From Sphagnum magellanicum (Eukaryota > Streptophyta > Sphagnopsida > Sphagnales > Sphagnaceae), in NCBI GenBank assembly GCA_021904315.1, contig CM038912.1, positions 15,525,061 through 15,589,060 of the forward strand: a stretch of DNA of 64,000 nt. The letters are read 5' to 3'. This document shows, piece after piece, positions 1 to 64,000 of the stretch (the first letter of the stretch is position 1; each line of letters opens with the position of its first letter). Position numbers and translations under genes: made by a program. The notes under the pieces were generated by a model. The model had not been told where the DNA came from. It saw only the letters and a list, made by a program, of their open reading frames with translations, and ran no database searches.

Positions 1-12
1 TTCTTACCATTC

Positions 13-119
13 AAGTTCTCCTTGAATGGTGACAAATCCTGAATCTTTCTCAGTTTGAAAGGTCTATTCAAATTCTTTTTGAATGGTAACAAATCCTAAT
101 CTTTCTCAGTTTGAAGGTC
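13..119. repeat. Tandem duplication, two ~52-base copies
   Basis: Two near-identical units lie head to tail, at about 13-65 and 69-119. Both carry TTGAATGGT, ACAAATCCT and CTTTCTCAGTTTGAA in the same order. They differ by a few substitutions and small indels, so this is a simple local duplication. No coding potential is evident. Confidence 0.8.
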
Positions 120-1396
120 TTCAACTAATATGGGTCTTCCTGAAGGTTGGTGATGTTTAGACACAAATCATATTGATCCTGTTTAGATGATTTGTTAGGG
201 AACATAACGAGAGCAAAAAACCAAGAGTGTTCAAATATGACCGGCACCCTAAGGTTATCTGCTGAATCTATAGCAGTTAGTTCTATTTGATTCCTTATTT
301 CTCAGCACATCTGATATTCTGTTACTGCCCAGAATGAAATATTGGCTTTTGTTCATTCTCTTTTGCATGTTGTACATGGGAAACATGGTTGTACTCTGAG
401 ATTGTATGATGGATACTCATGGCAGCTTGTCACTGCTATTTTTTATGAAGGTGATTGTCTGACACTTTGTGAGCGACTCTCAGAAGGTTATGACTGCAGC
501 ACTCTTTGTTGTGTGACTTTCAGAGTTTGTGGAGATTTCTGTCCAATCTCATAGATATCTGAGAGAGGTGACTCTGTTGTTCTTGAGCAGTGAGCTCTAT
601 ACTCGTTTAACATGGTTTCATCCTTATGTCCTTTAAACTTTTGTACTCATTTGGGTAGAAGCCATCTCTTCCTGTCCTTGCTGTGAATGGGTTCTGTTCA
701 CACTTTTTTCTTGATGTGTAGGCATAGTCTCAAGGTTTTAGTGATGTGCTTTCTGTTCTACTTCCTTGAGCAGCTCTTTTTGGCTAGTCATTTCTCATGG
801 TCAGTTTTTGCATTGTCTCTCCATATGGTGGTGGCTTTTCAGTTCACTAGCTGAGTTTAGGCATCATAATGGTGTGCTATATGACTCTTTGATGGATGTC
901 CAAAAGTCTAATGGACTACAAGATAGAATACTAAAAGGAGATAATGAGCATGATAATGATATTATCTCTTGTACCTTTGTTCTTGTGTTGATGTTCATGC
1001 CAATGAAGCAAGGTTCTTTCGTTTTCTGTGTGCATCTATTTTGCAATGCCAGATGTTGATGTCAAAGCAAACAAGAAAGCAGGAGGTTTGGGTGATGGCA
1101 TCAGGCTGGCTTCTGGAGCTATTCACATATACTGGAGTTGAACAAATGTTTGGGTATTGTACACATCCCATCCAGGTGTTGTGTTATCTCAGTTGTTTTT
1201 CTAGCCCTTTGCAAATGAACATCCAAACCGTCTTCTTTTCATACTGCCACAGATCATGAGTGACAAATAAAACTCTTGTTATGTGCAATCACTTCACCTA
1301 CTTCTCCCTATGCTTCTTCTCCCTGTTTTCTGTGTTTTCTTGGGACTCAGCTTTCTTGAAACCTATGCGGACCTTCTAGTAATGAGTTCTAGTAAC
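120..1396. other. Intergenic, no gene recognised
   Basis: Open frames here are short and have no recognisable domain or codon pattern. The sequence is T/G-rich on the + strand and may be transcribed flank or decayed repeat. I see no RNA gene. Confidence 0.5.
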
Positions 1397-1770
1397 GGAA
1401 TCCTTCTTGAATTGTTGGGATTGCAGTGAGTGAGGATTTGATCATCATGATTTGGTGTTCAAATTTACAGCAGCCCCTTGCTCATCATGTTGATGGGAAT
1501 GTAATAAGGGAATCCTTATTGTTGGAATTGTTGGAATTGCAGCAAGTAAGAGGATTTGATTGTCATGGTTTGGTATGGAATCCTTTTTGAATTACAGCCA
1601 GCAAGAGGATCTGATTGATTGTCACAGGTTTTGTATTCAAATTACCAGGAGCTCCCTCTGCTCATTGTCTGTGATAATGGCCTCTTCTCATAATGGAATC
1701 CTTCTTCAATTGTTGGAATGTTCTTTGCAGCAAGAGAGTGAGAGGATTTGATTGTCCATGGGTTTTCTTG
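1397..1770. repeat. Degenerate tandem repeat, four copies
   Basis: The phrase GGAATCCTT recurs at about 1397, 1509, 1576 and 1694. It is followed each time by variants of TTGTTGGAATTGCAG and AGAGGATTTGATTGTC. Spacing is uneven (112, 67 and 118 bases), so copies have gained or lost internal segments. A pyrimidine-poor CAG recurs in each unit, but nothing suggests real exons. Confidence 0.7.
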
Positions 1771-2162
1771 TTCTAAATGACCAGCTGCTCATACCATGTT
1801 GCATTCATGATGATGGTGAATAATCCAGCTGCAATAATATTGTTAGGAGTTGCAGTTGCTCATGCAGATTGAGGGACAGCTAAGGAACTTCCTTGCAGGG
1901 TAGAAGAGTTCGACAGCCAAAAATGTAAGTGCTTCTGATGTTGTTGCATTTATAACACTCTTTTTGTGGTTCCTTTAGCCTGTTCTGTTGGTTGTTTGCT
2001 TCTTTGTTCTGTGCCATGTTCTTTCCCTCTGTCAGCAATGACATGGGCAATGATTTGTTGGAAGACCACATCTTTTTCTTCCAAGCTCATCTTCTTCTTG
2101 AAGGACACGTCCTCTTCTGCGGAAGAAGTATACAATCAAAAAAGTATGCAACAAAATCACAC

Positions 2163-2210
2163 CAGAGGAGAGGAGAGGAGAGGAGAGGAGAGAAGAGGAG
2201 AGGGAAGGGA
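2163..2210. repeat. GGAGA microsatellite
   Basis: A run of GAGGA/GGAGA pentamers, slightly interrupted near its end. The open frames crossing it are rich in Arg, Gly and Glu only because of the repeat. Confidence 0.9.
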
Positions 2211-2357
2211 GGCAGACGAACTGGCTCAAGTGTGAATGGGGATGTTGTCATGAAGTGGCGAAATCTACCTACGAGAACTGGACACGTGTAGTGTAGCATT
2301 TGAATAGCTGGCCGTGCACAGTTGTCATCATCTTGGCCCTTGGCCCTTGGCCCTTAG

Positions 2358-2650
2358 ACCAAACTGAGAGGCCAATTTAGACGCAACGTCCGCGAACTTT
2401 CTTCCCTTTCTTTTTGTTCATGATTTCTTTTCCTTTTCTACTTTCCGTTGATTGGCCTTTCGACGTCATCAAACTGAGTGGCCAATGTAAACGCAGCTTC
2501 TGCGCACTTTCTTTCTGATTTCTTTTCCCTTCTGCTTTCCTCTGATTGGCCTTTCGACGTCACCAAAATAACACAGTTTCTGCGCACTTTCCTTCTTTCT
2601 TTCTTAAGATTTCTTTTCCTGTCTGCTTTCTCTCTGATATTTTTCCCCTT
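2358..2650 (+). promoter_or_regulatory. Triplicated upstream block with ACGTCA sites
   Basis: About 95-110 bases repeat three times roughly 0.9-1.2 kb before the AP2/DREB start codon. A 19-base segment, GATTGGCCTTTCGACGTCA, is identical at about 2450-2468 and 2544-2562. The phrase TCTGCGCACTTTC recurs at about 2499 and 2580. GACGTCA is a classical bZIP (CRE/hexamer-like) core and ATTGG is a reversed CCAAT box. The regulatory role is inferred from motif identity, repetition and position. Confidence 0.55.
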
Positions 2651-3109
2651 CCGTAACGTCCAAGGGACGGCTCAGATGTTACCAAGGCGGACACACGGAT
2701 GCAAGTAAGCTGCGATGACGGTTCAGATGTGCCGAATACGGACACTGTGGAGGACTAGGAGGCAATGCAAAAGATGGAAGTTAGAAAGAAGGGCGGTGAG
2801 GAGTAGCATATTCCGCCGTAGAATGTGGGATATGTTCCAGACGATGATGACTCATCACTTGGACCCCAAGCGGCGTCGCTGCGCGCAGCGCTTCTCACGC
2901 GTCGTCGCGGGCGACGAGTGTGTCGTCCGTCCTCCGTCGCGTGAGCTTCTTGGAGCCTACGTTTGCCTCCGCGAACTGCGAGTCTTGTGAACTGCGAGTG
3001 TCCTTTCCGAACTGTTTACAGACATTCTGTTGCCCCCAATTGCAAGACTCACAGTTGTGTGCATATCCGATTGCCGGTATCTTCGTCGGCAGCTTCGAAG
3101 ATTTCCGCC

Positions 3110-3116
3110 TATAAAG
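3110..3116 (+). promoter_or_regulatory. Probable TATA box of the AP2/DREB gene
   Basis: TATAAAG lies in a locally GC-rich stretch. A start of transcription about 30 bases downstream (around 3145) would leave a leader of about 400 bases before the ATG at 3546. The following (CT)n tract fits a plant leader. No transcript evidence is available. Confidence 0.55.
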
Positions 3117-3157
3117 CTGCATCGACTCGACTTTTGTTCATTTACAAATTCTAGTAG

Positions 3158-3160
<3 letters not shown>

Positions 3161-3192
<32 letters not shown>
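3161..3192 (+). repeat. (CT)n tract in predicted 5' leader
   Basis: An almost pure CT dinucleotide run about 50 bases after the TATA-like box. Pyrimidine tracts near transcription starts are common in plant genes, and similar sense-strand CT tracts occur before the PLATZ gene and the 62-63 kb gene in this window. Confidence 0.85.
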
Positions 3193-3194
<2 letters not shown>

Positions 3195-3545
3195 CTCATC
3201 TGCTTTCTTACCTTGACTCTCTCATCATTTGCATTTTAGGATTGCGGTTGTTGAGTTTTTTGGTACCCAATTTATTTGTTTGTTTGTAGCACACGTTGTT
3301 TGTTGTTGTCCAATCTTCTTCCAGTTAAGGTCTGCCTGCGTCTTGCTTGGGTTGGTTTTGTTGTGAGAAGAGATAAAGCAAGTGAAATTTGGGTTGAGAT
3401 TCCTCGGAAAGGATTTGAGATTTCTGGGGGTTTAGGGTTTCGAGTGTAGTGAAAAGAAGTGGGTGCTGGTGATTTGAAGCTTTGATCGCGTTGAAGTTGT
3501 AGACAGTCTTGTGAAGCTGCTCGGGAGAAATAAAGGTTTTAGTAG

Positions 3546-4580
3546 ATGGTCGAGAAACAAAGAACGCAAGCAGCAGCGAGCCGGCGAGGGGAGGCGAAGC
3601 TACTAGGGACGCGACCTGTGAAGAAGCAGGGAGTTAGCAAACATGGCGCGAAAACGGGTCCCGAGTCTTTGTCGTCGTCGTCGCCATACAGAGGAGTGCG
3701 CATGAGACAATGGGGGAAATGGGTATCTGAGATTAGAGAACCGAACAAGAGATCGAGGATTTGGCTCGGCTCCTTCCCTACAGCGGAGATGGCGGCTCGT
3801 GCTTACGATGCTGCTGTCGTCTGCTTGCGAGGACCATCAGCGCCCATGAATTTCCCCAATTCTCCCTCTCTTTCACTCCCCTTGTGCAATTCTCCCAAAG
3901 ATATCCAAGCTGCTGCCGCTGCCGCCGCCGCTGCAGAGGAGCAGCACTGCAGCGGCAATCTGTTCTCGAAACCGGTTGCTGCAGTTTCGCTTAGCGCACA
4001 GTTAGAAGACATTGATCGGCTTCCCGCGTCGTCAAGTCCTGAACCTGCCGAGTCGCAAGCATCAGGAACTACTACTTCTGGCGAAGAAGTCTGCATGTTC
4101 AATACGCGCTCCAGTGATGCGGTGATACTATCTGAAAATTCTGATCTCGAATGTACTACTGAGGAATCTGCAGATTCACGTCCGGTTGAACAGAAAGATG
4201 TGAAGGATCATCAATCGGTGGTGAAGCAGCAGCTTGACGAAAACATGGAATGTACTGGGGAATCAGCAGCACCGGCAGGGATGATCATCCCTGTAGAAGC
4301 AGCAGCAGCAACAGGAGCAGTGCTGGTTCAGCAACTGGATCAAGACGATAGTTTTCCATTGGAATATTCAAGTATGTGGGATCTTGGAATGGCCAGCACG
4401 GATGATCTAGAAGAACTACCTTTTCTAGATTTACCTCCTCTCCTTGATCTCGAACATACTCAACAGCAGGAGCAGCAGCAGATCTTTGGCTTTGAAACTG
4501 ATTCAGCCACGCTTGAGTTCACTGATCTCTGGCCGGATCTCATGGATTCCAAAGATTTGGACTATGCCAGCTTGTTGTGA
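3546..4580 (+). CDS. AP2/ERF-domain transcription factor, DREB-like
   Basis: Intact single-exon gene of 344 residues. One AP2/ERF DNA-binding domain spans about residues 48-105. It contains [18 protein letters not shown], then [18 protein letters not shown], the family's conserved beta-sheet and helix blocks. WVSEIRE with RIWLG is typical of the DREB branch rather than the ERF branch. The N terminus is basic, as for a nuclear protein. A polyalanine run follows the domain near residues 117-126. The C-terminal third is acidic and Gln-rich ([19 protein letters not shown], then [10 protein letters not shown]), as in activation domains. The start at 3546 is the first ATG of the frame and leaves the domain whole. 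DREB proteins bind DRE/CRT elements (CCGAC core) and act in stress and developmental responses; the exact subgroup is not decided here. Most of this class lack introns. Confidence 0.95.
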
Positions 4581-6510
4581 TTATGGATGATGATGATGGA
4601 GTAAGGGGGGAAAATATCCAGCAAGAAATTGTAGGCGATCCAAGACCATAGTTGATGGTGAAATCTGCATTTTCAAGTTGCAAAAATCTCTCTGACAGCT
4701 CCTGTGATCCTCAGAGAGTGCCAGAATCTGAAGCTGAGTTTTCGGCATTTGAGAAAAGAATCTGGCTCAGGGGTGGGTGGCTGGGTTGGTGGGTGAGTGG
4801 GTGTGCGTGTGTCTGAGGTGCCCGCCAAGCTCAACGACAGCAAACAACAACAAAACATCAAAGAATCTCTCTAGAAGCAACAACTGGAGAGACAAGATTG
4901 AGAACTTGGGCCTGCAAGACATGAAATGAAATGAAATGATTCTGCATTCCACCACCACCACCCACAAGTAAGGTACTCATGGAACATCAGTTTTCCAAAA
5001 AGTTTTCCCAACAGTGTCCACAATCGAAAGTTTCTGGCTATAATAGATATATAGATAGATAGATAGAGAGAGACATTTACACAATGATCATCATCATCTC
5101 AGCACCATTTTGCTGATCATGATTTAGAAACACAATTTTTGATGATTGACAAAATCAATCATGACAGAATTAGATTTTTTTGGTCTGTCACAAACAAACA
5201 AATAAACAACAAAACAAGCAATCTGCTCATTGAGAATTATGGCAGAACTGTTTTGTTACATGTACAAAAGAAAACTAGACCAAGTAGTCCACAAATGTTT
5301 TTTTGTGAACTGAATGTCAATTTTGAAACATGAGGAAGAAGGAGATTGATTATGAGGACAGATTGTGTGTTGCTCCTTTGATTGTTTTTTGCTGCATCAC
5401 ACTTATATTAACGACGTGGGTGGTGATCACAGACCAACATTGCACTTAAACAAATGAGCTATGCACTCATATGTGAGTGGCAAACCACTGATAAAAAAAA
5501 ATCATTCAACTTATCAAACAGAAGTGTTTGGTAATGGGGGTTCAGGGGTGCATTTTTATAAAAAAATTGTCTCACTGATGGAACCAAGTAGCTGTACTAG
5601 GGTGTAAAGCAGCCCAACAAACAAGGTTATTGCAGCCCACTTTACAAGCAATAATTGTTTGCTGGTGGGTCATTTAAAGCAATGTTTAAAAGATTTAGGG
5701 TTCTTGAGTACAAGCAATTTTTCAAGTGCCCCAACAAGGTCTCAACACTTAATACAAAACAAAATCTTTGCATCCCAAAAGATAACAAATAAATGACTCT
5801 AAAAAACATGTACATTTGTACAAGGGCATTAGATTTCAGCCAAAATTAAAAATTACAAACTCTGTAAATCATATTAGAAGGATACATTTCAGAACTCAAA
5901 AAGCTTCTCAATTTTCTTGAGCATCACTGCAAGAATGTCCTCACTATCCAAGGCTGTAGAAGATGAAGTCTAAAGTTTCATAGAGTTTATGTTTCTCAGT
6001 TTTAAAGCATTTAGAGGAAGGGGAGATGAAATTGAACCTACTCTAGAATCAAAACAAGGGTTAGGACATGTGAAAAAAGCAAACAACTCACAAGATTGTT
6101 GCATACAAACAAGTGTCCAAGATCAACCCACATAAGCATCATTTGGAGGAATAGTTGGAAGAATAAGAACATCTAATGTAGATAAGCTCTACCAAGAAAA
6201 TTTCAACAAGTACCTATATTATCGCTGGATCCAACAATCTACAATTCCTAGATTAGTAAGGAGATCAAATAACTCCGGTTCTCACAGAGTTCAACAAGTT
6301 GCAAGGCATCATAATGTCAAATACACACCAACAACCTACACAATAACCACAGATGTCAATTTAGAATGTGGTGACTTTGAAAATTTCTATTTAACAATTT
6401 CTTTTAACCCATCTTTGGAAAGTCATGCTCTTGAACATTATGCAAATCTAACCCATTTTTTACAATCTTTGGATTCACACAAGAGGTTCAAATATATATG
6501 TCTTATAAAA
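4581..6510. other. 3' flank and AT-rich intergenic DNA
   Basis: The first several hundred bases are probably the 3' untranslated part of the AP2 gene. They contain a GT-rich tract near 4770-4812 and a GATA microsatellite at about 5045-5072. Beyond about 5,400 the DNA becomes AT-rich with only short frames. No further gene is seen. Confidence 0.5.
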
Positions 6511-6801
6511 CTAGATTAAACACCCCAACTTGCTAGAGGCTAGGACTAGGAGCCAAGGGATTAGCGCCATGATGTCCATTGTACCTCGCAAGAGATGAAA
6601 TAACTTGTAGGACCAACAATCTACAAATAAAGAAAACATTCCACCAACAATTCCAACACAAGCAAAAAAACTAGTAAGAGTCAACAAGGTTCCTAGCTTG
6701 ACACAGTGAAGAAGATGGACAGCCAATGTGCTAGAAGCTACAATGGATGCAATGGAAAGAGAACAACTATCTTTGAAGAAAGCTAGCAAATTTTTGCACA
6801 T
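6511..6801 (-). CDS. Small hydrophobic ORF of unknown status
   Basis: A 96-residue frame, unusually hydrophobic, with two or three possible membrane spans (for example LLTLTSFFACVGIVGGMFSL and DIMALIPWLLVLASS). An in-frame stop lies about six codons before the first Met, so this would be a complete small protein or a single exon. The order of spans is loosely reminiscent of the PEX11 peroxisomal membrane family, but I find no decisive motif. It sits just before the dead pogo-like element and may be element-derived or chance. Confidence 0.2.
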   Translation of the reverse strand: MCKNLLAFFKDSCSLSIASIVASSTLAVHLLHCVKLGTLLTLTSFFACVGIVGGMFSLFVDCWSYKLFHLLRGTMDIMALIPWLLVLASSKLGCLI

Positions 6802-7199
6802 ACTACTATCACATCCCTTTCAAATCACTTGAATGGGAAGACAAAATCAAGAAAGCAAGGGCCACAAGGTGTGCTCACAACCTAGGAGGATGAAGCAGTT
6901 GTAGCTTGGATTTTGGGAATGCAAGAACGTGGACTTTCAATCACCTTTCATTAGCTCAAAATGAAAATAGTAGAACTAACACAAACCAAGCCCACCCCTT
7001 TCAAAAATGGAATTTTAGGGAATTCTTGGTGGTACTGGTTCTAGCACCAACATCCAAAGCTAAGTATTCAACTTGCTAAAGGATTAGGTGTCTACAAAGC
7101 AGAGGGTCTCACAAGCCAAGCATGCGACATTTTTTACTAATATCTACAAACACTTTATACACAACACAAATACAACCTTGATCACATCTAGAATTTAGA

Positions 7200-8400
7200 T
7201 GAGATAGGAATCCATGCAGGGTGATAGTTAGGGTCAAAAGTATTGGCAAGAAAAGGTTCCAATCAAGTTTACAACACCATTCTAAGGTCTAGGGATTAGC
7301 TAACAGTGAATTGTGTTGTTAATATAATAGGAGATTGCCTACCATGTTTCTACATCTTTAGAGGTGATCGGATTAGGGATGACTACATCAAACTATGCAA
7401 AACAAGTACATGTATGGCAATGCAAACCAAAGCATGGATGACATCTTTCCTCTTCAAAAAATTTCTGTCATTTTTCAAGAAGTCAGTTATTGGTGAGATT
7501 TCTCAATCTAATCAACATTTCTTAATTCTAAATAAGCATGGATCACATGTTATGTTAGAAGCAATTGCATAAGCACAAGAGTTTGGTTTAAATATGGTCA
7601 CCTTACTAGCTCACACATCTCATGCTCTACAACCCTTAGATGTAAGTTTTTTCAAGCCATTCAAAATTGTTTTTAGGAAAGAAAGAGACAATGCAATGGT
7701 CAAGAATAATTACTATGAACCATATAAGTGCACATTAGCTAACTAGGTAGACGAGCTTGGACCAATCATTGACCCAAAAAAATATCAAGAGTGAGTTTAA
7801 GTTTATAGGAATGTGGCCTCTAAATCCAAAGGCAATGGATCACAAGATTAGGCCATCTAAAGTCTACACAACAACACTTACAAACATCTCAAATGAAGAT
7901 AATGAAGGTTCTGATGATATAACTAATGAGTAAGAGTAGTGGGGAGAAAATGCAATTACTACACAATTGATGAACATAGCAGCAACATTACAAGAGCTTG
8001 AAACTCCAAAAGCAAATGAACATGAACAATTAAATGCAATGTATTACTTGGAGGAACCTAAAAACCCTATTGCTACAGATGTAAATGGTAAAACATAAAT
8101 GATCTATGATCTAATTGTTGATGCAGATGGACCTACAATTGAAATGCAACAAGTTCATCATCTTGTAGTAGCAGCCTAGGAGCTAATATCTTTTGCAAAT
8201 TTACTCTCCTTACCACATCTACCAACAAAGAAAACAAAAGGGAAAGAACTATTAGTGGACTATAGCTAGTCATATGTTGTAACATTATGTGAATATTCTA
8301 GCATTTTGTAACAAAAAGCCTTAACCAAAGAAGCAATATAAATAATTAGACAACAAAAAAGGGAAAAAAAAGAGGATAAGAGGGCCTAATGAGTTGTTGA
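7200..8400 (+). pseudogene. Dead pogo/Tigger-like DDE transposase
   Basis: Conceptual translation shows family blocks in order: SKVLARKGS near 7230, DCLPCFYIFRGDRIRDDYIK near 7330, then HFLILNKHGSHVMLEAIA near 7520-7570, and HTSHALQPLDVSFFKPFK near 7610-7665. These match the DDE_1 endonuclease core of pogo/Tigger/Jerky-type transposases. Active relatives usually read LD before GHGSH. Here the position is Asn (codon 7531-7533), removing a catalytic Asp. Several stops break the frame (after EAIA, and in the C-terminal part). A Lys-rich tail, RQQKREKKEDKRA near 8350, matches the basic end of such proteins. The element is therefore immobile. Its N-terminal DNA-binding region and terminal inverted repeats were not found. 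Confidence 0.8.
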
Positions 8401-8689
8401 TTCTTTACTCTGGTTAAGAGAACAACTCAAAAGCTATTAGATAGGTGAACAAAGGCAACGTTCAATGCAAATTGGTTTGTAGTTGTTGTAAAAGAAACTA
8501 AAAATAGGTTTCATAAGAACTTTACAACTAGGCTAAGAACACATCCTTTACTATATAGAGGGGTTAACCTTGGCTATGGAACATAAACTCAAAGGGAGGC
8601 AAGAGCAAAAGAAGTGCTTCAAATGAAAGCTAAGGGGCATGTTGTAGTAAAGGTGCAATGACCTTTCTCCCAATGATTTAGATTGCCAA

Positions 8690-9470
8690 TTAGGAAGGGG
8701 GTTGAGGTTTAGGGGAAGGAAATAAATAAGGCTAAAAAGAGGGTGGCAAAGCTCAAAGAGTTGGATCACTAGGAAAGGGACAACAAAAAACTAAAAATAG
8801 GGTAGCAAAACTCAAGGAGGAGGATCACCAAGAAAACGATGACCAAGGGGGGGGGAGGATGGTAGCAAAGTTCAAGGATAAGGATCACCAAGAAGGGTTG
8901 GCAAACTCAAAGAAGATGACCACCAAGAAGATGACCAAGGAGGGGGGAGGAGGGTGGCATAGCTCAAGGAAGAGGATCACTAGGAAGTGGACAACCAAGA
9001 TCGAAAACAAGGTGGCACAACTTAAAGAGGAGGATCACCAAGAAATGGATGACCAAGACCAAGAAAAGGGCAGCAGTTCAAAGAAACAATCACAAAAAAA
9101 AGGATGACCAAAACCAACAAAGGGGCTCTAAAGCTTAAGGAGACAATCACCAAGGAAAGGACGACCAAGACTAGGAAGAAAGTAACACAATTTAAGGAAA
9201 TGAACATCAATAAAGGGACGACCAAAACCAAAAAAAGGGCAACAAAGCTCAAGGAGATGATCACTAAAAAGGGAACAACTATGACTAGGAAGAGGGGAGG
9301 TAATTCAAGGAAATGATCACCAAGAAGGGGATGACCAAGACCAAAAAGGGGGCGACAAAGCTCAAGGAGATGATCACCAAGGAGGGGACAACTAAGACCA
9401 GGAAGAGGGCGGTAAAGCTCAAGGAGCTATATCACCAAAAAGAAGACAAACTCCACAAGGAAGGGGATGA
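8690..9470 (+). repeat. Degenerate ~57-60 base tandem repeat after the transposase
   Basis: Variants of AAGGAG-ATGATCACCAAG-AAGGGGACGACCAAGACC-AGGAAGAGGGC recur about a dozen times. Clear copies begin near 9249, 9305 and 9361. Translated, they give Lys/Thr-rich frames such as TKTRKKVTQFKEMN. The array continues directly from the Lys-rich transposase tail, so it may be an expansion of that coding segment. The short frames in it are not considered genes. Confidence 0.7.
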
Positions 9471-9479
9471 ACTGCTCCA

Positions 9480-12400
9480 GGACAAGCACTAAACCTCAAA
9501 AGTTGCCACATATCATCATTGGAAAAAGATGACTAGAAGAGAAGCAAAAATTCACTAACACACAACTTTCTCATGCAACCATATTTGCACACAAATCACA
9601 AGAGGAATGAGAATTTTCGTCCAATGCACCAAACCAAAAAAAATAGTAGTCTTGGAAAGGGGATGAAAATTGTTGCAAACATTGAACAGCCATGCCAGGA
9701 AATGAAGCTTGGGAGCACATGCTCAGTTAAACTGACTGTAGAAAGGATCCTAGCCTAAACCCAAAACCCTAATAGGTGACATTGCTTGGTTTTTTTGGGT
9801 TATTCAAACATGCCCTTACCCATAACCATAGATTTTTATAACCATTTTTTTTAGAGATCTAAACCAATGGATTATTGGAACCATTTTTACAAAAAGAATA
9901 AATTGGTTTTCAGTTTCATCTAGTTCATCCATAAGTGAAAGTTCATTCATTTTCCAAATACTAAACATGCAATTACAAGGTGCAAAGTGTTTGTGAATGG
10001 GGTTGGCAAGTGTTTGTTATTTTTTTTCCAACAATCGTAACCCATGTGCCTTTAGGAAGGCATATGTTAGTCATATCTCCACCAAATTCAATGATCTAAG
10101 TTGCTATAGGTGCGCCCAAAGATGGGGACACATTTTGTCTTCAGACCTTATGACCAAAAAAACACTGACCAGTGAACCACATTTAATTTAGTCCTTATAT
10201 GTTTGGTTACTAGCTTGTCTACCCTAATGAAAGAATAATAACTCATTGACCTTATGAGAATTAATGTTATATGTGAATTTTCATGGCATTTGAAACACAA
10301 ATAAGATTGAAGGCACTAAGATATTATGTGCCCTTTTGTCTTAACCCTAGTTTTTTGACACAATCAACCTTTTTAAATATAACTAGAAAGCTATATTAAA
10401 AAATGAAAATGTTAAAGTCAAGTGTTTTTTTCAAGATTTTCAATAGTTAGAATTTATTTTTCTACAAGATGGCTATTTTTTTAAATGAATAAATATATAC
10501 ATACATACATACTACATACATACACATGCATATATGTATAATATCCCAAAATGCACTAAATCCGATATCCAATTTTTTATTTATTTTATTTTTTTGTAAG
10601 GCATATTCCATCTTTAAAAGAGTCTACATTGTATAGATTTTTTTAAATGAATAAAATGATTTTTGCAACTTATTATGCAAATTAAACTTTAAAATGATCA
10701 ACAAAGTCTTTAACAAATTGTTTGAAGCTTTTAGTCTCTTAACAAATGCAAATGTCTATAAACAATTATCTCAAATAGTGAGTTATCTTTTTAACTTACT
10801 AGATCTCAAAATGCAATTCCATTGCAATATTTACCACAGGTCAATTTCCCAAAGAACTTCCCAAAACTAAAGCCCAAACATCATCAACCAAGGTTATAAA
10901 ACATGCCTTGGGTCAATAGCAATATTGACATGTTAATCAATTAATAAACTCCACTAGAAGGCAAAATTGTGTTTCACATTTATTTTCAAGAAATATTGCA
11001 GTTCAACTTGCCAAAATATTCAACAACATTTTATTTCAAGTTTTTTTCTCAAAAGTAAGTTTCAATTAGTTTTGTCATTTTCATTTTGAGCTATTACAAG
11101 ATAATTGAAAGTCCACATTTTTGCATACCCAAAACTCAAGCCATAAGCATTTGGTCCTCTTCATTAGTTAACACACCTTGTGTGCCTTGTTTTTATAATC
11201 TTGTCTTGTCATTGAAGTGATTTGGAAAAAAGGTTATTGGTATCTACAAAAACATGTTTGCTTTTTTCAACGAGGTCAAAATCATTTTCCATTTAATCCA
11301 TTTCTTTTTTCCAAGGTCTAAGTTGTCCATCTTCGTTGTTGGGTTTGTGTAGGAACCTTTTTCATTCTTCCTAATTTGTTTATTTATGCTACACTTGTAG
11401 GTGGGATTTTTTGCTTATCCATTGTTGATTGTTAGTGTAATTCACTTTGTCACCTATAAGATATATTAAACATTATGACAACCATGTACCCTTTGACCCT
11501 TGCCTCCAACAACTTGGGTGGATCTACTTGGAACCTACAAGAGGCATGAATTTAACCTTTTATATGTTTTTCAAGGCTTCAAAAAATGTGTTAGGTTTGG
11601 ATAATTAAGGGATGCATGACTTTTCAAAGCTTCATTATAAGAAATTATTACATAGAAGGTTGCAAAGTCATCCTACACTAAATTGACATCTATAATTGAT
11701 GTGTACATTATAGGTGTGAACGTTTAAACTTCGCTTAATTGCAATACAAAAAATCTAAATTGGGATTAGATTCATCTAAACTCCTTGCTATTTTTCGCAC
11801 TACATATTGTTGGATCTAACACAATATAAATATTTGTTGTACTTTGCATAATAGAGTTTATTTACATAACAACTTCCAACTTTTACAACTAATACTTATC
11901 CAAGTTGATCTAATAAACTTGCTTATATTTCATAATCTTGTGAATGGGCTCTTATTTTGACATGTCCTTCCCTTTTTCTTAACTATAGATTTGTTTTCCT
12001 CTCTTTTACACACCTTTCCAACATTTTAGCCTTAGGACATTAAAGCTTTAAAAAAACATTGAAAGTCATTAACACAACCTTAGAATGTTTTGACATTCTT
12101 TGAAAAGCTTGAAAATTTATTGAAATGGATATTACTTTTCTAGTTAACTTGTAATTGAAATGCATGATAATTTTGGTGGGAATCCAATGTGCTTATAATG
12201 GGAAGAAGTTGCATGCTTTGTAGGGTCATTAATGTGTTTTGTGTTGGGATGTAAAGATGTTAATGTGAATTGAGTGTTGAAGTTTTGTTTGTGTAATCAG
12301 AAAGTTGTTTGTACTCAAAAACTTTAAATCTTGTAATTATGCATTAAATCACCCTCATTACCAATCAAATCTTTTGTGTGAAGTGTGAAATATAGATTTA

Positions 12401-13689
12401 TTGAAATGTTTTACACCCTATATTAAACACTTGTATCCCTAGGTATAATTTTGGTAAACGTGTATCTACCCCATTATGAAACATTTTTTTTATGAAGTAG
12501 TCCAAAATGTTTTCTTTGATGTACTACTTTACACTTATGACCAAACAATCGGCTTATAAGCTTGAATAATCAATTCTTTTTTAAGTGCAAGGAACCATTT
12601 CCATCACCAAACACATCCCTATTTTAAGTGCGATGCAAATTGCACCCAAATTTTCTAAGTATCCCTTGGTTGAACACAAAATAATCTACCCAAATGTGCG
12701 TTATAAAAAAATTTAACACATTTTTGCCACCATACGTGTTTGGTCATAGGGTGCAAATTGCATGATGAACAATGTCGTCAAGGCATATTGACTAATTTAT
12801 TTCAAAACTTTTGTCTCAATCAAACACCTTTTGAAAACAAAAGAATGCATATTTGTCTTTGTATTTAATACCCCAAATTTAGTTCCTTTCATGTTGTAAT
12901 TCTATGATGTTTATGTTGTAATCATATCATTTTACGAAAAATTGACAAAATGAAAATGCACAATTAAACATCCACACACACAAATCAAGATTTGTAATTA
13001 GTCAATTACATGACTTGTTATTCATAAAGAAAAATGTTTTTAAAGCTTATTTCATCCCCAATGGACCCTAGCACTTTTGCCATTGTAATTTGAACACGCA
13101 TTTATGTTCATATATTCACCAAACTTGTGGAATCTTCAACCACATCCATATATAAGGTTCAAGTTTGAAAATTCATCCTTTACCCCTTCAAGGTTTGAAA
13201 CATAATCAACAAGTGAATAAATAATTAATTAATTACACATCAAGACCTTGCAAAAGATCAAACTATGTCAAGTATTGACAAATGCACCTAGAAGGATATA
13301 TCTAGGAACTATCTTCTCATTTCACCTAGTATTGAAGATACACCATGCCCATGGCATTTGTGATCTCACATTTTGGAGATCAACATTGCAAATTAAATAA
13401 TCAAAGTTTGAATTGCTTTTATATGAAACCTATATTAATTGAATTCACCATTTTCCATCTCATAAAGAATGGTGAGTTGAAGTGTAAAATTCATTTCTAA
13501 CATTGCAATGATTAGCAAATTATGTCTTGTCAATAACTCTTGAAAGGCCAAATATTGTTTCTATGGATAGAAACGATTAGAAAGTGGTAACAAGTAACCA
13601 AAGGTCAATTTCTAATTCTTATGGTCAATCAAGGCATCGAACTCATTTTATCATAAGGTCATATAATTTAAACAATGAGTCCATTATAA
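9480..13689. other. AT-rich intergenic DNA
   Basis: More than 4 kb without a supportable gene. Small ATAC/ACAT simple repeats occur near 10,497-10,525. Elsewhere there are homopolymer runs of A or T and only very short frames. It resembles old, unrecognisable repeat DNA. Confidence 0.6.
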
Positions 13690-13747
13690 GGGTTTAGGGT
13701 TTAGGGTTTTAGGTTTTAGGGTTTAGTTTAGGGTTTAGGGTTAGGGT
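13690..13747 (+). repeat. Interstitial telomere-type repeat (TTTAGGG)n
   Basis: About eight units of GGGTTTA or close variants (TTTTAGG, TTTAGTTTAGGG) lie in an AT-rich gene desert. TTTAGGG is the plant telomere repeat. The array is short and imperfect, so it is internal rather than a chromosome end; unlike the 59 kb array it is not next to a gene start. Confidence 0.85.
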
Positions 13748-14844
13748 ACACATTATAATAGAAAGAGTTTAATTTCCATAAAATTTATAGTTGGACAATG
13801 AAGAAATATACATGTTGAACATATCGAATCAAGCTATGGGCCATTTTGAACATGGGTAAAATGCATGATGAACCTTTGTGTTCCTTTAGGAAAGTGGAAG
13901 TCTCACCTAGATGAAGGGGAAATATTTGAGGGTTGAAAAAAAATACCACATGATTCCATTTTAAGAATTCGGCAATTGGGATTCCTCAAAGGGCTTTAAG
14001 GTTGATACTAGGATTTGAGCGATCAAATTCTATGTGAATTGAATGTTTTGTGCTTCAATTTTTTTTTAAACTAATGAGAGATGTGAGAAAGTGCCTTTGC
14101 ATGCCCAATATGATCTAGTTCAGCAAAAATCTAACAACGAGATGAGTCTTGCAAAACTTGAAGCACATAAGAGCTGCTCTGAGGTCGCACCCCAATCGAC
14201 AATATTCCAAAAACAAAGATATTTCACCAAACCAGTTGTGACCTGACATCAATGAGAAACTCAAAAGTGGAACACAAGCTGGTATGAGATGCACCGCACA
14301 TCTTCCTGCAGCTGCAAGTAAAACAATTTTCAAGTGTTGCAATTCAAATGATGAAAACAAATTTGCAAACAATGCAACTTCTTCCTGCACTCAGAAGGAT
14401 CCTCGTGGGGAAATGGCTGCAACTGCCAGGGCTTTTGCATCTCAACACTCCTGGTGCTCAAATTATATGTAACAAGGAGGTGCAACTCAAAAGCGTCTGT
14501 CTCTCCAGCCAAAAAATTTCTCACTGTACTCTTCACAACCAGCAAGTCAGAGGTAGTAAACAGGATTGACATTGTCTGCGGTGAAAACACAGGTTTGAAA
14601 AATTGGCAATTTTACAGGGAAATTTTAGAGAGATAACAGACAGACTCAGGGCCAAAAAAATAGATTCTGAAGAAGCAGATATTGATCAAGGACAATTCCA
14701 GTTGAATTCTTTGAGAAAGGAACAGACAGACAGACACTCACTGGCCTGGCTAACAGCTCCTCATCAATGGGCATGAACATAAGGTTTCCTTAACCTAGGG
14801 GGCCGTCTTCCAGTTGCTGAGTAGAATGGGAGTGTTTACAGTCC

Positions 14845-16500
14845 TGCTATGTGACTTGCAGGGAACATTGAAGATCAGAGATCATGCTATGGCTGATTGG
14901 CTGTAGTAGGACACCTGCACTGTCACTGGCATTTGATTTTCTTGGAGCACCAATATGAGCTATTCTTGAGGTTTGCGACAAGAAGCTCAAGCTTCTGGAC
15001 AAGGATTTCTGAGGTAATACTGACAGCTTTTTCTGATCTGCTGCTGGCTTAATGAAAGGCAAACTGCCTGCTGCTCTTCTGGAAAGAAGAATGGTGCCAT
15101 GAGGAGCTGCTGCTGCTGCAGCTGATGATGTACAAACATTGTATTGTCCATCTTCACATCATATAGGTGAGGAGGCACCTTTCCTGAGAGTGGCTTCAGC
15201 ATCTTGATGTACTGCATCCACCGATCCCTTGCTTTTGACGTCTCTCCTGCACCTGCTGATCCTACATGAAGCATTCTTCTGCTGTTCCAGAGGCAGCCAT
15301 AGAGTGTACCTTCTCAGATTCTGCTGGAGCCGTTGAATCGTTGTTCTCTGGCCCAGTCTCATTGTCACTAGATTCTGACGCGGTGAGTACAGCTCCATTT
15401 GCTCCGCGCTTGAGTGGCAGATGGGATGGGTCATTTCTTCTTTCTCGTCTTTCACGATCTGAAGTGACTGTGAGTACTACTGGTGGGTCTTCCTCTGCTG
15501 TGGCAGACAACATTACAGAAGAAGCTGTTTCTTCACTGCAGCTTGAACCATGTTTAATGCTAGGTGAGTAAGATGGAGGAGCTACAGTGAACTGTGGCGG
15601 AGCTGGCGGAAACGAGAAGGAGGATTCTGAAAACCGATTGATCTGCTACTCCGTCTGACTGCAGGCCTCTGGTTTTGGCTGTTGCTTAATTGGAGGCTTT
15701 GAAGAATCCTTCTTCAGTGCCCCGAATAAGACATTCCACTTGAAGGGTCTTAACCAGGAAGAGAAAGTACTACCAGACTGCTCTTGCTGCTTCTTACTGT
15801 ACGTGCTGAAAACTTCTCTATTGTGAACAAATGGCGGCTCCTTGGAAGATTTGAGCAGCACAGGCTTATTACTTTTTCGAGTTTATATGAAAAGTCTCGT
15901 TGCAGCAGCTGGCAGCAAAACACGCATCCTGTAAACTGCCATTGGAGTCCCGCAAGGAGCTGCTGTTAATATCAGTCGCACTGGCTGACTCCCAACTACT
16001 GTAGCTACCGACAAGTGATTGAAAACTTGAGCTCCGAGATTCAGTAGCCGCAGTAGTTTCAATACTGGGATCAGCATCTTCCGCTGAGGAGTTTGACACA
16101 CAAACGTACTTCGGATCCGCTGGCTGGAACAAACGAGAAAGATTTGGCGGGAGGAGACTGTAGCAGCAGGTTGCTAATTAAGGGTTCAGCAACTGTCGAC
16201 CCTGCAACTTGGAAAACACAAGAAGAACAAAAAGAAGAAGAAGAAGAAGAAGAAGAAGAATGGTGCTGCTGCTCGTCATGATTTCACCTTCCTCTTGTTG
16301 ATTAATCTCGTACAACAATTTCTCAACCATCTGCAGGCGGGCTCGGAGATCGATGGAGTGGCAGCAGCAGTCCTTTGTAATTAAAAAGCTCATCCGCATG
16401 TGAAAAGCGGCCGGCGTCATCGATCCCAACACCTTGATCAGCTGCTTCAGCTCCTGGAAATACCAAGCCAAACTCGAAGTCACAAGCTGAGCTTGACGAA
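14845..16500 (-). pseudogene. Broken MAKR/BKI1-like kinase regulator gene
   Basis: Reading the minus strand, blocks typical of membrane-associated kinase regulators appear in order but in different frames. DFEFGLVFPG lies near 16,480 and SHADELFNYKGLLLPLH near 16,404-16,352. RLQMVEKLLYEINQQEE follows near 16,340-16,290 in another frame. A Lys/Trp block, RPFKWNVLFGALKKDS, lies near 15,740. KARDRWMQYIKMLKPLSGK lies near 15,230, and DLQCSLQ then DCKHSHSTQQ near 14,870-14,800. Family members keep these on one frame, usually one exon. Here a shift falls within about 12 bases after LLLPLH, too short for an intron, and in-frame stops occur at about 16,178, 15,646 and 14,845. MAKR/BKI1 proteins bind the plasma membrane and restrain receptor kinases. 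I call it a pseudogene; assembly indels are the alternative. Confidence 0.65.
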
Positions 16501-16721
16501 TGCGCCCTGCAGCCCAGATTTACGCAAAGGCTCCCAAATATGCAAAAGGCAAAGTAGCATTCGCGTCAAAATACAACTTGATTTCTTTCGATCCCGAGCT
16601 CCCCGCCGTGATCCGTAACTGGACTTCTGAAGGAGAAAGCAGCATCCCCATGCTTGGATCAAATCATGGCGAATATATTCACCATGCTGCCTGCTTGGAT
16701 CAAACCATGGCGAATATTTGG

Positions 16722-17318
16722 ATTTCCATCATTCTTCTTTTGCCTTAAGATGCTTTTTAATGTAAATGGCAAGGCCATAGTGTCACACACTCCTTGTTCT
16801 CTCTACCCCCATCATGATGGGTTTTAGAGAGAACCCTCATCAAAAGGCAAGGCAATGGTGGTGGTTATGTTGATTGTGGAAAATAAACCATTAATCCATT
16901 CTGCAAAAACTAGGCAAAAACTCAACAATCATGAGTCGACTTTGGGAAACCAATTTGCAACCCTTGGGGCCAATGTTTCCAGCTTTAAATATTTATTGGC
17001 CTTACCTTGGATATTGTGTTTAGATTCATTATAGAGTATGGTAGCTTATTAAGGGATTTTGGCCCTAGGCAGTCGGTCTACTTTTATATGAGGATTTTTG
17101 AAAGATGATATTTTGGCTTGTGTTGAAACTTGAGATTAGTTATAAGAGTTATGATATCTAGAAGGCTTTTGGTTTCTTTTTTAGATGATTTTTTTTTAAA
17201 GATTACATTTTTGCATGGTGTGAAATATTTGAATTTCCATAATTCTTCTTTTTGTCTTTTAAGATACTTTTTAATGTAAATGGCAAGGCCACAGGCGTCA
17301 CACACCCCCTTGTTAATA
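16722..17318. repeat. Duplicated ~95-base segment, copies 500 bases apart
   Basis: The stretch at about 16,722-16,800 recurs at about 17,222-17,318. Both contain TTTCCAT-ATTCTTCTTTT, then TTTTTAATGTAAATGGCAAG and GTCACACAC. The DNA between them, near 16,995-17,040, resembles 25,330-25,375 (GATATTGTGTT-AGATTCATTATAGAG). This points to a dispersed, decayed repeat family. Confidence 0.6.
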
Positions 17319-17869
17319 TCCTCACATCAATGTTCTTCTAGCATTTATAAGTAACTTGAGGCCAAATAACAAGCCAAATATGCTCAAAGTTGGCCCCCAA
17401 GTTTTTTCAGCCCCGACAAAACCTAGTGTAAAGGGGGCATTATTAGGCTCCTACCACGGAGCCAGCAATGGCCACACTGGAGTTTTCCACTAACTTCTTC
17501 CTTCATCAATGGACACAAAGAAGCAAGCAACTTAACTTATGACAGTGCAACAGAAAAAAGTGTGGAACAGATATGGAAGAAGTACCATATCTGGTTGGAC
17601 ACCCAGGTACTGAATTATTTTATTTTATTTGTATTTTTTTGATATGGTTCCAAGTATAAACCAAACCTCAAACAATTTCTTTTGAAGTTAACAAATCATT
17701 TCAAATCATTTGATCAATCTATTTTTCCAAATTGTTCACCTCTAGATTCAAGTTCCCCATATTCAGATTTATAATTGTCATAGTCTAAAATAATTTAGTT
17801 GCCTTCTAAGCTTGCATTCCTTTTCCAGCTACCTCCTTCACAAACTTTGGTGTATTTGTTTATGTCATA

Positions 17870-19560
17870 AGATTTTTGGATCTTTCTATAAATGATCTCA
17901 TCTCTTACAACAATCTACTCCCTAGCTCAAATTCAAATGGAAATCCCTTTGTAGATCTTGGTCTACTAATTGGTACTTGTAATTCTAATGGCCTGAACTC
18001 TACAAAAGAAGGCTTTGTCTCCACTCTCTCCATCTACAGTCCAATAGCATGTAGACCTTCTTACGTCTGTTGTTGTTGTTGTTAAAAATGTTGTTGAAAT
18101 GGTGGAAATGTTGTGGACTTCTAGTGGTTTCCATCCAATCTTCATATATATCCCCATCAAAATGAAGATGTTTTTCACCCTTTGGAACCTTTGTGCCATG
18201 TTCTTTCTTAACTTCCTACCTTTATTCCCTTAGCTTTCTTTGTTGTGGAAATGTCATTTGTGATACCTCTTGCTTCTATTCCTTCAATTGTATTTCCTAT
18301 GATGATGTCATTTGTGATACCTTTGTAATCTATCTAGCTGCATGTACCAATGTTGGCACTGCCTACACCATTATTGGCATTGTAGATGGTTCCACTTTGC
18401 CCCTCATGATTTTTTGTGCCTTTTCATTCCTATGCCTGAGGCTCCTCCTTCCTCAACTCTATTTTTCTTGTTAAAAACACTTCTTGGTGAGTCTGTTGCA
18501 ACTTTCTTTCTATTTTGCAATGATGTCTGCATCTCTTCCCTAATTCTTTTAATCTTGGTTAGTGGTTTCTGTGGATTTTCCTTTTGATGCACAAACAGAT
18601 TCTAAAAGACTCATGCCAATACCAAAGCAAACTGACAAGTATTTTTCTTATCCCCTTTATTACCCTTGACATACTTATACCACTGATCTAACTCATTACA
18701 CAAACTATTGAATATAATATGTGCCCAATCTACCTTCTACCATTTTCCTATTCTCATTAATGTAATAGCATAATCCTAAAATCTTGTACCTTCTCCTTTT
18801 AATAAATGACAAATATAATGACAAGATATTTGATAGAGTATGGCAAACCCAAACTTTTTGCACTTCACTGATGTATAGAAAAATTTGCTAGTGCAAGTCT
18901 ACAATTCTATAACGTCTGGACTACTAATGACTTATTGACCTACCCTTTAAGGTCTTCTACATACCCTTCTACACATACTCCAAAGACATCTACAATTAAT
19001 TGTTTATTAATGACATACACCATATCTTTATGCCCAAAGAAAATATATCTATGTCCTTGATCAAGAATGTGTTTAGAAATTCCAACATAACATCGGGCAT
19101 TAGTGCTTGCCAATCCATCAAAAACAAAGGTACAAGCCATGCTTTAAAAGCCCAATCTTCTTCCTTAGCAATATCCTTCCAATTCTCCATCTGCTCAACA
19201 TGCCTATCATAGTTTTGTTTCATCTATATGTCCACATGAATCGTTTTAGGATGTGGAATTTTAATACCTTTTTTCAAAAGTGTAGCTCTATCCAAGATTG
19301 CATGTCTTTTTTTTTGCTATAGCTTCCAACTCACACCCCTTGATCTCCATCACCTTTTGTTGTGCTTCTACCATCGCCTACACCTTTGTGAATTGTTGTA
19401 CTTTCACCTACATTTTTGTGGATAGCTATACTTCCACCTCAACAACGTTTTCCTCCCTTGCATCCTTCTACACTACCTATGTTTCCACAAAATGCTACTC
19501 CTCAGCTTCATCTTCAAAAGGCATGGGATCTTACAATCTAAGGTGGGATATTTTGATTTG
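17870..19560 (-). pseudogene. Decayed element-like ORF, minus strand
   Basis: The minus strand reads as one long coding region broken by stops and shifts. Order of blocks: FVETYVV near 19,490; VQQFTKVQAMVEAQQKVMEI near 19,400; NYDRHVEQMENWKDIAKEED near 19,215; then, after a frame change, DMVYVINKQLIVDVFGVCVE near 19,020; QWYKYVKGNKGDKKNTCQFA near 18,670-18,610; and KRIREEMQTSLQNRKKVATD near 18,540. Long continuous sense across several frames, with many lesions, marks a former protein. I associate such proteins with plant mobile elements, but cannot name the superfamily; no DDE, RT or integrase motif was seen. The + strand frames here are shadows. Confidence 0.5.
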
Positions 19561-20575
19561 TAATGGGATTTTTCTGGTTTGAAGGTGGGAATTTTGCTTT
19601 TCCTCCCCAGCAAATGCCTCAGGTCTTTATGCCATATGACGCTTCGTATGGCATATTCGTAGGTCTTTAGACATGAATATCCCTTCTAGAAAAGAGGGAG
19701 TTAACACCCCTCATCTCTTCTTGAAGGGTTTAGGGTCGGTTGAGTGTCAGAGGCATCTTCTGCCTACAAGCTGGAAATTTTACATTTTGGTCAAACATTT
19801 GCAACTCTATGAATTAGTGCTTACCAGCACCTCAATTGGTGCTTGAGTGAAATTTATTTAGTTGGAAATACCAGCTCGCATGAAAGTCTATAGCTACCCT
19901 GATGGGTGAATTTAAAGCAGGAAGATGATTATAATGTGCACACAATTAATACAGCTGCTGCACCAAAGCAGAATCACAACCAACAAAAATCTCTCACCCA
20001 CATCTTACAGCATGGAACAATTTGAAGACAAGCACATTCTGCACTAGAACCATGCCATCACAAAGCATGCTAAGCCTTGACTCACTTGTTTTGAATTAGA
20101 TGGCAAATGGGGTAGCCTCAAAAAATTCAATCCAGAGCAAGTTTGGACACTCAGTGAGTGTATTAATGACTGCACATGGTCCAATAATCTTCTGCATTCT
20201 ATAGAGCCAGAACACCCAGAACACATTCCTCACCATTGACACTCCTGGCTGGTGCTGACCATAAAATGCTGACATGCTAGTTGTTAATGTAGCAGTCGAG
20301 CTGAGGACCTCAATCACAGAAGAGCTGTTTAAACCCTGCACAGACTCACATATAAAGTGGGAAGAATAATCCTGATTGTGTTCTGCAGAAGAAATGTATG
20401 CAACTGGTGCCAAGCTCAACCTAAACACTCTGCATTCAGAAGTGGGATGAATATCAAGTCAAATCCCAAAAGCTACTTCTACAATCATCCTCATGTGATC
20501 TTGAGTGTTTCTCCCATGTAAGAACACAAATAAGTGGACTAAGTCCAGTTAAGCAAAATCTTCCTCTGTGTGAAC
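19561..20575. other. Intergenic / 3' flank of ARPC4
   Basis: No supported gene. The 110- and 60-residue minus-strand frames near 20,050-20,430 have no recognisable motif. The last few hundred bases probably hold the ARPC4 3' untranslated region, since that gene stops at 20,576. Confidence 0.5.
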
Positions 20576-23500
20576 TCATGTGAACTGCCTTAGAAATTCT
20601 GTAGCTACTAATCGCCCCCTTGTATTGACAGACAGCTTCAGCTCACTAATTTCCTTATCAATATCCTGCACACAATCATCATTCCCTTATTATCAAAGAT
20701 GAAGACACATATGACTGACCCCTTCCTCCGCCCTTTACCACCCAATCCAGAATCTGATCTGTACTGTCCAGTACTCCTAGAACCCATCAAATACATTGAT
20801 CTCACTGGCCTCCTCAGAAAAACTAAACCCACCAACAGACATGACAAATATTCCACCCAGATATAACTGACATGACTTTTGTTGACTGTTATCAGGCCTT
20901 CTCCACTAAACCACAACAGAAAACATGACCAGGAGTTTCAGATGGTCCAATACTACTGAATTGAATTAATCAGCAAGAAACTGGATTTTGTTCAGTAACC
21001 CACAACAGAATTGACTTGACTGATAAAGGCCTTTCCAACTCAAAAGGCAGTTCGGGTACCTCCATAAAAGTGACAACAAAATCAATGAGCTTGTGCCTTG
21101 ACATTTCCTCGCAGTGGTAATTTGTGATTAAGAAGCTTATGTCATAACCCTACATAACACAGAATGTGAATGATAACTTAATTGCCATACCAACCCTTGC
21201 AAATACTGGCTACAATTTCATTCCAGAGACATTAACACAGTTACCACAGTGCACATCCATATCCAGGGAGACATCAAGTTAATATCCTGATTGCAGACAA
21301 TGGTATGATTGCATAGTTCCTTTGCACAATGACCAGTCAAAGGGTATTGATACATGATATAGCACATGTGATCCTACCTGCACAGGTTTGCGACGAAGGA
21401 CTTGAAAGGACTCTGCTCGCATTGATAAAAAGCGTAAGAACTTTTTGGCCAATATATTTTCGAGCTCATCTGCTTGCTTCACCTGAAGGCAACAACATAT
21501 GTCCAATGTGGGCAGCTCCAGTCTGACAAAACTCTCATGAACCAATTGCATATCATCACAAAGTATTGGAAAATTCTCCGTACTTGCAATTTCAGGCAAC
21601 CTCAGTAGAATTGAAGGGCAAACTGTTTAGGGTGAAATCACAAGTGCAACCTGCAATTCAATAACTGGAAAGATTGGTGGAATTTTGTTTTAGTCAGTAC
21701 ATGCAATCAATCAGAATGCCTTTTCTAAGACAGTGTTCTTAAGTTTAGACTACAAATGCAGCACCATACCTTGATGCTGATGCGAAGAGAGTTGATGGAT
21801 GCCTCTATCAAACACTTTTCTGCCTCATTTCGGCATATCAGAATCTGTGCACCCATTTGAAAACCACAGTGTGATTCCACTGCAAACAGTCATTCTGATC
21901 TCCAAACCATAATCTAATCAATATCAAAACAGACTCAAGAGTATGTGAGACACAAACCCTAAACTCCTGGAGACCAATCATGAACCCCAAGCATTCTGTA
22001 TACAGAAAACCCATATCGTAAGATCCACACACAAAACTAAACATGCAATGATAGCATATCCTTTCTTTCTGTGGGAGACCTGAGAGTGGAGGAGCTCTTC
22101 CAACATAGGATTTGCAAAACTTGAGATATTATAACTATGTGACAAAATTTGAATCACCACAAGGAGGTTCATACAAGCAGAAATTATGGAGAAATTTTTG
22201 CACATGGATTTCAATGACATGTATAGAGGAATACCGGATTCAGTAATAGCTCCTGACTCGTCCTGAATGTTTGTTACCACTTGTATGTCAGTGGACAGTG
22301 TAGAGTGAACTCTGTGAGTACCAGCAAGAAGGAAACAACAAGCAAAACTGCAAAACAATATACTTAGCCCAACCAAGTGGATGAGGACCTAAAGGTAAGA
22401 ACAATAGTGAAGAGGGACAAATGGTCTCATTGGCATTCAGCAGCATCATTTTGAATACTTACTTGAATTCAACTTCTGGTTTGTTATGTCTTTCAACTTC
22501 TTGACAAGGGAAGTTCTGCAAGCAACAAATTTATAGCACAAGATTCAATCATTGAGATTTAGGATGAGATTGTGAACTTCTATAAAAGGTCATCTTCACA
22601 TACACCACATGCCTATGGCTAACACACCAACATGGCAACCCTTGTAACTGACAATAAGTAGGTGCAAAATTGCTAGTTCTTGCATCACACTTTGACCAAT
22701 TCTATTACATGATTTACTGGAAGTGAAAATGAACACAAAAATCCCTTAAGTGCAATGATGCTTGGAATTCACTACTGCACCATGTGATGAAAAGTAGCAT
22801 ACCTGAAGGCACATTGCAGCTGTGAGAGTGTTGCGGATACATGTTAAGTATGGTCTCAGCGTGTTGGCCTAAACATATCATATAACCCAACAGAAAACAA
22901 AGGTCAAAAACAAAAAGTATAACAATTGAAAGTCCACACTTTTGGGCTGAGAGAATCAGAGTCAGGATATGAGGATTAGGGTTAGGGTTTGGGACACTGA
23001 TGATTGGGATAAGAATGCAAACAAAGAGAATTAGTTGAGTTTCCAGTTTCCAACTAAGAAGAACTCTTATCATGGAGCAACCTGGTAATAATAAAAACAT
23101 GATCAAAATCATGAACTCAATAAAACTAAGAAAAATCGAGCAAAGTGCACCATTTGAGACCACCATCCTCAAACAAGCTGGTGAAAAAGGTAATTGTTAT
23201 CAGTGGAAATTTCATGAAAGGGTTTCACAAAAGAAACTGCTCTATAAGAATAGGCTTCCAAAGCAAAAATGGAACCTCAAGAGGACGTTAAACCCTAATG
23301 CTTTCTGTAAGTAAAGAAAAATGAAGCAAAGTCCATCATTTGAGACCACCATCTTCAAGCTGATGAAAAAGGTGCTTATTCTCAGTGGAAATTTCAGGAA
23401 AGAGTTCAACAGAAGGAAACTGCTCAATAATAAAACACCTCCAAAGCAAAACTGCAAATGGACACCCAAGGGGATGTTAAACCCTAATGTTTCCCGTATC

Positions 23501-23871
23501 TATCTCTCCCCAACAACAAAAATTCCGGATCAAAACGCTGCAAAAGACCGATTAGAATAACATTTCTGAAACCTGAAAAAGTGAATTCTTCCTCTTCACA
23601 AGACGCCAGATTGATGGAAAACATTCAAAGTAATAACGCAATAATACAAGGGGAGTAGGAATGGGGGTGGGGGCGGGATCCTTTCAAGGAAATAAGATTT
23701 GCGAACAGAGCAATTGCTTTCTTTTCAGATTCAAAACACTCACAAACAATATCAAGCCACCCAGAAATCAATAACTCTTGGATCATTGCAAGGTCCCCAA
23801 AAAAACAAACAAAATTTTATTTTACTTTTCCAAAAGGAACGAGGATTGTTAAGAAAACAAAAACGTACCAT
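20576..23871 (-). CDS. ARPC4: Actin-related protein 2/3 complex subunit 4 (ARPC4)
   Basis: Full gene rebuilt from eight exons: 23871-23869, 22868-22803, 22515-22463, 22262-22235, 21844-21770, 21482-21378, 21149-21060 and 20665-20576. Lengths total 510 bases, or 169 residues, the usual plant ARPC4 length. All junctions are GT-AG and in phase. Diagnostic blocks are [87 protein letters not shown] and [15 protein letters not shown]. Exon 1 supplies only the ATG, directly before a GTACGT donor; exon 2 opens with Ala. ARPC4 is a core Arp2/3 subunit that helps nucleate branched actin, working with the SCAR/WAVE complex in plant cell shape. Two exons are tiny (3 coding bases and 28 bases), easily missed by gene finders. 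No lesion was found. Confidence 0.93.
23131..23500. repeat. ~185-base tandem duplication inside ARPC4 intron 1
   Basis: Units at about 23,131-23,315 and 23,316-23,500 share CATTTGAGACCACCATC, AGTGGAAATTTCA, GAAACTGCTC, CCAAAGCAAAA and GTTAAACCCTAATG in the same order. Copies differ by substitutions and short indels. Both fall in the roughly 1 kb first intron (22,869-23,868). Confidence 0.8.
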
Positions 23872-24052
23872 GTTAGTCAAATGCCACAAGCAATGCAAAA
23901 CATGAAAACCCAAATGAATGCTGCTGCTGCTGCTCAAAACTTGAGCTTGGAAATCAACACCTCCATTCGCCGGCAACCAAAATTCCATAGCAAAGGGCCA
24001 AACTCATCATCATCATCATCATCTTGGTTCCCTTCGCTAAAATGCTTGTCAA

Positions 24053-24247
24053 ATTCTATTCTGTAATTTTCTCTGCAACTACACTACTAAAAAAACACGC
24101 ACAATTCCATCCTGTAATTTTCGCTGTCACTACACTACTAACAAACAAATGCACACAATTCTGTTCTGTAATTTGCTCTGCAACTACATTACTAAAACAA
24201 AACACACAATTCTATTCTGTAATTTGCTCTGTAACTACACTAGTAAT
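24053..24247. repeat. Four-copy minisatellite, ~52-base unit
   Basis: Units begin at about 24,053, 24,104, 24,158 and 24,209. Each carries TTCTGTAATTT (or close), then CTCTGCAACTACACTACTAA and an A/C-rich tail ending ACACAA. It lies just upstream of the ARPC4 5' end. Confidence 0.85.
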
Positions 24248-24439
24248 CCGTAATGCTTCTCATGTCGGCCTTTTCTGCCTCTTTTTTATTATGTTCCCTT
24301 TAGAAAAAGGCAGAATGGAGGGATCCTGCGGGGCCAGGGGGGGTCTACCTACTAGACCTAATTTTCGCCACTTTTGGCAACAACAAAAGAAACCAGTGCC
24401 ACTAATACAAAGTAAATAAATAAGTAAATAAATAAATAC

Positions 24440-26040
24440 AGAGGGTTTTTGTGGGAAAAATGAACTAAAGTTGCCAGATTTTGAGGAAAAAAATTCCGAA
24501 ATCATCATATTTAGTCAATATGTTCTGGCCAGCATCTTTTTTTTTGGCGACCCCAAAAAATATAATAATAAAATTTTTAAAAATAGAGAAGGTAGTGCAA
24601 ATCTTACCAAGGGTTTCTTTTGGAAAAAATGGCCCATAGTCGCCATAATTTGAGGAAAACAAAAATGAAATTGCCATTTTTTGCAAAACTGGGTTCCAGC
24701 ATGTTGCCAAAATATTGCAAGAATCCTAATTTTTTCTAATGTCAACTCTGACATGTAGCCAAATTTGGCTAAGTCTGCTTGCTGATTGCCAAACCTCCTA
24801 CCTCACAAAATTTCCGTTTAAAAATTTTAATTAATTAATTATTAAAAAAATATTTAAAAGAAAAACCTGGTTTTAGCAAGTAGGATTCTTAATTGTTTTA
24901 CTATGGTAAATAACTTGTAGCTAAATTTGGCTAATTCCTCTTGTGGATGATCACCAATGTGGCTACCTAACAAAATTGAAAAGGAAAACAAAATTGCCAA
25001 AGACTCCCTGAACAAAATGTTCCACATGTTGAAAAAATTTGTTGGAAAAATTTGACAAATTTTTCATTATCAATGAATAGTTTAAATTAAATTAAATTAA
25101 ATTAAATATCAATAAAATCAACTTAAATCTGATTCCTTGAACTATTTACTAATTCAACACAAATACATTTTCAGGGTAGATTATTATCATTATGGTAAAA
25201 AAATTTATTCAAGCAATGTCTTTCAATAAATAAATAAACCATTAAAAGTGCAAACAATGGTGATGAGCATTTTTGATGAAGGTCTATTAATTTCTATAAA
25301 TCTCAAACATTGCCAATTTCAGTTTTATTGGCTAGGCAAGGATATTGTGTTAAGATTCATTATAGAGTTTTAGTGTTTTAGGGTAGGCTATTTTTTGCCA
25401 CTTGGCAACACAAAAATAAATAAATAAATAAATAAATAAGTAAATAAAGTCCAATCCAACTCATACAAAAAGGATCTTTTGTGAAAGAAATGCGCCAAAA
25501 TTGTCAAATGGTTTTTTTTCCTGAAATCGCCATATTTGGACAATATAGGTTACCAGCAGGTGACTAAAATATAGCAAGATTCTTTGTTTTTTTTTTTTTC
25601 TTACTATACTCTCTGATCGGTAGCCAAATTTGGCTAATTCCTCTTATGAATGACCACCCATGTGGCTATGTGAATTTTTCGAATGGCAATTATAAGATTA
25701 AGGAACCACTTGGAGACCCATGTTTTGGTTCTTTCAAATTTGTCAAGTAGGCAGGTGGGTTGGCTATCACGCACAAGACAGCTTCGCCAAATTTGGCTAA
25801 AGGTCAGAGGGGTAAGAAGAAAATTTGAGGATTTCCAGTCTAATTTGGGTTGGAACCTATTCTCTAAATATGGCGACTATGGCGACTTGGGCCCATCTTT
25901 TTTGCCCCCAAAAAAAATTACCATTTGTGGCTTTTCACACCTTCCTTTTTTGCTCGCCAGGTTCTCGCCCCAAAAAAAAGCACTGCTCTGAGAACCGGGC
26001 AAGGGGTCTGTGCCAATTTGTGCCAATTTCTAATACCCGG
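24440..26040. repeat. Decayed repeat family with palindromic CCAAATTTGG sites
   Basis: Two halves (about 24,440-25,000 and 25,440-25,960) resemble each other. Shared phrases include CAAATTTGGCTAATTCCTCTT near 24,923 and 25,626, and GCCATA-TTG-GGA tracts. The 14-base perfect palindrome AGCCAAATTTGGCT occurs at 24,757-24,770 and 25,622-25,635. A one-mismatch copy is at 24,919-24,932 and a 12-base core at 25,786-25,797. AAAT microsatellites lie near 24,412-24,440 and 25,413-25,448. No coding region is supported. It separates the divergent ARPC4 (-) and PLATZ (+) genes. Confidence 0.6.
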
Positions 26041-26106
26041 TGAACTAATACACGTGGCATAAAAAGAGAGGGGGAGAGAGAGGAATGTCATTTTTCAAAC
26101 CCTAAA

Positions 26107-26160
26107 ATATTATATTATACTATATTATATTATATTATATTATATTATATTATAATAATA
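26107..26160. repeat. (TTATA)n microsatellite
   Basis: About nine near-perfect TATAT/TTATA pentamers, ending in TAATAATAA. It lies about 560 bases before the PLATZ start codon. Confidence 0.9.
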
Positions 26161-26374
26161 AAAAGGCAAAATGGTAACAACGCATGAGACACTTGTGTCT
26201 ACGACACATACTTTCTCGCCCACAAAACAACTTACAAACACGCCACCTGGACATCCTGAGCAGCCACATGGCGCACTAGCAAGGCAAAAAGAAGAGATGC
26301 GAGTTTGGCAACACTGCCACGTCACCGTTTCGTATCAAAGCCCAAAGCCCATGGCCACTTTTCGATGGCCACTC

Positions 26375-26460
26375 GGTCGCTCTTTCTCTTTCTCTCTCTC
26401 GCCCGTCCGCCCGCCCGCCCGCCAGCGCGCGCGCACGCGCTCGCTCGCTCGCTCGTTCGC
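26375..26460 (+). promoter_or_regulatory. CT-rich then GC-rich leader tract before PLATZ
   Basis: A TTTCTCTTTCTCTCTCTC run is followed by CCCG/CCGC repeats, GCGC repeats and CGCT repeats. This is the most GC-rich point of its surroundings, in otherwise AT-rich DNA. Position 260-345 bases before the ATG suggests a transcription start region or 5' leader. The exact start is not known. Confidence 0.5.
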
Positions 26461-26720
26461 GTCGGTTGTTGTTTGCTGTTGTTGCAGAAATTCGGATCTC
26501 TTTTGTGGAGTGAATGGAATTTGGGATTTCTTCAATTGATTTTTTGAGGGCATCAGAGATTGGCAAGCAGAAATTTTGGTTGTTCCTGCAAGAAGAAGAA
26601 AGGGTGTCAGACAAAGAGAGCGCGCTCCATTGCAGGAGCAGGGGTGGAAGCAAGTAAGGGTTGAAGCTTTTGTTCAAGACGGGAATCCTTTTGTAGTAGT
26701 GTTTTTTTTGGTAAGGGGCA

Positions 26721-27848
26721 ATGGCAGGCCTGCGGCCTGATCATGAGGAGGTACTAGTACTACCATGGTTGGGACCACTACTGCAGACGGGGTTTTTCGG
26801 GCACTGCAGAAACCACAACTCCATAGGGAAACATGAGAGAAACCATTTCTGTCTAGAGTGTCATGGGTCTGCAGGTGCCTTGTGTCCTGAAGGCCTAGGA
26901 GAGAATCACAAGAACCACTTAAGCCTGCAGATCAGGAAAGCTTCACACCGAGATGCAGTGAGAATTTCAGACATTCAAAAACTTCTGGACGTCTCCGGCA
27001 TCCAAGCCTATACTATCAACAGTGCCAAGATCCTGTTTCTACAAAGCCGGGCTCAACAACCCCAGCAACAGAAGCTGCAGAAGAGCAGCAGCTGCAGCAA
27101 GGGAGGAGGAGGGGTGAGATTCAATTGTGAGACTTGTCATAGAAGCATTGCTGATCAAGTCAGGTTCTGCTCCATCAACTGCAAGCGCTTGGCTGTGGGG
27201 GATTCTAACTTAGTAGCTCCTGCAGCTCAAGATCAGCAGCAATTTATAGACCATCCCAGCTCCCACCACCTCAATCTTGCTGCATGCTCTAGTGAAGATT
27301 ACAGCTTGTTGCAGTTCCATCCAGGACATGATAAAATTACAAATGTTCAAGGCAGGAGCTTTGAATCCTCAAGTACTGAGTTGCAGCAGGTACCGAAATT
27401 GATCACCAGTTTTAGAGACCATGCTCGAGCCTGGCATGAGCTGCAAGCCTACAATTCGATGCGGACTACTACTACTCAGGCAGAAAATTCTCAACTATGG
27501 ATGCAGGATCAGTCTGGGGCAGCGTCAATGCAGAAGAAGAGGAAGAAGTTTTGCAGTACTCCTCATGACCATCCTCATCAGCAGCCGCAGCAGCAACTAC
27601 ATGAGCTGGGATCATCTAATTTTCTCTTGACATCATCGCCCATGTCAGTGCTTGCTCTTCATCATCATCATCATCAGCAGCAGCAGCAGCCTGCGAGTCG
27701 AAGCTCGCATGAAAACTCTTGGTCCTGCAAATCTGATCTCAGTCCAAGAAGCTTTTTTGGTCCTTCCACTCCCCCAAGCATAGAAGAGGCAAGCTCAAGG
27801 ACACATTCCAGAAAACAATGCCATCCTCACAGAGCTCCCCTGTTCTAG
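26721..27848 (+). CDS. PLATZ-family zinc-dependent DNA-binding protein
   Basis: Single uninterrupted frame of 375 residues. The PLATZ domain covers about residues 16-160: PWLGPLL, FFGHCRNH, ERNHFCLECHG, HLSLQIRKAS, DIQKLLDVSGIQAYTINSAK (about 84-103), then FNCETC and RFCSINCKR. Likely zinc ligands are C29, H32, C44, C47, C55, H63, H66, C136, C139, C150 and C154. The family usually has a Cys three residues after C55; here it is Gly (CPEGL), so one ligand seems missing. The C-terminal half is low complexity with a His5-Gln5 run near residue 315. PLATZ proteins bind A/T-rich DNA and generally repress transcription. Angiosperm PLATZ genes usually have introns; none is seen here. The start is the first ATG upstream of the domain, after a long leader. 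Confidence 0.93.
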   Translation: MAGLRPDHEEVLVLPWLGPLLQTGFFGHCRNHNSIGKHERNHFCLECHGSAGALCPEGLGENHKNHLSLQIRKASHRDAVRISDIQKLLDVSGIQAYTINSAKILFLQSRAQQPQQQKLQKSSSCSKGGGGVRFNCETCHRSIADQVRFCSINCKRLAVGDSNLVAPAAQDQQQFIDHPSSHHLNLAACSSEDYSLLQFHPGHDKITNVQGRSFESSSTELQQVPKLITSFRDHARAWHELQAYNSMRTTTTQAENSQLWMQDQSGAASMQKKRKKFCSTPHDHPHQQPQQQLHELGSSNFLLTSSPMSVLALHHHHHQQQQQPASRSSHENSWSCKSDLSPRSFFGPSTPPSIEEASSRTHSRKQCHPHRAPLF

Positions 27849-28990
27849 ATGGGCCACTACACAGCAGCAGCAAATTGTTCGGGTACACATTCATCAACCC
27901 TCACAAAACCTCCCCCAACTACAGAAAACCCTCTCTGAGTTGTATACTAGTTAGAAGATCAGTATATTAAGACTCTGGATGATCGCCAAGCTCAGAATAT
28001 GCAGCTTCCAGTTTATAAAATTGTGCACAGAGATCTGTATGAGTAGTACTGAAAGAAAAAACTCTCCTTCAAACAGCCCATTTTGTATGGGAAAAAACCC
28101 AAGATCCAAAACCACCCAATTTCAGCTCTACATACATATATACATACATACATACAACCAAGAACTTGCTTGCTAGATAGAATCTTCAGCTTCTTGTACA
28201 TTTGGTGGAAGTAGAGATTTCCATTTTACATACAGCATCAAATCATGGAATAGAGAGCTTCAATAGGGAGGGGGGGGGGGAGTGAAGAAAATGAAGGTAT
28301 GATGATCAGAAGAAGCTCTCAGACTCTTCAAACTCTTCTTCTTCTTCCCTCCCCACAACCCAACACAGGATTCACAGAAATTTGCAGCAACCAAGTTTTA
28401 TGGTTGCTGCAGCAACAGGACACTTATATGATCAACTTTTTGCTATTATTGTTTAAAGATATGGAAACTCAGATCAGAAGCTTGTTTTTTTCTGATGTGA
28501 GAAATGATCACAAAATCAAAGCTGATCATCCTTTTGCACTACAGAGGTTTTTTATTCAAGCTTTTTGAGGCTCAGAGTGGGTGTGGGTGGGTGTTCAATG
28601 AAGCAAAATCTTTGTAGTCAAATTCCTGGATTGTTTAGAGATTAGATCCCTTTCTGAACTGATTAGAGTTTAATCTACCCTCCTTGATCATATGTAATGT
28701 GTATAATTTAGAGAAGGAGAAGAAGAAGGGTCTACATTTAAACCCTAGACCTTAAACCCTAAATTTAGACCCTCCCTGGATTCAAGGCCGCAGTCATGAG
28801 GCCTGCAGGCCGAGTGGAGAGTGTGGTGATGGCTCCTGCACAAGGTTAACACAAAACAAAAGCAATGAGAAAATGCATTGCAAAAATTTCAATGGTTCTT
28901 TATGAATTTAAAACATACATTTGTTTTTATAGATCATAATGTTTCAACCTTCCGTGGAGAAGTTATTTAATAAATGCTTTTTGTTATAAA
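27849..28990. other. PLATZ 3' flank, no gene
   Basis: Probable 3' untranslated region with small repeats: CATA near 28,131-28,156 and a ten-G run near 28,270. A stretch near 28,739-28,762 contains reverse-strand telomere-like AAACCCTA units. Open frames here are short and without motif. Confidence 0.5.
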
Positions 28991-29665
28991 TTCGTTGAAA
29001 TCAAAACTGAGATATATAGGCAAATTTTGAGCATGTTCTTGGTTGTGTTCGAAAGCCTTTCATTGAATAGGATGTAATGAGAGTGATTTCTAAAATATTA
29101 GACCTGAGGCATCGGAGATATTGAATTTTGAGTAATTTTTGTCATTGAAAATTTAATTAAATAAAAAATGGTTTTGAAAAGAAAAATTATCTGGGGAAAT
29201 AATTCACACTCATGCCAACAACACAAGGTATAGAGATGCACATGGAATATTGACATTTGCTTATTTATATTAATGAAGGAGGTAATTTGAACTTTCTTTG
29301 TTTTTGTTTGTCATGTTGAAGTCTCCCGAAACCAAAACACATCTTGTTGTGCACTATTGGTACCATTGGGAAATCCTTAACAAATAGAGGTGCATTGGTT
29401 TGGTTTCCTAATGTTTTGACATATGGTGAAAAAGTTATTGAAAATTGAATAAATTTTTCATTAAAAATTCATTTAAATCAAAACTCTAAAAATTATTGGG
29501 GAATTTGGGCACACTTTTGATTGGTATTAGAGAGCTCACTGTGAGTACGATTTAATGATGGTGATTTAGAAAATTTTAAACCTAAGGTGAGAGAAATATT
29601 GAAATTTGAGTAATATTTTCATTGAAAATTCAATTAAATGAAAAAATGATTTTGAATTTTCAGCG
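28990..29665. repeat. Diverged direct duplication, ~170-base copies
   Basis: About 28,990-29,165 resembles about 29,465-29,655. Both run from AAATCAAAACT through TTTAG-AATTTTA/TATTAGACCT-AGG and ATATTGAA-TTTGAGTAAT to TCATTGAAAATT and AATTAAAT-AAAAAATG. Many substitutions show the duplication is old. Confidence 0.55.
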
Positions 29666-30395
29666 GCAGAAATCACTTTAAAATCAATATTTCCCACATT
29701 TTGAATCCAGATCTTACCAAATAAATTCCAATAAATCCTGCTCGTCAAGATCTTTTCCAACAACACAAAAGGCACATTCCAATTCCTCCAAAGTTTTCAG
29801 CTATGATTTAGTTTAATTTTTAGTAAAGAAATCATTCAATATTCAAGAACTTTTGCACCACAACTCCAAACGTCATGAAACCAAAGCCCATGCACCCCTC
29901 CTGATCAAGAGCTTTCCAAAGACAACAGGAACATGATCTGAAGCATCCTGGTTTAGTCGATCTCATAACTGCAAAACAAAACAAACTACCTTGCTTCATA
30001 GATAGACTGGGTATCAGAAGAAGTATAAAAAACAAGTGGTGAACTTTAGACTTGCAACACCCCAGCCCTCAAACATTGTCATACACATAACAACCTAAAG
30101 TTGGACAAAGTTTTTGAAGAACTGAGCCTAACAATTTTCTTTTTGTGTTGAATTTTCACATTGTGGTGACAAAAGAAAAATGCAATGCAATAGTTGACCA
30201 ATTATTATTTTTTGAATTCGGTAACTAGACAGGTCCAGGTATCAATAACCCAATAGCTATGTATTGATTTTTTGAAACCCGATAAATAACATTGAAGCTA
30301 AATGTTGATTTTTTGAAACCCAATAAATAACCTACTCACCTAGTATTGAATTTTTGCTTAATAATTGACCTAAATTTAGGCTAGGATAACTTGAG
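29666..30395. other. Intergenic, AT-rich
   Basis: No gene supported. The phrase TTGATTTTTTGAAACCCGATAA and near copies recur two or three times between 30,205 and 30,350. Short frames lack motifs. Confidence 0.5.
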
Positions 30396-30690
30396 ACAAG
30401 GAAATTTTATTAAATCTCAGTGGGAAATGCTGAAACTCAGCATTTAATGCACAAGGTTCGAGAGTAACCATAGTAGTTAGTTTTACAGGTCGGAGCAGTG
30501 AAAATATATGTAGCAGCACTGATGAGCTCAGGAAAAAGGAAAGACAGGATGAAACTCAGTTTACCATCAAAATTGGTGGAAAATTTAGTTTGCATCCCAG
30601 TTATTTCGCTGTCTAAAATTTTCATTTCCGGTTACACGTTTGATACCCTATTATGCCGAAACTGGATGTTCTAGGCCCTTTAGTTCTTGC
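30396..30690 (+). repeat. Dispersed repeat, copy A (upstream of large gene)
   Basis: This stretch matches 58,152-58,410 in the same orientation along roughly 260 bases. Shared exact phrases include CAAGGAAATTTTATTAAATC, CAGCATTTAATGCACAAGGT, GAAAATATATGTAGCAGCA, GAAACTCAGTTTACCA and CCCTATTATGCCGAAACTGG. It ends about 220 bases before the start codon of the large gene. No coding capacity or clear terminal inverted repeats were seen; it could be a MITE-like or LTR-derived fragment. Confidence 0.8.
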
Positions 30691-30908
30691 CCACTAATTG
30701 CGAGAGTTTTACAGAGAACTCTAATGTATCACATTTTAGGGTTTGTTTGACCTTATTTGGCGCCAAAAAGAATTTGGTTTGAATTTCTTCATCCTCGTCT
30801 CCACAACCCCCAATGACAAATTAGGGTTGAGAGCTTTGTGTTTAGAGAAGGAAGAGCTCTGGGGAGCAATTTAGGGTTTGGTGCTTTGTGGTAAAACAAG
30901 GAGGAGCT

Positions 30909-33900
30909 ATGGCGAGCAGCAGCAAGAGCGGTGGGGTGTTGCCTTGGCTGGAAGGGTTGCAGCTTTCATGCCAATCGCGTGCGTTGTTGCCCCTTACCGA
31001 CGTGCTCCACTCTCTCTCTATCCTGGCCTCTTCTTCCTCTTGCATTCTCGCGTAAGCTCCTTTACCCTTTCCCCCCCTCTTTTCCTTCTTTTCCTTTCGA
31101 CCTCTCACCCCATTGAACCCGTGAATTCTCTGTAAGAACTGCTTGGTGATGTTTGGAGAGTAGTAGTACGGCCAAGAAAGTCTCCAATGCTCTTGGACTC
31201 TAGGTTCAAGGAAATTCAGTTGGTGCATTATGTAAGAATTGGATTTCACTTCTGTGAACTGCAGAGCTGTGAAGAAGGCGCCATCGTTGCACTGTTTTGT
31301 TGCCCTGCAGGACATAACATGTGCCTCACCTGGTAAGATTCTTGTTGCTACTGTTGACGAAGAAGCAATTTATATTATTTGTGTGGACTGGGGTTAGGGT
31401 TTAGGGTTTAAGGGTCTAGGTCTCCTTACCAAACTTTGAGCTGAAAGGTTAGCACAATTCTCTTCTGTCTCAATCTGTGGAAAAGTGGCATTTGCTTTAG
31501 GGTTTAAGGGTCTAGGTCTCCTTCCCGAGCTTTGAGCCTCACATGATTTGTGTTTGAGCTGAAAGGTTAGTACAATTTTCTTCTGGCTCAATTCTGTGGA
31601 GAAGTGGCATGTGAACAGGTGAAGGAGTTGCTCGGCTTCAGGAACTGGAAGAAGTTCAACTGCGAATAGTGGAAGCTCTTTGTACAAAGGAAGATGGACA
31701 GCCAGCTGCCATAGTTAGCTGCCGGATTGCCCTTCGGACAATACTCTACCATTACAACACCACAAGGGTGGAGTGCTCTGATGCAAAAAAGAAACACTAT
31801 TTCTTATTGCTACTCCATAGATAAGAACTGCTGTTTGTGGTCCAATTCAATGACAACCTTATGTAGAGAAAACCACCCTCAACTACGTACTTTTGTGTTC
31901 TTTCTCCCAAAATGCAATTTCTGTATTTGTGCAAACTAACACATGATGACATTTGGAACTGCAGATTTCAGTGAAGGCAACTGTGATGCTTCTCTCTCAG
32001 TCAGCAAAGCTTGAGCATTGGGACATTGCCAAGCTTATTGTAGCTTGTCTCTCTCAGGTGATTTGCTCTGCTCTTTGCACATTGCTAGTTTTACAGATAG
32101 AAGAGTCCACGGGGGTGGCAAAATGTGTATCTTTTACACTCCTAAGTGATGATCACAAGCCCCCCCAAGTCCTTTTGATTTCCTATTGCTGCAGGGTTTC
32201 TTCTGTGATCATGGTTACAATAGTGCTTTACCAGTCTGTGAGGTTGCAGCACTTTCAAGATGGTTCCCTGTCATCCAAGGACACAACATCATGTGCTGCA
32301 AGTATTGAGCAGACCAGAGCTATGTTCACCCGGTATTTGTCTGTATGCTCCTGCAGCATTTAAATGAAGTTGCCTTAGGAGAATTGCAGCAAAAGGTGTT
32401 GGCCACACTGAGGGACTCACTTGTTCTTCCGAGAATCTGGTAAGCATGCTAGGTTGGGCCTATTGGCATGTTTGCTACCTTTGTTGTTGCCATAAGGAGG
32501 GGCAGGAAGACAAGGTACCATTGCTGGGAGTAGCTATGAGTCTGTTCTTGCTAATGCTTTTTCTGTTTTCAGTAGCCTGCAGGTGCTTTTGGAGCCATTG
32601 CACAAACTGGTGTTTCTCCAGCTGAGTGCATGGATGCTGGAAGGAAGCCCACCAATAGACACTGCTTTGCCACCCCCAATCAAGTGGTACTTGCGGTTTT
32701 TACATAAATGTTTTGTTAAAAGCAGGGGAGAGGGGAGCCCTAACCCATGTGGTCAAATCACATCAAAGGATCTACAGTTTTTGTTTTGGCCTTTCTTGTC
32801 CACTTCTGGTGATCACGAAAGTTCCACATCAATGAAGATTTCTGACAGCCATGGAAATGGAACCCCCTTACACTCCAACAATGCACATGTGCAACAAGAT
32901 GAAGAACTGCAGCAAGAAAATTTGACAGGAGAAACATCCTGGTGTTTACAATATGGTGTTGAGTTTGCAAAATGGAGAGACAAACTGTGCACTCATCTTT
33001 GTACTGATCTCAAGGTGCGTTGGCACTCATTTTTCTTTCTTTGGGTTTTTAAAAAATCTGACAATACCAACAGAAAGATATTTGCCAATCTTTGTGCTCA
33101 CACGTTAGTGATTGCATCCATGTCTTGTGAATACAGATACCAATGGAAATTGCAGTAGGAGACCCAAATGCTCATAAAGAGAAGAAATATAACTGGCTCC
33201 CAGCTTCAGACTATTTACTGAGCCCAACAGAATTTATCCACCTGCACAACTTGCTACTCCACCATAGCAGCCAGCCTGAAGAACTTGAGTTGGGTCTAAA
33301 GAGAGGTTTGATGGTACGATGGCAGATCTAACTCACCTTTCTATGCATTTTGTTAAAAACAGTTTTCGGAGTGTTCTATCTTTTTTTGAGGGAACAGATG
33401 CTTTTTTCTGTTTTTCCTGGTCTCATGGGCCTCGTGGGTCTAGGTGTGGATGTTTCCAAGGCTTTGATATTTGCCTTCATCATGAGCCTCTCAGTTTTCA
33501 GTGCATTTAACACAGTTTTGGCATGCTGTCTCCAGTGACTTCCTTGTTGCAATGCACACTATGTTTATGCTCACACTCGCTTGATTTTTGGGTTCAAAGG
33601 TCACATGTGAACCAAGCAGTTATGCTTACAGAACTTTTCTAGGTTTGATTGGTAAGATGTCTGCCATTTGTACCTCTTGTGCCTTTCCTGAGCTGTCGGT
33701 CAACTTGGAAATTTTTCGTTGCTTGTAGGATGGTCTGTCTTTGGGAACATCGACTGTGGGAATTGTGGTCACTTTGTTGGACATTTTGGCCCGGGAAACT
33801 CAAGCATGTGAGTGCTGTCATGCCCATGGAGGCAGTAACCACTCAGCTGCAGAATGCATTGGCAGGTGTTGTGGATGCAACCAACCTAGACATCAGGTTT

Positions 33901-36900
33901 TGACCAGTAAATGTCCTCACCTTTTCTGCTAGCACTTGCAAATGGCCTTAGATACCTAGAACATCTTGGGCATTGATGAGTTACTCTCATCGAAGAGGTC
34001 CCAGTCAAGGTTTTCCAGTTTTCTAGTGCACAAACTGCCCTCATACACAATATCAGTCCTCGAAGTAGTTACTCAAGTCAGATATGTAATTGCCCTTAGT
34101 GAAATTGCCACATGTCAATACTGCAGAAAATGCTGGGCTGCTCCTGTTGTGTCTAGTAAGGCGGTTCTCGAAGGAATGTGATGTTCTCTGGGTGTTCCTA
34201 GTTCAAAACCTAATAGTGGCTGCACCTACTGCCCGAGAAAATTTTGCATTAGAGAAATATGATCCAAGCTGCGAGCTGTTAACAGACAGGTAAGCATTCT
34301 CTTCATATACCTCTCTTTCCACATTCCTGAATGTCATTCTGTCGAGATTGACATTCCATGATTTCTGCATTTACTTTGGACTCATTATCCCCTCCTCATG
34401 CATGATGATATTTGTGAATTCAAACCTGTAGGGTTTGTGTACTTTTGCATCTATGCTCTTTGATGGTTGTACATTGTGCATGTTGGTTATCCAGGGTGCT
34501 CCCTTGTGTAGGCCAGCTTGCTGATCTTCCCATGCCAGCAATGCACTCTGTTCTACTCAGCTGCATCAAGCATGAGATTGATGCAGTTTTATTAAGGGGG
34601 ATGAGAGAACTTCTGCCTAATCAAGCTGAAGCTTTAGTAAGGAATTCTGCAGGCCCTTTTGGGTTGGTTTTTGAAAATTGGAGTTTGCAGTTTCACAAGC
34701 AACAGTGGCACTCCTGCAGGCCTCATGTTTACAGAGGAGACAGGATCTTTGTAGTTGGATTTCAAATCCAAGGAAACCTCATGTTGTTGTTTAGAAGTGT
34801 CTAGGCTGAGGGTTTGAAGAATGTTGGTACTATGTTGCAGAGCTGGGCAGAAAGGTCTGGAAGAAGACTAGAGCAAGTTATCTGGCCTACACTTGTAAAG
34901 CAGATTGATCAGCATCCCTTCCTGTTCGTGTATTATGCTTCTCTTGAGCATTTAGCTCTCTTTGGTGCTGGAGGCTCTGCGGAATTGAGAGGGAGTTCCT
35001 GCAAGATCTCAGGGGTTTTTCCTTGCCTGCAAGAGTTATCACCAGTGGATTTCATACGGATCACAAAGAAGGAGCCACAGTACACACTGCCTTTGCTACA
35101 ATTTCTGAAGGCAGGTAGGAGCATCAAAGTTGTGGAACAGTTACTGCATGGTACGTAACTTGTCTTGTCCTGTCCCTGCTGACTTGTAGGAATTTCCTTG
35201 TAGGGTTTCTTGCTCTAGTTCAATCAAATGCTGTGTTCTTCCTGTGATGAAGTAAAAAGTTTTACATGAGTTTTCAGGCTAAAAACAGTCCCTGTCTTTG
35301 ATTGCCTGGCCTGCTGGTTTTGTACTAGTCAGTTTGTAGTTGACTTGTGGAATATGGACTTGGTGCAAATCTACAGAGAAAAGGGGGCAACCTGCAAACC
35401 CATTTGTGCTGGATAAGCATGCTTTACAGCAGGAGGATCATGTGGCAGCGATACACCACCAACTAGCTCGTGAGCTTTTCTGTACCCATTTATCAGCTTT
35501 TGTCCTAATTGAAATGCAGATGAACTATGCTTTCTCTTTGTTCCATGTCCTAATGGTTTTAGATGACTGATTACAATTCATTGTGATGGATGTTGTTCAG
35601 TCCAACAAAACTCTGGACAGGGGGACCTTCAACTGGATTTTTTCTGCTTAGAAGTTGTAGCATTCTCTGGTGGTTCCTTCCAATGCTTTTTTGGCATGGA
35701 GCCTGGTGGTGACAAAGCAGCAATGGATAAGGACCACATTGGCATGGAAACAGAAACTTTTGAGGAAGACAGCAACTGGAAGAAACCTGATAAGAATGAC
35801 AGAACTCATGCTTTAGCATCATTTGAGGTGTGTGGGTATTACCTTCTTTGATCATGTTCTCAAATTCTGTTAAATGCTTTGGTGCAATGGTAAGAAGCTT
35901 CTTGATAATGTGCCAATGATCTCACAGGGTCGGCTTCTACTTGCATACCAACTTCAACATTGGACACAGGCATGTTATTGACACTCACACTGTGCCTGAC
36001 AGTTACCCACTTGCACCCGTGTTACTTCTTGTCTACACATGTGCAGCAGACATAGCATATTTTCTGTGTCTACCATGTCTTGTGAGAAGTTCTTGTTTTC
36101 TTCCTGAGATTCTTCCTGAGTAGATGGAAGTGCATGAAAGAGCTCAGATGTTGTGTCAATGAATGCTGGCATTTGATCCTTTGAGCAGCAGGGTGTGGGA
36201 GTCAGGAACGTCAAATTCTCATCAAAATTCGAGAGCCTCAAAAAAGTATATTACCATGTTCTTTGCCTTTACTGCATGTAAGCATTTTCAAGAGACACAC
36301 TGCACCTTTGAGCATTGCTTTGTAAGGTACATAACCTATTTCTGGAGTTGGATAACAATCACTAGCTCTTGAGCTTTCTAGACTGCACAGTGTATTCTTA
36401 TTTCCTTCCATTCTGGACTCAGCTATTGGTTTATTTCACAGATTTCCAGCAGTTGATGAACGGGTGAGTGCTGAATTGTCAGCACTAAAGCAAGTCTTAA
36501 CTCTATGGCCAGAAGAGAAAGCTCAGTGCAAAATGTTTCAGTCAAAGATGGGCCAGGTTCAATTCTATGCAAGCTCTACCCAGAACGGGATGTGTCATGG
36601 CAAGATTGTAAAAGAATGCATCCCAGTGCAGTAGTTTCCACAATGAGGCTTTCTGTGTGCAGTGTGGATGGGGTTCAAGAAAAATAAGCCTGAATTGAAA
36701 AATACTTCCATGTAAATGTGCAGGCAGAAGCCATACAACCAGCCAAGCGACCAAAGTTTGATTCCTTGCAACCAAGAATCCCTACAAATCTCTCACAGAC
36801 AGGAGAAGAGAAAGCGGAACCAGATTGGATTGTAGAGGCAATATGCCGGTCTTCTTGCAGCTGTATCCTCTTTCTTATCCATGCTCTAGTTTAGTGGGCA

Positions 36901-39900
36901 TGGCCTGAAAACACTTTCACATGAAATTGACTCTTTACTGGTGTTAGCTTTTATTATGATCCCATTTAGGGGTCCCTTACTTGTTAGGAAGATGTCTTGT
37001 CCTTGATCCTGGATATTCCAGTGGAGAAGCATTTGCAGCCATACTTGCGAGGGTTTGGCAAAAGGGACTTGGGGACAGGACGTCATTGCAACAGCAGCCA
37101 ACAGAATGCACCATCAAGTATGGAATCACTCTCTATTTTGACATTGAATATCTGAAACTGTTGGTTTAAGATTGAGATGTTTATCCATTGCTCTTGGTGA
37201 TGGTTGATTTTATGATTTGAACTTCTTCCATGCCAGGCCAGGTATCTTCACAGGGTGATACAGGTGCCAGGTCTGAATCATCACCACAGCAGACAGTTGT
37301 CAAGTACTTGGTTTCCAATCCATGCAAAATCCCAGCAATGGGTACATTTGCACAAAACCCGAGAGTGCTCAAAGTGGCATGGAAAGCAATTCAGAAGGTG
37401 CTGATGGTGACCAACATCCCAGCACAGACAGGTATGTCCCATCTTTGGCTCATGGTTGATTATCTGCAGTGGACTACATGTTATTGTGGATTGCACGTGG
37501 GACTGAAAGGAAGTCATCAGTGAGTGCAGACATAGATGTTTTGGAGCTATGGATTCAGTTTCTGGAGAATTACAGGTGCTTTATTTTGATCCCATGAGTC
37601 ACATTCTGTGGCATCTGCTTTTTGGGATATGAAGGCAGTCTTATTGTTGGTTTCTATTGATTTGCTAGCTCTTTGAGACATTAAATGGGCACTATGAATG
37701 TTTGTGTTTCATTGCAGTCATTTATTCTATAGCTTACTCTGAAATTGGTCTTGGGAGGTTCTTGCTTTGGTACAGAAATGCAGACAATCCAAGAGAAAAA
37801 ATTGCAAAGCTCATGGACAATGATCAAAGCATCCTTGCACCAATAACCCAGTATGGTAGTTCCTTGTCAACCTAGTCAAACTCACTTTGTGTTCTGATTA
37901 GTAACAAGTGCATGTCTGTGCTGAGGATGGTTGTTCTGTCTTTGCAGTGTTCTTGACCCCTTGCCCAATTGCAAGTTGGTCCTCAGATCTTATGGAAAGA
38001 GTCTTCACAACGTCAAGAGGGATTGTTCGGCGTGCATTTGGAGAAGCCTGGGAAAAAATTCAACACTTGTCAGCTGGAGAACCTGTCTCCTACCCACTCA
38101 TTGATGGTACATTGACAGCTTTTCTTAGGTTTTCGGGATGACATGTTCAATATAAAGACAAATATGATTGAGCAGACACATCTCCTGTACTATTGCAATC
38201 TGATTGACTGTGGCACATGATAGTCACTTTCACAAAGTAGTAGCATGCATGTGAAAATGAAGGTTCTTACATATCACCTTTTCTACTGTTTTTCTTTACA
38301 GCTGTGGTTTGTGCAGTGGTCAAGAATTCAGAGGCTGTGGCAACATTTTTGGAAGCAGAACTGTCATCTAGTAACTGTGTTGGATGCATCACTGTTGACT
38401 CTGAAGAGTTGGCAAAGAAAAAATTTATGAGCAAAGCTGGCATTCTTGATGTAAGGCCCCTGAAGGATCTTGTCCATTTGTCTATATCTCATTTTTCTAA
38501 ATGTCTGGAGCTGCTAATAGGAATGTTGATTTAAAGGTTAGTTGTATGCTGCAATGTGGGCCAGTTGCTCTCAATGGTATTTGCCAGCTGCAAACCAGAC
38601 CTGCGCAACAATGTTCTCATACACCTCAAGAAAAGTAACTTGTTCAGAATGCAGTAAGTTCCCTGCTTTTGGTGGCATTTTGACATGTGCAATTCACAAT
38701 TTAACTGTGCACATTGAATTTTGAGTGCACCTTTTTCTTTGAACATATCATAGTGGCCATTCATTATATTTCTTTCCATGTCATGTACCCACATCCTCAG
38801 CACATCCATTTCATGAAGTCAGTACATGCTAATGCTCCTGGCACCAGTAGGATATCTTTCATGTTTGTTGTCAACCTTTGTCACCTTAATGTGCTATCCT
38901 CTCTGTAGTTTGGTTCAGGACTCCAAAGAAGGCTCTTACACAATGGATCTAGGAATTGTTACTGAGGACCTTGATGAAGGTCTGGCTAAGCAAGGACAAC
39001 AGCTTGAGAAAGGCTCCTCCTACCTGCTGCCTCTGATAATGATGGCTGTCATTTTCTGGCATAGCAAGTAAGTTTCATTGCCCTCCTAGAGCATCCAATC
39101 CACAAATTCTTTTGATGTCTCACTCACTTGATCAGAGATCTAGAACACTAATGATATTCCACTACTTGAACTGTATTGATTTTCCAGGCTTTTGGATGAG
39201 GTAGAGATTTCAGAAAGGAGGTCAGCATGTATGGGTAAGAACTACTAACTTGCCCTGTTTGTGTTTTGCTTCATACACAAGAAAAAATTGGGATCATCAG
39301 AGGAGTTCTTACACACAAAATACAGCCCTATTCATAGGGTTTATATGCCTGTGTGTGTGGACAGGCAAGAGAGGCTGTGGTACCATTGGTTGAGATACAT
39401 CATGAAGCTTAAATATGTGTGCAGGAGTCTGGAAGTTAAATCCAACTGAACAGAGGGCACTCATTTGTCATATATTAGCTACCTCTCAGCCACCAACGCT
39501 TGATAGTCTGCCATGTTATGACCAAAGTCCTGCAGCAGCAATGACAGGGGCTTCCCTCAGTTCTAGCGAAGTTTCCTGTGAAGAAATGCTTTGCAAGGCA
39601 AGGCAACTTAACATCTCAACATGGAATTCTCTGCATGTCTGCTGCCTCAGTCATTTTATGTCCTGAATTGATTTAAGGTTTTATTGCTGAGACACAAGGA
39701 TGTGGTGGCACACAAATCTCAGAGGGACAAGGCTCATGACAGTCCGGTTTTCATGGCTCAAAATATCAATAGACTTTCTAGGTGCCCTGAATCAGAAAGA
39801 AGTTACAGATCTGATGTAGTGACTTGTGTATTACTGGAACAGCTTGAAGCAATTTTTCCTGCAGAGGACAAGCTCAGAAGGCATCATGAAGTGGTGGATT

Positions 39901-42062
39901 GGGTTCTCCTTTGCTGCAGACTTTGCATCAGGCATGCATCATTTGCCTTCACTAGATGACTTTGTCTAATCATTTCACTTTTTTTGATGCATTCTGGTGC
40001 TTTTTCACCATTCTTGGAAAAAACACTCACACTCAAGAGTTGGCTGCATCATTGGCAGGATGAACATAGCAAATATCGGGGCAATTTGCCGTCTTCATCC
40101 ACAAACAGTGCGGGACATATTAGTGCATCGCATTGATGAGGACTCAGATCAGGCTAGGATGCTGGGTGAAAAAGGTTCAAGCTGGTTAACTTGCCTGCAA
40201 GAGCTAAGCTCAGAGCTCTCAAATGGACTTTTGGCATGGCTTCCTGTGGAGGTGTGTTGAGTTATTCAGAAAAGCTCACAGAATCATACTTACCATTCTG
40301 ATGGGGTTGAGGTTTTAAATGTTGGAGGAAACTCCATCCATTGTCAAGTCTGGAGTGCCCCAGAGGTGCTGTCCAAAACTCCTAACTTAGTCAGTGGAGT
40401 TGAGTCCATTCACTGTGCATTTTGTTGTTCCAGGTTCATCTCAATTTCACAAACACGAACATGGCTATTCCAGGCACATTCTGGGATGAGACAAACTCAA
40501 GCAAGCTGGTGGAAGAGTTAGTGACCTGTTTGGCGAGTAGTGACTTAGGAGTACGGTGCAGCACCTATGCCTTTGTGGTTGCCCAGTGCCATCGACGGGA
40601 TTTCATTGGCCTCTTAGCTCATGTAACAAAGTTGACTCTCTTGGACATCAGGCTATCCCTATGTACCATTTCACAGTGCAGATCTATGGATACACTGAGT
40701 GCATAATTGCCTTCATATGACATTTAGGGACATAACATGCTGTAACAATTATTTATTCCGAGTGTTTTGCTTTTCAGGGACTATGTGAAAAGATTAAAGC
40801 AAGTGTATTGAGTGAGGAGCAGGAAGCTTTGCTTGGAATCCTAATCCCATGTCTCCTGCGCCAACCAATGCATCAATGTTCCAAAGGCCATCAGCCTCTT
40901 GTGTCAATCATCTTACAGGCTACAGAGAAAGCTCTTGGCATCCAATCACATATGAAGGTACCTGCATAGTGCTGCTTATGTCACTCCATGGTTTTCTGCA
41001 CATCACCTTAGCTTCTGTTCTGAGATCTCTTTCCTTAAATAGACCTTCCGTCATTCCTAGAGATGATTCAATGTTTTCTTGTTGCATTTTTATTCTCAGT
41101 TTCTTGTGTTGACAGCTTCCATTTGCATGGCTGGTGTGTGTGACAGGAGAGCCTGAAAACTGAGCAGCATGTGAAGGCATTGCTAAGGGTAATCCTTGTG
41201 GCCTGCCAAGCTTCCCCTGCATCTTTTGCACAAGGTCTGGTTCACATTCCTGTTGGCAATCAGTTCATGTGTTTGAGTTCCAAAGCTGATATTTGAGAAT
41301 CTGTGGTGAGCTAGTGCTGAGGGCCATGAGCCACCTGCACAGAACAAGATGGCCATGCAATGATATGAACAAGGGAATAGTGCTGTGATAAAGTCACACC
41401 TCATATATCTGAAGCAAGAGAGGATACTTTGCAACTATCATAGCAGATTGGATTTCATGCATGACATGATGACCTCTGTTTCTGTATTTTTCCCCCCAGG
41501 AATGATGCCAAGATTGCTCTTTGGTCTTGTCCTAACTGAAGAACTCAATGAGGAGGTACTAGTGGGAGCAATGCGCTGTCTAGTGGTGCTCAGTGCCCAC
41601 CTGCCAAAAACATCTGACATTGTGACACAGATCCGAAACCTCTTGCTTCATCTGTTCCAAAAACCTTCAGGTCAGTGTTATCATTTACTTTGGAATGGGT
41701 TCCATTTCTATATCCCTTCTCAATTTGATGCCTCTATGTGAGCTTTCGTTACACCTCACTCCTGCATCTTCTCTCTACAATGAATTTCAGGAGACTATAT
41801 ATGGTATTTGGCAATGACCTGTGGAGAGAGCATTGCAATGCATCTGTGCCCCATCCCCTCAGTCCCAGGATTTGGCCCAATTTCACCAGGAGACACTACA
41901 ATGGCATCCACTAGAACAGAAGGTTTTCCCACTCCTGACATAATACTGAAATGCAACAACAATCAAGACAATCTTGTGAGTTCACGGTTGTTGAAACGGG
42001 TCATTCCACTGAAAGGTTTGTTGTTTCGTTTTCATGCATTTTTAGCCAGCAGACCCGCATGA
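30909..42062 (+). CDS. Large multi-exon gene, unidentified alpha-solenoid-like protein
   Basis: Some 35 exons, nearly all phase-consistent. Exons: 30909-31051, 31265-31332, 31619-31767, 31965-32057, 32195-32439, 32573-33014, 33137-33313, 33729-33896, 34019-34076, 34127-34289, 34495-34636, 34841-35150, 35377-35481, 35601-35827, 35928-35969, 36293-36321, 36442-36556, 36724-36862, 36970-37117, 37271-37431, 37470-37575, 37718-37855, 37948-38106, 38302-38450, 38565-38653, 38909-39067, 39188-39234, 39425-39636, 39678-39931, 40059-40251, 40434-40622, 40778-40957, 41147-41234, 41500-41670, 41791-42062. This gives about 1,840 codons. Sequence is Leu-rich and helical (LGELQQKVLATLRDSLVLPR; NEEVLVGAMRCLVVLSAHLP), suggesting HEAT/ARM-like repeats. 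The length resembles RST1/FOCAD, but I found no decisive motif. An in-frame TGA lies at 32306-32308, and the 37575/37718 junction is out of phase. It may be functional with errors, or a recent pseudogene. Confidence 0.65.
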
Positions 42063-44389
42063 GCAGTGATTTAGAGAGTACTTTCTGGATCACCTTTTTT
42101 GTAAAACAATTGACTAAAAACAGTGGTTTAAGTTTTAACCTGTGTTGTGCAGTTCTTTGATTTTGTTAACAACCTTTGATTTTGGGGGTTTTTTTATCAT
42201 GGAAATTAAGGAACCTGGTTTTTCCTAGTTTTCAGAATCACAGAACCTCTGGTTCTGGTTTTTTGAATATTTTCAGTTCCAAAAGGACCTGTGGGTCCAG
42301 GGTTTTTGAAATTTTTCAAAGAATTGACAGTTTAGGGTTTAGGGTTCTTTGACCAAACATCTTGGGCCCAAATAACTTCAATGGCCTTGGCATTAGAATC
42401 ATGGCTTGGACCATTCATTCAAGCCATGATCAAGTGATGAATTGTATTTCATCATAGTAGTGATTGTATCATGTACATGAAAATTGTTATGTTTCGATGG
42501 GGCTAAGGTTATAACTTTTCATTTATTAAAATGCAAGGAACAATCATATAAGCTAATATGTGCTTGGTTACATTTGTATGATAAAAAAAATCATTTACAT
42601 AATTGTGATTATTGAATAGTTTGTGTTGTTAATTGGATGAAAAAACGTATTCTTGTTACATAATGATGTTGATATTTCTGTATGCAATTTTCAATTACAA
42701 TTAGCTCTATGGATGTGGAAGTAGATTTTATAAGTTCTTTGTATAATATTGAATGTTTGTATCATTTAAATAATCCATTTTTTGTATTAAAAATGTGCAT
42801 CAATATGTAAGTCTTACCATTTGAGTCTTGATATGATCTCCATGGAAGAAATACTGATTCATCCCTTGACATGATTTCAAACAACAATAATAATAGACAC
42901 AGGCCTAATAAGGAGGCTGCAAAAATTACCATGAGCAAGGATTTCTCACAATGCAAAAGGATTATAACAAACCATAATAAAAGCAAGTCTAAATTTAAGT
43001 CAAGATCATACAACACAATAATTTAAAACAAGACCATGAATTATGTCAAACAAATATGCAAACCAAATTTTATTTGGGTTAGATTGCAATCTAACAAGCC
43101 AACAATCACAAAGAACCTAAAGATTGTAATTCTTTTTTGATCATTTTTTCTTTTTCATATGAAGAAATATTTTAATCAATTTTTTTACAACTTGTTATTA
43201 AATATGCCTAGAGTTTGTGTTAATACATCATGTTGTGTTTTAATCACTGTTCCATGTATATGAATTTTGAAAGTGTACAAATATATTTTTCATTTTGAAA
43301 AATAATTATAATTTCAAATCACACTAAAAGATGCTAATTATTTAAAATTTAAAATTTTTGTATTATAAGTTACAACTTTGTTTCATATGTCATGTACATT
43401 ACACCCCCATTACACATTTGTAAAGGACTTTTGAAATTCTCAAATTTATAAACATACTTTGAATTTTTTAATTTTTCAAACTTCACATTTTTTAAATTAT
43501 GTGTTGTTTACAACTCTTATCGTCTTGTGCTTTCCAAAGAGCAACTTTTGTTAGAAGATGTTAATTGAATTGGCATCCAATTTTAAAAACTCTCGGAGTT
43601 TGGAATTGTCCAACTACAGAAGAAGTCAAAACTCTTTTTAGGCATTCTAAATATCTAATGTAAAATCTATAAAACATCATCCATGACACAATTATCAACA
43701 TTGAAAACTTTCACAATTTGTTGATTTTTTTTGTGATTTTAAGAACAAATAATTATAACATCATGATCGTAATCAATAGAATCATCTATAATTTGAAGTT
43801 GATGGCTTATATTCCCCTCATACAGTTATCGCCACTACCACAATGGTTGCCAAAGCCAAAGTCTCATGTGATCTTTTATGAAATTTCATTATCCTATGTC
43901 CACATGACTTGGGAATAATTTTCCATTCAAATGTCAAAATGAAAACAATTATAGTGATAAGCAAAACCCACATAACAAAAGGCATAACTTAAACAATCAA
44001 ATGCATATTCAATTATGAACATTTGGAGTTGATAATTGATGAAGAATACCTTCACCCCCATATATACCATAGTACTTTTATCATTTCGGTAACAAACTAC
44101 CAAATAATTATTTAAATTTGAAATCTTAACTTTGACACCTAGTTTTTTAATTCTGAAATTTTGGACAAGTAATGATTTGTAACAAATAACAAACAAAGTT
44201 TTGTTAATGTTATGGAGTAGTCTAATGTGTTTAAACTAGTTCAGTTTTATGTCACTGACATGGAAGGTCTATGATTCAAATCCTAAAGGTTGAACTTTTA
44301 AATATCGTCACAAATAATGAATAATTTTTCAAAAGTTCAACAAGACAAAAAAATAATTTAATTTATGCCAAAATTGTAAAGGTACTACA

Positions 44390-44421
<32 letters not shown>

Positions 44422-47400
44422 CAAATTTAATAATTAGTGAAGATCCATTTGGGGAAAAATATTAAAACATTTTTATCTTGGGCTTATAATTTAATGAAGA
44501 ATATTTTTGCAAAAAAAAAAACATTTTATTTTGGACTAAGAAATTAATGGGACAAAAATCTCAAAAGATTAAAATTATTTATAAAGTTTTGAGAATTGTG
44601 GGTTCTGGTCCCATAAGTTTGGGCAAAAGAAATGACAAATGTGAAAAGGCATAATGTTTGTTTGTTGAAGGGAAAAAAATGACTATGAAACTAGTTTTTA
44701 TTCTTTAATTTTGGATCACTTGAGTTTGGTCTTACATCATGAATTTTGTGATGAGCACAACAGATCTTCTTGTGTTTTCATGAAGGGCATTTCTTGTTGT
44801 GTAGTTTTCAAAAATGTTTAGGTCTACAATGTTGTGAAAGTTCAAGACTTGGAACATTTTTGAAAAATTGAAGGGGGTTGGGAAAATTGCGTAAGGTGGA
44901 GCAAAGGAACATGATTAGTTTAGACCTTTTAGGTTTTATAAGAATTTTTATGAACAACTTTTTGTGTGCATTTCAACAAAGCTTCAAGAAATGCTCATTG
45001 AACCTATAATTAACTATAGTTTGCATTTCAATAGAGCTACAACAAGTAAAGGAGGAGGCAAAGGAGACACTAAAGGTTTGCAAATCAAGTTTAGCGCTCC
45101 AAGTGGAAGGAAGGTGCAAGTGTGGATTCTAGAAAACCAAAAGGCATTCTCTTCTTTAAGAAACCACAGGCATTATTCTTCTTTGCTTTTTCATAGCCAA
45201 CAAAACAAAGAGGTCCTAATCTATATTACCATAACCTAAGTAAACCATAGTCTAGTTCAAAAAGAAACTATCGTGGTCATTCATACTTTTGAAAAATGAT
45301 ACACACTTCGGTGGACTTTTAAGAGAGCTCAAAAGGAAAGATGAATGAGGATATGAAGACCAAAGAGAAGTCCAAAATAGGAATTACTTTAAGGATAAAT
45401 TTATTATATCTTACACTTAATTATTGAAAGGAGTTAAATATAGAACATCACTACTTTCAAATTTCTATAAAAGTCAACTAAACAAAGGTCATTTATAACG
45501 TCAAATTTTTAGATTGAATATGATTTACATCAATAGTTTATGGAAGATGCTAAAACTACCTAATGAGCTATGTCCAACATACGGAATGGCAAATTGTGTT
45601 CAACCTTGTGTAAAGTCACCTCATTTTGTTGCAAGGTTTGATTGGTTTAATTATGTTAAATAAAACATATTGTTGTTGTTTTTCAAAACCAAGTTCTATG
45701 CATGCTATTGGTTAGTATGATCAATGTATTTTGCAACATGTTAGGTTCAAAATTGGTTTGGGACAACAAAACATGCTAAATTTTTTTAATAAAAAATGTT
45801 TTGTAGAACATGTAGAAGAAGTAAATCGCATAGTCCAATTTTGCACAAGACCATCCAATGCACAAAAAGGCAAAAATAGACACACTTAAAAATGTGCTAG
45901 ATAAAACTCCTTAAGGGTATTTAACATCTCTCACAATGTACAATTGGAGATAATAACAATTCAATACATTGGTGTATGATATTAAAATTAGTATATGTTC
46001 ATGTGGGCTTTCATTTTTTCAAACGATTCCACTATTTCTTTTCAAGGTTTTGTCTTTTTTGATATACCCATTTTATTTTTTTGACACATCTCCAATAGTC
46101 CTTGTTATCTAAAGTAGTGATGGCAACATGTTGAACCTAATAAAAGTGAAATGAAAATATATTTCCAACATCATGCCAAATCATTATAAAAGTTTCAACC
46201 TCCCCTTGAGTGCTTTTGGGTATTGAAAGGAAATGTGTTTTTATTGAGCTTTGTATTTTCCCCCGAAAGCTAAATCAACAACATACCTAGCTATTCTTCA
46301 TGTGCAAGTCATGGTGATTAAAAGTTAAGGGAAATAAAAGGTTAATGGGGCCCAACAATTTTGCCATTGGGCACTTTCAAAAAGGAGACCAAAAGATAGT
46401 AAAACCCATGTTTGTGACATTTGGAAATTTTGACAAAAATAATGAGTAGTTTGGATGCATTATGGTGAGATTGTTAAGTTGCATATGACATGTGATTTTG
46501 ATGGGACTTGGATATAATTGATTTTTCCCAAAATAAATGTTTTGAATGTATGGCACTATTGGAATAATGTTTTTTAATGGTGAAATTTTACATATTTTCA
46601 ACCTTGGAAATTGGGTTTTAACTTCCGCATTATGGCTTTAAGTTTTAAATTCAATCAAACTTGTTAGGAATTGACATTGATTTAGATTTTAAGGCCATCA
46701 ATTCAACATATAGTTTAAGATTGTTGTCAACAATCACAAATTTGTGTGAACCCTTAGATGCCTTCTTTTGACATGCAAGAATTAGGGATCAACTTTTCTT
46801 CGATAGTCCTCTATTACACTTTGCCACCTTTTGTGAAAACATTATTCAAAGTTTTGCCACCCCCTTTGTTTTTCATGAATGTGTACATAATTGCATGTGT
46901 GATTGTTCAATTTTACAATTCAAAATTGAAAGGTTTTGATTCATTGTGATTTTGTTTTCAAATCTTGGGTGTAATGTTCAAGGTGATTGGTGCTTGATTT
47001 GAGGTGGATATGAAAGCTGCAAAGCATAACATACATTTTGGTTGGTATTTGATCAAGGAATCAAAGCTACATCAAGCTCCATGACATCTCCATGCCTTAA
47101 AGTCATAAATGCACATGCCCAAATATGTTGTTAACCATTCGTAACATAAATCCTTGATTAACACAATCATCATTTGTGAATCACGATTGTCATTTCATGT
47201 AACATTGTAAGATCAAAAGTCAACTTTTGAAAATTGGTCCTTTGATGTTGATCATGCACATTGGAACACACCAATCATCATTGTTGTGGTTTTGTGTGTT
47301 TGCTTGAAACCTTGAACATTCAGTCATCATTTGTGTGTGAAACATAATATTACAAGTTTCATTTCCTTTTTGCATTTTACATTTTGTGCAAGGTGAAGGT

Positions 47401-48229
47401 GTATGCACTTTGTGTTGTGCTTCAAATTATAAAGTGTATCTCCTTTAAAACATTGAACAATTTTGAACTTTCACCATTTTTTTTCCAAACCTCTTATCCA
47501 TTGTCTATCATTGAATGATTGTTTAAATATGTTTAAAATGTTACAATGCAAAACCCTTAGTTCCTTGATGTTTTAATGTTTATAGCTTCAACAATAACAT
47601 CCTCCTTTGGCATTGCTAGTGTTGGGGAAGAAGTTCACACTCTAATAGATCTCAGTCCTTGTCATTAAAAGAAACCTAAAAAACTTGAATGGGAGATTAA
47701 TCGAATATTTCAAGATGTTTGGCTAAAAAATTACTTCAATGAGCAAACATAATTGTTGGTTCAAATGATAAGTTGTCAGTGACCTTAAATATAGGATTTG
47801 TACACATGTAAAGAAATGTAAAAAGCTTTTCATCCCCAAGTTTGATGGCCTTTGAAAACACACAACTTGTTGTAAGGCTCTTGTAACTAGGCCAAAAGTA
47901 GCAAAAGGTTAATATTATGTTAACTTGATTAACCAACATGCCAAAAATGAATGTTAGTTTGTAGGGATGCATGGTAAGGATTTTGTTTTTAATTATGTAA
48001 AATCTAAATTGAACATTAAGCAAAAACACAAGTTTGTGTAGATTGTGATAGTTTATCACTTTTTGAAGCATGGGTGCCCAATTATAGACTACTAAAGCAT
48101 GAGGGAATTGTTTGATTTTCTACAAGTCCCAAATAGCCCTCAACATCGCTAAAGTGGCACAAGTGTTTGGACAATGGTTGAATGCATGCAAAAGCTTTTG
48201 CTCATGAAAACATGATCAATTGTTCAATC
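42063..48229. other. Gene-poor AT-rich DNA
   Basis: About 6 kb with no supportable gene. Just after the large gene there is a T/G-rich flank with GGTTTAGGGTTTAGGGTT near 42,329-42,347. Frames up to 111 residues on either strand (for example 47,736-48,071 minus) lack motifs. Homopolymer runs and low complexity suggest old repeats. Confidence 0.55.
44391..44419. repeat. (TG)n microsatellite
   Basis: Fourteen consecutive TG units in AT-rich intergenic DNA, ending in TA. Confidence 0.95.
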
Positions 48230-49620
48230 AATAAGGTTTATTTTAGTGCATGTTGATGAAGCCACCATTGTGATTACTAGGGGTGGATTGTTGTACATGT
48301 TTACATGGTTGAAGGTTGGAAGCACATACCTTTTTTGCGAAAGTTGGAACATGTGTTATATGGTGCAATTACATGCAACCTAACTAAGGTGATTATGGCA
48401 AGTTTGCTACAATATGGAGGCCTTTCTAAAACTAATATGGCCTCCAAATTGATAATGTTTGGTGTTGATGGTGTGTTGATATTCCAAGGGGTTAAGATTA
48501 ATGTTATAATGTAATTGAAGGAAAAATGCGCCACTTTCATGTTCAAGGTGCATTGTGTTGCCCATCAAACCAACCTTACCATTCAAACTTTCTCCAAATT
48601 GCCATTAATGTCCAAGATTGAAGTTATGTTGCAATCTATGTACAACTATTTGTACATCTTTTAAGTGTGTGTTGAACATATGTAAGCTAACTAAAATTTT
48701 GGAGCACACAACTTTGAAAATGCTTCACAATATCAAAACACATTGGATCTCCATGCTCTTGCTTGCTAAGCAAATTCTAATTGAATACAAAACCTTGGTG
48801 ATGTAGATATTTCAAGAACAAGTGGCAAATGAATCTACCAAGGCAAATTTGGAGTTATTTTACAATATTGAGGTTTTTTTGGGTTGCACTTGCATCATCC
48901 CTATGTTGGAATGTGTTCAAAGTCCTTCCAAGTTTATTGAAACCCATGATGCATTTAGTTGTGATTTTATTGTTGTTGTCAAGAGTTGTGAAAGGGGTTT
49001 TTACCATAGTATTGGGATGAATGAGCCAAGTATATTGGGCATAATGACTTTGGTCAATTTCTTAACATTATGAACCATTGGTTGATGATGTTTTACATCA
49101 TGTTTGGGTTATTGAACCAACTTCAGGGATTGAACATGTAACATTTTAGTTTTTTGGGACAATTTACATGTTGTACATGCATTGCACATTAACATATTGT
49201 TTGAATTAGGTTTCAAGGGAGGATTAAATGGTGGTTGTGTAAGAGGTTTTAAAAAATTAACAATGTTGTTCATGACCTCATTGAAGAATTGGAGCAAAGG
49301 TTTCCTTTGCAAGAAATGATGAATGCCACTAACATTATTTACCTTAATTATGGTTTCAACTAGAAGTTGAACACATCTTCTTTGCATGATTGGGCATCTT
49401 GAAGGTGCATTATTGTCATGGGAAGAACATTGGTCCCAACCAAATTTTTATTCATCCCTTAGTTGATGAGGCTCAGTTGGATGAATATACTTCCTTCCTC
49501 AAGATGATTATGAAGTCCAATGTTGTTGCAGCAATGAAACCACACACAAATTGTAACCCAAAGATGTGGGCATTGCTAGCTAGTATATAATTATCAAATT
49601 ATTTCTCTGTAGTTATTTGA
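48230..49620 (+). pseudogene. Dead DUF4371/hAT-like transposase
   Basis: Blocks appear in order but in shifting frames with many stops. LVHVDEATIV lies near 48,245 and NLTKVIMASLLQYGGLSK near 48,378-48,431. MASKLIMFGVDGVLIFQGVK follows near 48,437-48,496. A block with LKMLHNIKTHWISMLLLAKQ lies near 48,711-48,770, then VANESTKANLELFYNIEVFL near 48,822-48,881 and CIIPMLECVQSPSKFIETHD near 48,894-48,953. This order matches the zinc-finger-862-like / DUF4371 group of hAT-related transposases widespread in plants. The frame is broken at least four times, so no active protein can result. Ends and target duplications were not identified. Confidence 0.7.
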
Positions 49621-52600
49621 GTGGCTAAAGCTCATTGAACTTTCTATGGCTATGGTCTTGGGGAGTGTGGAGGATAAAAGATGTTCCTTTACTTTGTCTT
49701 TCATTAAAAACAAGTTGAGAAACCAACTTACCATGCACTTGGACTTGGTAATGTGAATGTATGCACAATTTTTTTACTTTTGAAAGAAATTTCCATTTTT
49801 CATAGCCATGGGATCATGGACACAAAAGAAGGTTCAAAAGGTGATAGAACAATAGCAAACATTGCTTCTACAACAAAATCTGTTACCCAATTTTCTTAAC
49901 CTTTTATTTTGTTTCAAAAAGTTTCTTTTATTGCTAGTTCTGGTATGCATTTGTTGTTATGTTTTTGTTTTGGTGGTGATCAAGTGTTGCTATTGGATTA
50001 TTAATTTTTGTTTTTTTTGTAGGCCTCTTGTTGTAATGAGCATGATCCATTTGAATTGAAGTTCAATTCCCTCAAGAGATTTTGCCTCTAAATTTTATCT
50101 TTTAAATTTCCACTTGCTTGTGTTTTTGGATGTTCATTTTCTATTTTGTTTTCTTGCCATTATTTTACTTGTAGGAGCATGTGGTTGCTTCCAAAATTGA
50201 GAGTAACAACAACCTTTTAACCAACAACCTTCTAGCATAAAAAACACAAAATAACCATATTTTTGCCCAAAAAATGGTGAGATAATTGATTTTCTTTACA
50301 TAACCCTAGATTAGAAAGCCCTAGCCACCTTGGCTACCATTGAAAATCATTAACAAACCATGCATTGGAGATGCTTCAAATGTATTTGTTCATTTTCATT
50401 TATGTCAATTTCATTACATGTGTTTTTGCCTTTTTCTCATTTATGTTGCATGTTTTAAAATCTCACAAACACTTTGATTACCACACAACTCAAAATGTAG
50501 ACTCCACCTTTAAGCAAAATAGCCAAAAATGTTTAGAAAAATTAATCATTAGTTATGAATACATTGTTTAAACTTGATATTGGAACTACATGTTTACAAT
50601 TTAATTTTAGGAACATAAATCTTGTTGCATTTCAATACTAAATGATAAAAAGTTGCATAAAAAGATAAGAAATGATAAATTGTGTTTTTCAAATTATGAA
50701 AGGCATTGTGACAAGTTGGACTAGTACCTTCCATGATTTGGAAGGCACTTTGTCAACTTTTGACAAATAATTAACCTACAAATACAACCCAAATTTTTTT
50801 TTGATTTTTAATTGAAGGTGAAGGCCATATTATGTTTTCAATAACATTAAAAAAAATTGTGGATGCTTTAGAACGTTGATATTTCAATAATCTAAACTTC
50901 ATGACTAATTTTTTAACAATTTAAGTAACTTAATGAATATTAAAAACATGCATAAAATTATCATTTCATTTATATTTTTCAACACTAACCATAATGTATT
51001 GGAATCTTTCAAAATGTTTATAATCAATAAAACTACATGTAAAATCATGTTACAAAATTCATGCCCACTTGGCTCCTTGTTTATTTTGTCATGCCGTCTT
51101 TGATGTTATTCACAAAGTTTAAGAAATTAATGACCAAACAATGAAACTCGACACGGGATTCACAAATTAAGGACCATTCACAAATTTTGTTTTAAATTAT
51201 GGGTTGACCAACTTAAGTCTATGTTTCATGGGTTTTATAAGTTATAAGATTGTAAGGTTATAGGCCTTAGATTTTAAAGTTTTAGGTTTATGGTCCAGTT
51301 TTTTGGTTTTAGAGTTTGAATTTAAGATTTAGGTTCTGGGGTTTCAAGGTTTAACTTTAAAGATTTTCGTTTTGGGATTTTTGGGATTTGGGTTTATTCT
51401 TATTGTTTTGGGGTTGGGGTGTTAAAAGGATGACCACCCCAGAGCGGTAAATTTTGTTTTTTATTAAATATTGTTGAAGGATAGTGCATATCCTACTACT
51501 CTATGATCAAAATGGCCTAAAATGTTGTGGTCATTTTAACATTTAAAAAAAAAAATCTTGTCATGAATTTGGTTAGTGGCTATTATTGGTGCAAATGTAA
51601 AGGTGCAAATGGTTCTTTCACTATTTAATTGATTTTGTGTGTGTTTGTGGGTAAGGACATTGGGCATCATTAAACACCAACTTATTTTGATATAAAAATG
51701 TAGTTTGCTAATTTGGGATGGAGATGTTTTTATAATTTAGGTTTAAGGTGTAACTTTTAGAATTTATGTTATGAGGTTTAAGTTTATGAGTTAACTTTTT
51801 TTGGTGCAAGGTCTTTTTTTTGTTTCAGTTTAATTCTTGAAGCTTAGGTTTAAGGTTTATATGTTAGGTTTAAAGGTATGGTTTGTGCCTATGTAAAATG
51901 TTTAAGCTAGGTCTTTAGGTTAAGGATCATGGTTAAAGGTTAGGGATGATATTATTTTTACAAATCACACTTTATGGTTAAGGTTTGTGTATATATAAGG
52001 TCTAGATTAAAAATTAACTCTAAAAAGAAAAAGTCTTGATGTAGGTTAAATAGAGGGTAAGAATCTAAAATTTAAGATTTTACACAAAAATCTTCATGGG
52101 GATTATATAAAGAAGAGCTCTTCCCAAAATATTTCGCTTTCATTTTCATTTGAATGCAAGAGATGTTTTCATCAAGCTAAAAGACCATGTGCCTATTCTT
52201 GAAACGATGACAAAATGATTGAATATATAAATAAATAAGTTACCATGTTTTTTCAATGTGCATTTGTTACTTGCAACTCTAGGGACACTTTCAATGCATG
52301 TTAAATGGAGGAAGGGGGCAATCAATCCATGGATCAATTATTGGTATTCATGATGTACTGTTGGTCACAATGCAAATCACACCTCATTGTTCAAAAGTTT
52401 CACCAACTTCACTTTAATGATATATGATGAATTTTTTATAAAACAAATCCTGTGGTAAATTTACAATTGAGCCTACTTATTACATCTTTGTGATCTTCAA
52501 AGTTGTTGGTTAAAAGGTAGGTTTGATTTTGAAAGTTAGATTCAAAGTCAAAATTAGGATCATTGATCATTTTTGGGGGTTAAGGTGGGAGTTAAAATCA

Positions 52601-55360
52601 AATGTTTAGTTGTAAATTAGATTTAAAGTTCACGTGTTAAGTTTTGGAGCCAGTTTAAAGTTTTTCATTGCTTTTTAAGGTTGAATGAAAGTTAGGGTCA
52701 AATTTAAGGTTATCAAACCTCACTTTATAATTAGGGTTAAGGTCAAGTTTATGGTTATATACAAACTTTAATTTCAATGTTAAGGTTAGGACCAATATAA
52801 GGATTGTTTTTCGCATCATAAGGTTTGGGTTTAGGGATAACATCCATTGAAAGGTTTAAGGCAAAACTTAGGCCTAAGGTTAAAGCTTAAACCTAACTTG
52901 ATCATGTACCATAACAAGAGGGCAAAAACAAGATAAAATAAAGATTTTGCTTACCTTCATAGTATACTTTGAAAACTAATAAATATAATAATGAAACCCA
53001 TTATGAAATTATTATTCATTGAATTTTCTACTTGAATGATCAATTTTTTTTCTTCATTATTATTCAAATTTCACATTTTAAAAGTAAAATTTTGTAGTTT
53101 TTTGAAATACAAATATTTATGAAATTTATATTTTGTAATGTGGTAGTTTGATAAAATATGTGTCAAATATGTTCTATAAAAAAATTATAAAATATGTGGC
53201 TCTCTAAATAAAAATTTATCATTTATTTGTTGGGACATGTTTTATTTACTTTAAAAATTTAATTGCTTCTAATTTTTTGAAATTAAATTTAAGTATAAAT
53301 GTAATAAATGCAATGAAGGGTTTTTTTATCACATTTCACCCATTTTGATGTTATTTTTTTGATTTCATATGCAAGGCACTGGATAAAAACAAAATAATAA
53401 TAATTTGGGGTCTTTTTTATAATGTTTTTGTCCAAAGGAAACTTTAATCATATTCAACAAGTTGTCAAATTTGACCTTTGAACAATTTGTTTCAACTTTA
53501 TTTTGTATATGAAGTACTACAATGCAAGCATGTATGATGCATTTATTTGGAAAATTGGTTTACATCAATTAACTATTGCTTTTCACATTAGTCATGCATT
53601 TGCAAATGAAATTTGAAGGCTTGTGAACCTAGGGAAAAGGTAAAGCACACAAGGTTTAGTTTAATGGCCAAGGACAACATTATGCCAAAAAAATGGATTT
53701 ATGACTAGTATTATTTGATCACATGATTACGTTGTAATAATGTAGTTGAATAAGACTTGTTTATGGCAATTTGTAATCATGTAGTTGAATAGCACAAGTT
53801 ATACATTTTTGGTGTAATGAAAATCTATTCAATGAGTAACATTGTGATTTTGGACCACAATGGTTTGTTCATCTACTTTGACATTAGTTATTTAAAAAGT
53901 CCTACCATGATGTGAACATTCTTTTGCATTATAACATTTATAGATATAGTGTTAAAAATTTGCATACCACACAATAATTTCTTAGAATATTTGTTGCAAT
54001 TCAAGGTGCATGTGACATGAAATGATCATTATGTAAAAGATAGGGAGACGTGAGTTGATGCATGATGTTAATCATGCTATAGTTAGAACCCACAACAAAA
54101 TGAATGTCAAGTATATAATGTATGTAGAGAAAAATAGTTAACGACTTACAAAAAAATGGAATGTTTCATGAATAAATTCAATTTACCTGAATCAAGATAT
54201 ACACATATATTTTGAGTTTCAAAACTTTACTTACTAACTTTTTCCACAAGAGATGCATGTGGACCTCACATATGAGGTGATTAATGATCACAATTCAAAT
54301 CCATCATCTAAGTACACATGGTTGGCATGTGATATTCTAACTATGTTCAAAATTGCCCTAACCTTTGTTCAAAATTCCTCTTCTATTATCAATCCTAACT
54401 CCTTAGTTATTTTCACATTGTTAATTTATCCTATATTTAGGATTCCTCTCATAGTTAATTTCCGTCTCGTTAGCCAAGAAAACATCATGGATATTGAAGG
54501 TGGATGAAAATTGGGATGCCATTGTTGCCATGTTCCAAAATTGCATTTGTAATATCTTGACCTTGGGTATTTGCCTCTCACTTGAAGCTATGTGGGTTTA
54601 AGGTTCAAAGAGGCATTAAGAACAATTTTAGTTGTAAATTTTTTTGCTTTTGAGGAACTAAAACTAGGAGAGGATGCTTGAGATGTAAGCATGCACCATT
54701 AATCAAACTTTATCATCTTTTCAAAAAAAATTTCATTGGATGGCCGTTTGTTGCTTTCAAAAGTTCCAACATTTCATCACATTGCAATGTTATTTTTTCA
54801 AATCCTTCCTAGATCCCTCTTTGTTTGAATTGCTCATCTTTGATTCCTCCAAAGTTTCATATGCAAACATCCCTTGAATGTTTCTTTTGCAAATTACATT
54901 TTTGGGGTAAGTTGCTTAGTAATCAATGTAAATTGCCTCCACATCGTACCAAGAATAAGCTATGTCATTTATATTTTACTTTTACCATAGATTGCAGAGT
55001 GTTAGTTGCACCTGATACTATTATCATGTTGAAATGTAAAAATTCCACAATTTGTTAATGAACTTTGCTTTTCCAGGGGACTTTAACTTTGTGCACGTGT
55101 GATCATCATAGGCATGTGATGATGACACTCGCATTTAAACAACATTGGGACATGTGAACACCAAGTTGCCACACCTAGGAGCACTCACAAGGGAAGATAA
55201 AGACACATTCACACTTTCAAACCATATTCACACACATCACAAAGGTTTATCCACCTTTATAAAACCATAAAACCATAAGAGAATTTAGGATCATTGCCAT
55301 TATAAAGGTATGTCATGCTTTGCAAAAGTTAGACACCACATTAAAAAGGTCTATCTTATT
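49621..55360. other. Gene-poor AT-rich DNA with degenerate TTTAAGG-type repeats
   Basis: No gene supported. Between about 51,230 and 52,900 the + strand is dense in variants of TTTAAGGT, TTAGGTT and GGTTAAGG, resembling a worn-down telomere-like or minisatellite array. The 91- and 77-residue frames elsewhere have no motif. Confidence 0.5.
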
Positions 55361-55369
55361 TTACAAAAG

Positions 55370-55715
55370 TCACAAAACCATAAAAGAATATGATTACCAC
55401 CATTTTTGAATTTGTCATGGCCCACATAGGTCACAAAATTATAAAATAAAAGGATCACCACCATTACAAAGGTCTATGGCCTACATAGTTCACAAAACCA
55501 TAAGAGATGAAGATCACCACAATTTTTGAGTTTGTGATGGCCTGCCAAGGCCATAAAACCACCATGGAAGGAAATCACCACCAATTTTGGGTTGACCATG
55601 GTTTACAAGGTCATAAAACCATTTGAGAATATCACCACCAATTTTGGGTTGACCATGGCTTACAATGTCATAAAACCATTTGAGAATATCACCACCAATT
55701 TTGGGTTTGTCATGT
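55370..55715. repeat. Minisatellite, ~60-base unit, at least five copies
   Basis: Units carry CATAAAACCAT, then AGAATATCACCACCAATTTT, then GGGTTGACCATGG-TTACAA. The last copies (from about 55,580) are almost identical. Earlier ones (55,370-55,560) have drifted, giving a gradient of divergence. The frame near 55,592-55,846 is a product of the repeat. Confidence 0.85.
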
Positions 55716-56344
55716 TACATTCGACAATTTCAAATGCATGCCATTCAAGACTTTCACCCACAACTTTATACCAAGCTCTATCTATTTACTTAACATCTAG
55801 ATGCCAAAACATTAGAAAGTTTTTATGTAGGCATGACAAAATATGACCTATGACAATGACATCATTAAAAGTTGGCATAAAGTTTTCATAAATCTAAAAT
55901 TTTAGCATTATTTTTGTAGGTTGAGGTTTAGGGAACAAGGTGATAAAACCTTTGGCCTTTGTTGAGGGTGAAGTTCAAAGCATTGGAGGGATCTTGTTAA
56001 CCAAACACTAGTTACAACTTGTACAAATTTACACAAATTGTTGAAGAAAATGGAAAAAACCATGCAATGATAGGAGGAAGGTTTCTTAAAGGATCATGTC
56101 ATGTGTGTAATAAGCTTAAAAGACCTCTTCCCAAGTAGTAAACCAATTGACTTCATCACTCTTTCATTCTTTATAAATAATTCAAATGTGAAGAAAATTC
56201 TAAACCTCATTTCTTGAATTCTAAACTTTGGATTGAACCTCTCTGCATGAAATTCAAACTTGACATTGCCCATTTCCCTTTAGCATTGTTGCTTTGCCTA
56301 CCAATCCCTGTTGCACAAGGCAAAACTCCAACCTCTACTAATGC

Positions 56345-56550
56345 TCCTTTTATGCATTAAGAATCCCTTTCTGATCTTTAATTTGCTCTTATGGATGTCC
56401 CATAACTCAATGCACCTTTCTTATCTTCTCTTACAACAAATGTAATGCCCTACCCACAATCCTTTTTTGATCTCTTTGCTCTTGTGAACATCCCATATCT
56501 CAATGCACCTCTCTTATTTTTTCTTACAACAAATGCATGTCCTATCAATG
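56345..56550. repeat. Direct duplication, ~105-base unit
   Basis: Two adjacent copies share TTGCTCTT-TG-A-TCCCATA-CTCAATGCACCT, then CTTAT-TTCTTACAACAAATG. Start points are about 56,350 and 56,458. Confidence 0.7.
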
Positions 56551-58151
56551 TTTCTTCTTTCACAACACAAATTTGAGTTCAACGTGAAAACATGACACTT
56601 GGGCTCTTGCAAAGTTCACATGAAATGGAGTTTTTGTAATAAACATGTTAATTTAGGACCAAACTAGTTTAAACTTGACTTTTAATGTAAAACGAGTTTT
56701 GGGTCCTTGTTGGATCATGGTGTATTTTTCATTTTGATTTGCTTATTTTAACTTTGTTTCAATCACACATGGGGTTTTAGTGCCCAACAGATAATTGTAA
56801 TATAAAAAGATTATATCACAATTATCTGTAAAAGTTATTATCATTGAGTTCCACAAGTGAGGTTTAGGATTTTCTTCACATCAAAGAAACTAAACTTTAC
56901 AAATCAACTTCAATAATCGAAGGACTATTAGGACTAAAGGCCAAAGATTGAAGCTTTACTTTTGACAAGGTCAAGAGTTTTGATTTCCATTCATTCAAAA
57001 TTTCATGTACCTTGGTCCCCTCATGATCTCTTATCGTTCAAGAACAAATTTGTTAAAACCTTTTAGTAATAAAATCTTGAAATGATAAATCATTCAAAAA
57101 ATCATTCAAAACAATTCAATTTGAAATTGTACATTAAAATAATGATTAGATTAGTTCAAATTAAATGGAAAAAGTAATGATTAAAAAAGCTTTGGAAATT
57201 GGAACAAGCACAAACATTATTTGAAATTAACAAAAAGGTTCAATTTTTTTTCATTATTTTCATATTAAAATAAAATCTTGATCTAGAAATTGCAAATTTT
57301 CAAGTCACTAGTGGGGGAGACCAAAAATTTTCATTTTTTGAAAGAAGACATACCATGATGGAAAATAGGTTCTAAATTACATTATCATTAAAATTACATC
57401 CATTTAGCGGATTCAAGAAATGGAAAATTTACAAAATGTGATCCCATTCTAAAACTTAACTTAGGAGGATGAAAAAATACTTCAATTATTCAATGGATTC
57501 AAGACATTGAAAATGTACCAAACGGTACTCAATTTAAACCCTAGTTCAAACCAGGTGGAATTCATTTAAAGTGAGAAGCATACAAAATCAATTCTTAGTG
57601 CTATAGTTGGTAATTTTTTTTATGAAAACTTATTTTTGACACAAGAAATAATAACTAATTTTTATCTCTATAAACAAACATTCTATGGAAACAAAAAAAT
57701 AAATGAATTATGAAAGGTAGAACCTTCCATAATGAAAAAGCATAGCAAAATACAAAGGAGGACAAAAGTAAAAGGAAAAGACGAATACTCCATGAGACAA
57801 ATAATTGATAAAATACTATGTAGACACTTCAAACATAATCATTATTTCATTTCCAATCAAGCCAAAATTAATACAACAAAAATTAATGATGCAATAATGA
57901 GTAATGTTATGAATGTCATTCATAAAATACTAAACTGTCACTTGAATCATGAATGACAAAACCCTAAACCTTGATATTGTTCATTTAATGACTTGATAAA
58001 TATTTCCCTTTGAATCTACAGGGGAACTTTTAAAGGTAAAACCAAAATCATAGATTCCTTCACACTATAGAATTGTCTGTAAAGTCACCTTGTATTTCAC
58101 CCCTATCCCCTTTGCTTTCACCCCCTATCCCCTCTTTTGGTGGTATCAGCA
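56551..58151. other. AT-rich intergenic DNA
   Basis: No gene supported. The 74-residue frame near 57,732 is Lys/Asn/Ile-rich, as expected by chance from AT-rich DNA. Confidence 0.5.
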
Positions 58152-58410
58152 AAGCAAGGAAATTTTATTAAATCTCAGTATGAGATGCTGAAAGTCAGCA
58201 TTTAATGCACAAGGTTTGAGAGTAATTGTAGTCATTGTACAGGGAGGAGCAATGAAAATATATGTAGCAGCAGTGAAAAGGAAAGATGAAACGAAACTCA
58301 GTTTACCACCAAAAATTGGTGGAAAACCTAGTTTGGGTCCCAGTTGTTTTGTTTTGTAAAGTTACCTGTTTGATGCCCTATTATGCCGAAACTGGCTGTT
58401 TTCGCCCTCT
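58152..58410 (+). repeat. Dispersed repeat, copy B (upstream of eL28 gene)
   Basis: Second copy of the repeat at 30,396-30,690, same orientation. It carries the same phrases, from CAAGGAAATTTTATTAAATC to CCCTATTATGCCGAAACTGG. It is slightly shorter, with a deletion after the TAGCAGCAGTGA segment. It ends about 600 bases before the telo-box array of the eL28 promoter. Confidence 0.8.
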
Positions 58411-58994
58411 AATTGCATGACGTTATGGATAACTGTAATATGCACTATATTTTAGAATTTAGCAAAACTATATTATTGCTCCTGTAATGAATTGGTAAAT
58501 TTTTTTCCTTTTGCATTTATGGGGAACTTTGAAAGGTAGAAATCACAAATACAAACCCTCACATATGAAATGCTCTAGATTTTGAATTTGGCAAAACCCT
58601 AAACCTTGTTGTTGGTCAAGTAATGACTTGGTAACTTTATTTTTTTGTATTTATAGGGTGCACTATATTTAAATTTTACATATTTAAAATTTCAGAAAGA
58701 TTTCTTCCATCTCCAAAAATTACAATTTAGCTCTGAGAGAGAAAAATATTTCATTCTATTTAAAATTAATAGACCAAATGAAAAGACAAAAAAAAGAGCA
58801 AACTGAAAGTACCTCCTGAGGGTCAGAAAGAGGGAGGTAGCTGGAAAGATAAAGAAGGGGGGAATTTTTTTTTACCTGACCTATTGTTGGCAAGGGAACT
58901 TTAGAGTTCTCCTCACTGGGGAACGTTTCCTCTGTTTAGTTCCCATTGCTATGGGAACAATGATTTATTGATTAGTCACTGATCAAAATTTTCA

Positions 58995-59200
58995 GTAAAA
59001 GATGCAGTCTACATCTTTAGGGTTAGGGTTTAGATGTAGGGTTAGGGTTTGGACCTTAGAAGGTTTTCGAATTTCGGTAAAAGATGCAGTCTACATCTTT
59101 AGGGTTAGGGTTTGGACTTCAGAAAGTTTTCGAATTTCGGTAAAAGATGCAGTCTACATCTTTAGGGTTAGGGTTTAGATGTAGGGTTAGGGTTTGGACC
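58995..59200 (+). promoter_or_regulatory. Triplicated telo-box promoter array of the eL28 gene
   Basis: A 20-base phrase, TAAAAGATGCAGTCTACATC, recurs at about 58,996, 59,078 and 59,141. Each is followed by TTTAGGGTTAGGGTTT. Copies 1 and 3 have a second telo-box segment (GTAGGGTTAGGGTTTGGACC) that copy 2 lacks, explaining the 82- then 63-base spacing. Telo-boxes (AAACCCTAA or reverse) are known promoter elements of plant ribosomal protein genes. The array ends about 280 bases before the start codon at 59,478. Confidence 0.75.
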
Positions 59201-59477
59201 TCAGACTGTTGTCGTTTGTTTGTTTGCGCAGTCGCTTTGATCGATGCCTTTCTCGGTGTTGCAAGTGCACGCACACGTCCCATCTCCGCTGCTCTCACCG
59301 TCAGAGGTTGTTCCAACCTCTGGATGTGCTTTGCTATCTGTTTTCTCTGCGGACTTCATTCTGTGGTTAAAACCATTTTTTTTTTTTGCTTCCTATTTTA
59401 GCGTTTTAAGAGCTTGTGTTGGCCAAGGAGGGAAGAGTTGAGACTCACGAGTGATCAACGTGTTTTGGTTTTTAGGG

Positions 59478-60601
59478 ATGGCAGCGTCCACAGATTTGGT
59501 TTGGTTGCTGGTGAAGAATAACAATAAGTTCCTCGTGAAGAGGAATGGCAACAGCAATGCCTCAGTGACTTTCAGCTCTGAGCCCAACAATTTGTACAAT
59601 CTCAACAGCTTTAAGTACTCAGGTACATAGCTCTCCATTTCAGTCAAGACTTTGAGCATATAGTAGCAATGGTGACATTATTGTGCAGTTTCACCTGTCC
59701 CACAAGATGGAAACTGAGTAAATCCATTAGGGTGCTTCACTCGCCAGAAACAGTTGTTGCCTGAGATTGGATGATGATGATGATGGTGTTGGTGGGGATG
59801 GATGTTCAGGGCTGGCAAACAAAAAGACAATAGCATTGGAAGCAGGGGAGGGCCTATCAGTGGTGTTGGCCACAACCAAGACCAAGAAGGCTAACAAGCC
59901 TTCAAGTCTGGTGCACCGATCACATTTGAAGAAGGATTTCCGCAAGATGGCAAAGACTGTTGTTAATCAGGTGCAAATTCTACACCCTGCTTTTCTTTCA
60001 GTAAACGCTTTGTACTTCTCAGGTCACCTGATTGAGACTTTTCGGAAAATTTCTCACGGGAGGGATTGAGCTGCTACAGTAGTAATCCTGGAAGAGACAT
60101 GAGTAAAGTCCATCTGAACTGTACTTAGTTCTCAGGGTTTGATGTCAAGGTTCTCAGCTAATGACATGCAGGAGTTCTCCATCTACAGCTTGTTAAGAGC
60201 AAAGAGATAAACACCCAATGAGCTTTCTAGGCTGTACGAGTTTGGTACTGGTGACTTGGAGCTGCTGTATGGTGTATACTTGGGTGTAGGGTTTGGCAAG
60301 AGGAGGATGCACCAAAATGAGGGGGTTTTGTAAAGTTCATCAAAGGTTGTTTGGTTCCTAGTCTGATACTAGTTCTTCTCATTCACCTTTCACTAAGCAA
60401 TTAGTAAAGCTGCCTCGCATCCAGAGAAGATTTAATGGAAAGGAATGGTATGTTGGTATGCAGGTTGTAACAAATGGTTATAGGCCAGATCTCAAGGCAG
60501 CAGCACTTGCCAGGCTCAGTGCAGTGCACAAAAGCCTGCGAGTGGCTAAAAGGGGCTCTACAAAGAAGGTCTCCAAGTCTAGGAAGACTTCTAGCAAGTG
60601 A
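59478..60601 (+). CDS. RPL28: 60S ribosomal protein L28 (eL28)
   Basis: Three exons: 59478-59622, 59810-59970 and 60464-60601. They join in phase with GT-AG introns to give 147 residues, close to the plant eL28 length. Recognised blocks: [112 protein letters not shown], then a Lys/Ser-rich basic tail. eL28 is a protein of the large cytosolic ribosomal subunit and binds rRNA. The ATG follows TTTTTAGGG at 59,471-59,477, so the leader may end in an intron acceptor at about 59,475, a common arrangement for ribosomal protein genes. The upstream telo-boxes support coordinated control with other ribosomal genes. The gene appears intact. Confidence 0.95.
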
Positions 60602-61180
60602 GACAATTGATGGGAGGAATTTTAGGCTTTATTGGCAGCAACAGCAAGAGGTGGTGGAATATATGACCTGCATTTAGGTGTTTGTGTATCTTGACATTTT
60701 GTGTCCTCTCTGAAAGTGTATTTGGAAACAGGAAATGTGGGTCTTTCCCTGACTTTGCTGTTCAGAGGCCTTTTTCTTTTTCATCTTCATTCTTATTTGT
60801 TCCTTCTGCTGCTGCTGAATGCTGATTAAGTTTCTTCGCTTGGGAGGACATAATTTCACTTATAACTTTGGACTTAATGTTTGAAGAGGGTACATAAGTT
60901 TGCTGGCACAGACACATGAGAGTCTTCATAACAGAACCACAAACCTGGATACTGAAATGGGACCTGATCAGCTTGATTCTGACTTCTAAAAACCCTTGAA
61001 AATCAAGGAAGCTCATAAAGAAAGCTTCTTGAACCAAAAAGCAACAGCCAGAATTTTTTCTGCACATTGAATCTGCATTGAATTTGAGCTGTGGATTTTT
61101 GCACCATTGTATGGCACTTAGCCACAGATTTTTCTTGCAAAAATTGTGGAGATTCAGGTAAGGCTTCTCTCTGTGCAAAG
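60602..61180. other. eL28 3' flank, no gene
   Basis: Probable 3' untranslated region and spacer. The minus-strand frames at 60,762-61,245 carry no motif. Confidence 0.5.
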
Positions 61181-61183
61181 AAT

Positions 61184-61545
61184 TGCACCTCTGTGCTTGG
61201 ATTGTCTCTTCTTCGTTGCATGGATTCTTGGCTCTTCTTCTTCATTTTGTATTCTTGCTCTTCTTCTTCTTTGCATGCAGAGAAAATTGCACTGCTATGC
61301 TTGGATTCTTACACTTCTTTGCATGCAGAGAAAGGATTGCACTGCTATGCTTGGATTCTTACACTTCTTTGCATGCAGAGAAAGGATTGCACTGCTAGTA
61401 TGCTTGGATTCTTGCTCTTCTTTGTTGCATACAGAGCAGTGTCATTTGTGGTTGAATTGCACTTCTGTGCTTGGATTCTTGCTCTTTTTCTTTGCATGCA
61501 GAGAAAGAATTGCACTGCTATACTTGGATTCTTGTTCTACTTCAA
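61184..61545 (+). repeat. Minisatellite with ~50-base unit and CATGCA motif
   Basis: Two exact 50-base copies start at about 61,291 and 61,341. Diverged or expanded copies start near 61,184, 61,391, 61,461 and 61,514. Each unit includes TGCTTGGATTCTT, a pyrimidine run and TTCTTTGCATGCAGAGAAA. TGCATGCA is the RY/Sph motif, and the pyrimidine run plus GCAG also looks like a splice acceptor. All three + frames stay open across it because of composition, so the 138-181 residue frames are not considered genes. Confidence 0.8.
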
Positions 61546-62115
61546 AAGGCTCACAAAGCCATGTCATTCATTGGAAAGAAAGCAGTGCCTTTCTTTGCAT
61601 ATTTGACAAGTTCAGTTCTGAGAGCAAGGATCTAAACTATCACATGCACTTTTCTAATGGTTTTCAGACTGTAGCATCATCCTCTGCTTGATCAACATAT
61701 AACTCACAAACTGTTGTTTGATCACCAGCAGTCTTGAAGTCTCTCATGTGACAGAGTCGTGAAGCCAAGTTGAAATGCAAAGGATCCTGGTTTATACTGT
61801 GAGAGATGGATCCAGCTTTTTTGTCTTTTTCTTGCCTGGGAACTTTTCAATGTAATCTCAGCTGCAGGAGAACAACAAAACTAATCATTGCTTCTCTGAA
61901 ATTTGAATCCATCAAGAAGATGGGATTGAGTTATCAACAAAGAAAGGCAACTGTGGACAGCAAAGCACTCATGCTGAATAGATAATGGAATTAGTTAAAC
62001 AAAACATGTTTCAAGATATCATGCCCCTCTGCAAAAAGCTAATTTTTGCTACTATCATAGTGGTGGTGATGCAGGAGATCATGACGATTGTCACAGCCAA
62101 CAGAAATGTTATTGC
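61546..62115. other. Spacer, 3' flank of the 62-63 kb gene
   Basis: No gene supported. Probably contains the 3' untranslated part of the minus-strand gene that stops at 62,116. Confidence 0.5.
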
Positions 62116-63245
62116 CTAGGAAGTCTCGAGGAGATTATCAAGATAGAGGTTGAGGAAGTAGCGACCCGTGGATTGCACATCTAGCCTCTTCTGCCGAGGC
62201 TCATACTTGCCTCTGCGTAACTGGTATCGGTATGTCACTCCTGACACTACATACAGCTCTCCTTTCACCTCCACTGTCTCCCCACATTGTGTGTTCTATA
62301 CACACCCACACTCAGAAACTGGAATTAGAAATCTGAAATCAGAAGTGTGAGCAAAACTGTGGAAGGGTGAAACCTTGAGAAAAGAAACACCCACATATGT
62401 ATTGTTATTGAAATGTCAACTGCCAAATCAGAGAGAAAAAATCTTTGCTGAAATTGGATCAGCCCATGAAAAGCATTTCTCTGCAATCTCTGAAGTTGGC
62501 TTGATTTGAAGTCAGTTTCAATTCCTTGACAGTTTTGTTTTGTCTTTTCTTAATGACTGCAGGATTGCACAATGTCCCTAAAACAATGTTACTGCCACTC
62601 TGCTGCCAACAAAATGTCCAAAGGTGCAGTAACATGTTCCAGAGATCTCTGGAACCCTGGACGCACTCTGAAACCGTTGCAGTAGGAAAATGACAAAAGA
62701 GATTTGGAAACTCACTGGAGGCAAGCTATGGATACCCAAATGACGAGGTGGTGGACTGACAACTGTCACATGGTACAGCAATGGTGATTCTCTCTCTCCA
62801 CGTTCCCTCTTTTTGCAAATGACCTCCACTGGCTTCGGCTGCTGCACCAAATTCCACTAAAACATTGTCATCCTCGGTGCAGTTTCTGAGTCCAGGTTTG
62901 GTCACATCACCAAATTTGATGCTATCACAGTTTTTAGGGTTTAGCTCAATTCTTTGCAAAGCTCCATCAACGACAATCTGATAGATCAAGTTGCATAAGA
63001 AAAAAAACACAATTGAATTGCTTTGCAGTCTGCTTGAAAATGCAGCAATCTTATGTGCAACAACAGCGGCTACATAAGAAGAACAATCCAAAGGAAAATG
63101 AGGTGCACATGATTGAGAGATGGTTTTTTCTTACTGCAAGAATTCTGCCACGAGAATGTCGAGTCTGCTCAAACACTGTAGCACTTGTTGATGATCCTAA
63201 CACTAGATTTGAAGAATGTGCAGAACAAATCAATTCCCCTGCCAT
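62116..63245 (-). CDS. Conserved-looking small plant protein of unknown function
   Basis: Preferred model, minus strand: exons 63245-63135, 62977-62906, 62856-62716 and 62295-62116. All junctions are phase 0 with GT-AG ends, giving 167 residues. A further 25-codon stretch (62667-62593) could be included without shifting the frame; I leave it out because LPP joined to NTQCGETVEV reads more naturally. Sequence blocks: a Ser/Arg-rich N terminus (SSNLVLGSSTSATVFEQ) that could be a plastid transit peptide, PKPVEVICKKRERGERESPL, LLYHVTVVSPPPRHLGIHS, then VTYRYQLRRGKYEPRQKRLD and STGRYFLNLYLDNLLETS at the end. The C terminus looks strongly conserved, but I cannot name the family or role. The 49-base intron (62,905-62,857) is very short for a plant. 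Confidence 0.65.
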
Positions 63246-63479
63246 TTGCTGCCTGCCTGGTTGCCTGCCTGCAAGAAAGGAAAACCTTCATTCTCTCTCT
63301 TTCACACAAACCCTCAATGGTTGTTGGGTGCACTCTTGGAAAGAAGAAAGAGGAGAATTGAATTAAAAATCTGCAAGAATGTGTGAAGGAAAAAAAACTT
63401 GTCAGTTTTGAATCCTTCCAGAAACTGAAAAATTTCAAGAGTTTGGTTTGCAGGCTTGGTATGTATGCTTCAACAAATG

Positions 63480-63715
63480 AAGCCTCTCTTCTTCTTCTTC
63501 TTCTTCTTTTTATCGATTGTTCTGTTGCAGACACAGAAAAATTTCCCGTTCTGATTCTCTCTTTTGATTCCTATCTTGAAGAAAACAAAAAAACCTCTCA
63601 TCTCTTCTTCTTCTTGTTGATTGTTTTGTTGCAGTCAGAGAAGTTTTTTCCAAGCTGCTTCTCTCTTCTGATTCCTGTCTTGAAAAAAAACAAAGAAAAA
63701 ACCTCTCTCATCTCC
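63480..63715. repeat. ~117-base tandem duplication in the upstream region
   Basis: Copies at about 63,480-63,597 and 63,598-63,715 share CTCTTCTTCTTCTT, GATTGTT-TGTTGCAG, TTCTGATT and CTGTCTTGAA-AAAACAAA-AAAACCTCTC. It lies in the presumed leader or promoter of the minus-strand gene. Confidence 0.75.
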
Positions 63716-63824
63716 TACTGTCTTGTTTACACGATAGACTCCCAACTGCAAACTGAAATACACAGTCTACTACAGAGACAGGCGTGAAGATGATGACATC
63801 GCACAAATCCAAAACAAAAAAGAT

Positions 63825-63827
<3 letters not shown>

Positions 63828-63868
<41 letters not shown>
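63828..63868 (-). repeat. (GA)n microsatellite, CT-rich on the gene strand
   Basis: About 20 GA units on the + strand. On the minus strand it is a (CT)n run about 590 bases before the ATG of the 62-63 kb gene, like the CT tract in the AP2 leader. Confidence 0.9.
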
Positions 63869-63870
<2 letters not shown>

Positions 63871-64000
63871 TTATAAGATTCGACTGCTCCATTATTATTG
63901 CAGCAATGAAGAAGAAAAACACAAACTTCTGGAGGGAGGGAAGAGAAATACCTGAAGAAGAAGGCGCTAGAGTCGAGAGAGAAGCCTCGTTGTGATTCTT

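Follow-up and report, generated by a model that had tools for sequence, protein, structure and literature searches.

A long spliced gene of Sphagnum magellanicum, distinct from RST1 and with an E2F-type promoter site, as a candidate genome-maintenance scaffold

The window analysed here is a 64,000-nucleotide stretch of Sphagnum magellanicum contig CM038912.1. One long spliced reading frame occupies positions 30909–42062 on the forward strand of the window. Our final model of this gene comprises 34 exons and 33 introns (29 GT-AG and 4 GC-AG) and 1,689 codons, with no frameshifts and no phase exceptions. The exon count is close to the roughly 35 proposed in the initial annotation, which had put the length higher, at about 1,840 codons, and had described exons linked in phase at every junction except one; the final model, with its GC-AG introns, needs no such exception. 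Thymine made up 26% of exons and 35% of introns in the model preceding the last corrections, and an Rfam search of the window returned no matches at gathering score.

Gene models were built with a phase-constrained dynamic programme that awards a per-codon bonus in bits and permits frameshifts at a penalty. At bonuses of 0.1, 0.2 and 0.3 the programme used no frameshift and ended at the stop codon initially annotated (42062), giving 34 exons and 1,565 codons, 35 and 1,734, and 40 and 1,870, respectively; with the bonus set to 0 the result was 35 exons and 1,293 codons, the stop lying at 42069. Penalising GC donors less produced 35 exons and 1,721 codons (bonus 0.2). Owing to a weak codon model, the first automatic models missed probable exons and resorted to frameshifts, and earlier programme versions with stricter splice thresholds placed a frameshift near 36892, with additional ones at lenient penalties. 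The final model is programme output edited by hand, with exons 2, 11, 16, 23, 24 and 28 altered.

All exons lie on the forward strand. The gene models supplied exon 1 with the start codon (30909–31051), exon 3 (31619–31767), exon 4 (31965–32057, skipped at bonus 0.1 in the GC-lenient run), exon 5 (32357–32439), exon 6, the longest (32573–33014), exon 7 (33137–33313), exon 8 (33729–33807), exon 9 (34157–34289, acceptor uncertain), exon 10 (34495–34636), exon 12 (35377–35469), exon 13 (35601–35827), exon 14 (35928–35969, followed by a GC-AG intron) and exon 15 (36192–36277). Beyond the middle of the gene they likewise supplied exons 19 (37237–37431), 20 (37530–37575), 21 (37776–37855), 22 (37948–38106), 25 (38909–39067), 26 (39188–39234), 27 (39425–39597, followed by a GC-AG intron), 29 (40059–40251), 30 (40434–40622), 31 (40778–40957), 32 (41147–41234) and 33 (41500–41670). 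Exon 34 (41791–42062) holds the stop codon and took acceptor 41869 at bonus 0.1. Among the edited exons, exon 2 (31265–31332) was picked by hand where the programme preferred 31159–31231 plus 31311–31392, exon 11 (34841–35150) has its acceptor at 34805 or 34841 and took donor 35114 at bonus 0.1, and the end of exon 16 (36442–36556) was picked by hand, with alternative donors in the same phase at 36463 and 36607. Acceptors were also chosen by hand for exon 23 (38302–38450; 38302 or 38317) and exon 28 (39678–39931; 39678 or 39699), the latter followed by a GC-AG intron, and exon 24 (38565–38653) is an uncertain hand choice for which the programme preferred 38588–38634 or no exon. Four GC donors in 33 introns is unusually many, the norm being about 1%, and some boundaries may be wrong.

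The frame was contested around exons 17 (36724–36837, followed by a GC-AG intron) and 18 (36988–37117). An earlier hand model had its sole phase exception between 37117 and 37242, and it is unlikely, although conceivable, that two neighbouring genes meet near 36.9–37.2 kb: that conflict and the frameshift of the earlier programmes both fall there, frame 0 has a stop at 36892–36894, and exon 19 could be read from an in-frame ATG at 37230. Against a boundary, a GC donor at 36837 carries the frame through without conflict and is preferred by the dynamic programme, and the gap between two such genes would be only about 340 bp.

Coding potential was scored with a codon model trained outside the gene. 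Its training frames were those of AP2 and PLATZ together with 8 out of 40 long ones, these 8 being picked by eye alone so as to avoid transposon-like sequences. At two settings the gene scored 255.2 and 413.0, above all 40 Markov controls (means 91.8, sd 22.9, maximum 148.6, and 175.4, sd 28.7, maximum 252.6). These controls are somewhat easy, since the reverse complement of the gene also exceeded their maximum at both settings (174.6 and 285.1). With a codon model that had seen the gene, a control stretch holding the AP2 gene (window 1–11340) beat it at bonus 0 (302.0 vs 277.6). Frames were compared in the earlier hand model, its exon 16 taken to end at 36556. The chosen frame totalled 237.6 in outside-trained codon score vs 73.1 and 87.1 for the other two, scored best in 20 of 34 exons and contained one stop, the terminal one, vs 86 and 87 in the wrong frames. 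The open spliced frame, its coding score and the stop counts support the view, already taken in the initial annotation, that a real large gene lies here.

Phase agreement across the junctions had been offered as the principal argument for that gene. In phase-constrained models such agreement arises by construction, and it was therefore tested with frames left free. At bonuses of 0, 0.1, 0.2 and 0.3, gene-aware codon models gave agreement at 18/38, 21/38, 25/39 and 23/40 junctions, compared with 23/80, 36/114, 51/131 and 57/147 in four control stretches, and a further gene-aware run gave 21/36 in the gene vs 33/98 in controls. When the codon model excluded the gene, 16/39 (binomial p 0.20) and 21/40 (p 0.0096) junctions agreed, with 424/1223 and 572/1585 agreeing in the Markov controls. 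The argument is weaker than it had seemed (16/39 to 25/39 once phase is not imposed), and phase agreement by itself is moderate evidence for a gene.

Searches of the genome gave no support to the suggestion that the locus might be a very recent copy. No paralog of the N-terminal 840 residues was found, all 17 protein matches lying inside the window gene, and in a DNA search the matches listed elsewhere were limited to a telomere-like stretch and two fragments, both short and decayed. The fragments, on C15 and C3, are 71% and 66% identical to the window gene, and both show indels and numerous G>A and C>T substitutions; identity in exons (134/184 and 159/222) and introns (106/129 and 280/393) is uninformative on selection. 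Such remains, together with four non-GT donors and several weak sites, are what could be pointed to if the window gene were itself a pseudogene whose decay does not yet show. We regard this as very improbable, given 1,689 model codons free of frameshifts and stops, against the changes and indels in both fragments.

Length had also suggested RST1/FOCAD, another very large leucine-rich plant protein (1,840 amino acids in Arabidopsis, as given in a section of PMC6711988). The genome's own RST1 lies on another contig (C9:11103303–11103935), where Pfam PF12530 (Focadhesin/RST1, DUF3730), the domain that defines the family, finds its only match (E 4.7e-52), in one open frame of 1,926 codons, unlike the 33 introns of the window gene model. 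For the window protein, whether in drafts, the fuller model or revised segments, PF12530 was not listed at E values as high as 10, while the same procedure recognised it in the moss RST1 stretch at 5.6e-61. Against a 1,211-codon RST1 stretch, phmmer found no match to the window protein and the best blastp alignment had E 1.0 over 64 columns. With the RST1 locus elsewhere, no PF12530 and no alignment to the compared stretch, we rejected the identification, and despite the similar length it is extremely improbable that the window gene is moss RST1/FOCAD or a recent paralog of it.

The initial annotation recognised no signature motif in the protein, and no match at cut-off was obtained with any of 24,736 Pfam models (an L28e control was recognised at 3e-35 by the same procedure). 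HTH_Tnp_ISL3 appeared below its cut-off (E 0.038 and 0.091) and was taken as chance. A HEAT/ARM-type solenoid had been proposed from the leucine-rich text. That impression stands (13.6% Leu), but searches allowing E values up to 10, in which HMMER filters discard most weak matches, listed neither a HEAT nor an ARM profile. Because such profiles are weak, their absence is compatible with the fold; moss RST1 itself, described as an ARM-repeat protein, gave no better HEAT matches than E 0.057 and 1.6. The hydrophobic moment of the window protein peaks at 100 degrees, 1.7 sd above shuffles (3.4 sd for RST1; −1.2 and 1.1 for wrong-frame controls), and this weak signal and the composition are merely compatible with a helical protein. 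A single-exon structure prediction run without an alignment was unusable (pLDDT 40.7), and a PDB sequence search gave chance-level matches only (a CHAD domain at E 0.063 and 0.11, a regulator at 1.4 and Nep1 at 1.4).

Large HEAT-type proteins diverge fast. It is a serious possibility, somewhat short of an even chance, that the gene belongs to a known family of large plant helical-repeat proteins that is not part of the cell-cycle machinery (serving transport, RNA processing or cilia, for example) and has diverged so far that profiles miss it, with the E2F-type site described below being incidental. The leucine content and the weakness of the repeat models even on RST1 would fit such a protein, whereas the complete lack of Pfam matches at cut-off and a best sequence match to a solved structure of only E 0.063 argue against it.

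Upstream of the gene, the proximal promoter contains an E2F consensus, a perfect palindromic E2F-type site TTTGGCGCCAAA (30756–30767) located 142 bp before the ATG. First noticed by eye, it is the window's only match to the pattern TTTSGCGCSAAA, which occurred in 0 of 100 shuffles, and the palindrome was absent from 34 of 36 fetched loci (8 of these 34 being pieces of the window gene), the remaining two containing this very site. The looser consensus WTTSSCGCS had three window matches vs 0.84 expected (7 of 100 shuffles reach three), two of them being the two strands of the palindrome and the third lying within the AP2 gene. Telo-box-like TAGGGTTT octamers occur on the forward strand upstream of the start (30737–30744) and immediately upstream of the ATG (30872–30879), among 31 in the window. 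In Arabidopsis, as reported in part of PMC5412863, the AtBRCA1 promoter has a segment in which RBR and E2FA are enriched, and of the two putative E2F motifs there one is tttggcgc, at −151. The window gene resembles such E2F/RBR repair targets in having a motif of this type about 150 bp before the coding start (PMC5412863, same part), and is unlike them in that its product has no catalogued domain at all.

Established at this locus are a frame-intact, coding spliced model, an E2F-type site, the lack of any catalogued domain and the failure to find a paralog of the N-terminal half. Given the perfect site at −142, the gene would most likely be transcribed under E2F/RBR control, in S phase or following DNA damage. 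Exon 17 encodes an NLS-like stretch, PAKRPKFD, read by eye, and from this stretch and the lack of a recognised domain we infer that the product would be a nuclear scaffold, probably built from stacked helices, with a part in replicating or repairing DNA or in duplicating chromatin. The E2F site and the NLS-like stretch together suggest an S-phase or genome-maintenance nuclear protein, and the nuclear location, helical fold and S-phase role are all predictions from sequence; a single promoter element is thin ground for assigning function. We tentatively propose, with somewhat less than even confidence, that this is a real moss nuclear gene, most likely functional and distinct from RST1, whose leucine-rich product of ~1,690 residues, encoded in ~34 exons, may serve as an E2F-driven genome-maintenance scaffold.

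A bolder version of this proposal would make the protein an uncatalogued, E2F-controlled nuclear genome-maintenance scaffold of mosses, perhaps replacing a partner that plants apparently lack, such as MMS22L beside TSK/TONSL, which we consider a long shot. MMS22L, the TONSL partner, is likewise a large protein of replication-coupled repair, and the two are likened by description; Pfam, which presumably includes MMS22L models, gave no match above cut-off for the window protein. According to a passage of PMC9409234, plant genomes apparently encode no MMS22L ortholog.

These results correct the RST1 lead. Mosses are prized because homologous recombination runs at a high rate in them, as a passage on Physcomitrella states (PMC1079823). 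If expressed and conserved, the window gene would encode a ~1,700-residue moss protein outside Pfam, with a promoter pointing to DNA replication or repair.

The long spliced frame on the forward strand at 30909–42062 (here, the window gene) was modelled with a dynamic programme in which every codon earned a fixed reward (the bonus, in bits). The final model has 34 exons and 1,689 codons, with introns of 80–415 bases (29 GT-AG and 4 GC-AG); our own choices replaced those of the programme at exons 2, 11, 16, 23, 24 and 28, and the acceptor of exon 9 is uncertain. When phase was constrained and frameshifts were permitted, none was used, and the resulting models of 34 to 40 exons (bonus 0.1 to 0.3) ended at 42062, the stop codon proposed in the initial annotation; at bonus 0 the path comprised 1,293 codons and ended at 42069. 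Earlier programme versions with stricter splice thresholds placed a frameshift at 36892, the site of the sole phase conflict in the first hand-built model. A milder GC-donor penalty carried the programme across this region without a frameshift, the path at bonus 0.1 containing a zero-length exon that skips exon 4, which is an artefact. GC donors follow 35969, 36837, 39597 and 39931, a share (4/33) exceeding the roughly 1% typical of plant introns.

Coding scores of the window gene under two settings were 255.2 and 413.0, compared with maxima of 148.6 and 252.6 among 40 Markov sequences and with 174.6 and 285.1 for its reverse complement. However, stretch 1–11340, which contains the AP2 gene, outscored the window gene at bonus 0 (302.0 versus 277.6). 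The chosen frame of the earlier model held one stop, the terminal one, against 86 and 87 in the other frames, and its codon-position base composition was similar to the training set, which combined the AP2 and PLATZ frames with 8 long open frames selected by eye from 40. The coding score is stronger evidence for the gene than phase agreement, on which the initial annotation had relied. Because agreement within a phase-constrained model is no proof, frames were allowed to float. Codon models trained with the window gene included gave 18/38 to 25/39 agreeing junctions over four settings (23/80 to 57/147 in four control stretches), and a mixed codon model gave 21/36 versus 33/98 in controls. When the codon model was trained solely on frames outside the window gene, 16/39 (p 0.20) and 21/40 (p 0.0096) junctions agreed, and Markov controls gave 424/1223 and 572/1585. 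With frames free, agreement (16/39 to 25/39) is weaker than the initial annotation had believed.

The window lies at C6:15525061-15589060 in a searched genome of 31 contigs (438,994,042 bases). A DNA search found three places outside it: two fragments, on contigs C15 and C3 (71% and 66% identical to the window gene), and a telomere-like 42-base stretch (C10:17140024-17140065) matching 31382–31424 in a model intron. Realigned, the fragments span 35433–35763 and 35883–36540, intron included. Both are decayed, with G>A and C>T changes making up a large share of their substitutions (34/73 and 95/176). With the N-terminal 840 residues as protein query, all 17 matches, among the best candidates scored, fell in the window gene; judging from the DNA search, the C-terminal half appears to be single-copy.

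The initial annotation had noted a length matching RST1/FOCAD. The only genomic match to PF12530, described in Pfam as Focadhesin/RST1, is at C9:11103303-11103935, within a 1,926-codon open frame. A Pfam profile search did not find PF12530 in the window protein, nor did that protein align with 1,211 codons of the C9 RST1; RST1 identity is not supported. The moss RST1/FOCAD gene appears practically intronless, occupying this single open frame, whereas the window gene model has 33 introns.

The palindrome TTTGGCGCCAAA at 30756–30767, spotted by eye prior to the motif test, is the only match to the E2F-type consensus TTTSGCGCSAAA in 64 kb, and TTTSGCGCSAAA occurred in 0/100 shuffles. No match was present in 34 of 36 fetched loci (8 of the 34 being pieces of the window gene); the remaining two carry the window gene's own TTTGGCGCCAAA site. 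The looser WTTSSCGCS matched three times in the window (0.84 expected), two of these belonging to the palindrome. According to PMC5412863, a segment of the AtBRCA1 promoter enriched for RBR and E2FA holds two putative E2F motifs, among them tttggcgc at -151. Exon 17 encodes PAKRPKFD, a putative nuclear localisation signal, the protein may adopt a helical fold, and upstream octamers may be telo-boxes. Given the E2F-type site, the AtBRCA1 parallel and PAKRPKFD, our tentative preference is for a nuclear scaffold that would act in S phase or genome maintenance, a role we consider possible rather than probable.

Neighbouring genes are AP2 (3546–4580), PLATZ (26721–27848) and ribosomal L28e (exons within about 59478–60601, read by eye, then confirmed by Pfam). 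A ~290-bp element upstream of the window gene (30397–30685) has a second copy upstream of the L28e gene (58155–58414, 77% identity), and repeats with telomere-like TTAGGGTTAGGGTTT units immediately precede the latter (58990–59214). Two ~50-bp tandem copies (30817–30918, 78% matches) span the window gene's start codon.

No family for the window protein was found in Pfam or PDB, an absence that does not make it new; with RNA-seq and a moss proteome in specialist hands, it would probably soon be named.
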